Positions 1-64,000 of a DNA stretch of 64,000 nt are shown piece after piece. Under the pieces are notes generated by a model that saw only the letters and a list, made by a program, of their open reading frames with translations, ran no database searches and was not told the origin of the DNA. Position 1 is the stretch's first letter, and every line of letters starts with the position of its first letter. The stretch is from Linnemannia elongata (Eukaryota; Mortierellomycota; Mortierellomycetes; Mortierellales; Mortierellaceae). The stretch is taken from NCBI GenBank assembly GCA_036320915.1, contig JAXBDG010000008.1, forward strand, positions 682,001 to 746,000, written 5' to 3'. Both the position numbers and the translations under genes were made by a program.

Positions 1-342
1 CTTCATCCTTTTCCAACAGCCATTTCCTTCCTCTTCTCCTTCTTGCTTGCTTCCTTCCTTCTTTCCTTCCCTCTTGACTCTTCGTCTTCTCCCTTGCTCT
101 TCACCTCCACTCACTCATTCACTCATTCATTCTCATTCGCTCTTTCTCATTCATACCCTCTTTCCTTTCTCATCTCACCCCTTTTATATACACTCCATTC
201 CTCTCTTCAATCTGTTCTAACTGTACTCTCCCCCTCTGTCCAACTGTCCATATTATCCCAATTTGTCTTTTCATCCGCTTCTACCCCTCACCCACCCACC
301 CTTGCACAACACTCTCCCTCTCATACATAAGTCATCCTCACA
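1..342. promoter_or_regulatory. upstream region of the bHLH gene
   Basis: A strongly CT-rich stretch without a convincing gene. A TATA-like element (TTATATACAC) lies near 183-192, about 150 bp before the bHLH start codon. The pyrimidine-rich remainder looks like a fungal promoter and 5' leader. Confidence 0.5.
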
Positions 343-3300
343 ATGGCCAACCAGAGCATGATGGTCCCTCCAAATAACGCACCGTGGCCCGGTCTACAGG
401 CGTCGACTCACACTCAACCACCAACTTCGCCACCAACCTACACCCATACCCATCCTCACCATGCCCACTCCCCATCATATCCCCCACCTTCTCCTTACTA
501 CCACCATCCTCCACCACCGCCACACCACCCTCATCACGGCCCTCCTCCTCCACCCCCACATCATTACCCATACCACCCTTACGGTGCACCCTATCCTCCT
601 CCATACCCTGCACACTCCTCGTCACACCCTGCCTACCATCATCCTCCACCTCACCCCTCTGGCCACCACCCAGCGCCACCGCCTGGCTCCCACGACCCTT
701 CCGCACCACCTTCTTCAACGTCAGCAGCAGTAGAAACGTTATCTGGGTCGATCTCGTCTTCGTCTGGGTCAGCAAAGGTCATCAAGGCAAAACCAGCTAC
801 CACCAGCAGTAATAGCAGCAGCAAGGCCAAGACCGGAAAGGCAGGCGGCGAGTCATCTGACAGCACAAACGCCTCCTCTTCAGCAACAGGAGGTACCTCG
901 GTCCCCAAGACATTTCGATTCGAAGGAAGCATCTCGTCCGAGACCTACAAGACCACAAAGTCGTTCGATCTTGCTGGGGTCAATATCCTCAACCGCAAGC
1001 CCTTGGATGCTCGCACTGCCCTTGACAAGCTGCAGCGCCGGAGAGAGACCCATAACCGCGTTGAAAGAAAGCGTCGAGATTGTATCAACCAGGTAATGAA
1101 AAGGAACATGGTTTATCAGCAAAAACCTTCTTGTTACTTTTTCTTTTGACAATTACATTTGCATGTTCCCCCGACGTACCTTTCTTTTTTCCGCCTCCCC
1201 CTCATCCTTGTCGGCTTGACTAGCCTCTCCTGCAACTTGCACCCTGCATTTACTCACGTACCGTTCGTTGTTCCTTCGAAGGATGCCTTTTCTAACCCTC
1301 GTCTGCAATTAAACTTTTCTTTTCATAGTTGATTGACGACCTCACAAAGCTGCTCCCTCCCAAGCATCTCGAGGAGGCCAGCTCGAAGTGCCATCGGGTC
1401 AATGTCCTTCGCGGTGCAGTGGCCCACATCAAGTTCTTGAGCGAGTCCAACTCTGGCCTGGCAAAGACCCTTGATGCGGCCAAGAGCGAAGGCTTCAAGG
1501 TCCCCGAGGTCATTGAGGCTATCCCCTCTGCCACAGCCTCATCTGAAAAAGTCAACAGCAGCAGCGTGGAGACTGCGGATCAAGGCATGTCAATGGATGT
1601 CGACATGGAAGACAATGCTGAGGCAAACTCTGTTAAGCAAGAGGATGCCGACGACGACATGAAGGAAGCCAGCAGCAACAACACTCCTTCCCGAACATCC
1701 TCACCCGCCGTGTCATCCTCGTCTAAGCAATCCTCCTCAGCCTCTCCTCGATTGACGCCCTCCAAGGTCCTGGGACACCCGCAGCTCGTTGTTACCAACG
1801 CCCCAAGTCCAAAGACCGAGCGCTCATCCTCCAGAGAAGCACTTGTGCCGCCACCCATCTCCATCAGCGCTGCCTCCGTTGACCCTTATAGTCTCGAGTC
1901 CCATCCCACTACCGTCACCTCGATCAGCGAAAGCACTACGCCTGTCAGCCCCGCCTTCCCTGCTTCGCCCAAGAGTAACCCATCAACTGCTTCCTCCTCT
2001 CCATCTACACGTCAAGGGTCCTTCCAGACCAATGATAATAGCAAGCAGCAACTCCAGCAGCAACTCTCGCCGTTTATGCAGACCATCTCTTTGTCGACCT
2101 CCCCTTCACTCCCTCCCATCTCTTCATTGGCCAGCCTCAAGATCCAGTCTCCGGCTGCGCGTGTGGAGGGTCCTTCTCCTGGCGAGAGGCACTTTGAGGA
2201 GCATCCCGGTTCTCCTACCTACCGCGCTGCCGCGACTGTATCAAGCTCCAGCAACCACAAGGCCAGTTCTACCCACCAGCGCACCGGCCCTACCCTGCCA
2301 CCACTGAAGATCCCTGCTCCTCAGCATCTCCACCCATCCTACAAGCATTCTACCCATGACAGCAGAGCCAGCAACCGCAGTGGCCCCACTCTGTCCCCTC
2401 ACCAGCACGCTACATCGCCACATCCCCAGCGGGGCTCTGAAAGCGAACAACAGCCGCAGCAGCCTCCTGTCTCGCCCTTCATGCTGTCACCCCTGATGTC
2501 TCGCTCTCCCTCTATGGGTCCTCTTTCGGCCTCTTCTGCAGGAACTTCGCCTTACCCCCATTGGGGCCATGAGGGTCCAGAGGGTTCTGCCGCTCCTCCT
2601 CCACCACCTCCACATCACCAGGGACAGTACTTGCCACCCCATGGCTACCCTCACGGCTACCCTTACCCTTACCCTTACCATCCCTCCTATGGTTACCCTC
2701 ACCACCCTCCTCCTCCTCACCACCACCATCCTCATCACCATCACGCGCCTCCTTCGCCCCACTCTCCTCAGCAGCGGTCTACTTCACCTTACCCTGCTGC
2801 TGCTGCGACTGCTCCAAGACCCGAACCCATCTTTATCCAAGAGGAGCCCTGGAATGTACAGCGCAAGCGTAGCACTTCCGGCACCTCTGGCAAGGCCCAG
2901 TCCGGAAAACAGCAGTCGTCGGCTGCCAATGCTGCCAAGAAGGCAAAGGAGGGTTCGGTGATCCGGGAGGCGACAGAGGAAGAATCAACGCCTGTGTCGC
3001 CTACTTCTTCGGTGGCTTCAACTGCATCGTCGTATCCTAGCCCCAACAACCAGCGTAAGCGGCCTTCGTCCTCGTCACATCACAAGGGTGGTAGTGGTAC
3101 TTATGAGGGTATTGCTGAAGAGTCGACCGTCAAGCGTGTTCGCCAGCACGACGAATCGTCGTCGTCGCCTCGATTGGAGTCTAGCCAGAATGGACAATAT
3201 CATCGTCAGGGTAGTAGTAGTAGCAGCAGCAATGGCGAAGACCGCCAACAGCGGCGCGAAAGTGGCATTGTTGTCGTGGTCGTCAAGGCTGACGAGGACA

Positions 3301-3449
3301 ATCACAGGCACTCTCACACTCACCCTCCTAGCCCCGCGACTTCTTCGCACCATGAGGAGATGGCTGCTGACCAGGGCGGTGAACACGACCAACATCATCA
3401 CCGTGATGCTGCCCAAGCCCTGACTTCTCTCTCGCAGAACGCCGCCTAA
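343..3449 (+). CDS. bHLH transcription factor with long disordered tail
   Basis: Two exons, 343-1092 and 1329-3449, give 956 aa. The intron splits the bHLH domain exactly between the basic region (ending DCINQ) and helix 1 (LIDDLTKLLPPKH). The basic region, at about residues 231-250, reads RRETHNRVERKRRD. It has the His-x3-Glu-x3-Arg pattern that contacts CACGTG-type E-boxes in USF/MYC-like proteins. Helix 2 (SSKCHRVNVLRGAVAHIKFL) follows, so the domain ends near residue 290. The first 230 residues are His/Pro-rich. The remaining 660 are Ser/Pro/Gln-rich with more His/Tyr/Pro repeats and an acidic stretch, typical of activation or condensate-forming regions. A nuclear DNA-binding regulator is well supported; its target pathway cannot be read from the sequence. 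Confidence 0.9.
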
Positions 3450-3801
3450 GCCTAACATAGGGGCATGCACCAGCACCAGTACTCTAGTTATCTTCACTGT
3501 ATTTTTTCCATGTACCATAGTTTATTCCGAATTAAAAAAAAAATAGAATAGCCGTCATTATTCGAGTACGTGTACGTGTACGTAATAGCGTCTTTATTTA
3601 TGTCTCGGTCGCTTGACCCAGTTCAGGATATATGTTGTTACAGAGGGTCGTTGGTTTTGTTTTAGGGGGTGAGGCGAGGTGAAGAATGATGACAATGCAG
3701 ATGGACAATAGAAAAAATGAAAAAAATAATATGTGTAGGGCTATGTACTAATGCTTTTTAGTGTGTTTTTGTTGTTGTTTTTTTTTTTTTCTTTTCTACT
3801 T
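3450..3801. other. convergent 3' intergenic region
   Basis: This separates the convergent 3' ends of the bHLH and chitin-binding genes. It contains A/T tracts and AATAA-like sequences usable as 3'-end signals for either gene. I see no gene in it. Confidence 0.5.
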
Positions 3802-4466
3802 TTAGATCATAAGGAGACCTGCCAAGAAGACAATGACCAACGCCAGCCTTGACTCGACACCTGCAGAAGAACCACTCGAAGGCTTTCCTGTAGGTTGCAA
3901 TTGGAAGGTTCCCCGAGCCGATGTCGAAGTCGCCAAAGTGGTCGTTGCAGCGTCGGTGGTAGTAGTGGTGGTAGTGGTTGTGGTGGCGGGCACCGTGGGG
4001 ATGGTTGTGGTTGGTTGGACGCTTGGGGTGGTTGCGGGAACAGAGGGAGAGAAAGTTGAGTCTGTGGTGGGGAGGGTAGGAGTTGACGCTGGGGAGGAAG
4101 AACTTTGTCCTCCTCCGAGGCAGGGTGCACCGAATCCTACTTGGCAGCCTGCTCCACAGTACACCTCTCCTGGTCCACAGAAGCCCTAATATTTTCGTTA
4201 CAAGAGGAAGTGATGTTTCGTTAGTAAGGATCGATTAGAAGAGGTTTTGGGTAAGAACAAAGGAGTCCTTTGTCCCTGCGTGAGTGTGTTAAGTTGAATG
4301 TTGTTGGTCTGGGAGAGAGAAAGAGAGAACTTACGGCGGAGGAACAGCAGTTGCCGTCAGAACAGGATCCAACTCCGGGTCCGCACTGGGCTTGAGCTGC
4401 GACGATCGACAAGACGCTGAGGCAGCAGAGGACGATGGCGATGAGTGCTGTTGTTGACCTGTGCAT
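3802..4466 (-). CDS. GPI-anchored-type CBM18 chitin-binding protein
   Basis: Two exons on the minus strand, 4466-4335 and 4185-3802, give 171 aa. A signal peptide (about residues 1-26, ending VAAQA) precedes one hevein-type chitin-binding module that straddles the intron: CGPGVGSCSDGNCCSSA joined to GFCGPGEVYCGAGC. The Cys spacing (CCSSxGFCG, YCGxGC) is that of CBM18. A Thr/Ser/Pro-rich stalk follows, likely O-mannosylated. The last residues (SRLALVIVFLAGLLMI) form a hydrophobic tail after small residues, as in GPI-anchor signals. It is probably displayed on the plasma membrane or wall and binds chitin; no catalytic domain is present. The junction restores the domain exactly in phase 0. Confidence 0.85.
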
Positions 4467-7400
4467 CTTTGCTATATGTTGTGGGTTGTGTGTTGTATGA
4501 GTTTGACTTGATTCCGTAGATGGGTCCTTGGTTGGTTATGTTGATGTTGATGGTGTTGTTCCTGAAGAGTTCGAGGATTCTGGTAGAAGAAAAAAAAAGG
4601 TGTGAGAAGGGCAGGAGGGGAAGAAGGAAAAATAAAAATACCTCAAGGTGTGAGTGACAGAGAGAGAGAGAGTCAAAAATAGAAAGGAGCCATCAGAGGC
4701 TGTGTGCACGTGCGTCGAGCAAACACACAGAAAAGAGCAGGGCTGTGTGCCTGCCTGATGGATGGCGAGTTGGAGCATCAGTGGCAAAGTCACGGATTAA
4801 GAATTCATTGATGTTGACATCATCATTACGAGATAATTTTCTCTTCTTTTTGCTATAGTGCTTTGTCAATCTATGCTGCAATCAAACACGAAAAGTGGAG
4901 GAACGCCAGTTCTACAAGACATCAATGGTGGGCATCTTAAGAAGCCGCGGAAGAAAAAGTAAAATAAGAAACAGTGCAGGGTAAGGCTGGGGGCAATTTT
5001 GAAAGGAACGAGAGGAATCCAGTTTGGTAGGCAGATCAGGCACATCCATGATGTGGCGCGCCTTTTCTCGATCCATTGTTACGCACTTTTGTCCTCTTCT
5101 ATCGCAAGTCAAAACAGTACAACATTCCAGACAACATCCACGCTCACTAGGCGCAACACACACAAACACCACAACAAAAGCCGCAACCCTCCTTTATTAT
5201 CGAACATTGCGCTTCGATAAGAAAAACTTTATAGATCTTGAGATACAATCCACTCCTAGTTCTGAGTAGCGCATCTAACCCCCCTTGCCTCCTTCAAAAA
5301 AGAAAGAGCGAACTACCTCCATGGAGAAAAATGGATGCTTTGTCAGTCAACCCCCCCTCTCTTGTCTGCCGCCCTGTCCCTTTCTGTCTCCTTCAATTCT
5401 CCCTCTCCCTATCTCCCTCTCTCATTCCCTCTATCCCTTGAATTTTCTTTTTTCAAGCACTTGCACAAAAGACAGCAAATACCTCTGGCAACCAAACCAT
5501 GCGCGCCATCTGAGCTGTAAGGAGGACGAAACGAACAGGCAAGCGGGGGGTGGTTTATACCATGCACAAACGCACACATGCAAACACGTACGTACAGGCG
5601 GTATACAAGAAAAAGAGATGCAGTAAACAGATAAAGAATAATAAAGAACGGTGCAAACAACATGGGTAAACATAGCCCTTTCTTGTCAATTCCTTCCCTC
5701 CCTTATTGCTCAAGCACGACAATCTTGACATCTTTTACTGCAACTGAACGCCTTATGCGTACCAGCAGAAGCACAAGTGCAGCCAACCCCTCCAATAGTC
5801 GGCAGGGAGGATTTTCAATGCTTTGCCTGAAAAATACCGCGCCTGTTTAGCAATCACGTTTGGCCACAATGCTTGGTTGACATTATTTTTAGTCTGATAG
5901 AATTCAGATTCCTGGTTGAAAGGAGTGGAGACTTGGAGGACGGATCAAAAAAAACAACAGAAAAAAGGGTTGAATATTGACGACACAGGAGGATGAAGGA
6001 GAGATTGAGAGAGAGGGAGAAGACGAGTAAAAGGACATACCCCAAAACGACAGACGCCGACCTAGAGGTGCTTGTTCCTCGTTTCTGTCTTCTTGACGTC
6101 TGTTGGCCGTTGTTACGTCTCGACTTATTTTTGTTCCTTTTATTTCTTCCTCTTTGCTTCACTCTTATTTCTCAACCGAAACGACTTCCCTTGTGCTCTT
6201 CTCATCTTTTATCCGCTCCTTCTCACTTCACATCCACTCTCTTCTGTCCCTCTTCTTTTCAAACAAAAGACAAGTACATGCATCCTGATTCCCCTTCAGC
6301 TACATTCACACACTAACATAAATAAGCCTTCGTCTTCTCCTGGTAAGCTTTCCTGTCCTCTCCTCTCTTTCCTTTCTTTTTCCTTTCATCTTTGTCATAT
6401 CAGTATCCAAGGGATGTAAAAGTGGATAGCTGTGTGTTATTTCAACTGCAGCCTTTCTTCTGTTCGTCCCTTTCTCCGTTCCTTCTTCTCTTACCCCCGA
6501 CAATCCATCCGAAATGGATCATCGAAAAATGCCGGAGATGGAGACAACAGTTGTACCTCAAAGAGAATAGACATTGAGGCATAGTGCCTTAATTTGTTTT
6601 CTCGAGCTGTGGTTCTATGCTTGCATCGAAAGGCACCACTAATGTATGCCTTGTCGTGGATACACTCCTCCCCTTCCTCCATCTCCTTCTTTCCTTCCTC
6701 TCTTCCTCTCTCTCTCTCACTCACGCACACTCCCTTCCTCTTCCCTCTGTTAATTCTATCCACCCTTCGTTTCCATTCATTGAGCAGGCTACTCCCAGTT
6801 CGTCAACTTCCTCAAAAGCAAAACAAATGCAAATAAGCCTCACGCTACCTCAGGCACATGCAACCTTGTTCATTTTAGCCGATCGTTGCTCATAAAACAA
6901 AGGTGCTTGCACTTTTCTGATATGTAATTGTGGTTCCTAAAGCATTTGTGTGTATCATAGCTGACGTGTTCAGCACTTGAGGGCGAAGTCTTCTGTGTAC
7001 AATCGACAAATAAAGCAAAACGCGTTAGCGCCATCTTTTGTTCCCTGCATGTCTTTGAGGACGGACCTTCACAGTAATTGAGAAGGATCAAAAATGAAGG
7101 GCTAAGGAGAGATGGAAGAGATTTTTGAGATCTTGCCTTTTTTTATCATACCTTCCTTCAACCCCTTTCCTGGCCCGGCACCATTCCTCTATTCAATCCT
7201 TGACATTTGTTGTTTAGGCTTGTTTTGTATTGCCTTCCAGCCCTCCTTTTTTCGTTTTCAAGAATTGAGGTCTGTCTTTTTTAAAAGTCTCGTTTGTTTT
7301 AATGCCCCATGGTTACTTGGATTCTGGCCTCTGCTGCACCCACTTATTTTTTAGCCAGCGTTCTCTCCCATCCCCTTCTTACCCCCTTTCGGCTTCATCC

Positions 7401-8209
7401 CGCCCTCCAGCGTCCTTGTCTTCCATTCTCCCCCCCTTGTCCTTTCTCTTCTCCTCTTGCTGCTCCTGCTGCTGCCGTTGTTGCTTTATTCGCCCAAGGC
7501 CACTTGCAACCGTTTTGACATCCTTTTGGAACCGTGCATTGATCAATTCGGGTCATCATTTTTTTTTCTGGCTTGCTCTCCCAACGGTTCCCATTTTTTT
7601 CCATCCATGAGAGAATACACCCCTTATCGGCTTACTCGTTTTTATATCTCGCCTGTTCTTGTTTGTTGTTTCTTGTTTTCCGCTTTCTTTTCTCTTCTTC
7701 ACTCCCTTTTCCACTCGAGACGGTTGTCTTTCTGTCGAACAAGAGAATAACCTGCTTATCCGCCTTTGAGAATACCACTTTTGTTTGTGTCAGACCCTTT
7801 TCTTTCTTATCGTCCTCTCTTCCTCTCTTCCTCTCTCCATCTCTCCTTGCCTTTCCCTTTATTACCCTTTCACTAATACCGTTGTTCATTTCCCATTTCT
7901 GCGTCATCCATTGTCCCCGGCAGCGACTTTGCCTTCACCTCTCGACCACTCTTTGACGGTCTAAGGTTTTTTTTCTCTCTTTGCTGAGCAAATCATTGTC
8001 CTTTTTCTTCCTCAGCGTGGTAAGTCCACCGCCTCGCTTTCATTCTCGATCTGTCTCATTGCAATGCCTTCCAGCATGAACTGTCAGTAAACACAGCCAT
8101 ACCTTCTGATCACAACTACAACATATCCGTTCCTGAATAATCGATCGCCCTTAGGTTTCACCTAAAATCATAGCTCTAATTTAACTTTCAAACGCGATCG
8201 CAAAACGCA
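4467..8209. other. 3.7 kb intergenic region
   Basis: No ORF here has family-like composition or believable splice partners. It is dominated by pyrimidine-rich tracts and short CT repeats, especially 5340-5450, 6120-6480, 6670-6790 and 7370-7900. The right end is the promoter and leader of the GH9 gene. A possible 5' UTR intron runs from a GTAAGT near 8020 to a TTAG near 8155. A non-coding RNA cannot be excluded. Confidence 0.5.
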
Positions 8210-11200
8210 ATGATTGGATCAATATCGTCATCACCATTTTCCGGCTACCGCGCCTCCTCATCCCTCCGCGTTCTATCCTTCCTCTTCACAACCATCCTCC
8301 TCATCACTCTTTGCCAGCTCGCCTCAAAAGACAACTACGCCGTCGTCCAAGCCGTCTACCGTGGCGGTACCACATCCGACTCTACTACTAGCAGTGGCAC
8401 TGGCAGTAGTGGTTCCTCTGACAGACTTAGCGGGACATTCTACAGAGATGAGCCCTTTGATGACATCTACCCAGATCCCAAGAACGTCACCGTCAGCACG
8501 AGCAGCTCCAATAGCGGTAGTGGTGGAAATAGTACAGGCCCTACGCCTACGATGGCAACCCCATACTTGTCGACCAAAACTTGGCCTGCGCTTCCGGTAG
8601 CCACTGATTCGGGTGATGAGGGAAGCAGTGACACTGGGTCTTTTCCAGACCAGGAATATATCAGGTAAAGTCTCACATTTGATTATTCTTTGTTTGTGTG
8701 TTTGTTTGATTGTTGGAGGGGGGTTTGAGTACACGTTTAATTGATTTGATCTAAATGGGCGAGGACTAAATTTGGAGGTGTGCTAATGATGTAATGTGAT
8801 GAATTAGACTTTTGGACGCGACACTTTTATTCTATGAGGCTCAGCGATCTGGACACCTTCCTTCTGACCAGCGCGTCAAGTGGGTATGTAATCTTATTAT
8901 TATTATTTTTTTTAACGGATGATTGACATACATATCTGCGCCAACTAATATTCCATTTCCTTGCTTGTAGAGGAACGACTCTGCGCTACTCGACGGCAAG
9001 GATGCGGGCATCGATCTCACAGGGGTAAGATTACCCTGTTTTTCAACCACGCGTATTTTACATCGAAAATATACCCAAGCATTAACCACTAACCTATACG
9101 CATCCAACAAAAATAAAAATAATAGGGTTACTACGACGCGGGAGACTATCTAAAGTTCATCTTCCCACTTACATTCACCCTTACCGAAATCTGCTACGGC
9201 GGCATCGATTTCTTCGAAGGCTACGCTCTAGCCGGCAAGACTCACCATCTTGACCAAATGGTCCGTTGGGGAACCGACTGGCTTATCAAAGCCCACCCCA
9301 ACAACAACACCCTCTACGTCCAAGTGGGCGTCTCCGAAGTCGATAACAATTACTGGGGTCCCGATACAGGTATCCCCACACCAAGGCCGAGTTTCTTTGT
9401 GAGTAATTTGAAACCGGGCACGGATGTGATGGCAGATGCAGCGGCGGCGTTTGCGAGCTGTTCGGTGTTGTATCGGGAAAAGTTTAAGGATTTGGAGTAT
9501 GCGGGGATTTTGCAGGGGCATGCGGAGGCATTGTTTTCGGTTGCCGAGACGGCGTTGCCGCAGCAGACGTATCAGACGGTGGTTCCTGCGGCCAATTGTT
9601 GTTATGCGTCGACCGGGTATTTGGATGAACTGGCTTGGGGTGCTGCGTGGATGTATCGGGTGACTAGGGATCCGGTCTATGCGGCCAAGGCGAGTCATTA
9701 TGTTTCCGAGTACTCGAAACTCGAACATGGGAATGTCATCCTCCCCATCACTTGGGACGACAAGACTGGACTCGTTTATATCCTCATGGCCGGGATGACC
9801 CAAGGAACTGCAGAGGGAGTCCAATGGCAGGCCCTCGCCGAGAAGTTTGGAAACTTTGTCATCCATGCCCCTAAACCTTGTGCTTTCACCTCTGGAGGGA
9901 TGTACTATTGTTATGGATACTCGGGCGACGATACCTCTGTCGTAGCTGCGAACGCTGCCTTTGCGATGAACCTCCTCTCCAACAACATGGACATTTGGCT
10001 CAAGAACAATCGGTATAGCACGAACATGACCAACACCCTCGAAAATGAGATCCGCGGCAAGATTGAAGCCTACCGGTCTTTTGCATCACGACAAGTTCGC
10101 TACTTGTTGGGAGATAACCCGGAAAAAACACCCTATGTTGTGGGTGTTCATCCAAACTCGCCGACGAACCCTCATTCTTCGTTGGCCTCTGGGGGGAGGA
10201 GTACGGATAGTATTGATACGGAGCCTTTGAAGGAGGCTCATATCTTGTTGGGCGCTCTTGTAGGTGGGCCGGATAAGAATGATCGCTTCCAAGATCTTCG
10301 GAGCAATTGGCGCCAGAACGAGGTAAGGCACTATTTTTTTTTCTTTATATGACAACATCTTGATTCGAGATGGAGGGAAAAAAAAAAAAAAATTGGACGC
10401 GTCACTCAAATGCTCAAAACTTGATTTTTTTTTTTAAAATATATCTGTAATGCAGGTCGCATTGGACTACAACGCGCCATTCACATCCCTAATGGCCTAC
10501 CAAGTCATGACCTCGCACGACCCGCCCCCTTACGCAACCATCGCAGCCGGTCGCCCATCGCACGGTGTTCTGGTCGCAGATATGCCCGTCTGGAAACTAG
10601 TCCTCATCATCGCCCTCATCGCCTCTATCCTATTCCTCCTGGCCGTGTACATCTTTTACTACCACCGCAACGATATCCACCTCTGGTTCGTCTCCTTCGG
10701 AAAGCGCCTCCGAGGCGAAAAAGTCAACAACCATGGCGGCAGGGGTGGTTCTGGGGGCAATGGTGGAAGGAGGAGGAACAGTGGCTCGTTGTCGGCGACG
10801 ACGACGTTTGACGAGAAGAGACAAGTTCGGTCAACTTCATCGCGGTCTTTCCCGTCCTTTAGGGCTGATGGAGATGATGACACGATCTCGGGCGGGAGCT
10901 ATGAGAAGTGGGGTAGTAGGAGAGGTAGCCTTCCGATGGAGAGTAACAGCAACGGTGCAGGCGTAGTCGGTGGCGCCAGAAGGGGTAGTCTCCCTATGAG
11001 CATCAACCCGGGTGGAGGTGGAAGGAGAGGTAGTATCCCCATCATGATCAGCATCAACAACCCCGACATCGCCACCACGAATAACAGCAGCACTACCACC
11101 ATCAACACCACAACCAACACTGACACAGATCCAAAGGAGACAGCGACGACAGGCGGGTTCTTTGGTAGAGCAAAAGCAGCACTGCGGCCAGCACCCCTGA

Positions 11201-11400
11201 CTGTCCTCAAAAAGACAAGCCCAGCAGAAGCAGCAGCTACTGGAAGACCGTACGATCTCGAATCTGCGCCCGGTTCAAGTTCATCCTCAGGGTTATTACT
11301 CGCCCGCCCAAGCGCCTTGGCTAACTCCTCCTCCTACTCGCCCATTACCCCCACAACGCCTATGACACCCTCCGGAGACACCATTCTCCAGCTGGCGTAG
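8210..11400 (+). CDS. membrane-anchored glycoside hydrolase family 9 (endoglucanase-type)
   Basis: Five exons (8210-8664, 8808-8883, 8971-9024, 9126-10322, 10456-11400) encode 908 aa. After an N-terminal signal segment (FLFTTILLITLCQL) and a Ser/Gly-rich linker comes the GH9 (alpha/alpha)6 domain. It starts LLFYEAQRSGHLP and contains GGYYDAGDYLKFIFP with both catalytic-site Asp residues. It ends in RQNEVALDYNAPF, whose Glu matches the GH9 acid. The usual His-His-Arg near the C-terminal active site is replaced by PHSSLASGG, so only the first His remains. A transmembrane helix (VLIIALIASILFLLAVYIF) follows, then a basic, Ser-rich cytosolic tail of about 240 aa with repeated RRGS motifs that could be kinase sites. 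The layout matches membrane-bound fungal GH9 enzymes acting on beta-1,4-glucans at the cell surface. Substrate is inferred. Confidence 0.9.
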
Positions 11401-11600
11401 AGTCCTTCCCAGAAATCCAGTTTTAAAATACCAATTACATCCATTGTTCGCCAATAATCAAGCAATAATCAACACCAAAAATCCCTTTGAGAATATGATA
11501 AAAACTGACATTTTTTTGAGTTTCGTGCTTTCTAATTCATTTCGTCTCCTGAGTGTGTGTGTTGTGTGTACTTATTTCTCGCCCTTTGCGCTCTCTGCAT

Positions 11601-14460
11601 TTAGATGGGGACAGAGGAACCGCGAGTGATCTTACCCCATCCAATCAAACGCCAGTGGTTAGCGATACGACGGGACAAGGCAACATTGGCACCAGCCCTA
11701 AATGATTTTTCATCGCAAGGAAAAAGGGGCATGGTCGTTAGTTATCATTAAATGACGTGTCCTTGTTTTTCATACGAAGTCGTTCCCGTCAAAAAAGAAC
11801 AAACAACAAGAAACTGATACGTACTCTGAGCATGCAAGACCGGTGAGGGCAATCTTAGCGATATCGTTCTTGACCTGGATGACACGGCCTCCGGTGGAGG
11901 TGGAACCAATGTTGACCATGAGAACCTCGTTCTTAGTCAGCTTGGTGACCTTGGCCTGCTTCTTGTCATCGGTCTTGACTCCCAAGAGACGACGGAGCAA
12001 GAAGTAGTTGATCTCGAGCTCAGAGTAGACGTCGGGCAACTTTCCAACAGATCCCAAGACCTGTCCGACCAAACGATCGGCACGGCACAAGGTAGGATCA
12101 ATCTTGGTACCCACACCAATCAAACCACCGGGAACAGCAAACTTGAGCTCGTTGCTCTCGGCCAACAGCGACACAATGCGCGAGAAGATGGGTCTGCACT
12201 TGATCTTGCCCTCGTTATCCTTGGTAACAATACCGGGACGGATCTCAATCTCATCACCAAGCTATATATGTGACATTTCAACATGCCAGATAATTAATTA
12301 GTAGCCGCATACGGTTGAATCCCTTGTCTGAAGGACGAAAAACCGATTATTATCCTGAATGTCCAAGAAAAGAACTTACGCGCAAGACTCCGCTGAGAAT
12401 GGAACCTCCGGCAATACCTCCAGTCAAGCTGTCGACCTCAGCACCGGGCTTGTTGACATCGAAGGAACGAATGACAATGAGGCGGGGGTCAGAGGTGAAG
12501 TCACGGACGGGGATAGGAATGCGCTTGACAATGTATTCGTTGACGGCGTCGATGTTGTACTTGAGCTGAGCAGAGATGGGGACAATGGGGGCAGAGTCGG
12601 CAATGGTTCCCTTGACGAACTGCAAGATGCTCTGGTAATGTTCCTGTGCGGCAGACTCCTTGATCAAATCGACCTTGTTTTGCAAGATGATGATGTGCTC
12701 CAACTTCATAATCTCAATAGCGGCCAAATGTTCACTGGTCTGGGGCTGAGGGCAGGATTCGTTGGCGGCAACCAACAACAAAGCGGCGTCCATGACAGCG
12801 GCACCGTTCAACATGGTAGCCATAAGAATATCGTGTCCTATTGGTGATCAGCATGTCCAATTGCAACAGAGGCATACGTCAGTCATTTTGCAGTTTGGGA
12901 ATATCATATCCAGATATGGTGGCGCAGACAGAATGTACAAAAGCTAAACGTACCAGGGCAATCGACGAAGGAGACGTGTCTAAGATCGATGAATAACAAT
13001 AAAACGAAAGAATGATGGCGATGCATAAGTATGGTGCATTTCCCGGTATCAATGCCTTCTTATGCACTGTCACCAACATAAATCCAGCACCGCTGCATAT
13101 CATTGTCCAGATGTGTTCCTGTACCTCTCCAACTTCATAATGCCGCCGCATCCGAAGCGCTCGCACTTGGGATGATCCTCCATGCTGCTGCGGTACGACT
13201 TGTAGCATCCAGGGCGAGGGCAGGCCTCGTTCTGGCACTTGTAGATCTATTTCCAAAAGTGAGTTAAGGTAAGGACGTGTGAATAAGCTTATTTTCCTTG
13301 ACCGTACAAGGCTGCAATGTCGCTATTTGAAAGGTGTATCCCTTCCATATCGTGTAAATAGGATGAAGGCGGTTTCCCTTGAGAAGCACGACAGGTTGTT
13401 GGGATAACATGTGCATAGCCTGACTTCCCGCAAACGTAAAAAGGTGTTACACCGCTTGATTGTGGCATGGCTCCATTCCAGGACAGGGTGTGCGAAAAAG
13501 GGAATGATGGCTTCCCACGAAGGAAACAGTGATACATTGTTGGTCGACTGAGTGAACGTTCTCCTTCTGGTTTCCAGAAGAGAATATACGAACAAAATAA
13601 AAATGCCTGCTTTCCATGGATGCAAAAAGTGATATGTTGTTGATTGATTGGGGTGGATATTTTCCCTTTCCAGAGATCCAATGCTCGATGATGCTTTCCA
13701 AAAAAAGGAGGCGCTGTCGAAAGAGGGATCCTCACCTTGGCGTTGGCATATCCGAGCTTGATGGTAATGTTACGCTCCAACTCGTTCTTGAAACGAACGG
13801 TCTATGATTGGATGTATACAACGGGGCGAAAGTATGAATCATCGTTGACAGAATATTCAAGTACGAGTTAGTGTCAGGAGTGAGGTTACTGCGGAAAGTA
13901 AAAAAAAAAGTGTAGTGAAAAAAGTATGACTCTGATTCGATATATTGACGACGTCAAGAAAAGGAGTGAGTACCTGGACACCCGAGATGGCCTTGACGAC
14001 GGTGGATTTACCGTGGGCGACGTGACCAATGGTACCTGTTTGGCAGGTCGAGTGAGCAAGAGCAGAAAAGGCAAGAAAAAAAAGAGAAAGCGTGTTGTTG
14101 GTAATGTTTAGTTGTGTGATGCAACCAGATTGGGAATTTCCAAGGCGAGAGAGGCAGCATGGTTGTCTCCTGGCTTGTGTCGGTTGTCGAGAAGAAAAAA
14201 GGCGTTCTGGAGCCGTGCAAGTCGGGGGCTGCTGTTATTTTTTTGTTGTTTTTTTCCTTCTCAGACAAGCCAATATTTTTTTTTGATCTAGATCGTCGTT
14301 TTTCCCTTCGTGATGTTTTTTTTTGTCGTGTGTGTCGTTCGTTGTTGAAGACAAGATCTAGGGTGGGATTAGAGAAAGTACCGATGTTGATGGTGGCCTG
14401 CTTGGAGATGACCTCGTGGGACAGGGCGTGGAGCTTGGAGAGGTCCAGGGTGGAATCCAT
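11601..14460 (-). CDS. GCD11: translation initiation factor eIF2 subunit gamma
   Basis: Eight exons on the minus strand (14460-14382, 14035-13974, 13801-13736, 13246-13125, 12979-12954, 12837-12380, 12261-11825, 11697-11601) join in phase to 448 aa. This is the GTPase core subunit that delivers initiator Met-tRNA to the 40S ribosome. Motifs in order: G1 GHVAHGKST, the zinc-ribbon cysteines ([13 protein letters not shown]...CERFGC), G3 [14 protein letters not shown]4 NKVD, G5 SAQLK, then the two beta-barrel domains. The C-terminus ([17 protein letters not shown]) is characteristic and lies in a separate last exon. One exon is only 26 nt. Length is slightly below the usual 460-530 aa because the N-terminus is short. 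It shares a promoter region of about 900 bp with the divergent Def1-like gene. Confidence 0.95.
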
Positions 14461-15356
14461 GTTGGGCAACAAGGTATGTATAGTATGGAGGATGACAGTG
14501 TCAAAAGAAGAGAGAAGAAAACAGAGGCAACGAGGCACGGATAAAGACTTAGAGGAAGATCATTCGATCGCACATGCTGTCGAAGAAAAGGATGAGCTCA
14601 GCCACAAGAATCAAAAAGTGGAGGGAAGGGAAGAGGGGGCACGAGTCCTGTCTCCAGCCAAGCTAGAGGCTGGCAGCAGTAGCGAGTGGAGTGGGTTCCC
14701 TTTCTTTTCAACCCCCTCTCCTTTTGACTCGTTTCCTTTTTTCTTCTCTTTAACTCATAATTCCCTTTTCCCCTCCGTCACACACCCCTCCTACCCACAA
14801 CCTACCTATCTGCTTCAACGACCCCACCGATTGCCTTCCAACAGAAAACACACAAAAAAAAGAACGCGCACACCCTCACACGACACCCCCCTATACAGAA
14901 AGGTAAAAAAGAAAACGCATGCGAAAAAAAAGAGCACTTGGGTTGGTGCACAGAACCAACAACACTGCCAGACTGAAAGCATGCCTTTGTTTGCAAAAGG
15001 CGACAAAGGAAAGGAGAGAGAGAGGTTAAATCCTTGTACCAGAGGGGAACACAAAAAAACAAAGGGAATCAATCCTTCACCTGATCCGGTCCTTGTCTTT
15101 ACAACTATCTCGTTCACATCATCATACTTCACACGCACACACACACACACACACACACACGTACACACACACATACAAAACGACCAACCAGGAACCACGA
15201 CACAACCAAAGGTGCCAAATACACGCTGAGCAAGCTATGAGGACGTGTCTTTTGTGGCTCCCAAGCTGACAACAATAGGGGCGACAGTTGTTATTCGCTC
15301 TATCTATGTACCAAGTCTGCTAACGAAAAAATGAGATCTGCGTCTTCTTACTTAGA
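14461..15356. promoter_or_regulatory. divergent promoter region between eIF2 gamma and Def1-like genes
   Basis: Non-coding region between two divergently transcribed genes. It holds purine/pyrimidine-rich tracts and an (AC)n microsatellite at about 15131-15175. A CTTAG immediately before the Def1-like ATG could be a 5' UTR splice acceptor. No RNA gene was seen. Confidence 0.45.
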
Positions 15357-18300
15357 ATGACATCTACACAGAGACGCTCAGGCGGCAAAGATGAACCAGA
15401 GGACCTCCGTCACCTTCGCAGAGAACATGGAGGATCACTTGCCACACTCAAAGAACTCTTCGCAGACTGGTCAGAGGAAGATCTCCTGTACGCAATCCAA
15501 GATGCTGGTGGTGATGTCGAGGCTGCTATTCTCAGAATCAGTGATGGTAAGTCTTCTTTCTCACACACCTCGCTACCCTTCCTGTGGTGACCTTGCACTC
15601 TTGCACGCGTATTGGCATAGTCGAGCGAGTGGTTGTTGGTGTGTTTTTGTATATATGTGTGTGGTGAGGTGTGGGCACTCTCTTCCTCCTCCTCCCTCTT
15701 TTTTTGCTATCCTTTCCCCCTTTCTGGTCGGGTCTGTTTACTTTTCCACCTTCAAAGGCAATCGGTTCACTCTCGTCGACGTCTCTCCTACTCCTTCCTC
15801 TCTCTCTCTCTCTCTCTCTCTCGCCCACCCCTTGCCAAACAAGGGTTTTGCGTGAAGTGGGGACTTGTACACCTTTTTCCTTGATTTGCACTCTGCGTGC
15901 GTGCGTGTTGCCCAGAGCGATTGACTGTTTTGTGTTTGAGCAAGGGGTCGTTGGTTTTGTTTGAACGAGGATGGTGGGACCATAGTGTCCCCGACCGACC
16001 CTGATACCCCCTGCTTTGTGGTTGGCAAACCATAACACTCTGGAGAGTTAAAGGAACGGTCCCCCCCCAGTTCAACTGAATGCTGCAGTATTCTTTCATC
16101 TTTTCATGCACCATTCGAACGAACGACGTTGTTGTTATTCCCGCCAGACTTTGGTTTTCGGCTTTTATGCAAAGTAAAGTGAAGTGAAGTGCTGGCTGCT
16201 TTTGGGTGGCTATCAAAAGTGAAAAGTGGGTTGTGGATCGATCCCGAGTCAAATCAAGGTCCAGTCCTTGGACCAACCAGACCGGGCGATGACGCAGGAG
16301 GGGCGGCGCCCTTTTGACTGGCCCATAATAAGGGCCTGGACGAGGCCTTGCTCTGACTCGTCGTTCGCCCGCGATGTCTCATTTCATTCAGCCCGTGACT
16401 GCACAAGCAAGAGACAAAACTGTAGAAAGAAAGCCTTGTTGATAACCTCCAATTGATCCTCTCTTATTACCGTCTAGGCCATGCCTCCCAGTGGGGTGAA
16501 GTCAAGGGCAAGAAAAAGACACCAAAGCCAAAGTTCACACAGCAGGAATACCGTGGTCCAAGCCAGCGTGGCGGATTCGCAGATCGCGGATCGCGCGGTC
16601 GTGGAGGTATCCATCTTTCACCCTTTTTTTTTTTTTTTTTTTTTTTTGAGTTTTCGCCACAAACCAGCAAAAACAAACCTTGGCCGCGTGAAAATATCAT
16701 GGATCTAACGGTATTTATTTGAAACTGTCGTTCATAGATGGTTTCCGTGGCGGTCGTGGCGGATCAACCAGAGGCGCCCCTCGTGCCCAAAACGGAGGTG
16801 ACAGAAACACCCGCCCAGTGAAGACAGAGACAGAGGAGGCATGGCCAGCTGTTTCTGAAAAGGCCGAGAGCGTTGTCGTGGATGAAGCACCTTCTTGGGC
16901 CAAGATTACAGCTTCAAGCGTTACAGCCGCATCTGCCGCTTCGGCCGCATCTACTACGTCAGACGGATGGGGCGCTACACCCTCTTGGAGCACTCCTGCA
17001 GAGGACACCAAGGCAGCTCCAGCTGCAGAGACCGCACCCGCCGCCGAATCTACCAAGGACGTCGATCCATGGGGTGACGCAGCTGCAAACCCCCCATTGC
17101 CCGGCACTTCTACCCGCAAAGTCAATACATCTACCATCCCCGCAGGAACAAAAATGTCATGGGCCAAGATTGTCAAGTACGTCTGCATGCACGCGATAAT
17201 TTTCTGTCAGAAAAGGACAAATTAGATCCACAACTCAGGAAGCAATGACTGACCTTTTTTTTATGCTGTTACTGTTTTCCTCTATAGGCCAGAACCAGCC
17301 CCCCAGCCTGCTCCACCAAAAGTTATACCCGCTTCCGCACCTGCGCCCGTGGCTCAGAAGGAAAGCAAGCCAGTTGAACCTGTGCCCGAGCCCGTTGTTG
17401 AGAAGGAGGCTGTGCCCGAGCCCGAACCTGAGGTTGAGGCAGCACCTGTCCCTGAGGAGACACTTGAAGTGAAGGAAGAGGAGCCTGAGGTGGTTGAGCC
17501 CGCCCCAGCAGTGGAGGAAGAGAAGAAGGAAGAGCCAGAGCCCGTTCCTGAGCCAGTGGCAGAGCCCAAGGTCGAGAAAGAGCCAGAGCACACACCCGCA
17601 CCCGCACCCGCACAGACAACTGCACCCGCAGCTGCCCCTGCAGGACCTCCCGGATTGAAGCAGAAGCCAGCATCGCAGCCTCGCCGTTTGAACCAGGATG
17701 CACCAGTCGTTATTGCAGGAGGATCGTCGTCGCTCCAGAGCATGGGACTCAAGTTTGGCAGCTTCTCTTTGAACGACAATGATGAGCCTGAGGCTCCAGA
17801 GGTCGCTGAGACTCCCGAGGTTCCTGTTGAGGAGCCCGCCCAGCCTGCCCCTGCCGAGACTCAGCCTGCCCAACCCGCCCAACCCGCCCAACCCGCCCAG
17901 CCTGCCCAGCAAGCAACCCAGCAGCCTGCCCAGCAGCAACCCTCTGCTTATGGTCGCCAGCCAGCTGCCGCCTCGACCCCCGCTGCCGTTCCCGCTGTCA
18001 GTGGACAGTCTCCCGCCACTGCCAATGCCAATGCCTACGCTAAGCAGGATCCCGCCGCCGCCAACTACCTTGCTCAGCACCACCATCACCCAGCCATGGG
18101 TCTCGATGCCATGGGCTCGCCCTACGGCTCGTACATGCCTGGAGCTAACCAGCTCGGTTCGTTCGGCATGGCTCCCATGGCCTCCCTCCCCAACGAGTAT
18201 GCCGCTCTTTATGGTAACGACATTCAGCGCGCCATGTACTATGATCCTGCCAGCTATGGTCAGATGCCCGCTACTGGCATCAACAGCTACCAGGCCCGTG

Positions 18301-19067
18301 ACACCAAGTACAACCAGGACTCCACCGCGGCCGTTGGTACCACCGGAGCCGGCAGCACTGGAACGACTCAGGCTCAGCAGACGCTTCAGCAGCAGCAGCA
18401 GCAGGCCTACCCCAACATGGGAGGCATGCCCTACTATCCTTACTACTACATGCCCAACCAGTTCCCTACCGCGTACCAGCAGTCTGGATATGGTCAGCCT
18501 TTTGTCAACAAGAACATGTACCCCATGTACCAGCACCAGCAGCAGCAGCAGCAGCACGGATCGAACAAGCCTGGATCGAACAGCAACACTCCCTACGGAA
18601 ACTACAGCTCTACCGGTGCCGGCCAAGCAGGTCACCATCAATACTCCCAGACAGGATATGATGACATGTCTGGAGCTGGACTCCACAACGGCATGGGCTT
18701 GGGCAACGACTCGTACACCAAGTATGGCTACCCCGGCACACAGAACTTTTTGGGATCCCAGCAGGGAGCCACCCCTACCACGACTGCAGGCAATGCCAAG
18801 GGCAACACTGGATCTGGCAGCTACAACGCAGCTGACAAGAATGCCGGTGCAGGAGCCCAGCCTTCGAACGCCGCCGGTGGCGCGTCTCTCCAGGGCCAGC
18901 AGGGCAGCATGAACCAGGGCCAGCAGGGCTACTACCAACAGCAGATGTTCTCGAACTACCAGTATCCTAACCACCACCAGGGCTACCACCCCAACCAGCA
19001 TCAGGGTCAGCACCAAGGTTCTGGCCGCAACAATGGCAACAACAACCAGCAGTACTGGACGCAGTAA
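15357..19067 (+). CDS. DEF1: CUE-domain protein resembling RNA polymerase II degradation factor Def1
   Basis: Four exons (15357-15546, 16478-16606, 16738-17176, 17288-19067) give 845 aa. Residues about 20-62 form a CUE ubiquitin-binding domain (LATLKELFADWSEEDLLYAI, then GDVEAAILRISDG). Next comes ASQWGEVKGKKK, the junction seen after the CUE domain in yeast Def1, then RG-rich repeats. The rest is a Pro/Glu/Ala-rich acidic region and a long Gln/Asn/Tyr-rich C-terminus. Def1 recruits the elongin-cullin ligase to stalled polymerase for Rpb1 ubiquitination and also acts at telomeres; that role here is inferred from the architecture. Intron 1 is about 930 nt, far longer than the other introns in the window, and intron 2 holds a 24-T run. 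Confidence 0.8.
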
Positions 19068-19493
19068 AAAACAAACAAAAATAGGGGTGAGATGCGGCCC
19101 TCCTTCATGATTTTGATGTCTGAGTAGGTTTAATGGACTCCGTTTTTCTTCTTTCTTTCGTTTTTGCTATTCTTTTGTTGTTATCGTTCGTCTTTTCTTT
19201 TTCTTTCTTTCTTTTTCTTTTTTTGTTCAATTGTAGTAGTAGTTGTAGAAGTATTCTTCTTTTCTTTTTTTTTCTGATATTAACAACAAAAGTCGTGTTT
19301 GTACCATGAAGGCAATGGGTTCGTTTATTTTGTGTTGATCTGGTTGATGTTGGGCCAAGTCACGTGTGGATATCGTGGGAAGAATCTTATGAAGAATGTT
19401 CCCGTGGGGTGTGATGTAAAGAAGTGCCGCCCCTCTTTTTCCCCTCCTCTTCTCTTTCTTTTCCTACTCGACCCACACAACAACATACACACG
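19068..19493. other. intergenic region between Def1-like gene and epimerase gene
   Basis: T-rich 3' flank of the Def1-like gene (19140-19275), then the short upstream region of the epimerase gene. No gene seen. Confidence 0.45.
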
Positions 19494-20634
19494 ATGTTCC
19501 GCCCATTCCTCGCCCGCGCCATCCCCGCCCAGAGCATCGCCAAGCGTGCCCTCTCGACCGGCATTCCCAAGGTACATGCAGACACACACGGACGTTTTTT
19601 CTTCAATGTAGTTCAGTCCGGAGACTTGATTTCGGGAGCCGAAAAAGACGGAAGAGTAGTGTGTTTTCGAGCGAGCTGCATATGCAGATGCTGAACACTT
19701 GCGGCTCATCATCTCGGACTTTTCGGAGGAACAGGAGCCAAGTACAACACATTCGGTCACACACACGTTCTTTGTTCGCCTGCGACGACAATACTGATGG
19801 AACAACGTTACCCCATCGTTTACCACGGCAGTCTTCCTGGTTTTCTTTACAGCTTGTCTAACGTTCATATGCACCTCCATATGATACTCAATTGGTATTG
19901 TAGACCTCACCTCTTTGGAACCTCGGCCGCTTGAACCATGTCGCCATTGCAGTTCCAGATATTGACCAGTCGACCGCCTTCTATCGTGATTTGCTGGGTG
20001 CTAAAGTCAGTGCCAAAGTCGTAAGTACTCCTTGACAATTGGCGAGCCGAGAACGATTATTGTTGTTATTGTGTGTATTGGGTTTAACTGAGCCGATCTG
20101 CTTCCCGACTATCAGTATTATCAAGGCAACAAAGCTACTGCCTAAAATATACGATGTGCTCGGTAAAACGACAGCAGGAGGATGACAACGACAGCAGCAC
20201 GGCATAGAGACAAACATCACACCAGCCATTACTCCGATTCGAGCATCATAGGCAAAATATAAAAACGAGGCGCTTTTGGTCACGCTACAGTCTCTAACCA
20301 CCTTGTTCTCACTCACCTTTTTACCCAACAATAGCCTCTCCCCGAGCACGGAGTGTACACAGTCTTTGTAGAACTAGGCAACACCAAGATCGAGCTCCTT
20401 CACCCTTACGGTGAGAAGTCACCTATTCAGGGGTTCCTCAACAAGAACAAGTCTGGCGGCATTCACCATATCTGTATCGAGGTCGATGATGTCTACAAGG
20501 CCCTGGATGATCTGACAGCCAAGGGTATTAAGGCCCTCAGCCCTACTCCCAAGATCGGCGCCCATGGCAAGCCTGTGGTCTTCTTGCACCCCAAGGATTG
20601 CCATGGTACCTTGGTTGAGCTCGAGCAGAGCTAA
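19494..20634 (+). CDS. MCEE: methylmalonyl-CoA epimerase, mitochondrial
   Basis: Three exons (19494-19571, 19904-20020, 20335-20634) join in phase 0 to 164 aa. Exon 1 is a mitochondrial presequence (MFRPFLARAIPAQSIAKRAL; basic, Ser/Ala-rich, no acidic residue). The rest is one glyoxalase/bleomycin-type fold with paired beta-alpha-beta-beta-beta modules. Metal-ligand candidates are in LNHVAIAV, KIELLHP, GGIHHICIEV and GTLVELEQ, matching the epimerase rather than glyoxalase I. It converts (S)- to (R)-methylmalonyl-CoA in propionyl-CoA breakdown. Length is normal for the family. Confidence 0.9.
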
Positions 20635-20740
20635 AGTAATAGGTCTTGTTAGGAGTATATATATTCAGAAAAGGACAGAACATGGAATAATAAATAAATG
20701 GATAACAAAATAGTTGACTGATGAAATGTGCTTTGTCTAT

Positions 20741-20746
<6 letters not shown>

Positions 20747-20783
<37 letters not shown>
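20747..20783. repeat. poly(T) tract, 37 nt
   Basis: An uninterrupted run of T between the convergent epimerase and O-mannosyltransferase genes. Comparable runs occur at 16624-16647, 23734-23760, 44059-44094 and 54273-54309. They lie in introns or intergenic DNA and look like homopolymer expansions rather than retroposon tails; no adjacent element was seen. Confidence 0.8.
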
Positions 20784-20784
<1 letters not shown>

Positions 20785-20810
20785 GTATATGCAAAATGGA
20801 AAGGCGAGGC

Positions 20811-23800
20811 TCACAGAGCATGGCGCCGCTTCTCCTCCTCGTCATCATCCTTCTTGTCCGCAGCGGCCTCTGCAGCAGCGGCAGCCGTGAGTTCGCTCTT
20901 TGTGTCTATGAACTCGTCCTCGACAGCCTCGGCCTCTGCTTCTTCTTCAGCACCGGGTTCATTAAACCTTTCGTCTCCTTCCTCCAACACCCCTTCTTCC
21001 TCTTCCTCGATGTCTTCTACGTCTGGGACATCTTCGACATCCTCGGCGCCAGAGTCATCGCCTCCTTCTCCGATATGCTCTTCAATAATTGGGAGCGGTG
21101 ATGCTTTTCCTGCTCCTGCTCCTGCGGCAGCGGCCTTGGCAGCAGCAGCAGCAGCATGTCGGATAGATCCCAAGTCCGGCGGTGAAGGCGCTGCTGCTGG
21201 TGATACTGCATCCTTCTTTCTTGGACTCACGATTGCTCCACCCGCAGCATGATCATTGCCTGCTTGATAGTTAGGATGGTTCCCAAGCTGAATATTCTCC
21301 ATCCCAGAATCCGCCTTCGACCCACCTACTGGCGCGACTTTATCAGGAGCCACAGCCCCAGCAGAGGGTGTAGCATGCGGGAACAAATGCTCCAAGAAAT
21401 CATGCGGCTTATCATTCTTGGGATCATCTCCAACACCACCTGCAACAGCTGGCACTGCAGGCGCCGGAACCGGCGTCGAGCTTGGATGAACGATCCGTCC
21501 AAACATATGGCTATCATCCTTCGGGGCTCTATAGGAAGCATACGACTCGGGGTATTGATAACAATCATAATCCCAAGTCTTCAAGACCTTGGACGCCTCA
21601 CACTGAGATCTCGTCCATTCAGATCCATAGGCCAGAGGGGCCCGGGTTCGGAAGACCAAGATGGCCATCAAGGAGACGACAATCAAGGCGGCAAGTCGGA
21701 AACGGATGGGGATGAACCGGCAGGCGAGGTCAAATGTGACACAGAGCATGAGGATGGCGAAATAGAGGGCGGGGAGGTAGTGGTGGAGGAAGAGTTGACG
21801 ACCCATCAGGAAGAAGGGGAGGTAATGGTAGCACCATGCCATAAAGAAAAATCCTCCGGACAACTCGTAGTACTCGCGCAGACCTAATTAGTAAAAGATA
21901 GACGGATGGATTAATGAGTTTGTCGTTGCAATACTTTGGTGGCGAAGTACATTATGTTGTAACTACGATAAAAAAAACCATAATAAAACACAACATACCT
22001 CGGAAGTTATCGCGATAGCCGCGCTTGTCGCGAATGACAAGGAGGACACGAATGGCTGCATAGAGGACGATCGAGAAACTCGACATGTACCAAGTGAACC
22101 AGTTTCCAATCAGATATATGTGCTTCTGATCCTTTCCCCAGAAGCTGATACCACGCCTCAACCAGATCCAGGACGATGGCCGCGAGTCGTAAGGGTGCGA
22201 GGCTGTCAATCCTGCGTTGGTAGTCCACATGACCTTATTAAGCTCCAGGAACTTGCTAATAAATCCGGGTTTCCTGTAGTTCACCATTTTCACATTTGCT
22301 GGGTCTATTTGGGCAATAAAGATAAGCAGAGACATGTTAGTTGTGAAAGAGCATTTTGAGCAGTTCAGGGAATTCTCTCGCGAATATCCAAAGAGCATCA
22401 ACTTACAGGCGCTGTAGGCGTTGGACTCGACCATGAAGGTAACCTTGGCCCGAGAAGCGCTCCGCATACAAGTGACTTCCTGTTGCTCAAAAGCCCACTT
22501 GGGCAACTTGACACTGTGCGAGAAGAGGTCGCAGGCCATGTTGGGATGCGAGAGCTTAAAAATTGACCGCAGCGTATGCAGGTTCTGACCTGCAGCCTTA
22601 TCCTTGCCCTCGTAATCCAGAATCTCTAGCTTCCACTCATCGTTCGAGTCTCCCGGAAAATCGTCGGTGCCGCCGTACGCGCTGACTTCGAAATGGTTCT
22701 CATCCTCGGTCACGGGCGCCTTGTTGTTGTGGGAGTGGAGGCGTTTGAGAGTTGGGACGTGCTTCAGGCGGATGATGTCGCCGCTCTTGATGTATTCCAG
22801 TTTATCAGGCACGGTTCCATCTTGCCTTTGAAGGATCCAGTCGTTGTTAGTGTCCTTGTGTGGGTACAGTGTAACTTGTTGCTCTACAATGAAAGAAAGA
22901 TCAATTGAAAGTGAGGTTTAGCCAACGTTAGTTCATACGATTAAAAGGCATTACGTAAAAGGATTCATAATAGTCAATACTCACGTTTGCTTCCAGTCTC
23001 GTAGTTTGAAGGATGTGAGTGAAGGTATCCTCCCTGAGTTCCCAAGTGACGAATCGAGACAGTCGCTCCATAGGCCACACCTAGGTGGAAGAAAACAGAT
23101 ATATAATTAGTCCATTGGCACTGTGCACCATCTCCAAAAATCAACGCTAACCGAAATGAACTAATTCCCGAGAAAGAGCTTGGTCCAATGGTCGTCTCTT
23201 TTCAGCCTTTCTTTCTTACCGAGTGGAGAGTCCTGCAATGACTTGCCAAGCGTCATCTGGAAAGGAGCGCTCATAAAGCCGTCACCATCGCCACTGTTGG
23301 ATAGCAACAAGAAATGAATCTCAAACATAAACATGTAGACCACCAGCGGAACTGCAATGAGGCAGACTGCGCGAGCCAAGAAGTGGTTGAACCAGACACG
23401 GGGTGAAATCTTGAGATCACCCCACAGCACCCAGAGTTGGTGGATGGTTGAAGTTCCGATGGTGGCGATAATAAAAAGCCCCACCCACTTGACACTTCCT
23501 GCCAATCCCAATCCAAGTCCTGTGAGGAATAGCCACAGGAACCAGTCGTCCGAAAAAGGGTCTTTCCGTTGGTTGTGAAAGTTGGTCCAGGCGAGTACTG
23601 TGAATGCGGTGAAGAAGATCAAGGGCGAGTCCAAAAGAATAAGGCGACTCTGCGTGACAATGCTGTTTTCTATTGTTGTTTGTTCAAGGGAGAATATTGT
23701 TCCATTGTGGTTAGCAATATGCTGCATGCACCCTTTTTTTTTTTTTTTTTTTTTTTTTTTGTTTGGTTCTGATTGAATTCGCCGCTGTCGTTTTACCAAA

Positions 23801-25322
23801 GAGGACAAGGACCGCTGCAAGGATGGAGGCATGCAACGAGTGGCCTGAGTTCTTGATGGTATAGAATGCCATGGGAACCACGGCAACTCCCATAAGACCA
23901 CACATCATTCTCATTGCGACATATGGGACCTTGGGTGCCAGATAGTCCCTATGATGCCGAGAAAGGAAGACAATCCGGTTATTATTCGCAATTGGTTGTT
24001 ATCTTTTCATTTTCGGTCCGCTCCTGGCTCCGATGGATCCGTCCGTGTCCAGACCGGGATTGCATAAGGACTGCAGCAGATTGCAAAAACGCTAACACAC
24101 AAAGTCCACAAAAGGAAAAGTAACATACAGCCCAATCTCCTTGAAGTCGAAACTTGGATCCAGTCCGAAAATCCATCCTGTCAAGGCAATGAGCATCTTT
24201 GCTAATGGTGGGTGGACATCCATGAAGAAGCGGCCCCGGATATACTTGGAAGCGAACCCTCCAAAGTGAACCTCATCAAATCTAATTCATTGACAATTAT
24301 CGATAATAAGACGACAAAAAAAAGAGTTTAGAACCCTGCTCACTTCCTCCAATCCCCCAATCCCACGGTTGTTCATCAAAACACACACATACACACACAC
24401 ACGCAAACAAAATTATAGACAGACAATCAGCTTACACGACAGAGGTAGGGTATCCAATGTGCCACAATCTCACGATCAACGAGAGCACACAGATGCCGAG
24501 AACGATATGCAGCTCCCGACTCTTGTACCAGGGTCGGCCTCGACGATTCTTGAAGACCGAGAAGCGCTTGCTGAGTCCACCGCGTCCTGCTCCTCCTTGA
24601 CCTCCAACAAAAAAGTCCTCATCGTCATCCGAGTCACTGCTGCTGAGTCCACCAATGCCTCCTGAGCTAATCCGTGGCTGGGGTCCTCTGAAGATAGGTT
24701 TCCCGCTGTGGTCCAATGATGTGCTTTGACCGTTCCTCATCCGCTGCGTCCGTGAAGCATATAGAGGCAGTCCGGCTGCCGATCCATTAGCATTGAGCGG
24801 TCCCGAGCGAGTACGTGGGTATTGATACCGTGTTGGAGGTTGTTGTTGAGGTGGTTGTTGTCCTGGCGAGTAGTACGGCGAGGCTGGTAACGAAGGCGAC
24901 GACGTTAAAGACCGGGTGGGCGGCGTGTCTGCGAACGGGTAGGCATGATACTGCTGAGAGTAGTGTTGATCGAATCCGTAGACAGCTGAATCTCCAGCAG
25001 CAGGTGGATATCCATTGGACTTTTCAGAGTAAGGATATGACGAATGTTCGTTCGTGTGTCCGTTGCCGTTGCCGTTGGCATGGTTGTTGTTATTGGAGTA
25101 GTTGAATGCCATAGGACGACGCGAAGGGTGGATATGAATATAGTCCGCCTCTTCTTCCTCGCTGTCTTCGTGGATGGTTGTGATGTGGTTGGACGAGTTG
25201 GCAGGCTGGGCTGGTGGCAGATCAAAGTCGAGGCCGGATGGATCGAGAAAGGAGTGAGATGATGTTGACCTTGAGTTGGTCTGGGATGAGTTTGATGAGT
25301 ATGACCCTGAGGACGAGAACAT
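20811..25322 (-). CDS. protein O-mannosyltransferase (PMT) with extended termini
   Basis: Eight exons on the minus strand (25322-24436, 24281-24129, 23948-23797, 23669-23220, 23080-22985, 22883-22407, 22304-21999, 21883-20811) give 1,197 aa. The ER-membrane PMT core carries the catalytic Asp-Glu pair in VVFDEVHFGGFASKYIRG, then FMDVHPPLAKML. The luminal MIR repeats start at YGATVSIRHLGTQGGYLHSH. The C-terminal membrane block includes LPFFLMGRQLFLHHYLPAL. These enzymes transfer mannose from dolichyl-phosphate mannose to Ser/Thr of secreted proteins. Unusual parts are a disordered 280-aa N-terminal extension (Ser, Gln, Asn, His) and an Ala- and Glu/Asp-rich C-terminal tail of about 190 aa. PMTs are usually 750-950 aa. 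The core looks PMT1/PMT4-like, but I cannot settle the subfamily. Confidence 0.9.
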
Positions 25323-27814
25323 TGTTTTGTGGTGTCTTTTTTCTGTTCAGTTAAGAATGTTGTCCTATGCAAAAAGAAGCCCTCTGGCCTTGATGTGAAG
25401 GAGTGATGGAAGGGATGACAGCGTGAAGGGGTGGGTGGAGAGGAAGGGGAAGTGTCTGTTGGAGAGAGTGATGGCGTGATGAGGAAAGAAGAAGAAGACA
25501 GGGAAAAATAGAAAAATAGATACAAGGGTGGAAGAAGGGATAAAGTAAGGAGGGAGGCAAGAGAAACAGAAGAGGAAACAGATAGAAAGAAATGAAAAGA
25601 AATGAAAAGAAATGAAAAGAAAAAAATGCTGATGGTGGCGGAGAGGGAGGGAGAGAGGGAGAAAGAGAAGAGATTGGAATAGTGGTTACAATTGAAAGGG
25701 AAAAGGAGAGAGACAACGATAGCCTTGCAAAGACAATTGGAATCAAAAAGGGTCGACCGCAACGACAACAGCCGATTGATTATATTGTTGTATGATACTG
25801 TAGATAATAATTGATCCCGGGACCTCTTTTTAATGTGCTCTCAATATCTATATCGTTGACATTGACCCTACCCCCCTGGGCGCCGGCTGATATATAGTCG
25901 ATAATGGTGATGATGGTGATGATGATGAGGGTGAGGCTGAAACCAAGGAAAAGGAGCCGCCAGCTCTAGAGCTAGGTTGCTGCAAGAAGGATGAACTGCA
26001 ACAGCCAATTGTCACTCCATAACTGATAATTGATATATATATATATGAGTTCATTTGATGCTGATGCGGGTGTTTGCCTAAAAATAAACCTCACAACGCC
26101 CTTTTCTTTTTCCATGGACCGTTCGCCCTCTCTTCTTTGTGGCAATCGACAAGGAGCATAGAGACAAAGTGAGCAATAGACACCTTTTCTCCTTTCGCAT
26201 CGTGTAACATCACACTCGCTCAATCACTCACAACAATAACACCTACAATAACAACAACACCAGCAACACCCACCCTCTCACTCGTCCTTTTGTTTCCCCA
26301 TCGCTGTCTTTGCCTTTGCCTTTGCCCTTGCGCATGTACAAACAAAAAAAATTCTTGTGATTGAAAAGGGAGTTCGCAGATGAGATCCATGTCTGTTTTC
26401 CTTTCTTCCAGCTGCACTCACCCACATGCCCTGCATAACTACTATCCACAGTCAAAGACTACTTATTCATTTCCATACACCCTCCCTTACCTACTTCCAC
26501 TTTCTCCCCTTGCAATCCTTTCCCCCTCTTTTTCTAATGAAATGTAAATTGAATAGCATGATCCAAAGACCCACCCAAGAAAAAAAAAAACGCGTTTTCT
26601 TCTCATGAGCCATCCTTCAGCCCAGAAAACCTTTATCTGCTTCTCTCTTCCAAATTGATTGCCCAACTACCGTTCCCTTTCCTCGCCCAACGGTCTATGA
26701 AGAGCTGGGCGTTCACAATTTCTTTACTGCTTCTCATTTATACTCAGCACAGGTGAAAATAAAATGTCCAACGACTTTCCAATTAAGGGATTATTGGCGT
26801 GTGATAGCTCGATGGTCTTTCCTCCTTTCCTCTCTCCCAGTTACTGCAGCAAGCTGAACTTCATTCCAACACAGAGTTATTTTGCAACGCCGCACACAAG
26901 AACAACACTGCTCTCATCGACAAACATCATGTAATAAATCCTCGGCGAACGATGATTCGATCTCATAGAATTATACAAAAAGCAAAAATGTTTTATTATG
27001 ATACAAGGGGGAAAGTGTACAGCACAACCGTTTGGGTTTGGGCGTCAAGGGCTGTTGTCCAAAAGAAAAAAAAACAGATAATGAAAAAATGAGGGCGTAC
27101 AGCAAACTGGTTTTTTGGGTGACTGAAGGTCGTGTTGGTCTGGACCAAGTTTCGAAAGAGCCATTTCGTATATGCATATGTCCGCATGTCATCTTGGTGC
27201 ACTGGGTATTCGGGCGCTCCCGATTGATAACGAGATTGGTGGGATAATGAGACAGTCAAAGTGATTTTCCTGAGACGCACCACGTCCTCGTCTCGTGCTA
27301 AGAAATGTACAGAGGAGCACCACCCTGCCAAGCGCGTACCATCCTCGCACCAAGGTCCAGTATCATTTGGAGTTGATTCTGCACGCCGCAAAATGAAACT
27401 CACCTAGGCAACGAAAGAAAAATAGTATGCTCCTGCCATATCGCACCTACCCCTATACCCTTAATCTGGGCAGACATCAGAGTCATTGCTATGGACGACA
27501 TAGACCCATTCTACTTTTAATTGTTGTCCAATACTGCCTCCTCTTTATCTACTCCAATTCTGGCTCTTTATCTTCAGTCAGTACGGTGCACCTATCCTCT
27601 ATTCATTATGCAAATATACACGCGTAATGTACACCCACGACTAAAACAGACGCACTGACAATGGTGGATTCAAGCAGTCTAGATATGCTCAGATTGGAAT
27701 TATTATCTAACCACGCATGGAGAGGGCTTATTGCGGCTTCTACGTGAAACACCCCTGTCTTTACCTTGCCATGTTTTCGTTCAATGCGAATGAGAGTCAT
27801 GTAGAATGAATCTT
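25323..27814. other. intergenic region left of the palindrome
   Basis: The first 450 bp are the purine-rich (minus-strand CT-rich) leader and promoter of the PMT gene, with repeated GAAATGAAAA units at about 25590-25622. The remaining 2 kb contain no convincing gene. The region ends where the inverted repeat begins. Confidence 0.5.
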
Positions 27815-27925
27815 GTTTATTATGTTGTACAAAAGATGAGTGTGATGCAAATGTGAGGGGGTGATGGTACAGGTCTATTACAGGCGAATGCTTGGGGAGG
27901 GTAGTGAGGCCATAGAGGACCCCAA

Positions 27926-28108
27926 TTACATGAGGCTAAAGTTGGCGGGCATGGTCTGAACTGACTTGCGGAGAGCCATCTCGAGAGCCTGGTCGCGGGT
28001 CATCTTGACTTGAGCAGGGCGCTGGCCATCGACTGAGGAGCGAGGGGTCTGGGCTGGGGTCGAGGCAGCAGAGGAGGTCTTGTTCTTGTTGGACTTGAAG
28101 AGAGACAT
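27926..28108 (-). CDS. small MSLFKS-family protein, copy A (left)
   Basis: 60 aa, single exon; family not recognised. It has three parts: a basic start (MSLFKSNKNK), a Ser/Ala/Pro linker with TPAQTPR and a conserved D-x-QRP, and a C-terminal helix-like segment (MTRDQALEMALRKSVQTMP) ending in a hydrophobic NFSLM. There is no signal peptide or membrane helix. A TATA box (TATTTATA, 28247-28254) lies about 140 bp upstream and an AATAAAC signal about 105 bp after the stop. It is divergent to copy B. Conservation across paralogues and the complete promoter/terminator set argue that it is a real gene. An identical copy is at 39996-40178. Confidence 0.8.
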   Translation of the reverse strand: MSLFKSNKNKTSSAASTPAQTPRSSVDGQRPAQVKMTRDQALEMALRKSVQTMPANFSLM

Positions 28109-28836
28109 GGCTGGTTGTATTGTTGGTTGGCTTGAGAGGGAGGACTTGATATATGGAGGGAGAGTTGCTCTGGGTTGCTAGAGTTGCTGTTGTTTGTTGA
28201 TGTTGTTGTTGAGAATGAGGAATGAAAAAGGTGGGGAGAGAGCAAGTATTTATACAAGTTGACAACCCAGAGGCCTAGGTGCAATTGGGACATCATCGTC
28301 ATAGCCAAGAGTGCAATTGAGTTGAACGGTTCATTTCCACTCTTGGCAAGCATGGGTTTGTTGATAGAGTTACACTCCGCTCCTTCTTCCCATCCGCCGC
28401 CGCACTGGAAAAATCTTTATTTCTCTCTATTTGTCTTTTTCTCTCTGTTTGCACTCAAAATGCCTCAGGGTCAAGCAAACAAAGAGCGTCATAATTGGTG
28501 AGCAAGTGTTGACTCTCTTGTCGCCGCAGAACTACGGCCATGACTCTAATTCTGTTGCATAGCTCCGCTTCAAAAGATGATGATTATGACACAAAAGAAG
28601 AAGCAGCCAGAATGGTCCATGCTCGGAAGGTGGCACGATAATCGATTAGAAAGCAAGTTGATTACAAAACCAACAAGTATAAAACCCGTCTGATCCCCTC
28701 CCTTTTGTTTCTTCATTTTCACCACCAACAAATACAACAACCAAGCAAAGAACAAAGCTACCCAAGCTACCCAAGCAACCAAGACTCCATCTCTCCCTCC
28801 AAGTCCCAACCACTCCTTACAAGTCAAAACACAATC
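28109..28836. promoter_or_regulatory. divergent promoter of copies A and B
   Basis: The TATA box for A is at 28247-28254 (minus orientation) and for B at 28678-28685 (TATAAAAC). The motif AATGGTCCATGCTCGG at 28611-28626 lies about 50 bp before B's TATA box and recurs upstream of copies C, E and E'. The leaders are CAA-rich. Confidence 0.6.
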
Positions 28837-29025
28837 ATGTCTCTCTTCAAGTCCAACAAGAACAAGTCAGCCTCCGCTGCCGCCTCTCCAGCCCAGTCCC
28901 CTCGCACATCGATCGATGCACAACGCCCAGTTGTCGAGGGAAACACGATGACTCGTGAGCAGGCCATCCGTCTGGCCATGCACAACTCTCAACAGAAGTT
29001 GCCTCACCACTTTAGCCTTCTGTAA
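28837..29025 (+). CDS. small MSLFKS-family protein, copy B (left)
   Basis: 62 aa, single exon, unknown function. It has the same three parts as copy A but is the most divergent in the tail: MTREQAIRLAMHNSQQKLP, then HHFSLL. The linker reads SPAQSPRTSIDAQRP. The frame stays open upstream to 28705, but the start at 28837 is chosen because all paralogues begin there with the same first 17 bases (ATGTCTCTCTTCAAGTC) and the upstream part resembles the CAA-rich leaders. TATAAAAC lies about 155 bp upstream, and AATAAAC occurs twice after the stop, at about 29101-29128. Identical copy at 39079-39267. Confidence 0.8.
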   Translation: MSLFKSNKNKSASAAASPAQSPRTSIDAQRPVVEGNTMTREQAIRLAMHNSQQKLPHHFSLL

Positions 29026-29666
29026 ACTCGGGACTTCCCATTTCACACCGCATTTGCATATCATTCATCCTTCACTGTACAATACCAACCACTAGCATCT
29101 TAATAAACCCATTGCATCTTCAATAAACCCATTACATACTACTCTCTACACCTTCTTGTTTGATGTGAATGCTTGCATACCATACCATGTCATGGAATGT
29201 GGAGGGGGAGTGATCAACAACTGTCGCCTTTTCATTTCGTACTTCCGATCTTTCTCTCCACCGTGAACACGCGTCAAATTATTCATAAGAGAAAAGGTCA
29301 GGAACAAACTGAGACTGATTGACATGTTGATGCGTCAGACTGATCAGTACCTGTTTGATGGATCGGGCTGATGGATCGAACTAACCAATCGTCCCTCCTT
29401 CTTTCTTACTCTTTGACTTCTTTCAATTGCCTAATCTCAGAACATCATTCGTTATGACAGACATGAAGGGAAAACCGGGGTAGATACAAAGTAGGTATAG
29501 TAGAAATAGGATGCAAGTGTTTATTTTATATTACAGGATTGAGAATGCAGGTTGGGATGTGATGAAGTGATGCAAAGCGTAGGGGTATGAGAGACAGGCC
29601 TTGAGGGAGACCGCCCTTTGGGGAGACCGTCCTTGTGGATCAGCTGGACCTGGTGTTGGTGCTGCT
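29026..29666. other. convergent 3' region between copies B and C
   Basis: 3' ends of convergent genes B and C with AATAAA-type signals, including two near-repeated AATAAACCCATT units at about 29102-29135. No further gene seen. Confidence 0.5.
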
Positions 29667-29846
29667 TTACATAAGGTTGAAGTTGAGGACGTTGGTCTGG
29701 ACAGTCTTCTTCATCGCCATCTTGATGGCTTGCTCCTGAGTCATCTTGGTCTCAGGACGCTGCTCGTTGAGGGAGGCACGAGGGGTCTGGGCAGGGGTGG
29801 TGGCAGCAGAGGCGGTCTTGTTCTTGTTGGACTTGAAGAGAGACAT
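29667..29846 (-). CDS. small MSLFKS-family protein, copy C (left)
   Basis: 59 aa, single exon, unknown function. It starts MSLFKSNKNKTASAATTPAQ. It has the shortest linker (NEQRPETK) and a Lys-rich helix (MTQEQAIKMAMKKTVQTN) ending NFNLM, so its net charge is more basic than its paralogues. A TATA box (CTTTTATAC, minus orientation) lies at about 29997-30005, some 155 bp upstream. It is divergent to copy D across a 1-kb region. Identical copy at 38258-38437. Confidence 0.8.
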   Translation of the reverse strand: MSLFKSNKNKTASAATTPAQTPRASLNEQRPETKMTQEQAIKMAMKKTVQTNVLNFNLM

Positions 29847-30847
29847 GGTTGGTTGTGTGTGTTGTTGTTGGCTTGAGTGGGAGGGAGACTTGAGGGTGGG
29901 TTCCTTTGGTGGTTGGTCGCTTGGGATAGCTTGAGTTGTTGTTGTTGTGTTTGGTTGTTGTGATGAGGAATAGAAAAAGAGGGAGGGATGCTGTGCCTTT
30001 TATACCCTTTTGAGTTCCCTCGACATTTGTCTTTAAGCGTTTCCTATCTTAGCAACGACGTTTGAAAGAGACGTCAACAACTCAGAAAATCGACTGCCGA
30101 CTGCCGAGCGTGGCCGAGGAAGGGGACGAAGGTCGAGCATGGACCATTCCATTCGCTTCTGTGGCAATGTGCGGAGTGTCACCTTCTTTCCCTTCTCGAA
30201 TTCTCGAATTAGACATGTTGCTTTTCTCGCAGTTCTTCCTTTGTTTTTTTTTGTCTCCGCACAGAAGAAAAGAAATTCGACGCTCACATTTTCACAACCA
30301 ACCCTCAACCTTTGATGACGATTGTTGACACGAACGTGTACAGAGAGAGGTGGGACAGGTACAAATATGGACTCCATTGGATGCAATGAGAGAGGCGGCA
30401 GAGTGGACAGGGGCAGTGGGGTAGTGGACCAAAAAGGACAGCGGGCGGAGTGTATACCTTGGCACAGAATGTTGCTTTGTTGTCTCCAACACTGCCAAGA
30501 GAGGAAATGAACAACCGTGCCAAAAGTGGCTCGGCGACCTTTTTCTTGCAATTAGTGTATGCTGCGGGTATGGGAAACCCAAACTGCGGGGGTGAAGAAG
30601 TAGAAAGAGAGAGAGAAACTTTATGATTCTTGGCTACGGTACCGGTTCAGCCTTGGCAGGTTCGAGTCATGGAGAGACCCTACAAAGTAGAAAGGAAAGG
30701 GCCAGGAATCATATATAAAAGGTTGTTGACCACCCTCTTTTTTCCTCCATCACTCAACAACAACAAAAAGCAACAACAACAAGCAAGACCAGCTCCAAGT
30801 ACCTCTACTCAAGACCCATCTCACCAGCCACTAAACATCCACCAACC
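29847..30847. promoter_or_regulatory. divergent promoter of copies C and D
   Basis: The TATA box for C is at about 29997-30005 (minus) and for D at 30712-30720 (TATATAAAA). The shared motif, in minus orientation (CGAGCATGGACCATT), is at 30134-30148. A tandem pair TTCTCGAATTCTCGAA at 30193-30208 fits two inverted TTCnnGAA heat-shock-element units. Binding by HSF is inference. Confidence 0.55.
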
Positions 30848-31033
30848 ATGTCTCTCTTCAAGTCTAACAAGAACAAGACCTCATCCGCTGCCTCGACCCC
30901 AGCCCAGACTCCTCGTCCCTCAGTTGACACCCACCGGCCTTCTCAGGTCCCCAAGATGACCCGCGACCAGGCCCTCGAGATGGCTCTCCGCAAGTCGGTC
31001 CAGACCATGCCCGCCAACTTTAGCCTCTTGTAG
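30848..31033 (+). CDS. small MSLFKS-family protein, copy D (left)
   Basis: 61 aa, single exon, unknown function. It is closest to copy A: the C-terminal segment MTRDQALEMALRKSVQTMP is the same and it ends NFSLL. The linker is TPRPSVDTHRPSQVPK. TATATAAAA lies about 130 bp upstream, the leader is rich in CAA triplets, and CAATAAAAGC follows at about 31144. It is followed, convergently, by the remnant of an F-box/LRR gene. Identical copy at 37071-37256. Confidence 0.8.
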   Translation: MSLFKSNKNKTSSAASTPAQTPRPSVDTHRPSQVPKMTRDQALEMALRKSVQTMPANFSLL

Positions 31034-31756
31034 TCAGTTTTCTCTAGTTTTCTCTGACGAGGGCATTTACCTCCTCTCACCTCCATTGCCTCAACGGGGG
31101 TTGTACATCATCTTTATACTCACTCATACGCTGTATCATACTCGCAATAAAAGCATACTCTTCCCGAGCATCTTCCACTTCTTTTCTTTGATGTTTGTCA
31201 ATGCTTTCGACTATTGAATAAGCCAACAATAACCAAAACGCGACTTTGTCACTGCACCCTACAGAATCGAGACTCAGAAACAAGGTCCTAGATGAATCAG
31301 GGCAGCCGAGACCTGGATCGAGTGCGAGACTCTGGCAAGGAAAGAGTCGATCCCACTACCCTCGCCTCCCTTGAACACGTTCTCAGAAACACCTAGAGCG
31401 ACTTCAATGTCAGACCCCCCTGTGCTATTTGACCATCGGGCGACATCTTTTTTTAGACCACTTTTTCTCAGGAGCAACCCCACCTCCACCTCCACTCATG
31501 CTTAATGCCTTTTAGCCCTGACCGTGCGCGATTTTCCTTTTTTCTCAGCAAAGGTGTGCCTCCCTCTACCCAACTCCGACTTCTCCGATTCAAATTGAAA
31601 GAAATGGATGATTCCTTTTCGGACAACACAATGTCCATACACAATCGCATTTCGCTTGAAAATGCTCTAGACCCCCTTCAAATAAGCACAGTATTAGTAC
31701 GGTTCCAGTGAGTTTATGATCATGAAACAACATTCAAAATTGGCTTCAACATATCA
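31034..31756. other. region between copy D and the F-box remnant; repeat boundary
   Basis: Contains the 3' end of copy D and the inner edge of the identical arm at 31551. From 31552 to about 31740 the sequence is still homologous to the reverse complement of 36364-36552, but by eye only about 70% identical. No coding gene supported. Confidence 0.55.
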
Positions 31757-31894
31757 TTAACATTTGTCGTAAAACTCATAAACTGCTTTCTTCTCGGGGA
31801 TGCGTCCTTTGGGCTCCTTGTCCAAGGTATACTTGTCAAGAGGGAGAATGATCAGCTGGAGACATTTCAATGGCAAGGGGGATGAGGTTGACAG
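31757..31894 (-). pseudogene. remnant of F-box/LRR-like gene (5' and 3' ends only)
   Basis: On the minus strand the first 50-60 nt of the F-box gene found at 33827 are joined directly to its last 80-90 nt. The start codon equivalent is CTG, and the 5' part still matches the PLPLECLQLI region at DNA level. The junction is near 31840-31846. Past it, the reading continues as KYTLDKEPKGRIPEKKAVYE, matching the intact copy's RYTLVNRPKGHIPKENAVYA. The original TAA has become AAA, with a new stop two codons later. This is an internal deletion of about 2.4 kb and cannot encode a functional protein. Confidence 0.8.
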
Positions 31895-32304
31895 GGGTGA
31901 GGTGGTGAATGTCAATGTGGGGATTGAGAAAGGTGATAAAGGAAACAGAGAAACAGATGAGTTTGGTGGGAAGCGAAGAATAGGATGATAGGTTGTGATT
32001 CAAGCCAGAGAAAAACGAAGAGCTTGCCAACGAGACGATACATTCATAACCCACGGGTGGTGCAGGTCAGGTACCATCAGCTGAAGGCGATTGATCGATA
32101 CGTGTTCCTTTACTTGTAGTTTTGTTGATAAATAACGTCCTTGACCGTTGCTCATCGATCCACACGCTTATAATGATAATGTATAGTGAATGTTTATTAT
32201 TTTGATATACAGGGGAATGGGTTGTATGCAGTGTAGTGTTACACGCCTGAGAAGGCTATGAATGCTTGAAGATGGAACCGAGAGAGGTGTATCTCGCCTG
32301 GTGG

Positions 32305-32496
32305 TTACATGACGGTAGAGATGGAAGGCATGGTCTGGACAGCCTTATGCAAGATAGAGTCAAGAGCTTGCTCGGTAGTCATCTTCTTGGTGGTCTGGGC
32401 GGCAGGGCGCTGGGCATCGACCGAGGGACGAGGAGTCTGAGCAGGAGAGGCAGCAGCAGAAGCGGACTGGTTCTTGGTGGACTTGAAGAGAGACAT
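32305..32496 (-). CDS. small MSLFKS-family protein, copy E (left)
   Basis: 63 aa, single exon, unknown function. It is a distinct branch: MSLFKSTKNQ start, a longer linker (QRPAAQTTKK) and a tail MTTEQALDSILHKAVQTMP ending SISTVM instead of NFSL(M/L). A TATA box (CTTTTATAC) at about 32619-32627 is preceded within 20 bp by the shared motif. It is divergent to copy E' (33197-33388), which encodes the same protein although the surrounding DNA differs. That pattern suggests selection on the protein. Confidence 0.8.
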   Translation of the reverse strand: MSLFKSTKNQSASAAASPAQTPRPSVDAQRPAAQTTKKMTTEQALDSILHKAVQTMPSISTVM

Positions 32497-33196
32497 GATG
32501 GAGAATGTGATTTGGCTTGGGAGGGAAGGACTTGAAGGGATGGGAGGTTTGCTTTGGTTGTGTTGTTGTTGTTGTTGATTGTTGTAATGGAGAATAAAAA
32601 AGTGAGAGGTCATTGTTGCTTTTATACTGAGTTGAGCATGGACCAGTAGGCATTTGTTACAAAACACAACAAAGTCGACAATAACGCTACGTCTCAACCC
32701 TCTTCACCCACAGAGTTCATTTCATGACATTCCAGGAACCGCCGTGTCGTTTTTGTCATCTAGCATGGCATCCTTTTTTGTCAACGGCTGTTCTTCCCTT
32801 AGGAGGTGTAAACAAACAATCGTCATTGCTGACTGAATGAATGAGGGGATAAAAATATGAGCAACGAAAAAAGCATGGAAATTGCTGGGAACAAAATTTC
32901 CCTCAAGTCATTCACAGGGGCAATTGAGCGGACATTGTTCGTATTCTTGACTCCGCTAGCTATGGAAACAAAGAAATGGTCTATGCTCGGCAACTCGGCC
33001 TTCGACTTTTAGGTCGTCATCGCCAGGATTAGCCTTCTAGAAGGGAAGAGACAAGGTATAAAAGCAGCAAGGGTCCTCTCTCTTTTTTATTCTTCATCAC
33101 AACAGGCAACAACAACAACACAACCAACAACACAACCAAAGCAACCCTTCCTTCCCTTCAAGTCCTTCCCTCCCAAGCCAAATCACATTCTCCATC
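32497..33196. promoter_or_regulatory. palindrome centre: divergent promoter of E and E'
   Basis: The symmetry axis lies near 32840. Leaders and TATA boxes are mirrored (left about 32619-32627, right TATAAAAG at 33057-33064), but DNA between about 32628 and 33055 is not alignable as a repeat. The shared motif occurs on both sides: TGAGCATGGACCA at 32633-32645 (minus) and TGGTCTATGCTCGG at 32977-32990 (plus). A TTCTAGAA site (TTCnnGAA, heat-shock-element type) at 33035-33042 sits just before the right TATA box. Confidence 0.6.
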
Positions 33197-33388
33197 ATGT
33201 CTCTCTTCAAGTCCACCAAGAACCAGTCTGCCTCTGCTGCTGCCTCTCCTGCTCAGACTCCTCGTCCCTCGGTCGATGCCCAGCGCCCTGCCGCCCAGAC
33301 CACCAAGAAGATGACTACCGAGCAAGCTCTTGACTCTATCTTGCACAAGGCTGTCCAGACCATGCCTTCCATCTCTACTGTCATGTAA
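33197..33388 (+). CDS. small MSLFKS-family protein, copy E' (right)
   Basis: 63 aa with the same predicted protein as copy E. The CAA-rich leader differs from its mirror by several substitutions and small indels, so this pair has not been homogenised like copies A-D. TATAAAAG at 33057-33064 is about 135 bp upstream with a TTCTAGAA site next to it. AATAAAC follows at about 33491. Confidence 0.8.
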   Translation: MSLFKSTKNQSASAAASPAQTPRPSVDAQRPAAQTTKKMTTEQALDSILHKAVQTMPSISTVM

Positions 33389-33826
33389 CCACCAGGCGAG
33401 ATACACCTCTTTCGGCTCCATCTTCAAGCATTCATAGCCTTCTCAGGCGTGTAACACTACACTGCATACAACCTATTCCCCTGTACATAATAATAAACAT
33501 TCACTATACATTATCCTTATGTGCGTGTTGATCGATGGGTTTGATTACCGGTCAAGAACGCTGTATATCAGCAAAACTACAAGTAAAGGAACACGCATCG
33601 AACAATCATACGCCTTCAGCTGATGGTACCTGAATCTTGTCTTGAGAGGAAATCCGCGCCACCTATGGGCTCTTAATGTGTCGTCTCTTTGTCATGTTCT
33701 TTTCGTTTTTCTCCGCCATGCAACACAGTCTATCACCCCATTCTTCGCTTCCTACCAAACTCATCTGTTTCTCTGTTTCCTTCATCACCTTTCTCAACCC
33801 CAACATTGACATTCACCACCTCACCC
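33389..33826. other. region between copy E' and the F-box-like gene
   Basis: 3' end of copy E' and upstream region of the F-box gene. It contains TGATGGTACCTG at 33621-33632, a 12-mer that recurs at 32068-32079 (inverted) and twice at 43054-43103. No other gene seen. Confidence 0.5.
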
Positions 33827-34142
33827 ATGTCAACCTCATTCCCCCTGCCATTGGAATGTCTTCAGTTGATCATCCTCCTTCTTGTACAGGAGTGTGACAG
33901 CAACACACTCTACTCCAGACTAACAAATACATCTGTTCCGCGACCATACCCTTATTGTACAAGGATCCTTTTCGGATCGTCAAGTCGAAACGCGATTCCG
34001 ATGGCTACTCCATGCTATCAGAGCTGATCAGGATTATCCTCCGCAGCATGCCCGATGGCCACGTCTCGGACCTGTTGCGAGCGGCTTATCTACAGGAATC
34101 GTTGGAACCAGGATATCAACGAGCAGCAGAGCCTTCAACGCC

Positions 34143-34200
<58 letters not shown>

Positions 34201-36339
34201 GCAGCAACAAGAACAACAACGACAATCATCCCGTATTACTCGTTCGTTACCAGCGTGGGGTTCAAGCCTAGCAGCCGACTTCCGTTCAGCATCTTTACGG
34301 GTGTCGATGATGGCTTTCTCGACTATCTGGAGCGTTATGGACATAAGAGTCGATATTTGTTGGAGTGTTCTGTCATGGACAAGTTTGACCGCGAGTCAGA
34401 CGACTGGATGGTTCAGTATACTGCTGGTCAAGAAATCTGTAGGGACTTAACATGGGCGCTCAGCATGGACGCAGAACGTGTCAAGACGTTGTCTATCCCT
34501 CTCTCGGATATCACCCACTACTTGCCATTGGTCAGTCGCTTCGAGGTCGTCACGGATGTGACATTTTTATTGCACAGGGACGCCCGACCAGCTGGAGAAT
34601 GGCAACAAAGCGCAACTTTAGAGCAGCAGGAGGCATGGAAGATGCTACAGATGGAGAGGCCGCAGCAACTCGAGGCTATGATTTTGTTTGTACAGGAGCA
34701 CAGGGGACGACTTCCCGGGGTACTCGCCACTGGTCGATGCAGCCGCCTCATAGAGGGGTTTGGGGAAAAGGACTGCCCAGAGGAATATCAACTTCGCCTA
34801 CTCCAGGCTCTCCCACCGCTGACCAACCCACGCTCTCTGGATTCTGACAACTGGACCCATTTTGTTGTCCAAGCAAAGAACACTGACCTCTCGTTTGTCA
34901 GGACTTTCGAGCCTCCCTCAACACCATTGTATGAACATTTTGCACAGGAGCCGTTTCTACACCGCTGTCGCACCCTCGAGTCCATCACTATGGATTTCTC
35001 AGGCGACGACGACACCTTCCAATGGGCAGTGGACGAGCGTATCATGCGTAACGCCTACATCACTGCTGGTCGACACTCTCGACTTCCTCAACAACCGCTT
35101 GTTTCTCTTCGCCATTTCGCTGGCAGCCATGGGGCGCTCTGTACAGGACGACACGTCAACGATGTTGCCTTTGCATTCTGCGATACAATCGAAACCATCG
35201 ACGTCACAGACAAATGGACATGGGATCATGGGGACGAGGCCGTTCAGAAGGCACCCGAGATCCTCACATACTACTACGAGTCCTTATGGTCCATCCCGCG
35301 GCTTTCGACATTCAAGGTGTCCATTTTATGCAAAAATCTCCGCATAGAACCAAGCCTCTTGTCTCGTTGCCCTCAGCTCGTCACTGTGAGCCTTCACGAC
35401 TGCCGGGAAGAGTATGTCATGGGTGACATTGAGTACTGGAAACCAGCAGAGCTACCTCGATTGACAACACTTGACCTACAAGGAACGCCCGCCATCTCAT
35501 TTCACCCAGACATCCTCAAAAGCACGCCTGAACTTCGGTCCCTGTGCTTATTGATTTATCATGAGACTCTTCATAACAGCTTCATCCCACCGCCCGAGGA
35601 TTTTGTTCGCATGGATATGGGCGTATCCGGTGAAACCACCCTTAGTAAGATCTTCTCGACATACACAGCAGCCCGCCGCCCTGTTTGGACCTGGGACTGG
35701 GACCTGCCCAAGTTGACCAAGTTGACGCTGGAGTCGGAGCATGCCTACAGATTTCAGTTCAGGATGCTGGGTGGTACACCGAGTCTTGTTGAATTATCCA
35801 TCAACAGTAGGTCGTTGTCGGGCTTGCACGGACGGACAATTGGTCTTGCGGACCTCCTCAAGTCTGGTACAGTGTCTTCGTCATCAGCCCAGATTCTTGT
35901 CGGATCAGGAGAAGTGCCGACGCAAGAGGCTCAGGAATCAGTGGACATGGACATGGATTCAACAAGCACATCAGGGCAGAAACCCGAATACGTCCACGTG
36001 CCGGCCTTAAAGATCTTTGACCTGAGAGGACTCTGGGTCTTAGACGACCCCGCTGTTTTAGAAGTGCTCTGTTCCAAGGTCATGCCCAAGGTCTCTGAGC
36101 TGATCATGGTTGACGGCTGCGATGGATTCAGTCTTACCGAATGGGTCGAATTGACTTCGAGCCATCTGCACCTTCTGATGTTCGCAAGAATCCGAATGGC
36201 AACGACTTTGAATGAAGTGAAGGGAGTTGGATTGGGACGCATGCGTGGTGTTCCTTCTTATCCATCCAGGTATACCTTGGTCAATAGGCCCAAAGGACAC
36301 ATCCCCAAGGAGAACGCAGTTTATGCGTTTTACGACTAA
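33827..36339 (+). pseudogene. F-box/LRR-like protein gene with a probable frameshift in the F-box
   Basis: The natural start is ATG 33827 (MSTSFPLPLECLQLIILLLV, then QECDSNTLYS), an F-box-like opening. Near 33910-33918 the expected continuation LLQTNKYICSATIPLLYKDP is in another frame. A loss of about 7 nt within a CTACTC-type repeat would explain the shift. Read as is, the first frame stops at 34025-34027. The second frame stays open to 36339 and could start at ATG 34012, giving 775 aa without an F-box. A (CAA)n microsatellite at about 34142-34203 reads as poly-Thr. The remaining 700 aa have LRR-like segments (LPRLTTLDLQGTP, LPKLTKLTLESEH, VPALKIFDLRGLW), usual for fungal F-box substrate adaptors of SCF ubiquitin ligases. 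Sequencing error or real gene loss are both possible. Confidence 0.65.
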
Positions 36340-37070
36340 AGTTAATGATAGATTTAAGCCAATTTTGAATGTTGTTTCACGATAATAAATCAACTTGGAC
36401 CGTACTAATACTGTGCGTATTTGAAGGAGGTCTAGAGGTATCTGTTGGATGTTCAGGAGAAAAATCATGAATGCATGTGTTGTGTATTGTTCGAAAAAGA
36501 ATCATCCATTTCTTTCAATTTTAATCGGAGCAACGGAGTTATTTGGACGCGCTTGCTGAGAAAAAAGGAAAATCGCGCACGGTCAGGGCTAAAAGGCATT
36601 AAGCATGAGTGGAGGTGGAGGTGGGGTTGCTCCTGAGAAAAAGTGGTCTAAAAAAAGATGTCGCCCGATGGTCAAATAGCACAGGGGGGTCTGACATTGA
36701 AGTCGCTCTAGGTGTTTCTGAGAACGTGTTCAAGGGAGGCGAGGGTAGTGGGATCGACTCTTTCCTTGCCAGAGTCTCGCACTCGATCCAGGTCTCGGCT
36801 GCCCTGATTCATCTAGGACCTTGTTTCTGAGTCTCGATTCTGTAGGGTGCAGTGACAAAGTCGCGTTTTGGTTATTGTTGGCTTATTCAATAGTCGAAAG
36901 CATTGACAAACATCAAAGAAAAGAAGTGGAAGATGCTCGGGAAGAGTATGCTTTTATTGCGAGTATGATACAGCGTATGAGTGAGTATAAAGATGATGTA
37001 CAACCCCCGTTGAGGCAATGGAGGTGAGAGGAGGTAAATGCCCTCGTCAGAGAAAACTAGAGAAAACTGA
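36340..37070. other. region between F-box-like gene and copy D'
   Basis: AATAAAT at about 36385 serves the F-box gene. The outer identical arm starts at 36553. The rest mirrors 31034-31551, the 3' flank of copy D. No further gene supported. Confidence 0.5.
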
Positions 37071-37256
37071 CTACAAGAGGCTAAAGTTGGCGGGCATGGT
37101 CTGGACCGACTTGCGGAGAGCCATCTCGAGGGCCTGGTCGCGGGTCATCTTGGGGACCTGAGAAGGCCGGTGGGTGTCAACTGAGGGACGAGGAGTCTGG
37201 GCTGGGGTCGAGGCAGCGGATGAGGTCTTGTTCTTGTTAGACTTGAAGAGAGACAT
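37071..37256 (-). CDS. small MSLFKS-family protein, copy D' (right)
   Basis: 61 aa; exact mirror of copy D (30848-31033), with the same TATATAAAA box in reverse at 37384-37392 and the same poly(A) signal. Here it is convergent with the longer F-box-like gene instead of the remnant. Confidence 0.8.
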   Translation of the reverse strand: MSLFKSNKNKTSSAASTPAQTPRPSVDTHRPSQVPKMTRDQALEMALRKSVQTMPANFSLL

Positions 37257-38257
37257 GGTTGGTGGATGTTTAGTGGCTGGTGAGATGGGTCTTGAGTAGA
37301 GGTACTTGGAGCTGGTCTTGCTTGTTGTTGTTGCTTTTTGTTGTTGTTGAGTGATGGAGGAAAAAAGAGGGTGGTCAACAACCTTTTATATATGATTCCT
37401 GGCCCTTTCCTTTCTACTTTGTAGGGTCTCTCCATGACTCGAACCTGCCAAGGCTGAACCGGTACCGTAGCCAAGAATCATAAAGTTTCTCTCTCTCTTT
37501 CTACTTCTTCACCCCCGCAGTTTGGGTTTCCCATACCCGCAGCATACACTAATTGCAAGAAAAAGGTCGCCGAGCCACTTTTGGCACGGTTGTTCATTTC
37601 CTCTCTTGGCAGTGTTGGAGACAACAAAGCAACATTCTGTGCCAAGGTATACACTCCGCCCGCTGTCCTTTTTGGTCCACTACCCCACTGCCCCTGTCCA
37701 CTCTGCCGCCTCTCTCATTGCATCCAATGGAGTCCATATTTGTACCTGTCCCACCTCTCTCTGTACACGTTCGTGTCAACAATCGTCATCAAAGGTTGAG
37801 GGTTGGTTGTGAAAATGTGAGCGTCGAATTTCTTTTCTTCTGTGCGGAGACAAAAAAAAACAAAGGAAGAACTGCGAGAAAAGCAACATGTCTAATTCGA
37901 GAATTCGAGAAGGGAAAGAAGGTGACACTCCGCACATTGCCACAGAAGCGAATGGAATGGTCCATGCTCGACCTTCGTCCCCTTCCTCGGCCACGCTCGG
38001 CAGTCGGCAGTCGATTTTCTGAGTTGTTGACGTCTCTTTCAAACGTCGTTGCTAAGATAGGAAACGCTTAAAGACAAATGTCGAGGGAACTCAAAAGGGT
38101 ATAAAAGGCACAGCATCCCTCCCTCTTTTTCTATTCCTCATCACAACAACCAAACACAACAACAACAACTCAAGCTATCCCAAGCGACCAACCACCAAAG
38201 GAACCCACCCTCAAGTCTCCCTCCCACTCAAGCCAACAACAACACACACAACCAACC
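37257..38257. promoter_or_regulatory. divergent promoter of copies D' and C'
   Basis: Mirror of 29847-30847. TATA boxes are at 37384-37392 (minus, for D') and about 38099-38107 (plus, for C'). The shared motif AATGGTCCATGCTCG is at 37956-37970. The TTCGAGAATTCGAGAA pair is at 37896-37911. Confidence 0.55.
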
Positions 38258-38437
38258 ATGTCTCTCTTCAAGTCCAACAAGAACAAGACCGCCTCTGCTG
38301 CCACCACCCCTGCCCAGACCCCTCGTGCCTCCCTCAACGAGCAGCGTCCTGAGACCAAGATGACTCAGGAGCAAGCCATCAAGATGGCGATGAAGAAGAC
38401 TGTCCAGACCAACGTCCTCAACTTCAACCTTATGTAA
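38258..38437 (+). CDS. small MSLFKS-family protein, copy C' (right)
   Basis: 59 aa; exact mirror of copy C (29667-29846), including leader, TATA box and 3' flank. Transcribed away from D' and convergent with B'. Confidence 0.8.
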   Translation: MSLFKSNKNKTASAATTPAQTPRASLNEQRPETKMTQEQAIKMAMKKTVQTNVLNFNLM

Positions 38438-39078
38438 AGCAGCACCAACACCAGGTCCAGCTGATCCACAAGGACGGTCTCCCCAAAGGGCGGTCTCCCT
38501 CAAGGCCTGTCTCTCATACCCCTACGCTTTGCATCACTTCATCACATCCCAACCTGCATTCTCAATCCTGTAATATAAAATAAACACTTGCATCCTATTT
38601 CTACTATACCTACTTTGTATCTACCCCGGTTTTCCCTTCATGTCTGTCATAACGAATGATGTTCTGAGATTAGGCAATTGAAAGAAGTCAAAGAGTAAGA
38701 AAGAAGGAGGGACGATTGGTTAGTTCGATCCATCAGCCCGATCCATCAAACAGGTACTGATCAGTCTGACGCATCAACATGTCAATCAGTCTCAGTTTGT
38801 TCCTGACCTTTTCTCTTATGAATAATTTGACGCGTGTTCACGGTGGAGAGAAAGATCGGAAGTACGAAATGAAAAGGCGACAGTTGTTGATCACTCCCCC
38901 TCCACATTCCATGACATGGTATGGTATGCAAGCATTCACATCAAACAAGAAGGTGTAGAGAGTAGTATGTAATGGGTTTATTGAAGATGCAATGGGTTTA
39001 TTAAGATGCTAGTGGTTGGTATTGTACAGTGAAGGATGAATGATATGCAAATGCGGTGTGAAATGGGAAGTCCCGAGT
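38438..39078. other. convergent 3' region between copies C' and B'
   Basis: Mirror of 29026-29666; AATAAA-type 3' signals only, no additional gene seen. Confidence 0.5.
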
Positions 39079-39267
39079 TTACAGAAGGCTAAAGTGGTGA
39101 GGCAACTTCTGTTGAGAGTTGTGCATGGCCAGACGGATGGCCTGCTCACGAGTCATCGTGTTTCCCTCGACAACTGGGCGTTGTGCATCGATCGATGTGC
39201 GAGGGGACTGGGCTGGAGAGGCGGCAGCGGAGGCTGACTTGTTCTTGTTGGACTTGAAGAGAGACAT
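39079..39267 (-). CDS. small MSLFKS-family protein, copy B' (right)
   Basis: 62 aa; exact mirror of copy B (28837-29025). Its TATA box lies at 39419-39426 in reverse, and the shared motif CCGAGCATGGACCATT is at 39478-39493. Confidence 0.8.
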   Translation of the reverse strand: MSLFKSNKNKSASAAASPAQSPRTSIDAQRPVVEGNTMTREQAIRLAMHNSQQKLPHHFSLL

Positions 39268-39995
39268 GATTGTGTTTTGACTTGTAAGGAGTGGTTGGGA
39301 CTTGGAGGGAGAGATGGAGTCTTGGTTGCTTGGGTAGCTTGGGTAGCTTTGTTCTTTGCTTGGTTGTTGTATTTGTTGGTGGTGAAAATGAAGAAACAAA
39401 AGGGAGGGGATCAGACGGGTTTTATACTTGTTGGTTTTGTAATCAACTTGCTTTCTAATCGATTATCGTGCCACCTTCCGAGCATGGACCATTCTGGCTG
39501 CTTCTTCTTTTGTGTCATAATCATCATCTTTTGAAGCGGAGCTATGCAACAGAATTAGAGTCATGGCCGTAGTTCTGCGGCGACAAGAGAGTCAACACTT
39601 GCTCACCAATTATGACGCTCTTTGTTTGCTTGACCCTGAGGCATTTTGAGTGCAAACAGAGAGAAAAAGACAAATAGAGAGAAATAAAGATTTTTCCAGT
39701 GCGGCGGCGGATGGGAAGAAGGAGCGGAGTGTAACTCTATCAACAAACCCATGCTTGCCAAGAGTGGAAATGAACCGTTCAACTCAATTGCACTCTTGGC
39801 TATGACGATGATGTCCCAATTGCACCTAGGCCTCTGGGTTGTCAACTTGTATAAATACTTGCTCTCTCCCCACCTTTTTCATTCCTCATTCTCAACAACA
39901 ACATCAACAAACAACAGCAACTCTAGCAACCCAGAGCAACTCTCCCTCCATATATCAAGTCCTCCCTCTCAAGCCAACCAACAATACAACCAGCC
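39268..39995. promoter_or_regulatory. divergent promoter of copies B' and A'
   Basis: Mirror of 28109-28836, with a TATA box for A' at 39850-39857 (TATAAATA) and for B' at 39419-39426. Confidence 0.55.
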
Positions 39996-40178
39996 ATGTC
40001 TCTCTTCAAGTCCAACAAGAACAAGACCTCCTCTGCTGCCTCGACCCCAGCCCAGACCCCTCGCTCCTCAGTCGATGGCCAGCGCCCTGCTCAAGTCAAG
40101 ATGACCCGCGACCAGGCTCTCGAGATGGCTCTCCGCAAGTCAGTTCAGACCATGCCCGCCAACTTTAGCCTCATGTAA
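39996..40178 (+). CDS. small MSLFKS-family protein, copy A' (right)
   Basis: 60 aa; exact mirror of copy A (27926-28108). Its AATAAAC signal at 40283-40289 is the outermost part of the inverted repeat. It is convergent with the RUS-like gene, whose stop codon is at 40373. Confidence 0.8.
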   Translation: MSLFKSNKNKTSSAASTPAQTPRSSVDGQRPAQVKMTRDQALEMALRKSVQTMPANFSLM

Positions 40179-40372
40179 TTGGGGTCCTCTATGGCCTCAC
40201 TACCCTCCCCAAGCATTCGCCTGTAATAGACCTGTACCATCACCCCCTCACATTTGCATCACACTCATCTTTTGTACAACATAATAAACATTCTCCAACT
40301 TTCATCCTGCTCTGCACCCTGGCCTGAAGCGCTCCATGCACTGCGGATGAAAATGTAGGCAAAATATATCTT

Positions 40373-42609
40373 TTAATCTATTTGGATACGGTTGCGATCG
40401 CCGTCTGTAAGGAATAAACTATCCGTGTCCCACTCTTTCTGTCTCATAACCTCTGTCAACCTCGGCACAGTTTCTATAGCCTCCTCATGTGCCTGTCTAA
40501 TAGCCATGCTCCACTGATCCTCCTTCGAAATCCCACTACCACTGCCCTGCTGCTGCTGCTGCATGATCGCTCTAGTCGCGCAAGCATGGTAGAATCCCTG
40601 AACCAAATCCTTGCCCCTGGCCTTCTTGTCGAACCAAATCACCACCTTATTCGCCTTGATATCCGCCATCATATAATAGTGCTCCTTCTGGATCAAATCC
40701 ACCTGCCTAAACGCTCGATCTAGTGCCTCCGTTCCTTTGCCACGTCCCGCAAATCGATGAATAGCCGGTTCGACCTCAATACCGACTCTGAAGGGCGACT
40801 GGTATGCCGTAACAAAGACCTCCTTGTGCGCCACTTGCATGGGTGTTGGTACAAGTTCCTCCAGCTTGTGAACCAATTCTGCGAGAGACAACTTTTCTCT
40901 CTTCTGTCCTGGCTCTTTGTCAAAGATAAGCTCCTTCATGACACTGTAAAAGACTGTCTCGGCTCGAGGGATGTTGAGTGATGGTGTGGTGACATAGTGG
41001 CTGGATCGGTAGTTGGAGTAGATGTTGAAGATCGAGAACGGCAAGAAGGTCAGGCACATGGGTACCAATGGGAGCACAGTCGGGTCCTCTGAAATATGGC
41101 TCATCAATGCTGCGATCACAACGCCCAATCCTGTGCCTAAATAATGGCGGGTTATAACAGGCGTGGGAAAAGGTGTTAGAAGCGGCCCACTTCGCTCTCT
41201 TCCTAAGTCCTGATCAACATCCGATCGTCATCCTGTGCACCTACCAACTAGCCCTGCTGCAGTTGTCTGCGATCCTGATTTTCCAGTAATGTCTCCCAAG
41301 CTAGGTTCACACAGAAACAACAAGAGAAGGTCAGCTCAGGGGCTAAGGTCATGGTCAAAATTCATAAAATAATGACATAAGACGTAAATGAACGCCCTCG
41401 TGCACTCACTTGTCCCGGAGGGCAAAGGTCTTGTTCATTTGTGCCCGAGTCGCAGAGCTGGCCAACCAAGCCATGTTTTTACCTAAGGTAGCGTCAAGTA
41501 AAGATCATTAACGGGTGAGTGCTCCATAGTGTCAGGCTCCCCAGTCTAATCAAGGGTAAACGACCCTCGTATTTCGGATCGGGTGAAAGGGACACAGACA
41601 TCTATTTGCGTTTTTGTTAGAGATAGCATAAAGCTTACCGATGTTCGAGATAGAAGCGATCACAAGGAAAGATCCTGGCCAGAGCGGGGTCAGCAACTCT
41701 AACACATTGGCGCCCTGCATGGCGACGGTGGCCTGGAACCGGAACCGCTTTGGCTCGGAGTCAAACTTGTCGCTCACAAAGGATGCATAAACCACACCGC
41801 CCAGCTGTCCCAATCCGTCCTTGATGATCCAATTGAGGGCCGCTGCCATGGGTATAGATCCTGCTCCAAGGCCCATCGCAAACAAGAGCGATTGGGTCGA
41901 TATCACTATCGTGGTTGGGAAAAGAGAACGAAAAAATGTGAGTCAAGGTCCGACCGATCCTTATGTCCCCCAACGTTTGTTTGCATGGGATATCGTGATA
42001 GAAAAACGCCCCACGGTTGTGTTCGCTTTGTTTGTATTTACCTGCTGTGACAGATCCCGCAACATTATGGACAAACTGCCACTTTGCAAAGGGCCAGTAG
42101 TTAGGCGTGACCGACTCCGGGAACCCTTTGGGTAAGAACACCGCCAGCGCCGTCTGTGGCGAGAGCAAGTGCCTGGCCGCATCTATATCTGTCTCTGTCT
42201 CTGTTGTCGATGGTTCTCCTGCTCCTGCTGCTCCCTTGTCAGAGCCTTGTGATGCTGGTGTGGACTGGAAGGAACACGTTTTGGAGTCGTGGTCTGTCGA
42301 GAGGGTCAGAGTCTGCCACTTGGGCAGCCAGGTCCCAACCTTTCGCTGACGGATGCTGAGAGCCTTGAGAGCCGACTGGTCATCGCCACCAGATGCAGAC
42401 GGACTCTTGGTTGAGGTTGAGAGGGATCGAAGTAGATTCCTGGACTTGGTCGGTGTGGTTGAGGGCCATGTTGTTGCAGTGGGAAGAGGTCTGTGGGTCC
42501 TGATCAGGCCATGAAGCCTTCGTTGTGCGGATGTGGGTGAAGCAGAGGTACGGATGGTGTGCCATGAGGATGGCGAGTTAGCTGGGCGGAGGGAGGGGAG
42601 GAAGTTCAT
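40373..42609 (-). CDS. RUS family (DUF647) protein, probably mitochondrial
   Basis: Five exons on the minus strand (42609-42042, 41905-41639, 41482-41410, 41300-41245, 41136-40373) give 575 aa. The N-terminal 75 residues are rich in Arg/Ser/Thr with almost no acidic residues and contain RNLLRSLSTST, typical of a mitochondrial presequence. The DUF647 core includes FLPKGFPESVTPNYWPFAKW, TQSLLFAMGLG, AAALNWIIKDGLGQLGGVVY and the Asn/Gly-rich SISNIGKNMAWLASSATRAQ with membrane-like segments. Plant RUS1/RUS2 of this family act in UV-B and vitamin B6-related root signalling. The fungal role is not established, so no function is assigned. Confidence 0.85.
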
Positions 42610-44055
42610 GATTCTGACCCCCTGTCGCGTTGGTTTATGAAGGAAAGGGAGAAAGAGTAAAGGAGAGAAAGAAGAGTGTGGGAGAAAAGGCAGCGACGGG
42701 TCGGGGAAAGGCAGACAGGGGGGACAGAGAATTCGATTCAAAAATCATGTCAAACGCGACATTCTCATATGCTAAAAACCAGGAACTTGCTTTTGCTCCA
42801 CTCCATCATACTTTTCTTACCCTGCTCTGTAGCCTCTTGCTCTTCTTTATTCCTTTCCACCACTTTTGAATATCGGACGATAGGTTTGGCCGCTTCCCTG
42901 TCTGCTCGTTCTTCTCCTTTTGTTTTTATGCATTCGCCTCGCCTCTTTCAGTGTTAGGTCAGAAGTGAAAGAGTGGTTTGTTGCTTATGAGGTTTTCTTC
43001 CATTGCGACCGTTTTTTATTTGTTCTAGATCAATGACACAGGTGCAGTTTCAGTGATGGTACCTGAGATCAAATCAACTCTGGTGCTGAGGTGATGGTAC
43101 CTGGATGGGAAATCGACCTTTTGTTGATTATCAATCTTTCTTGTAGGTAAATAAGAGAGGGGGGCGCCACTATCTATCAATTGCGCCGACTGTTGATTCG
43201 CGCCATAGTGCCAGGTTGAAGAACGAGGCCAAATACGCAAACTAATCGCATCCGCATACGTTGAGGACATCTACGCGTCGCAAACGATGGGTAAGGAATG
43301 AAAAGGCGTCCTAGCAGCTAGCAAGCAACAAAAAGAGAGCTTACGTCCTCTTCCTCTTCCTCTTCCTCTTCTCTCTATTCTCTTCTCAAGGCAGCACGAT
43401 GCTTTTTCGTCCGTTTAGCTTTCACTTAAATGAGCGGTGCATGGAGGGTGAGGGGAATCCGGCAAGTGCAATTTCTTGGACTCATGACAATCAGCTTCAT
43501 AGATACACTAGCCATATCTTCCCCTGTTTAGTCTGTAGAGGTCGACACACCCCGCGACAAGATCTTACTTTCCTATCGACATAAGGTAAATTCATAGCTT
43601 CCAGAAGAAGGTCAATTGTCGATCATGACGACTATGGCCAATAGTAAGTGGGCTCAGCCTTCAGCTTTCAGGAGACAGTCTGTGTCCAAGGGGAGGGGGG
43701 CAAAAGGAGAAAGAGTGTGTTTGTTCGTCTGTGCTTACTATCAAGTGCAAACAAGTGTGTCCTACTCCTCCTTCTCCTCGTTTGAGTCGCTGTCTCCTAT
43801 TTTCATTTCCGTGCTCTTTTTTTCCCGCCATGCAAAGTAGATGCTTCTTTTGTTCACGGTCGTGTGCCTATGATTATCTTTTGCCACTTGTTTCAATAAA
43901 AGGTACGATCCATCGCTTTCTAGGATCGATTGAAATGCAATAAACGCGGAGAAAGGTCCCCGGATTTTTTTTACCTATGCATCGCCGCTTTCCTGCAAAG
44001 TAACAGGTTCGAGGAACATACCCTCCACGAAGGAAGAGGAGATACATCCACGCAT

Positions 44056-44095
<40 letters not shown>

Positions 44096-44603
44096 GTTTG
44101 ATTTTTCGTGAGTGAGTGGAAAGACTAATATACACAAAAGCGTCCTAATGATACTTCAACCCCGTCTTTTGTTGTGTCCATGAACACACAGACACATACA
44201 CAGGCACCGCGCGTTTCTATCTCATAGATGTCCTTTTCACTTGGCATATTTCACCCTCCATTTGTAAACCGCCACTCCACCTGTCTTTACATCCTGGAAT
44301 GAGATATAAAGAGAGTCGTTTGGTACCATTATCTTTTCTTTCGTTTTCCAACCATCATCCATTCTTTACTTGCATCCTGACATACTCCTTCCTTTCCCTC
44401 CTTTCCCTTCCACCCGTACTTTTCTTCCGCCTTCGCATCTATCTACTTCATATCTACTTCATATCTACTATAGCATCTACTCTCTACTTACCCCATTTCA
44501 TTATCCCATCACATCACATTTCGAATCGCTCGTTCACTCCCCTCACTCATTCTTTCATTCACCTTCATACCTTGCTCAGCATAACGCAGCCCACAATATC
44601 ATC
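42610..44603. other. intergenic region between RUS-like and KEP-type genes
   Basis: Upstream regions of two divergent genes. It contains two copies of TGATGGTACCTG (43054-43065 and 43092-43103), a CTTCCT-type repeat at about 43345-43375 and a 36-nt T tract at 44059-44094. No gene of recognisable composition was seen. Confidence 0.45.
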
Positions 44604-46307
44604 ATGAGAATCTCATCCACCATCATCCTCTCCGCCGTGGCAGCCATCGTGTGCGCACATCATCAAGAAGCAAAGTCGGAATCTTCTTCCCAGAATACTC
44701 AACTCTACAGCTCCGAACGGTTCGCAAAGCGCGGTCTCCCAGTCGTCGGCGACCTCCTCAGCGGTCTTCCTGTCGTAAGCAGCGTCGCTGGTGGCGGTGG
44801 CAATTCTGGATTGTTGAAGAAGCGCGGTCTCCCAGTCGTTGGCGATTTGCTTGGCGGTCTCCCAGTAGTCAGTGACGTTGCTGGAGATGGTGACTCTGGC
44901 CTTTTGAAGCGCGGGCTCCCAGTCGTTGGCGATCTGCTTAGTGGCCTTCCTGTTGTCAATGACGTTGCGGGAGGTGGCGACTCTGGACTTTTGAAGCGCG
45001 GCCTCCCAGTCGTTGGCGATCTGCTTAGTGGCCTTCCTGTTGTCAATGACGTCGCGGGAGGTGGAGACTCTGGACTTTTGAAGCGTGGACTCCCAGTTGT
45101 CGGCGATCTTCTTGGCGGCCTTCCTATCGTCAATGACGTTGCGGGCAGCAGTGGTTCTGGATTGCTAAAGCGCGGTCTTCCAATTGTCGGCGATATCCTT
45201 GGAGGTCTACCAGTTGTCAATGACGTTGCGGGAGGTGGCGACTCTGGATTGCTGAAACGCGACGATGATGATGAAGATTGCGAGGACGTGGGAGACGATG
45301 ACAATGACCATCATGGAGGGGGAAACGACCATCACGGTGGTGGCGGTAACGATCACCATGGAGGCAACGACCATCCCGGAAATGATCATCACGGAGGCAA
45401 CAGCCACCCCGGAAATGATCATCATGGAGACAATCACCACCCCGGAAACAGCCACCATGGAGGCAACCACCACCCAAGCAACCACCATGGAGGCGGTCAT
45501 CACGGCAACAATCACCACGGCAACGATCATCACGGCAACGATCATCATGGCGGCAACACTCCCTGTGAGTGCGGTAATGACCATCATGGCGACCACTATC
45601 CTAGCCACAACGACCATCATGGAGGAGGAGGAAGAGATCATCAAGGAGGCGGCGGCCATGGTCTTATTAGCCTCGACCTCAATGCTATCATCAAGGCCAA
45701 GATTGACATTATTGCCAAGATCTACATCGGCGTCATTGTCGACGCTCTCATCGACATTAAGGCCGACATACTCGTCAAACTCTGCGCAAAGTTGAACATT
45801 AATCTTCTGGTTGATCTTGATATTGCTGCTAAGCTGAAAGGTAGCTCATTGCGCGATTGGTGTTTCCTGCCCTCTCTTCATCTCTGTTGCCATTTTGTCT
45901 TTGATGCTGATAAAGGTTTTTTTTGCCTTACTAATTTTATAGCCATCGTTGATGCCAAGGTGGATGCTGCTGTCAAGGTCTGGGTCAACACAGATATCAG
46001 GACCAGGATCGGTGACTCTGTCCGCGGCCACTGCTCTCACTCATGCTCGTCAGATGTCGATGCTGGTATCTTGGCTGATATCTTAGCGTCCATCAAGATT
46101 GACCTTGGACATCTCCTTTCCAGTCTGGATGCCAACATTTTGGCTGATATCCGTGTGCGCCTCAACGCCCTAGGTATTAAGTTGAATGCCCATGTGAGCC
46201 TTGCTTTGGGACTGGACCTTGGTGCTATTCTCGGTGATGTTGTTGGTGACTGCAGGAATGCTGACTCCACCGTCCTAGCAGATCTGAAGCTTGCCATTAG
46301 TGCCTGA
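44604..46307 (+). CDS. secreted Kex2-processed repeat precursor with His-rich and amphipathic domains
   Basis: Two exons (44604-45840, 45943-46307) give 533 aa. A signal peptide (MRISSTIILSAVAAIVCA) precedes a short pro-region ending AKR. Six near-identical units of about 30 aa follow (44734-45260), each opening GLP(V/I)VGD(L/I)L(S/G)GLP and ending GLLKR or GLLKKR. The dibasic sites fit Kex2 cleavage in the Golgi, releasing about six peptides of 27-28 aa. Next is a segment of about 135 aa with dozens of DHHGG/NHH units, a likely metal-binding His-rich region, then an Ile/Leu/Asp/Ala-rich C-terminus with repeated LADI and LDLG patterns. The architecture matches fungal KEP precursors; peptide activity is unknown. 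The 102-nt intron (GTAGCT, branch-like TTACTAAT, ATAG) is in frame without stops, so retention would add 34 aa. Confidence 0.85.
   Translation: MRISSTIILSAVAAIVCAHHQEAKSESSSQNTQLYSSERFAKRGLPVVGDLLSGLPVVSSVAGGGGNSGLLKKRGLPVVGDLLGGLPVVSDVAGDGDSGLLKRGLPVVGDLLSGLPVVNDVAGGGDSGLLKRGLPVVGDLLSGLPVVNDVAGGGDSGLLKRGLPVVGDLLGGLPIVNDVAGSSGSGLLKRGLPIVGDILGGLPVVNDVAGGGDSGLLKRDDDDEDCEDVGDDDNDHHGGGNDHHGGGGNDHHGGNDHPGNDHHGGNSHPGNDHHGDNHHPGNSHHGGNHHPSNHHGGGHHGNNHHGNDHHGNDHHGGNTPCECGNDHHGDHYPSHNDHHGGGGRDHQGGGGHGLISLDLNAIIKAKIDIIAKIYIGVIVDALIDIKADILVKLCAKLNINLLVDLDIAAKLKGSSLRDWCFLPSLHLCCHFVFDADKGFFCLTNFIAIVDAKVDAAVKVWVNTDIRTRIGDSVRGHCSHSCSSDVDAGILADILASIKIDLGHLLSSLDANILADIRVRLNALGIKLNAHVSLALGLDLGAILGDVVGDCRNADSTVLADLKLAISA
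44734..45260 (+). repeat. six tandem ~90-bp coding repeats
   Basis: Each unit encodes a GLPVVGD-type peptide ending in a Lys-Arg site. Units differ mostly at Ser/Gly after DLL and in the Gly-rich spacer (GGGD, GDGD, GSSG). The third and fourth encode identical peptides, suggesting recent unit duplication or homogenisation. Confidence 0.9.
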
Positions 46308-46774
46308 TCATATCAACTTTCAACAGCATACAGCAGACTAAATAAATAAGTGATAATTCCGATGTGATCTGTGATGTGTGAGATGTGTCCGTGATGCGAT
46401 CAACCTTCCAAATGCGGCCATGGAGGTCCGAGTTGATAAAAATAAAGTGATATCAGGGGAAGGAGGCAGCAAGTGTTCGACGGGATGAAAAATAACAAGT
46501 GCGATCCCGAGATCTACCTTGAGAAGTGTCATGTGACAATTTCGAGCATTTGTTTACACCTCGGGGCACCAAGGACTAAAGCGAATACCCCCTCCTCATC
46601 TCCATCTTTTTCCTCTTTTACTCTCTCCCCCTTCATTCCCTTCATCCCCCTCTCACCTCTCACCACTCCCTCCTCTCTCGGTCCCCGGACAAACACACAC
46701 TTTTTTTTCATACTTTACTTCTCTCCACTCCCTTCTCTTTACCTTCCCTTCCTCCCTTTATATTAATATCCGAT
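46308..46774. promoter_or_regulatory. upstream region of SDHB
   Basis: 3' flank of the repeat-precursor gene (AATAAATAAG near 46340), then the pyrimidine-rich promoter and leader of SDHB. No gene seen. Confidence 0.5.
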
Positions 46775-48584
46775 ATGTCCTTCTCTCTCGCCAAACAGTC
46801 CGTCCTCGGCCTCACGCGCCCTGTCCTCAAGTACAGCGTCCCTTCGGTAAAAAAAAAAAAAAAAACTCTCACACACTCACTCACCCTACCGACAACACAC
46901 ACACACACACTTACACCAACACTCGCACACGACCTACTCCCTTTCTTCTTCTTCTTCTTCCTTCAACAACAACACCTTTTCATTCAACTCTTCCTTCTCC
47001 GACAATTGTTCTCTTTACTCGATTTCTTTGCTTCCGGAGCATATGAAAAAGTGAGAAACACGTATAACTAATCACGTTTTTTTCCGTCTCGGCTTGCGAT
47101 TGACTATTTCGGGATTGCCGACTTTTCTAAACAAATAGGCCCCTGTTGCCATTGCCCGTACCTTTGCCACCGAGGCTCCCGCCAAGAAGACAAAGACTTT
47201 CCAAATCTACCGCTGGGTATGTGAATCTGTTCATCTCCGAGAATTGGAAAAACAAGAAAAATAGCGCGAATATGTGTGGTTCGGAATATATACGTATGAC
47301 GCTTGACACCGAACTCTCCTGTGCTCTCTTCGACACAGTTCGGTCTTTTCAACTTTGCGTCTGGGAGACACAGGACAGAGAGGGAAAAACAAAATTGTCC
47401 GAGACCGAGTTCTAATACTAACATAAATTCTTCTTCGTTCACTCTTGCACGTACCCACGCACACGTCCACACGCGTCTCCTCGTCCTTTTCATCGATATC
47501 AATTGGTATAAATACAATAACAATAGAACCCTGACCAGCCCGCCGAGAAGCCCAAGCTGCAGTCATATGAGGTCGACATGAACAACTGCGGCCCCATGGT
47601 CCTCGATGCCCTGATCAAGATCAAGAACGAGATCGACCCCACCCTCACCTTCCGTCGCTCCTGCCGTGAGGGTATCTGCGGTTCCTGCGCCATGAACATT
47701 GGTGGTTCCAACACCCTCGCCTGTATTTGCAAGATCGAGGTTGATAGCAAGCCCACCAAGATCTACCCCTTGCCCCACAGTAAGGTTCATTCTTGGAGAA
47801 TTGATATCACGCGCACTTTGCTTCTTTGCTCTGCCTTCCATTGCGCGGTATCACCAATGGGGAGCAAAAGAAAGGACTGAGAGAAAGAATGGTAGAAGCG
47901 TCGTTTATCAATGACATTAATCTTAATGACCTCGTCTCTTCAACTGTATAGCCTACGTTATCAAGGATTTGGTTCCCGATTTGACCGAGTTCTACGCCCA
48001 GTACAAGTCGATTGAGCCCTTCTTGAAGCAAAAGACCCCTGAGCCTGAGCGCGAGAACTTGCAGACGATTGAGGACCGCAAGAAGTTGGATGGTCTCTAT
48101 GAGTGCATTCTTTGCGCCTGCTGCTCTACATCTTGCCCCTCGTACTGGTGGAACTCGGATCAATACCTCGGACCTGCCGTCTTGATGCAGGCTTACCGCT
48201 GGATGATTGACAGCAGAGATCAGTTCGGACCTGAGCGTCGCCAGGCCCTTCAGAACCCCTTCTCCCTCTACCGTTGCCACACCATCATGAGTATGTTCTT
48301 CACTCAAGAAACTTTTTTTATGGGCTCCATTTGCGTTCTTTCAGTCTTGATCATCCTTATTGACATCTTCATTCTCCTTCCTTCCTTTAACTTTTAGACT
48401 GCGCCAAGACCTGCCCCAAGGGACTTAACCCCGTAAGTTGACTGGACAATTACAACGGATGCATTGATATCTGACATTCTTGTTATATCGAATCGAGTTC
48501 CTAATACCTTGTCGTGTTTTTTTTTCAATGAACTCATAGGGTCTTGCTATTGCGCAGATCAAGAAGGAGATGGCCTTGGAGTAA
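46775..48584 (+). CDS. SDHB: succinate dehydrogenase iron-sulfur subunit, mitochondrial
   Basis: Six exons (46775-46846, 47139-47216, 47527-47779, 47952-48290, 48398-48432, 48540-48584) give 273 aa. The first two exons encode a presequence ([15 protein letters not shown]). The plant-type ferredoxin domain holds the [2Fe-2S] ligands in [10 protein letters not shown] (Cys 96, 101, 104) and Cys 116. The C-terminal domain has [17 protein letters not shown] and [17 protein letters not shown] for the [4Fe-4S] and [3Fe-4S] clusters, and the WW pair near the ubiquinone site. It passes electrons from the flavoprotein subunit to ubiquinone in complex II. The last two exons are very short (35 and 45 nt). 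All expected residues are present. Confidence 0.95.
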
Positions 48585-48998
48585 ATATTACTCTTTCGTT
48601 ATTTTTCTTTGCTGTTTCACGAACCGTCACCACTCTCACTCACAACACCACCTTCATGGTCGATTGCTGGAGCAGGGACCATTGCCCCCAGTCATTGACT
48701 TGATCTCGCATAATAAACGATTCCTTTTTTTTCATTTCAACTTTGGTTATACAGTATCAATTGGGTTTTTTTGTGAGCGAACATGGTTCGGAAGGTGCGA
48801 AATTTGATGCGTCAAGACATATATTGAGGCTTAGATCTCGATTCTGCTCCTCCCGTTCCTGCTTTTTTTCACACCTCCCCACTGCCCCCAAACGTTTACA
48901 GGAATAGGGACTCTCCTTCATTCACTCCTCTTCCATTTGCCCATCTCCTTACACCCTCAACAAACCAACAGGACAAGAACAAGGGGAATATCCATGAC
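48585..48998. other. intergenic region between SDHB and the Mic12-like gene
   Basis: 3' flank of SDHB (ATAATAAACG near 48710) and a C/T-rich upstream region of the next gene. An AG at 48970-48971 before GACAAGAACAAG could be an acceptor for an unseen upstream exon. Confidence 0.4.
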
Positions 48999-49786
48999 AT
49001 GACGGTTGTTCCAGGCTCCCAGTCGATTTTGGGATTCACAGGCGGGGTGTTGAGTTCAATGACGGCCTACTCGTTCGTTGCGGATTCTGTCCGTTCCGAT
49101 TTGAAGAGAGTTGATCAGTCGCTTGTTCGGTGCAGGAGGGCGTTGGAGTATGGCCTGCCTCTTTTTATTCGCGACGAGGTAAAATATATATATATATATG
49201 CTGCTGTGGATGAGGTTTTACAGGGATGGGGGGATTTTTTTTGTAGGAGTAGTAGGAAGCTGAAGTGGGGGGGCGGGGGAACTGGGATCTGGATCTGGAA
49301 CTGGAGCATTTCATAATGTATTGGAACCGCGGCACCTCCATTGTATCAGCGGTTAGGAAACCGTTTTGATGGCTCGTGTTTTTTCAGGAACAAAGAAAAA
49401 AACGACAGAATTTTTTCAGGAGCCATTTTTTTTTTGGTTGTCGGCCGCATGTACCATTGCCATTTTTGCCCATGGCCAACAAATAACAACGCGTCAATAT
49501 TGTCAAGTTTTAGAAAGAGGCGATCATAAAGGAAGTAAAAAAAAAAAAAAAAAAAAAATGAAGACACGGCAAAAACAGAGAAAATTAACCCCCCACATCC
49601 CCCCTCACACCCATTATTGATCCAAAATAGGAGTTTCTGCAAGTGATGAATGCGCTGGAAGTGACTGCAAGACGGCAGAAGCGGGAAAAGTCGCTGTGGA
49701 GGAAACTCAAGTTGGCAGGACAAGGGAACTGGAATGCCGGACTTGCAGGCGCTGTCTCTGCCTTTCATGAGTGGAAGCAATCATAG
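48999..49786 (+). CDS. small Mic12-like (MICOS) protein
   Basis: Two exons (48999-49178, 49631-49786) join in phase 0 to 111 aa. The N-terminus contains ILGFTGGVLSSMTAYSFVAD, one membrane-spanning segment with the GFTGG opening typical of fungal Mic12. A charged helical part with many Arg/Lys and a short C-terminus (NAGLAGAVSAFHEWKQS) follow. Mic12 is a small inner-membrane MICOS subunit that couples Mic60 and Mic10 units at cristae junctions. The assignment rests on size, the GFTGG-type membrane start and helical tail, so it is moderate. The intron (452 nt) contains an (AT)n run and a poly(A) tract. Confidence 0.55.
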
Positions 49787-50433
49787 ATCCCTTTTTTTTT
49801 TTTCCTCCGCTTCATGCAACCCCCCACGGCACAAGCAAACACCTATCATCCTGCCCCACACATTTAACTTGGATCGTTTTCCTACCCTCTCCACTTTTGA
49901 CTTCTTTTGCTTTTGACTCACTCACACAATATGGCACATACTAGTCCTTCATATAAAACATGTACATTACCAACATCAATTGGACGCGTCGTTTTTGCTT
50001 CCTCGTTCATGTATATATGTGTTTTTTATTGTCGTCTTTATCAATTGAGAACCAGGTGTCATGATCATGAGATAGGGCGTTTGTCATTAGAAGAGTCATT
50101 AAACGAATGATTTGTACAGAGAAAAGGAAGGACAACGAAACAAATGAAACTGCTCGGGAGGGAAATGATGCGATATCCTTTCCCACCCTCTAATCATTGA
50201 CATGACGAAAAAAAAAAGGTTGCGAAAAAGAAAAAAGAAAAAGAAAAAAAATGCTGATACGACAAATGCAGAGTGTAAAGAATAGTCAAGGGTTCATACA
50301 TGGATTTGTTGGATCGATCCATGATGGTCGCGGGTAGAATAAGTGTTATCACACTTCCCGCGTAATGTCGGACGACGGGTATTCCTTGTACAACAGAGTT
50401 CAGTAGGACTAATGGCTAGTTGAAGTGCCTACT
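49787..50433. other. convergent 3' intergenic region
   Basis: Between the Mic12-like gene and the 3' end of the mitochondrial carrier gene. It contains A-rich runs at 50205-50250 and no supported gene. Confidence 0.45.
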
Positions 50434-52128
50434 TTACTCGTCCAGTCCGTACCGTGCGTGGTTACGGCACCATGCACTCACTGTCTCGTAGACAAGGAAT
50501 GTAATACATGTCCCTGGCAAGACACGAATGACATTAGGTGCCACTCCCTTGTAGAATCCAAGAAGACCCTCCGCTCTATCGAAAACAACAAGTAAACATG
50601 TTAGTTGTCACCATTTCTTGTTTGTTTTGTCAACCGATACATCAGACGAATAATGACGCCAAGTACCTCTTGATTTTGCGGATACAGTCCATGACACCGG
50701 TGTACTCGACGCCAGTCTGAGGGTTACGCATCATCTGGAGACGAGACCGCAAGACCTGGTATGGGTATGTTGCCACAGTCGCGGTGACCTTGGAAGAGGC
50801 AGCCATGCATAAGTACTCGATCGTCGAAAGCGTCTCCCAGTCATGCTTCTTCTCCAATAGTCTCGATTCCCGCAACTTTGCAAACGTCTTTGCATCCATG
50901 CTTACACCTGTCGACTCGGAAGACTGAACAGCGGCAGCAGTGTCGGTAATAGGGACGTTGGCCTTGCCACGGACCTCCTCAAGGAACTGCTTCTCCCACC
51001 GCTTCTTCTTGGCCTCCTGTCTCCAGTACTTGAGCTGTTCATACGCCATAAACTGGATCGCTCCGTGACTGACTCCAAACAGCGCGGGGACAATTCCTCT
51101 ATAAAGTCCCTGGACACCCTCGGTTCTGAAAAGCGACGTCAATCCGCCGACCAGACTCTGGTATGATCCTGGGGTAGCCTTTTTGGTGGTGCACATGCGG
51201 GTCTTGATGACCCAGAAGGGGTTGGTGACAACAGCCGTCAGGGCTCCTCCGATCATACTGGCCGCCATATGTTGAGTAGGTCCGAGACGTCCTGTGCTGG
51301 GGTCGACGGGCATGCTGGCCTTGATCCCGGCATAGAGGTAAAAGTACAGACCCCAAGAGACTGTGGCGCCTGCGAAGTTGGGTGTCAGTCCACGATAGAG
51401 TCCATGACGGAAACCTTCACTCCTGTAGATCTCTTGAAAGCTGCGAAGTGTTCCTCCGAGCTTTGGAGCCGCCTGTGATGCATTCACTATTGGAAGGCAA
51501 TTGGACGTATGTTAGATGTCAGAGAAAACTGGGTTTCGTTGATTTCGAGTGCGGGCAAAAATATCCTCAGAGAAGAGAAAGTACTTTCACAAAGAACCCT
51601 TCTTCCGCTTTTCCAATCATTATCCTTCTCTATTTTGTTTGTTGCGCGTATCCATACCTTGGAACCGCGTCTTGATGAGATCGAGAGGATGAAGGAAGAT
51701 TGTCGAGACAGCACCGCCAGTGAACCCTGCCAATGCTTGGTCCTATTACATTGTAACATACATCAGACAAAGAACAGCGCAGTTAGTACGTTCCGCCTGC
51801 CTCAAAAAGAAGATTTCTTTGTTTTGATTCCTCCTTTCCAATGTGCCGCCCCTGGGATATTTTTTTCCGTTAGGGTTCGTTTTGTACCCTGATCAGTCAT
51901 AGGTTGTCACTTTCCCTCCTGGTGATTCCACTTGTTGCTTCTCCCGAGTCGCTGGTGTTGTTGTTGTCACTGTTCAACCAAGAAAGTGGAAGTGCGTCCT
52001 TGTTGCCGTTGCTGTTGTTTGTTATTGTCTTGACCGAATGACGGTTTGTGAATGGGGTTGTTGTCAAGTCATGGGGTCATTCGTTTGGTGTTTACCGTTG
52101 CTACGCTTCCTGTGTATGATTTCGGCAT
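50434..52128 (-). CDS. FLX1: mitochondrial carrier, FAD/folate type (SLC25A32/FLX1-like)
   Basis: Four exons on the minus strand (52128-52096, 51742-51658, 51486-50667, 50575-50434) give 359 aa. The three mitochondrial-carrier repeats show their signatures: [21 protein letters not shown] and [11 protein letters not shown]. The tryptophan in the second (NPFWVIKTR) and the YPYQV in the third are typical of the flavin/folate branch. A charged matrix loop of about 70 aa between repeats 2 and 3 ([19 protein letters not shown] and following) makes it longer than the usual 310 aa. It probably moves FAD or folate-type substrates across the inner membrane. The 11-codon first exon ([11 protein letters not shown]) is chosen because it is the nearest ATG with a donor in correct phase; it is the least certain part. 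Confidence 0.85.
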
Positions 52129-56893
<4,765 letters not shown>

Positions 56894-59800
56894 ATGTCTG
56901 CCGACTACTCGCCTCCAACACAGGCCTCAGCTACTTTTGCGCCTGCCCACGAAGTGATCCCCGAGGACTCTGTCACCACAGGATCGCCCAACTCAGGACA
57001 TATCTCCAGTCCGTCTCCTACCTCTGCCGCCGCCGTCAAGGCCGCTATGCAGGCTAGGCGAAAGTCTCGTGGCCTTGGAGAGGGCCTCCGTCCCGACTTT
57101 GTCTTCCCCAAACCAACTGGTGCCGCCCCGTCTGCCTCGACCTCTGGCCACTCTACCAACATTAATGAACTCCACAAGGACTTGAACAACCGTCTCTCCC
57201 TCAGTGCCGATCCTGCCACCGTTGTCACAGTCAGTTCGACCACCCTTGACAGCCACTCCAAGCCCGTCTCTGTCCGACCCCTTCAGGAGGACGATGCCCA
57301 GCTCCAACACCACCGTGCAACGTCTCTTTCCGCGACTGGCTCCCTTGCGCCACCAAAGAACCCACAGCAGCACCTCAAAACCCACTACCGCACCCACAGT
57401 CGAAACGGCTCCACGGTCACCGTACAGGATCTGAAGCAGGCTATCGCTGCCGTCTCAATGGATCTCTTGGAGTTGCCACCCATCACCGCTGTCTCGACCG
57501 GCTCTACTAGCTCGACCACCACGACTACGACCACGGCGACAGAGATAGGCGCCTTGGGAGCTACTTCAGTGGCATCATCAGGATCTTCAGCAGGACCCTC
57601 GTCCAGTACCACCACCGCTACAGAATCATCACTTGGAAAGGTCGCTACATCTACTGGTACGTCTCTGTCGTCCACCACTACCACCACCACTACCAAGTCA
57701 AAGCTTTCCACTGTCTCTGTTTCAGCAGATCCAGAACCCGAGTCGTCCTCCAAAGGAAATACCGCCTTTTCTTCTTTGCCCCCATTGTCGTCCTTCTCTT
57801 CGAGCCCTTCTTCCTTCTCCCAACGGACTCTCGATTCCCCTCAGACCCCAACAACAACGGCTGCAGCCTCGCTAAGAGGCCTAGGTTTAAACCTGGATTT
57901 ACTTAAACAATCCCCACCGACTCTTACTCTGGACTCTGTCAGAGCTCCTTTGACCCCACTTCGCGATTCCTTTTCTTCTTATGCCAACCCTCTCCCCTCC
58001 CCTTCCCTGCCCACCCGCCCAAACTCCTTCATCTTGCCAAGGACGGCTCGCGATCGTTCTTTCGTTTCAGTACCACCCTTTTTTGCCTACTCTATCCCTC
58101 ATGAAATCCCATCCCCTTATACCTCTCCACGACTCCTTCTCCCGGGTGCGGCTGGTCCGACCCCTCTCCCCGTGTCTCCATTTGCACGCAAAAGAAAGTA
58201 TACTTATCATTACTCCACAACCCACTATCCTTCTCCCACCATCACAGTCAAGCTCCCAGGTCAGGATTCGGCCGTCGCTCTTTCCCACAACCTACCTGTC
58301 GGAGACGTGCCAGAGACGGACCTGGCTGAGCGCCCTGCTGAGCAGGATGATACATCAGCAGAAACAACAACAACAACGGAGCAGGAGCAACTCGAGGAGG
58401 AGGAAGCTGAGAAGAAGGAGACAGAGAATACTTACAAGGCAGATGACGTTATTACAGCAACTCCAGAGGCACCCAAGACAACACTTACAGCAGCCGAGAA
58501 GCGCATGTCATGGGCTTCGATGGTGACTTCGGATGAGGCATTGGCTATCAAGACACCTGCAGCTGTTGTCACACCCGCCGCTTCTCAGCCCTATCGACCC
58601 CCTGGAAGTCGTCTGAGAGCTGCAGCAGCAGCGGCAGCAGCAAGCGGTCAGAGCGCAGTCAACGAGCCTCGTCCTTCGGAAGTCGCTCCCGCAACAGCTG
58701 TACCTGCACCATCACCTGCTGCACCTTCTGCTCCTGCGTCTCTTCCCACGCTCCCTGCACCAGAACAGGCCTCAGCCAGCCCTGGTCGCGCGAGAAAGGC
58801 TGCCCCTCCTCCATTGAACCTAGCAGGCAACAGCAACACCGACAGCACCGCCACTGATGGTTCAGCTCATGGACCTGACTCTCCTACTACACCCACCACA
58901 CCCAGCCGTCGTCGCAGGTCGAGAAGCCGAAAGAACCAGAAGGACAAGCAGTTGGGCGACGCTCAAACACAGGACCAGGACAAGGATCTGACTGACGATG
59001 CTGATTCTTCAGCAACCGGCGAGAAGCCGCAACCACAGGATGAGAGCACCAACGGCAACGGCGCAGCCAATGGAAATGCAGATTCGACAACGACAAGCGA
59101 CCAACCCAAAAAGACAAGGACTCGTTCTCGCTCCCGATCCAGATCTCGATCGCGTAGTCGTGCCCATGCTGACAACAACTCGAGCCATGGATCTTCAAAC
59201 GAGTCGGTACCTCCAGTCCCCCAGACTCCCTCTTGGGTTCCTGTGCACAACATGACCTTCGCCAGCGCTACGCCTGCACCTGCATCTTTGAGCGTCCAAA
59301 TCCCTGTCATTGCACCTACCAGCCCTGTTGGACTCGCCCATCCTATCGCAGAGGTCCCTATGAGCCCCATGAACGGATCGATGCCCTTGAGCCCCATGAT
59401 CAACCAGGTTGCCGAGGCAGAGTTCAAACGTCGTGGACCCCGCCCTGCTCGTCTCTTGAGCACTCGTTCCAACCACAACTTGCATCTTCAAACATTGGCG
59501 GAAGGAGGACAGGCCGCATTCTCTCCCAGGAGTGCGACCAACTCAAACCCAGATTACTTTTCGATGCGACCCCTTCAGCACCCACCACGTACTCCCATGA
59601 CCCCTGGTGGTGAATATGGTGATGATGATGACGACTACTACGGACGCTTGCAGATGGTGACGACCCCTATGATCCAGAATGGGTTCTTCCCCAACTGGGC
59701 CAAGGGAGATGCCCAACTGGAGGAGCTGGAGCGCATCCGCATGTTCTTGTCCGCCAGACAATACCCCGACGAAATGCCTCTTTCCGACGAATGGTAAGTT

Positions 59801-61078
59801 TTTCTTGTTACACTTGTAAGCGCCTGAGAGAATTTACTTCGATTATTATGCTCAGTGTGTTGACTAGTTCATATTGTAAACTTCAACTGAATAGGACGCT
59901 GTTCTTCTCGGATACATCTCGTGCCAAGGACAAGACGCAGGTTCAGGATGCATATTCGAGCGCGATCACACCCCTGTTCAGCTGTCATACTGTCCCCCAG
60001 TTTGCGACCTCGTGGAAGTATGTCCGTGAGCGTGTCCGTCCTGCGGCCATGAAGGTGAACCAGAACTTGCATTGGTTCAAGAAGGGCATCAAGCCCATGT
60101 GGGAGGACCCTCGCAACAAGTATGGAGGCCGTCTCACACTTTGCCCTCCCCGGTCGTTACTCGATACCGTCTGGGAGACTGTCTTGATCCTTATGGCGGG
60201 AGATGTTCTCGACTACCGCGGCGAGAGCACCGGCGCAGGTACATATCCTTTTTTTTTTTTTTTTTTAATTTTTTTTTATTTTATTTTTTTTTATTTTTTT
60301 TAGCGGTGAGCTAGACGCTAACAAAATTCTATTGTTTGTTGCTATGATGTTGATAGTGTTTGCGCGCAGAGCTCGTGGAGATCGTGTGGAGGTATGGATT
60401 GGAGCTGACGACTCACCTGAGGCACTGGCACATATCCGTGGAGTGTTAGCTCAGGAGTTGGCAGCCAGCGGAGCAGACGAGCTTGTGCGCACGGCCAAGT
60501 ACAAGAAGCACTTTGACGGTAGACGCGAGGAGAAGCAGAAGGCTGCTGCGGCGGCCAAAGAGGCCAATGCTGCTGCTGCCGCTGCCGCTGCTGCCGCCGC
60601 TGGCACCACCGGTGTTTCTACTCCTGCTGCTACTGGTGCAGCAGGAAGCGGTCTGACTACACCTGGACCTGGACCAGCAGAAAAGATCTCGGCATCGACC
60701 ACACCGACTATGTTGAGCAGCAGCACTTTCTCGGGTGTGTCAAGCCCACTCTTGCCCTCCACCTCCCGGATGGGTTCATCTAGCACATTCACTAGCAGCA
60801 ACTTGAGTGAATTCCAGACGTTTGAGGCGTTTGCACAGCACCAACAACAGCAGCAGGCTTTGAGGGAGCGTGAGCGTGAGGCGACCAAGGAACAAGAACG
60901 GATTATGCAGCTGGGTAAGGAGCGGATGGAGAGAGAGAAGGCGGAGAGGGAGCGATTGCGGGATGAGAAGGTGCGTGCTATGGCTGCTGCTGCGATGGCT
61001 GCTGCTGAGGCGAAGCATCAGGAGAGGTTGCAGCATGAGCGTGAGGCTGCTGCCGCTGCCGCTGGTGGGCAGTCATAA
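56894..61078 (+). CDS. large disordered protein with C-terminal eIF4E domain
   Basis: Three exons (56894-59793, 59895-60238, 60357-61078) give 1,321 aa. The first 960 residues are low-complexity (Ser/Thr/Pro/Ala) with an acidic Glu-rich patch and an RS repeat (RTRSRSRSRSRSRSRAH). From about residue 965 an eIF4E fold begins: WTLFFSD, then NLHWFKKGIKPMWEDPRNKY with the cap-contacting Trp-Glu of MWEDP, then VLDYRGESTGAVFARRARGD. The first cap-stacking Trp (position 56 in mammalian eIF4E) seems absent; the matching region reads KDKTQVQDAY. The Trp of the eIF4G-binding VxxxxW motif also looks shifted (VPQFATSW). The last 190 residues are Ala-rich, then a charged coiled coil (QERIMQLGKERMEREKAERE). 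Likely an atypical eIF4E-family mRNA regulator. Confidence 0.8.
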
Positions 61079-63509
61079 TTCTTGTTAGCTAAGAACCCCA
61101 ACTCTAATTTGAAAACAAGGTTTTTTGTCGTGATTCATATCCGCGATTTTTTTTCATATCGCATCGCAATCATGCCATTTTGTTGTTGTTGTTGTTGTTG
61201 TTGTTTACTTGTAAGTGTGTCTGGGTTTGCTTTCTTCTTTGACGTGTCAAGAAAGAATTTGTTGTATTTTTTCATCTCCCACATCTTTGCACATCGGTGT
61301 GGGTGAATGATTGATTCTCTAGTTCTTTTCGTTGATTATTTCTTTGTTGTGAAAGTCGGTGTCAAGGTCAGTAGGAATGAGTATGTGTGTGTTTACATTA
61401 ATTGTTATCAAGTGTTGCATCTCTCGGATCTAGGGATATAGGATGGGGAATTGGACATTGTGAGCCATCACACAAGGTTATTTCATATGCTCCCTACACT
61501 TCAAGAAGGGAGCAACTACCGGGGTACATTGGAGCCACACACACAAAAAAAAAAAGGTGAAAGAGTCAAAAGAGTTGATCCCCCATTGGAACTTTCGAGC
61601 ATGAGTGTAGGCAGGTACCAGCTTTGCAACCAACAAATAAAAAAAGAACTGCAGTTGCGACTGATTGCATGATGACCCACGAATTGGAGTAAAAGTCGAG
61701 GAGTTGAGGAGATAACTCACAGAACAATCGAGTGGGATGCAAGAGTACCATTTTGCATGGATGATCACGTAAAACAAAAAGGCAATTGCGACTACATTAT
61801 GACTAGGGGATTGGAGCCAGGAATTTCGCGAAGAGGATATCTGGCAAAACATTCGAGTAGAGTGCAAGAGTACCATTGCACGAATACAGCATAGTGCCGC
61901 AGTTCGAGTGCTTCTGTGGCGAAAAAACTCTATGAAACGGAGAAACAAAAAGTACTTCAATGGAAGAAAACATGAAGAAGGCGTAGAAAAGCGTAGAACG
62001 TTTGTATTTCCTATGCATATATGCGTGTGTCGAAGATTGGTTGGTTGGTCGTGGAAAACGTAGGGAGGTTATTTCCTTTTGTGTTGGTCAATTGCTGTTA
62101 TTGCTATGAGTCGATGCCTTTTTTTTTTTTTTTTTTGCTATAAGTACGAGTGCATGGGATGGATGTACTGGTCTGCAGTACGTCGACCCCTTGATTTTTT
62201 TTTAGTACGAATGAAAAAAATGAGTGACTCAAGCAGGTTTTGATTATTTTTGCATGTGCAGTTTTGGGCTGGTTGCCAGTGCCACACAAACTCGCACAGT
62301 CAGAGAGTAAACTGAAAATTATTGGAGAGCAAAGCATCAAAGAGAGAGACTTTTTGTTGCAAAGTAACTCCGTCGGAGAATAGGGGGGGGGGGGGAAGGA
62401 AGACCGAAGGCTACAAGAATCCGGCTGAAGAAGAAGAGTTAGAGGAAAGCCAAGTGGTACAATCTCGCAAATTGATTTAATTGTAAGGCCAAGAAATGGA
62501 GGAGGGAGAGAGAGCATCCATGAAGCAGAGAGGAGGAATGTGTATTGTCGGTTGGAGGAGGAGAGGAGGAGGAGGAGTGGTTGTTTGTTTGTTGATGTCG
62601 ATCGAAAATGGGGCTGCAGAGAACGAAAAAGTGGAGTGAGCCCCCCCCTAGCAAAAACAAAAAATCTATGACTCGAGCTGTTTTTTTCTTATGTGGCACA
62701 GAGATAGATCAAACAAAAGACAGAGCAAATTCAAAAATGTTCAGAGTCACCGAAAAATCAAAACGCTATGAGACATCGCTTTCTTTCGGACACCTAAAAT
62801 CTCATTACTTGTCCGTGGGTGGGTTGGTTGGTTGCAGATTTACAGATACTCCACCGGACTCATGAGTCCGGGAGAGGGGTAATGGATGATGTTGTTCTAA
62901 TACATCTTCCTCATGTCCTCTCACAGGAGTGTGCTGAAGGGAAAAAGGGAAAAAAAGGGAAAAAGGGAAGGAGGAGTTCCAACCTCAGTCGAACATTGGC
63001 TCATTCATTGCCTTTGGATGGTTCCTTATCTGTTCTGGAGGGTCTGATTCAGAGGGAAAATGTGACTGGGGTTCCTCTCCAATTCGTACTGGTCATCATC
63101 GAACCATTTTCCTGATGAGAGCACAATCTCCGATTGTCCGACACTCTTTGTGCACACATACGAGGCGTACGAGGAAAGGAAAGGGAAAGAAGGAAGAGCA
63201 AACATGTCCAAAAGAAGATCCTTCAGGTTCAGGTCCCGTCCGTTGCTCTTTGTCATCGCCCCTCTTCAGGGGGTGGTTGGTTACATAAATACCCGGGGGG
63301 TTGCCCACTTCTTTTTCTCTTCTTTTTTTCTATCACTTCTACACTTTCATCTTCATTTCAACCACAAAGCAAGCCTTAGCTTTAATACCCCTCACATCTT
63401 TCAACTCATTCACTTGCATAACGAACGCACACACCCCCTCAGTCCCGTGTATCTCCATCAACAAACAACAAACCAACACCTATAAAAACCCTTTCTTCTC
63501 CCACAAAAA
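61079..63509. promoter_or_regulatory. intergenic region upstream of the DAHP synthase gene
   Basis: It holds a (TTG)n run at 61180-61203, a degenerate tandem repeat at about 61640-61890, a 15-20 nt T run near 62120 and G-rich runs. A TGACTCA site (AP-1/Gcn4 type) lies at 62225-62231, and the perfect palindrome CCGGACTCATGAGTCCGG at 62854-62871. A TATA-like TACATAAATAC is near 63282. No gene seen. Confidence 0.5.
61640..61890. repeat. degenerate ~120-bp tandem repeat
   Basis: Two units share GCA(G/A)TTGCGACT near their starts and GATGCAAGAGTACCATT / AGTGCAAGAGTACCATT near their ends. Similarity between is patchy. A shorter related piece may lie at about 61590-61640. Confidence 0.55.

Positions 63510-64000
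<491 letters not shown>

Follow-up and report, generated by a model that had tools for sequence, protein, structure and literature searches.

Mirror-image clusters of a mini-protein gene family in Linnemannia elongata

The soil fungus Linnemannia elongata carries a family of mini-protein genes which, in the window analysed here (a stretch of 64,000 nucleotides), form a palindromic cluster. The explanation favoured, with a probability of roughly 0.55, is a family of mini-proteins encoded in old palindromes, expressed at high output and acting as a disordered, phospho-regulated adaptor or ballast. The gene family together with its conversion-maintained palindrome is very probable, high expression is likely, and the role as a phospho-regulated adaptor is tentative.

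The gene family and its relatives

All ten ORFs of the window cluster are present and encode proteins of 59–63 amino acids, with E read from an inner ATG (Table 1). The initial annotation had described ten ORFs of this size in one cluster, as five paralogues with shared motifs, each paralogue present twice. The ORFs and motifs were confirmed, with 24 columns that do not vary among the five paralogues, and both the ten copies and the cluster are real. The palindromic layout behind the pairs had been missed, as had other loci and a second ten-copy cluster (cluster 1), 82 kb upstream of the window cluster (cluster 2) on the same contig. In E, an in-frame form of 102 amino acids is open from position 32613; E' has no such form.

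Table 1. Features of the window cluster (positions in the window).
Feature	Position	Strand	Remark
Left palindrome arm, genes A–D	27814..31551	+	3738 nt, 100% complementary to 36553–40290
Paralogue A	27926..28108	-	60 aa
Element aimed at B	28613..28624	+	TGGTC(C/T)ATGCTC
Paralogue B	28837..29025	+	62 aa; clade with members from several species, support 1.0
Paralogue C	29667..29846	-	59 aa
Element aimed at C	30135..30146	-	TGGTC(C/T)ATGCTC
Paralogue D	30848..31033	+	61 aa
Degenerate inner edge of left arm	31665..31835	+	partner 36267–36437; 86%
Inner older inverted pair, around E	32197..32577	-	partner 33116–33496; 381 nt, 96%
Paralogue E	32305..32496	-	63 aa
Element aimed at E	32634..32645	-	TGGTC(C/T)ATGCTC
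Element aimed at E'	32977..32988	+	TGGTC(C/T)ATGCTC
Inner older inverted pair, around E'	33116..33496	+	partner 32197–32577
Paralogue E'	33197..33388	+	63 aa; protein identical to E
775-aa ORF, palindrome spacer	34012..36339	+	weak matches to leucine-rich repeats, under the Pfam cut-off; outside the mini-protein family
Right palindrome arm, genes D'–A'	36553..40290	-	0 differences from left arm
Paralogue D'	37071..37256	-	identical to D
Element aimed at C'	37958..37969	+	TGGTC(C/T)ATGCTC
Paralogue C'	38258..38437	+	identical to C
Paralogue B'	39079..39267	-	identical to B
Element aimed at B'	39480..39491	-	TGGTC(C/T)ATGCTC
Paralogue A'	39996..40178	+	identical to A

Between the two clusters, six orthologous pairs differ by 22 synonymous and 2 nonsynonymous changes (S 262, N 842 sites). 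The resulting pN/pS of about 0.03 indicates strong purifying selection on coding genes and rules out spurious or decayed ORFs; among paralogues within the window, the ratio is 0.13–0.57. A dN/dS near 1, named at the outset as a sign of non-functional ORFs, was thus not seen. Clade supports are 1.0 for B, 0.99 for the E-type, 0.95 for D and 0.84 for A. Other species have separate orthologues with which the paralogues group, and this makes the paralogues more than plain dosage copies of one another, a relationship that the first reading had overlooked.

No listed Pfam match of any family member reaches the cut-off. The best recurring match, P33MONOX, scores 19.4 bits against a cut-off of 27 and, at E ≤ 1, turns up in 7 of 98 members. 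NCBIfam gave five weak matches, each to a single one of 34 members (best E 0.0027), and the best E value in the PDB was 0.14. The named homologues among the matches listed are hypothetical Mortierellaceae proteins, one of them with an unconfirmed label. Because these databases hold no match of weight and the homologues are hypothetical, the original proposal that no described family has this layout stands. By sequence comparison, this is an undescribed protein-coding family, seen so far only in Mortierellaceae. In the literature, MSLFKS was found in no paper; STPAQTPR, KNKSASAA and SAASTPAQ were absent, and the papers retrieved, on HIV antibodies, contain SNKNKT. Nothing relevant on Mortierella palindromes, promoters or expression was found among the matches listed.

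A query padded with X to favour longer proteins returned 25 matches, and the 20 with a named source are, to judge by their genera, presumably all from Mortierellaceae. Several of the 14 longer matches that were read contain two family copies (e.g., P0121, P0123, P0151–P0154), and others carry a tail or leader unrelated to the family. They resemble gene models that were fused or frames that were read through, and larger proteins with the N-terminal motif were rejected as a clue to function.

Palindromic arms and their identity

The arms of the window cluster form a perfect inverted repeat; E and E' are an older inverted pair, separate from the A–D/A'–D' arms. Cluster 1 has the same layout, with arms that are 99.4% alike. 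Its 22 differing columns (3 gaps) out of 3757 all lie in the outer 56 bp or the inner 340 bp, while its central 3359 bp (608794–612152) contain 0 differences. Old inverted arms with an identical interior and diverged edges are found in both clusters. Both also share the gene order A B C D E E' / D' C' B' A' and similar arm ends, located at the 3' end of A on the outside and about 450–520 bp after D on the inside. Aligned blocks are about 85–94% alike between the clusters. The spacers have no long DNA match, and the region of the 775-aa ORF has no DNA similarity in the spacer of cluster 1.

The identical interiors and diverged edges, together with the divergence between clusters, point to arm-to-arm gene conversion in old palindromes, and the near or full identity of same-letter copies in the two arms fits this process in both clusters. 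The shared asymmetric order and similar arm ends suggest that the palindrome predates the cluster duplication. Recent inverted duplications, in place of conversion in old palindromes, would, if very recent, likewise leave the 3738-bp arms of the window cluster with 0 differences. They are an unlikely source of the arm identity, given the order and arm ends common to both clusters and the inner edges, which at 86% in cluster 2 and about 92% in cluster 1, with 19 differences over 239 bp, are older, yet adjoin identical interiors.

The genome contains at least 39 loci matching the family. A third locus, C1, is mirror-symmetric, with paired matches mirrored to 1 bp except at one match end, where match lengths differ; its pair L058/L059 is 100% identical over 1793 bp. 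The copies at C2 are both tandem and inverted and about 79–95% alike, so palindromic homogenisation is not universal.

The clusters might also represent a selfish or mobile element with long terminal inverted repeats, in which the mini-genes are passengers or a killer/antidote system. Such an element would account for a discrete module bounded on the outside, in each cluster, by the 3' end of gene A, for its presence at several genomic sites and for the unrelated genes in the two spacers. These genes, recognised from their sequence, are LRR-like in one spacer and esterase-like and asparagine-synthase-like in the other. This origin is nevertheless improbable. No target-site duplication was found at either outer-end pair, where the longest direct junction match is 1 base (the ends may be blurred), and no transposase-like ORF was noticed on inspection of the ORFs in either spacer. 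Locus tags of L. hyalina, which are suggestive only, hint at two clusters at similar spacing, i.e., at a fixed place.

Promoters and predicted output

Promoters were surveyed in 21 family genes, comprising 12 of the window contig's 20 (the left halves of both clusters) and nine at C2 and C1, several of which are near-duplicates. A TATA(A/T)A(A/T) box is located 130–163 nt before the ATG in 20 of the 21 genes, including all 12 on the window contig; in the 150 kb with both clusters, such a box starts in about 1% of 40-bp intervals. The leaders all consist of 3–8% G with 6–17 CAA each, and AATAAA or ATTAAA follows within 300 nt of the stop in 20 of the 21 genes. The TATA box, CAA-rich leader and poly(A) signal of the initial annotation are thus borne out. 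The preferred-codon fraction is 0.54–0.76 in six window genes and 0.30–0.54 in 16 background ORFs. The latter are naive ORFs with possibly incorrect starts, and their range meets that of the family at 0.54.

From the amplification and a strong core promoter, high dosage or stress-induced expression had been proposed. Promoter, leader and codon use argue indirectly for high expression, and the mini-protein is presumably abundant as far as such sequence proxies indicate. Stress induction found no support. Nine promoters contain no three-unit heat-shock element; they have 6 two-unit elements where 2.9 would be expected and 15 STRE cores where 10.2 would be expected, without clear excess of either type.

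A cluster-specific promoter element had escaped the first reading. The 12-bp element TGGTC(C/T)ATGCTC occurs 12 times in both clusters together and is always aimed at B, C, E or E'. All 12 matches of TGGTCYATGCTC in 150 kb are located upstream of, and point at, genes of type B, C, E or E' in the two clusters; genome-wide, 38 matches were counted versus 12 for the backwards control. The B and C promoters have 16 identical bases at the element, and blastn between the two stretches returned solely a 16-bp match and one chance-level 10-bp match. TGGTCYATGCTC was not found in the promoters of D, of the tested C2/C1 members, or of A, the region shared by A and B excepted. In a general k-mer promoter scan the top words were all of low complexity, and a word common to four promoters would not have shown.

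Protein features and comparison with known systems

The tested members share the pattern MxxFKSxKN..SAAx(S/T)PAQ(S/T)PRxS...R...(M/L)Tx(E/D)(Q/E)A in a short ORF. Columns were counted in 151 sequences, i.e., 146 of 150 homologues and the five window proteins; P0017, P0074, P0090 and P0099 were left out because the start pattern missed them. K8, N9, S13, R23, S25 and T38 are invariant, although the selection pattern already demands (K/R)(N/D) near positions 8–9. P18 (150/151), P22 (149/151) and Q20 (146/151) are near-invariant. According to these counts, constraint is strongest in the N-terminal half, with its nearly invariant (S/T)PAQ(S/T)PRxS motif. The divergent L. elongata member y2 at C1, which is outside the 151-sequence set, has D instead of N9 and lacks T38 and a TATA box. 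Structure prediction yields a single helix at residues 39–52 and low confidence elsewhere (mean pLDDT 66.6, pTM 0.26), and the proteins look mostly disordered with one short helix. An amphipathic membrane helix was rejected, as amphipathicity is not significant in A, B and C, where a fraction of 0.33–0.79 of the shuffles equals or exceeds the real value; this fraction is 0.02 for E and 0.05 for members x1 and y1.

Small, lineage-specific and amplified proteins could be secreted effectors or antimicrobial peptides, amplified for interaction with a host or bacteria. This role is very improbable for the family, since the N-terminus MSLFKSNKNK, read directly, has no hydrophobic signal-peptide core, the five window proteins contain no cysteine, and the N-terminal half is the most constrained, not diversifying (pN/pS 0.03). 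A ubiquitin-binding mini-protein with a UIM-like C-terminal helix is likewise a most unlikely identity. The UIM pattern is Phi-x-x-A-x-x-x-S. A, B and D fit it, and PF23625 (UIM_2) matches two stretches of P0151 (E 0.0088, 16.5 bits versus a cut-off of 21). However, UIM_2 is matched at E ≤ 1 by just one of 98 members, a set without P0151. Across the family, the Ala and Ser that mark the motif occur in 81 of 147 and 80 of 150 sequences, and they are lost in E and the compared C2/C1 members. The family was thus not placed among UIM proteins (PF02809/PF23625), which combine the Phi-x-x-Ala-x-x-x-Ser pattern with an acidic patch.

A role in desiccation or dormancy like that of LEA/SMP or Hsp12/Con-6 proteins, i.e., as a disordered stress protectant amplified for dosage, is doubtful. 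The small size, apparent disorder, lack of cysteine in the window, amplification and strong-looking promoters are in line with it, and the homologue P0152 from Entomortierella parvispora has the UniRef label 'SMP domain-containing'. P0152 itself has no SMP/LEA Pfam match (including PF04927) at E up to 10, with HMMER filters dropping most weak matches, and no SMP/LEA family is among 25 of the 41 Pfam families matched by 98 members. Membership in PF04927 or another LEA domain was therefore not assigned. A nearly invariant N-terminal motif also sets the family apart from protectants in which composition, not sequence, is kept, and neither STRE nor heat-shock elements are clearly in excess in the nine promoters.

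In the favoured explanation, the mini-proteins would be intracellular and presumably abundant, with their genes in L. elongata largely in old palindromes. The mirror-image layout would keep several identical copies of each subtype and so provide dosage and shield the individual copies from decay. High, co-ordinated output may stem from the TATA box, G-poor CAA leader and preferred codons, and in B, C, E and E' also from the shared upstream element. The protein would be a mostly disordered cytosolic adaptor or ballast, in which the N-terminal half MxxFKSxKN..SAAx(S/T)PAQ(S/T)PRxS serves both as a ligand and as a twin site for proline-directed phosphorylation, with the short capped helix MTx(E/D)QA(L/I) as a second contact. 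The phospho-motif reading is not specific, because (S/T)P-rich disordered stretches are common. More speculative still is a fungal phylum's own class of abundant phospho-switch mini-proteins, with subtypes as mirror-image pairs with a private promoter element and arm-to-arm conversion as built-in repair and dosage at several independent chromosomal sites.

The Mortierella group, which is used for lipid production and in soil ecology, gains a family that is undescribed, has hundreds of relatives in the databases and bears no functional label. The palindromes exhibit a clean conversion signature outside a sex-chromosome setting. Furthermore, the repeated association of family and palindrome makes it testable whether selection for dosage and identity creates and keeps palindromes.

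Hsp12, Con-6 and SMP/LEA proteins resemble the family in size, apparent disorder and presumed abundance, but no match of the family to SMP/LEA models was seen among the Pfam families listed, and it is conserved in a nearly invariant linear motif, not in composition. The inverted Hsp70 pairs of Drosophila at 87A/87C are also intronless, TATA-driven, inverted copies kept alike, with high output that is predicted here. This is a likeness without claimed homology, and heat or stress induction is an Hsp70 feature that is unsupported in the L. elongata family. The palindromic ampliconic gene clusters of the mammalian Y chromosome have inverted arms, near-identical multicopy genes and an unrelated spacer as well, and their identical interiors and diverged edges are similarly consistent with arm-to-arm conversion. 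The L. elongata clusters, in contrast, are fungal and not known to be on a sex chromosome, and their arms measure a few kb, whereas mammalian arms measure tens to hundreds. Their mini-genes have no introns in the coding part and alternate in orientation, and one family occupies several palindromes.

Layout and coding status of the mini-protein clusters

The window spans C31:682001-746000 in a genome of 51 Mb. All ten ORFs proposed in the initial annotation of the window cluster (cluster 2) were found at the positions given, and the five distinct proteins (A to E) were aligned. The genes alternate in orientation (-,+,-,+,-,+, spacer gene, -,+,-,+). The claim that each protein is present twice also held: A to D occur twice because they lie on the arms of an inverted repeat. 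E and E' form a separate inverted pair of 381 nt (96% identity), which adjoins the left arm and is older than the A-D arms. The palindrome spacer contains a 775-aa ORF with weak leucine-rich-repeat (LRR) matches below cut-off. Outside the palindrome, the two ORFs resembling a root UVB-sensitive family protein are probably exons of one gene, ending 83 bp from it.

Coordinates of family loci and neighbouring features
Feature	Location	Details
Inverted repeat, A-D arms	window 27814-31551 / 36553-40290	3738 nt, 100%
Cluster 1	C31:608820-627605	ten copies, gene order as in cluster 2
Protein matches, C31	317-319 kb	two
Protein matches, C2	1289346-1337973	11
Best mirror pair, C2	1289346/1290193 vs 1333813/1332968	90-94%
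Protein match, C2	1337824	no ORF by the search pattern used
Protein matches, C1	960904-1004054	eight
Long (AAC)n tract	window 34143-34200	near start of LRR-like ORF; frame reads poly-Thr
Glycoside hydrolase family 9 ORF	window 9258-10352	E 6.5e-79
Two minus-strand ORFs	window 40373-42609	match two parts of a root UVB-sensitive family protein
567-aa ORF	window 44604-46307
Imperfect tandem repeat in 567-aa ORF	window 44727-45261	self-match ~450 bp, 81%, shift ~93 bp
Direct repeat upstream of window (L016/L017)	C31:674356-676052	715 bp, 97.5%; copies offset ~1 kb

Judged from substitution patterns, the family is confirmed as coding and appears functional. Across six orthologous gene pairs, clusters 1 and 2 are separated by 22 synonymous changes and 2 nonsynonymous ones (pS 0.084, pN 0.0024); conversion between the clusters may have reduced both counts, with no reason seen for favouring synonymous ones. 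The dN/dS comparison proposed in the initial annotation gave 0.13-0.57 among A-E, compared pairwise in the window, with dS up to about 1.

Palindromes and probable arm homogenisation

Protein searches of the genome located further matches on contigs C1, C2 and C31, and weak ones on C10 and C13. Together, the two clusters, C2 and C1 hold at least 39 matching loci (20 + 11 + 8). Some of the C1 and C2 matches were read as full ORFs, and four on C1 have E values no better than 0.004-0.007 with the window query. The eight C1 matches are mirror-symmetric about a spacer of roughly 30 kb, with paired coordinates summing to 1964966-1964967 except at one match end, where match lengths differ. Around the innermost pair, the surrounding loci (L058, L059) are 100% identical across 1793 bp, with a sharp inner end. 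The C2 locus is mixed, combining tandem units of 2.17 kb with inverted copies at 79-95% identity.

Clusters 1 and 2 are about 85-94% alike over long aligned blocks (81-100% in 250-bp bins), and arm-to-arm identity within them is 99.4% and 100%, respectively. The cluster 1 arms differ in 22 columns: the outermost 56 bp hold three of these and the innermost 340 bp hold 19, leaving none in the 3359-bp interior between these edge zones, an outcome with a chance of about 4e-22 given evenly spread differences, for an interval picked after the data were seen. Cluster 2 has a perfect interior and a degenerate inner edge (I4) that is 86% identical. The shared layout, diverged edges and identical interiors argue for both clusters being old palindromes, which gene conversion would have kept alike. 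Their spacers are unrelated, with the LRR-like ORF in the window and carboxylesterase-like and asparagine-synthase-like ORFs in cluster 1, the latter labels being recognised by reading the sequence, not by search. The outer palindrome ends lie 82 and 112 bp past the stop of gene A, close to its poly(A) signal; no target-site duplication was seen there.

Expression signals and a shared promoter element

Of the 21 family genes examined, 20 have TATAWAW at -130 to -163, against 0 of 16 control ORFs of uncertain start (searched from -260 to -40). G makes up 3-8% of family leaders. With preferred codons taken from C2/C1 family members, six window genes have a preferred-codon fraction of 0.54-0.76 and 16 background ORFs one of 0.30-0.54. 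For five window genes, resampling yielded a mean of 0.43 and a maximum of 0.51 (observed, 0.62). These features fit high expression; the stress induction also proposed found no support in this analysis.

The element TGGTC(C/T)ATGCTC has 12 matches in the 150 kb examined, all inside the two clusters, a figure that is not an unbiased test because the element was first spotted by eye. Each of the 12 points at a gene downstream of it, namely B, C, E, E' or a second-arm copy of B or C, and window copies begin 138-289 bases upstream of the ATG. The B, C and E' promoters share 15-16 bases at the element, other matches between them being at chance level. It is absent from the promoter stretches examined of D and the C2/C1 members x1, x2 and y1, and from that of A outside the shared A-B region. 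Genome-wide, there are 38 matches versus 12 for a backwards control, none at the C1 and C2 family loci. The 26 matches to TGGTCYATGCTC beyond the two clusters are about double that control (12), and part of them may mark co-regulated genes.

Protein constraint, subtypes and relatives

Over 151 sequences, selected by a start pattern requiring (K/R)(N/D) near positions 8-9, M1, K8, N9, S13, R23, S25 and T38 are invariant; F4, K5, S6, A14, A15, P18, A19, Q20, (S/T)21, P22, R30 and A42 are nearly so. The divergent C1 member y2, outside this set, has D in place of N9 and lacks T38. AlphaFold2 predicts a single helix (39-52), with low confidence elsewhere. Such strong constraint where no fold is predicted points to candidate binding motifs, and the pair of (S/T)P sites, like RxS, may be kinase sites; the biochemical function of the family is a matter of inference.

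In a FastTree phylogeny of 74 selected sequences, with weak deep nodes and a very short alignment, the B-type clade spans several species with support of 1.0. Support is 0.99 for E-type, 0.95 for D and 0.84 for A, the last two including L. hyalina and M. hygrophila, and C joins relatives at 0.78-0.90. As the clades span species, the subtypes probably predate the species compared and would not have been converted into one another. In several public gene models (P0121, P0001, P0151 and others), two neighbouring family genes are fused or odd exons added; annotation-based copy numbers are therefore unreliable.

At E<=1, a profile of the five proteins found 169 matches, of which 120 are listed; a profile of 34 proteins found 340 at E<=10 (120 listed), and a length-shifted query found 25, all listed. 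The named homologues among the matches listed come from Linnemannia and other genera of Mortierellaceae and are 'hypothetical' or uncharacterised, apart from one UniRef homologue labelled 'SMP domain-containing', a label that a Pfam search did not reproduce. Restriction to Mortierellaceae, judged from the matches listed, is likely but not proven. The family is undescribed and so far seen only in Mortierellaceae among these matches. What is most unusual about it is that it resides repeatedly in palindromes, which are conversion-maintained in the two clusters read.
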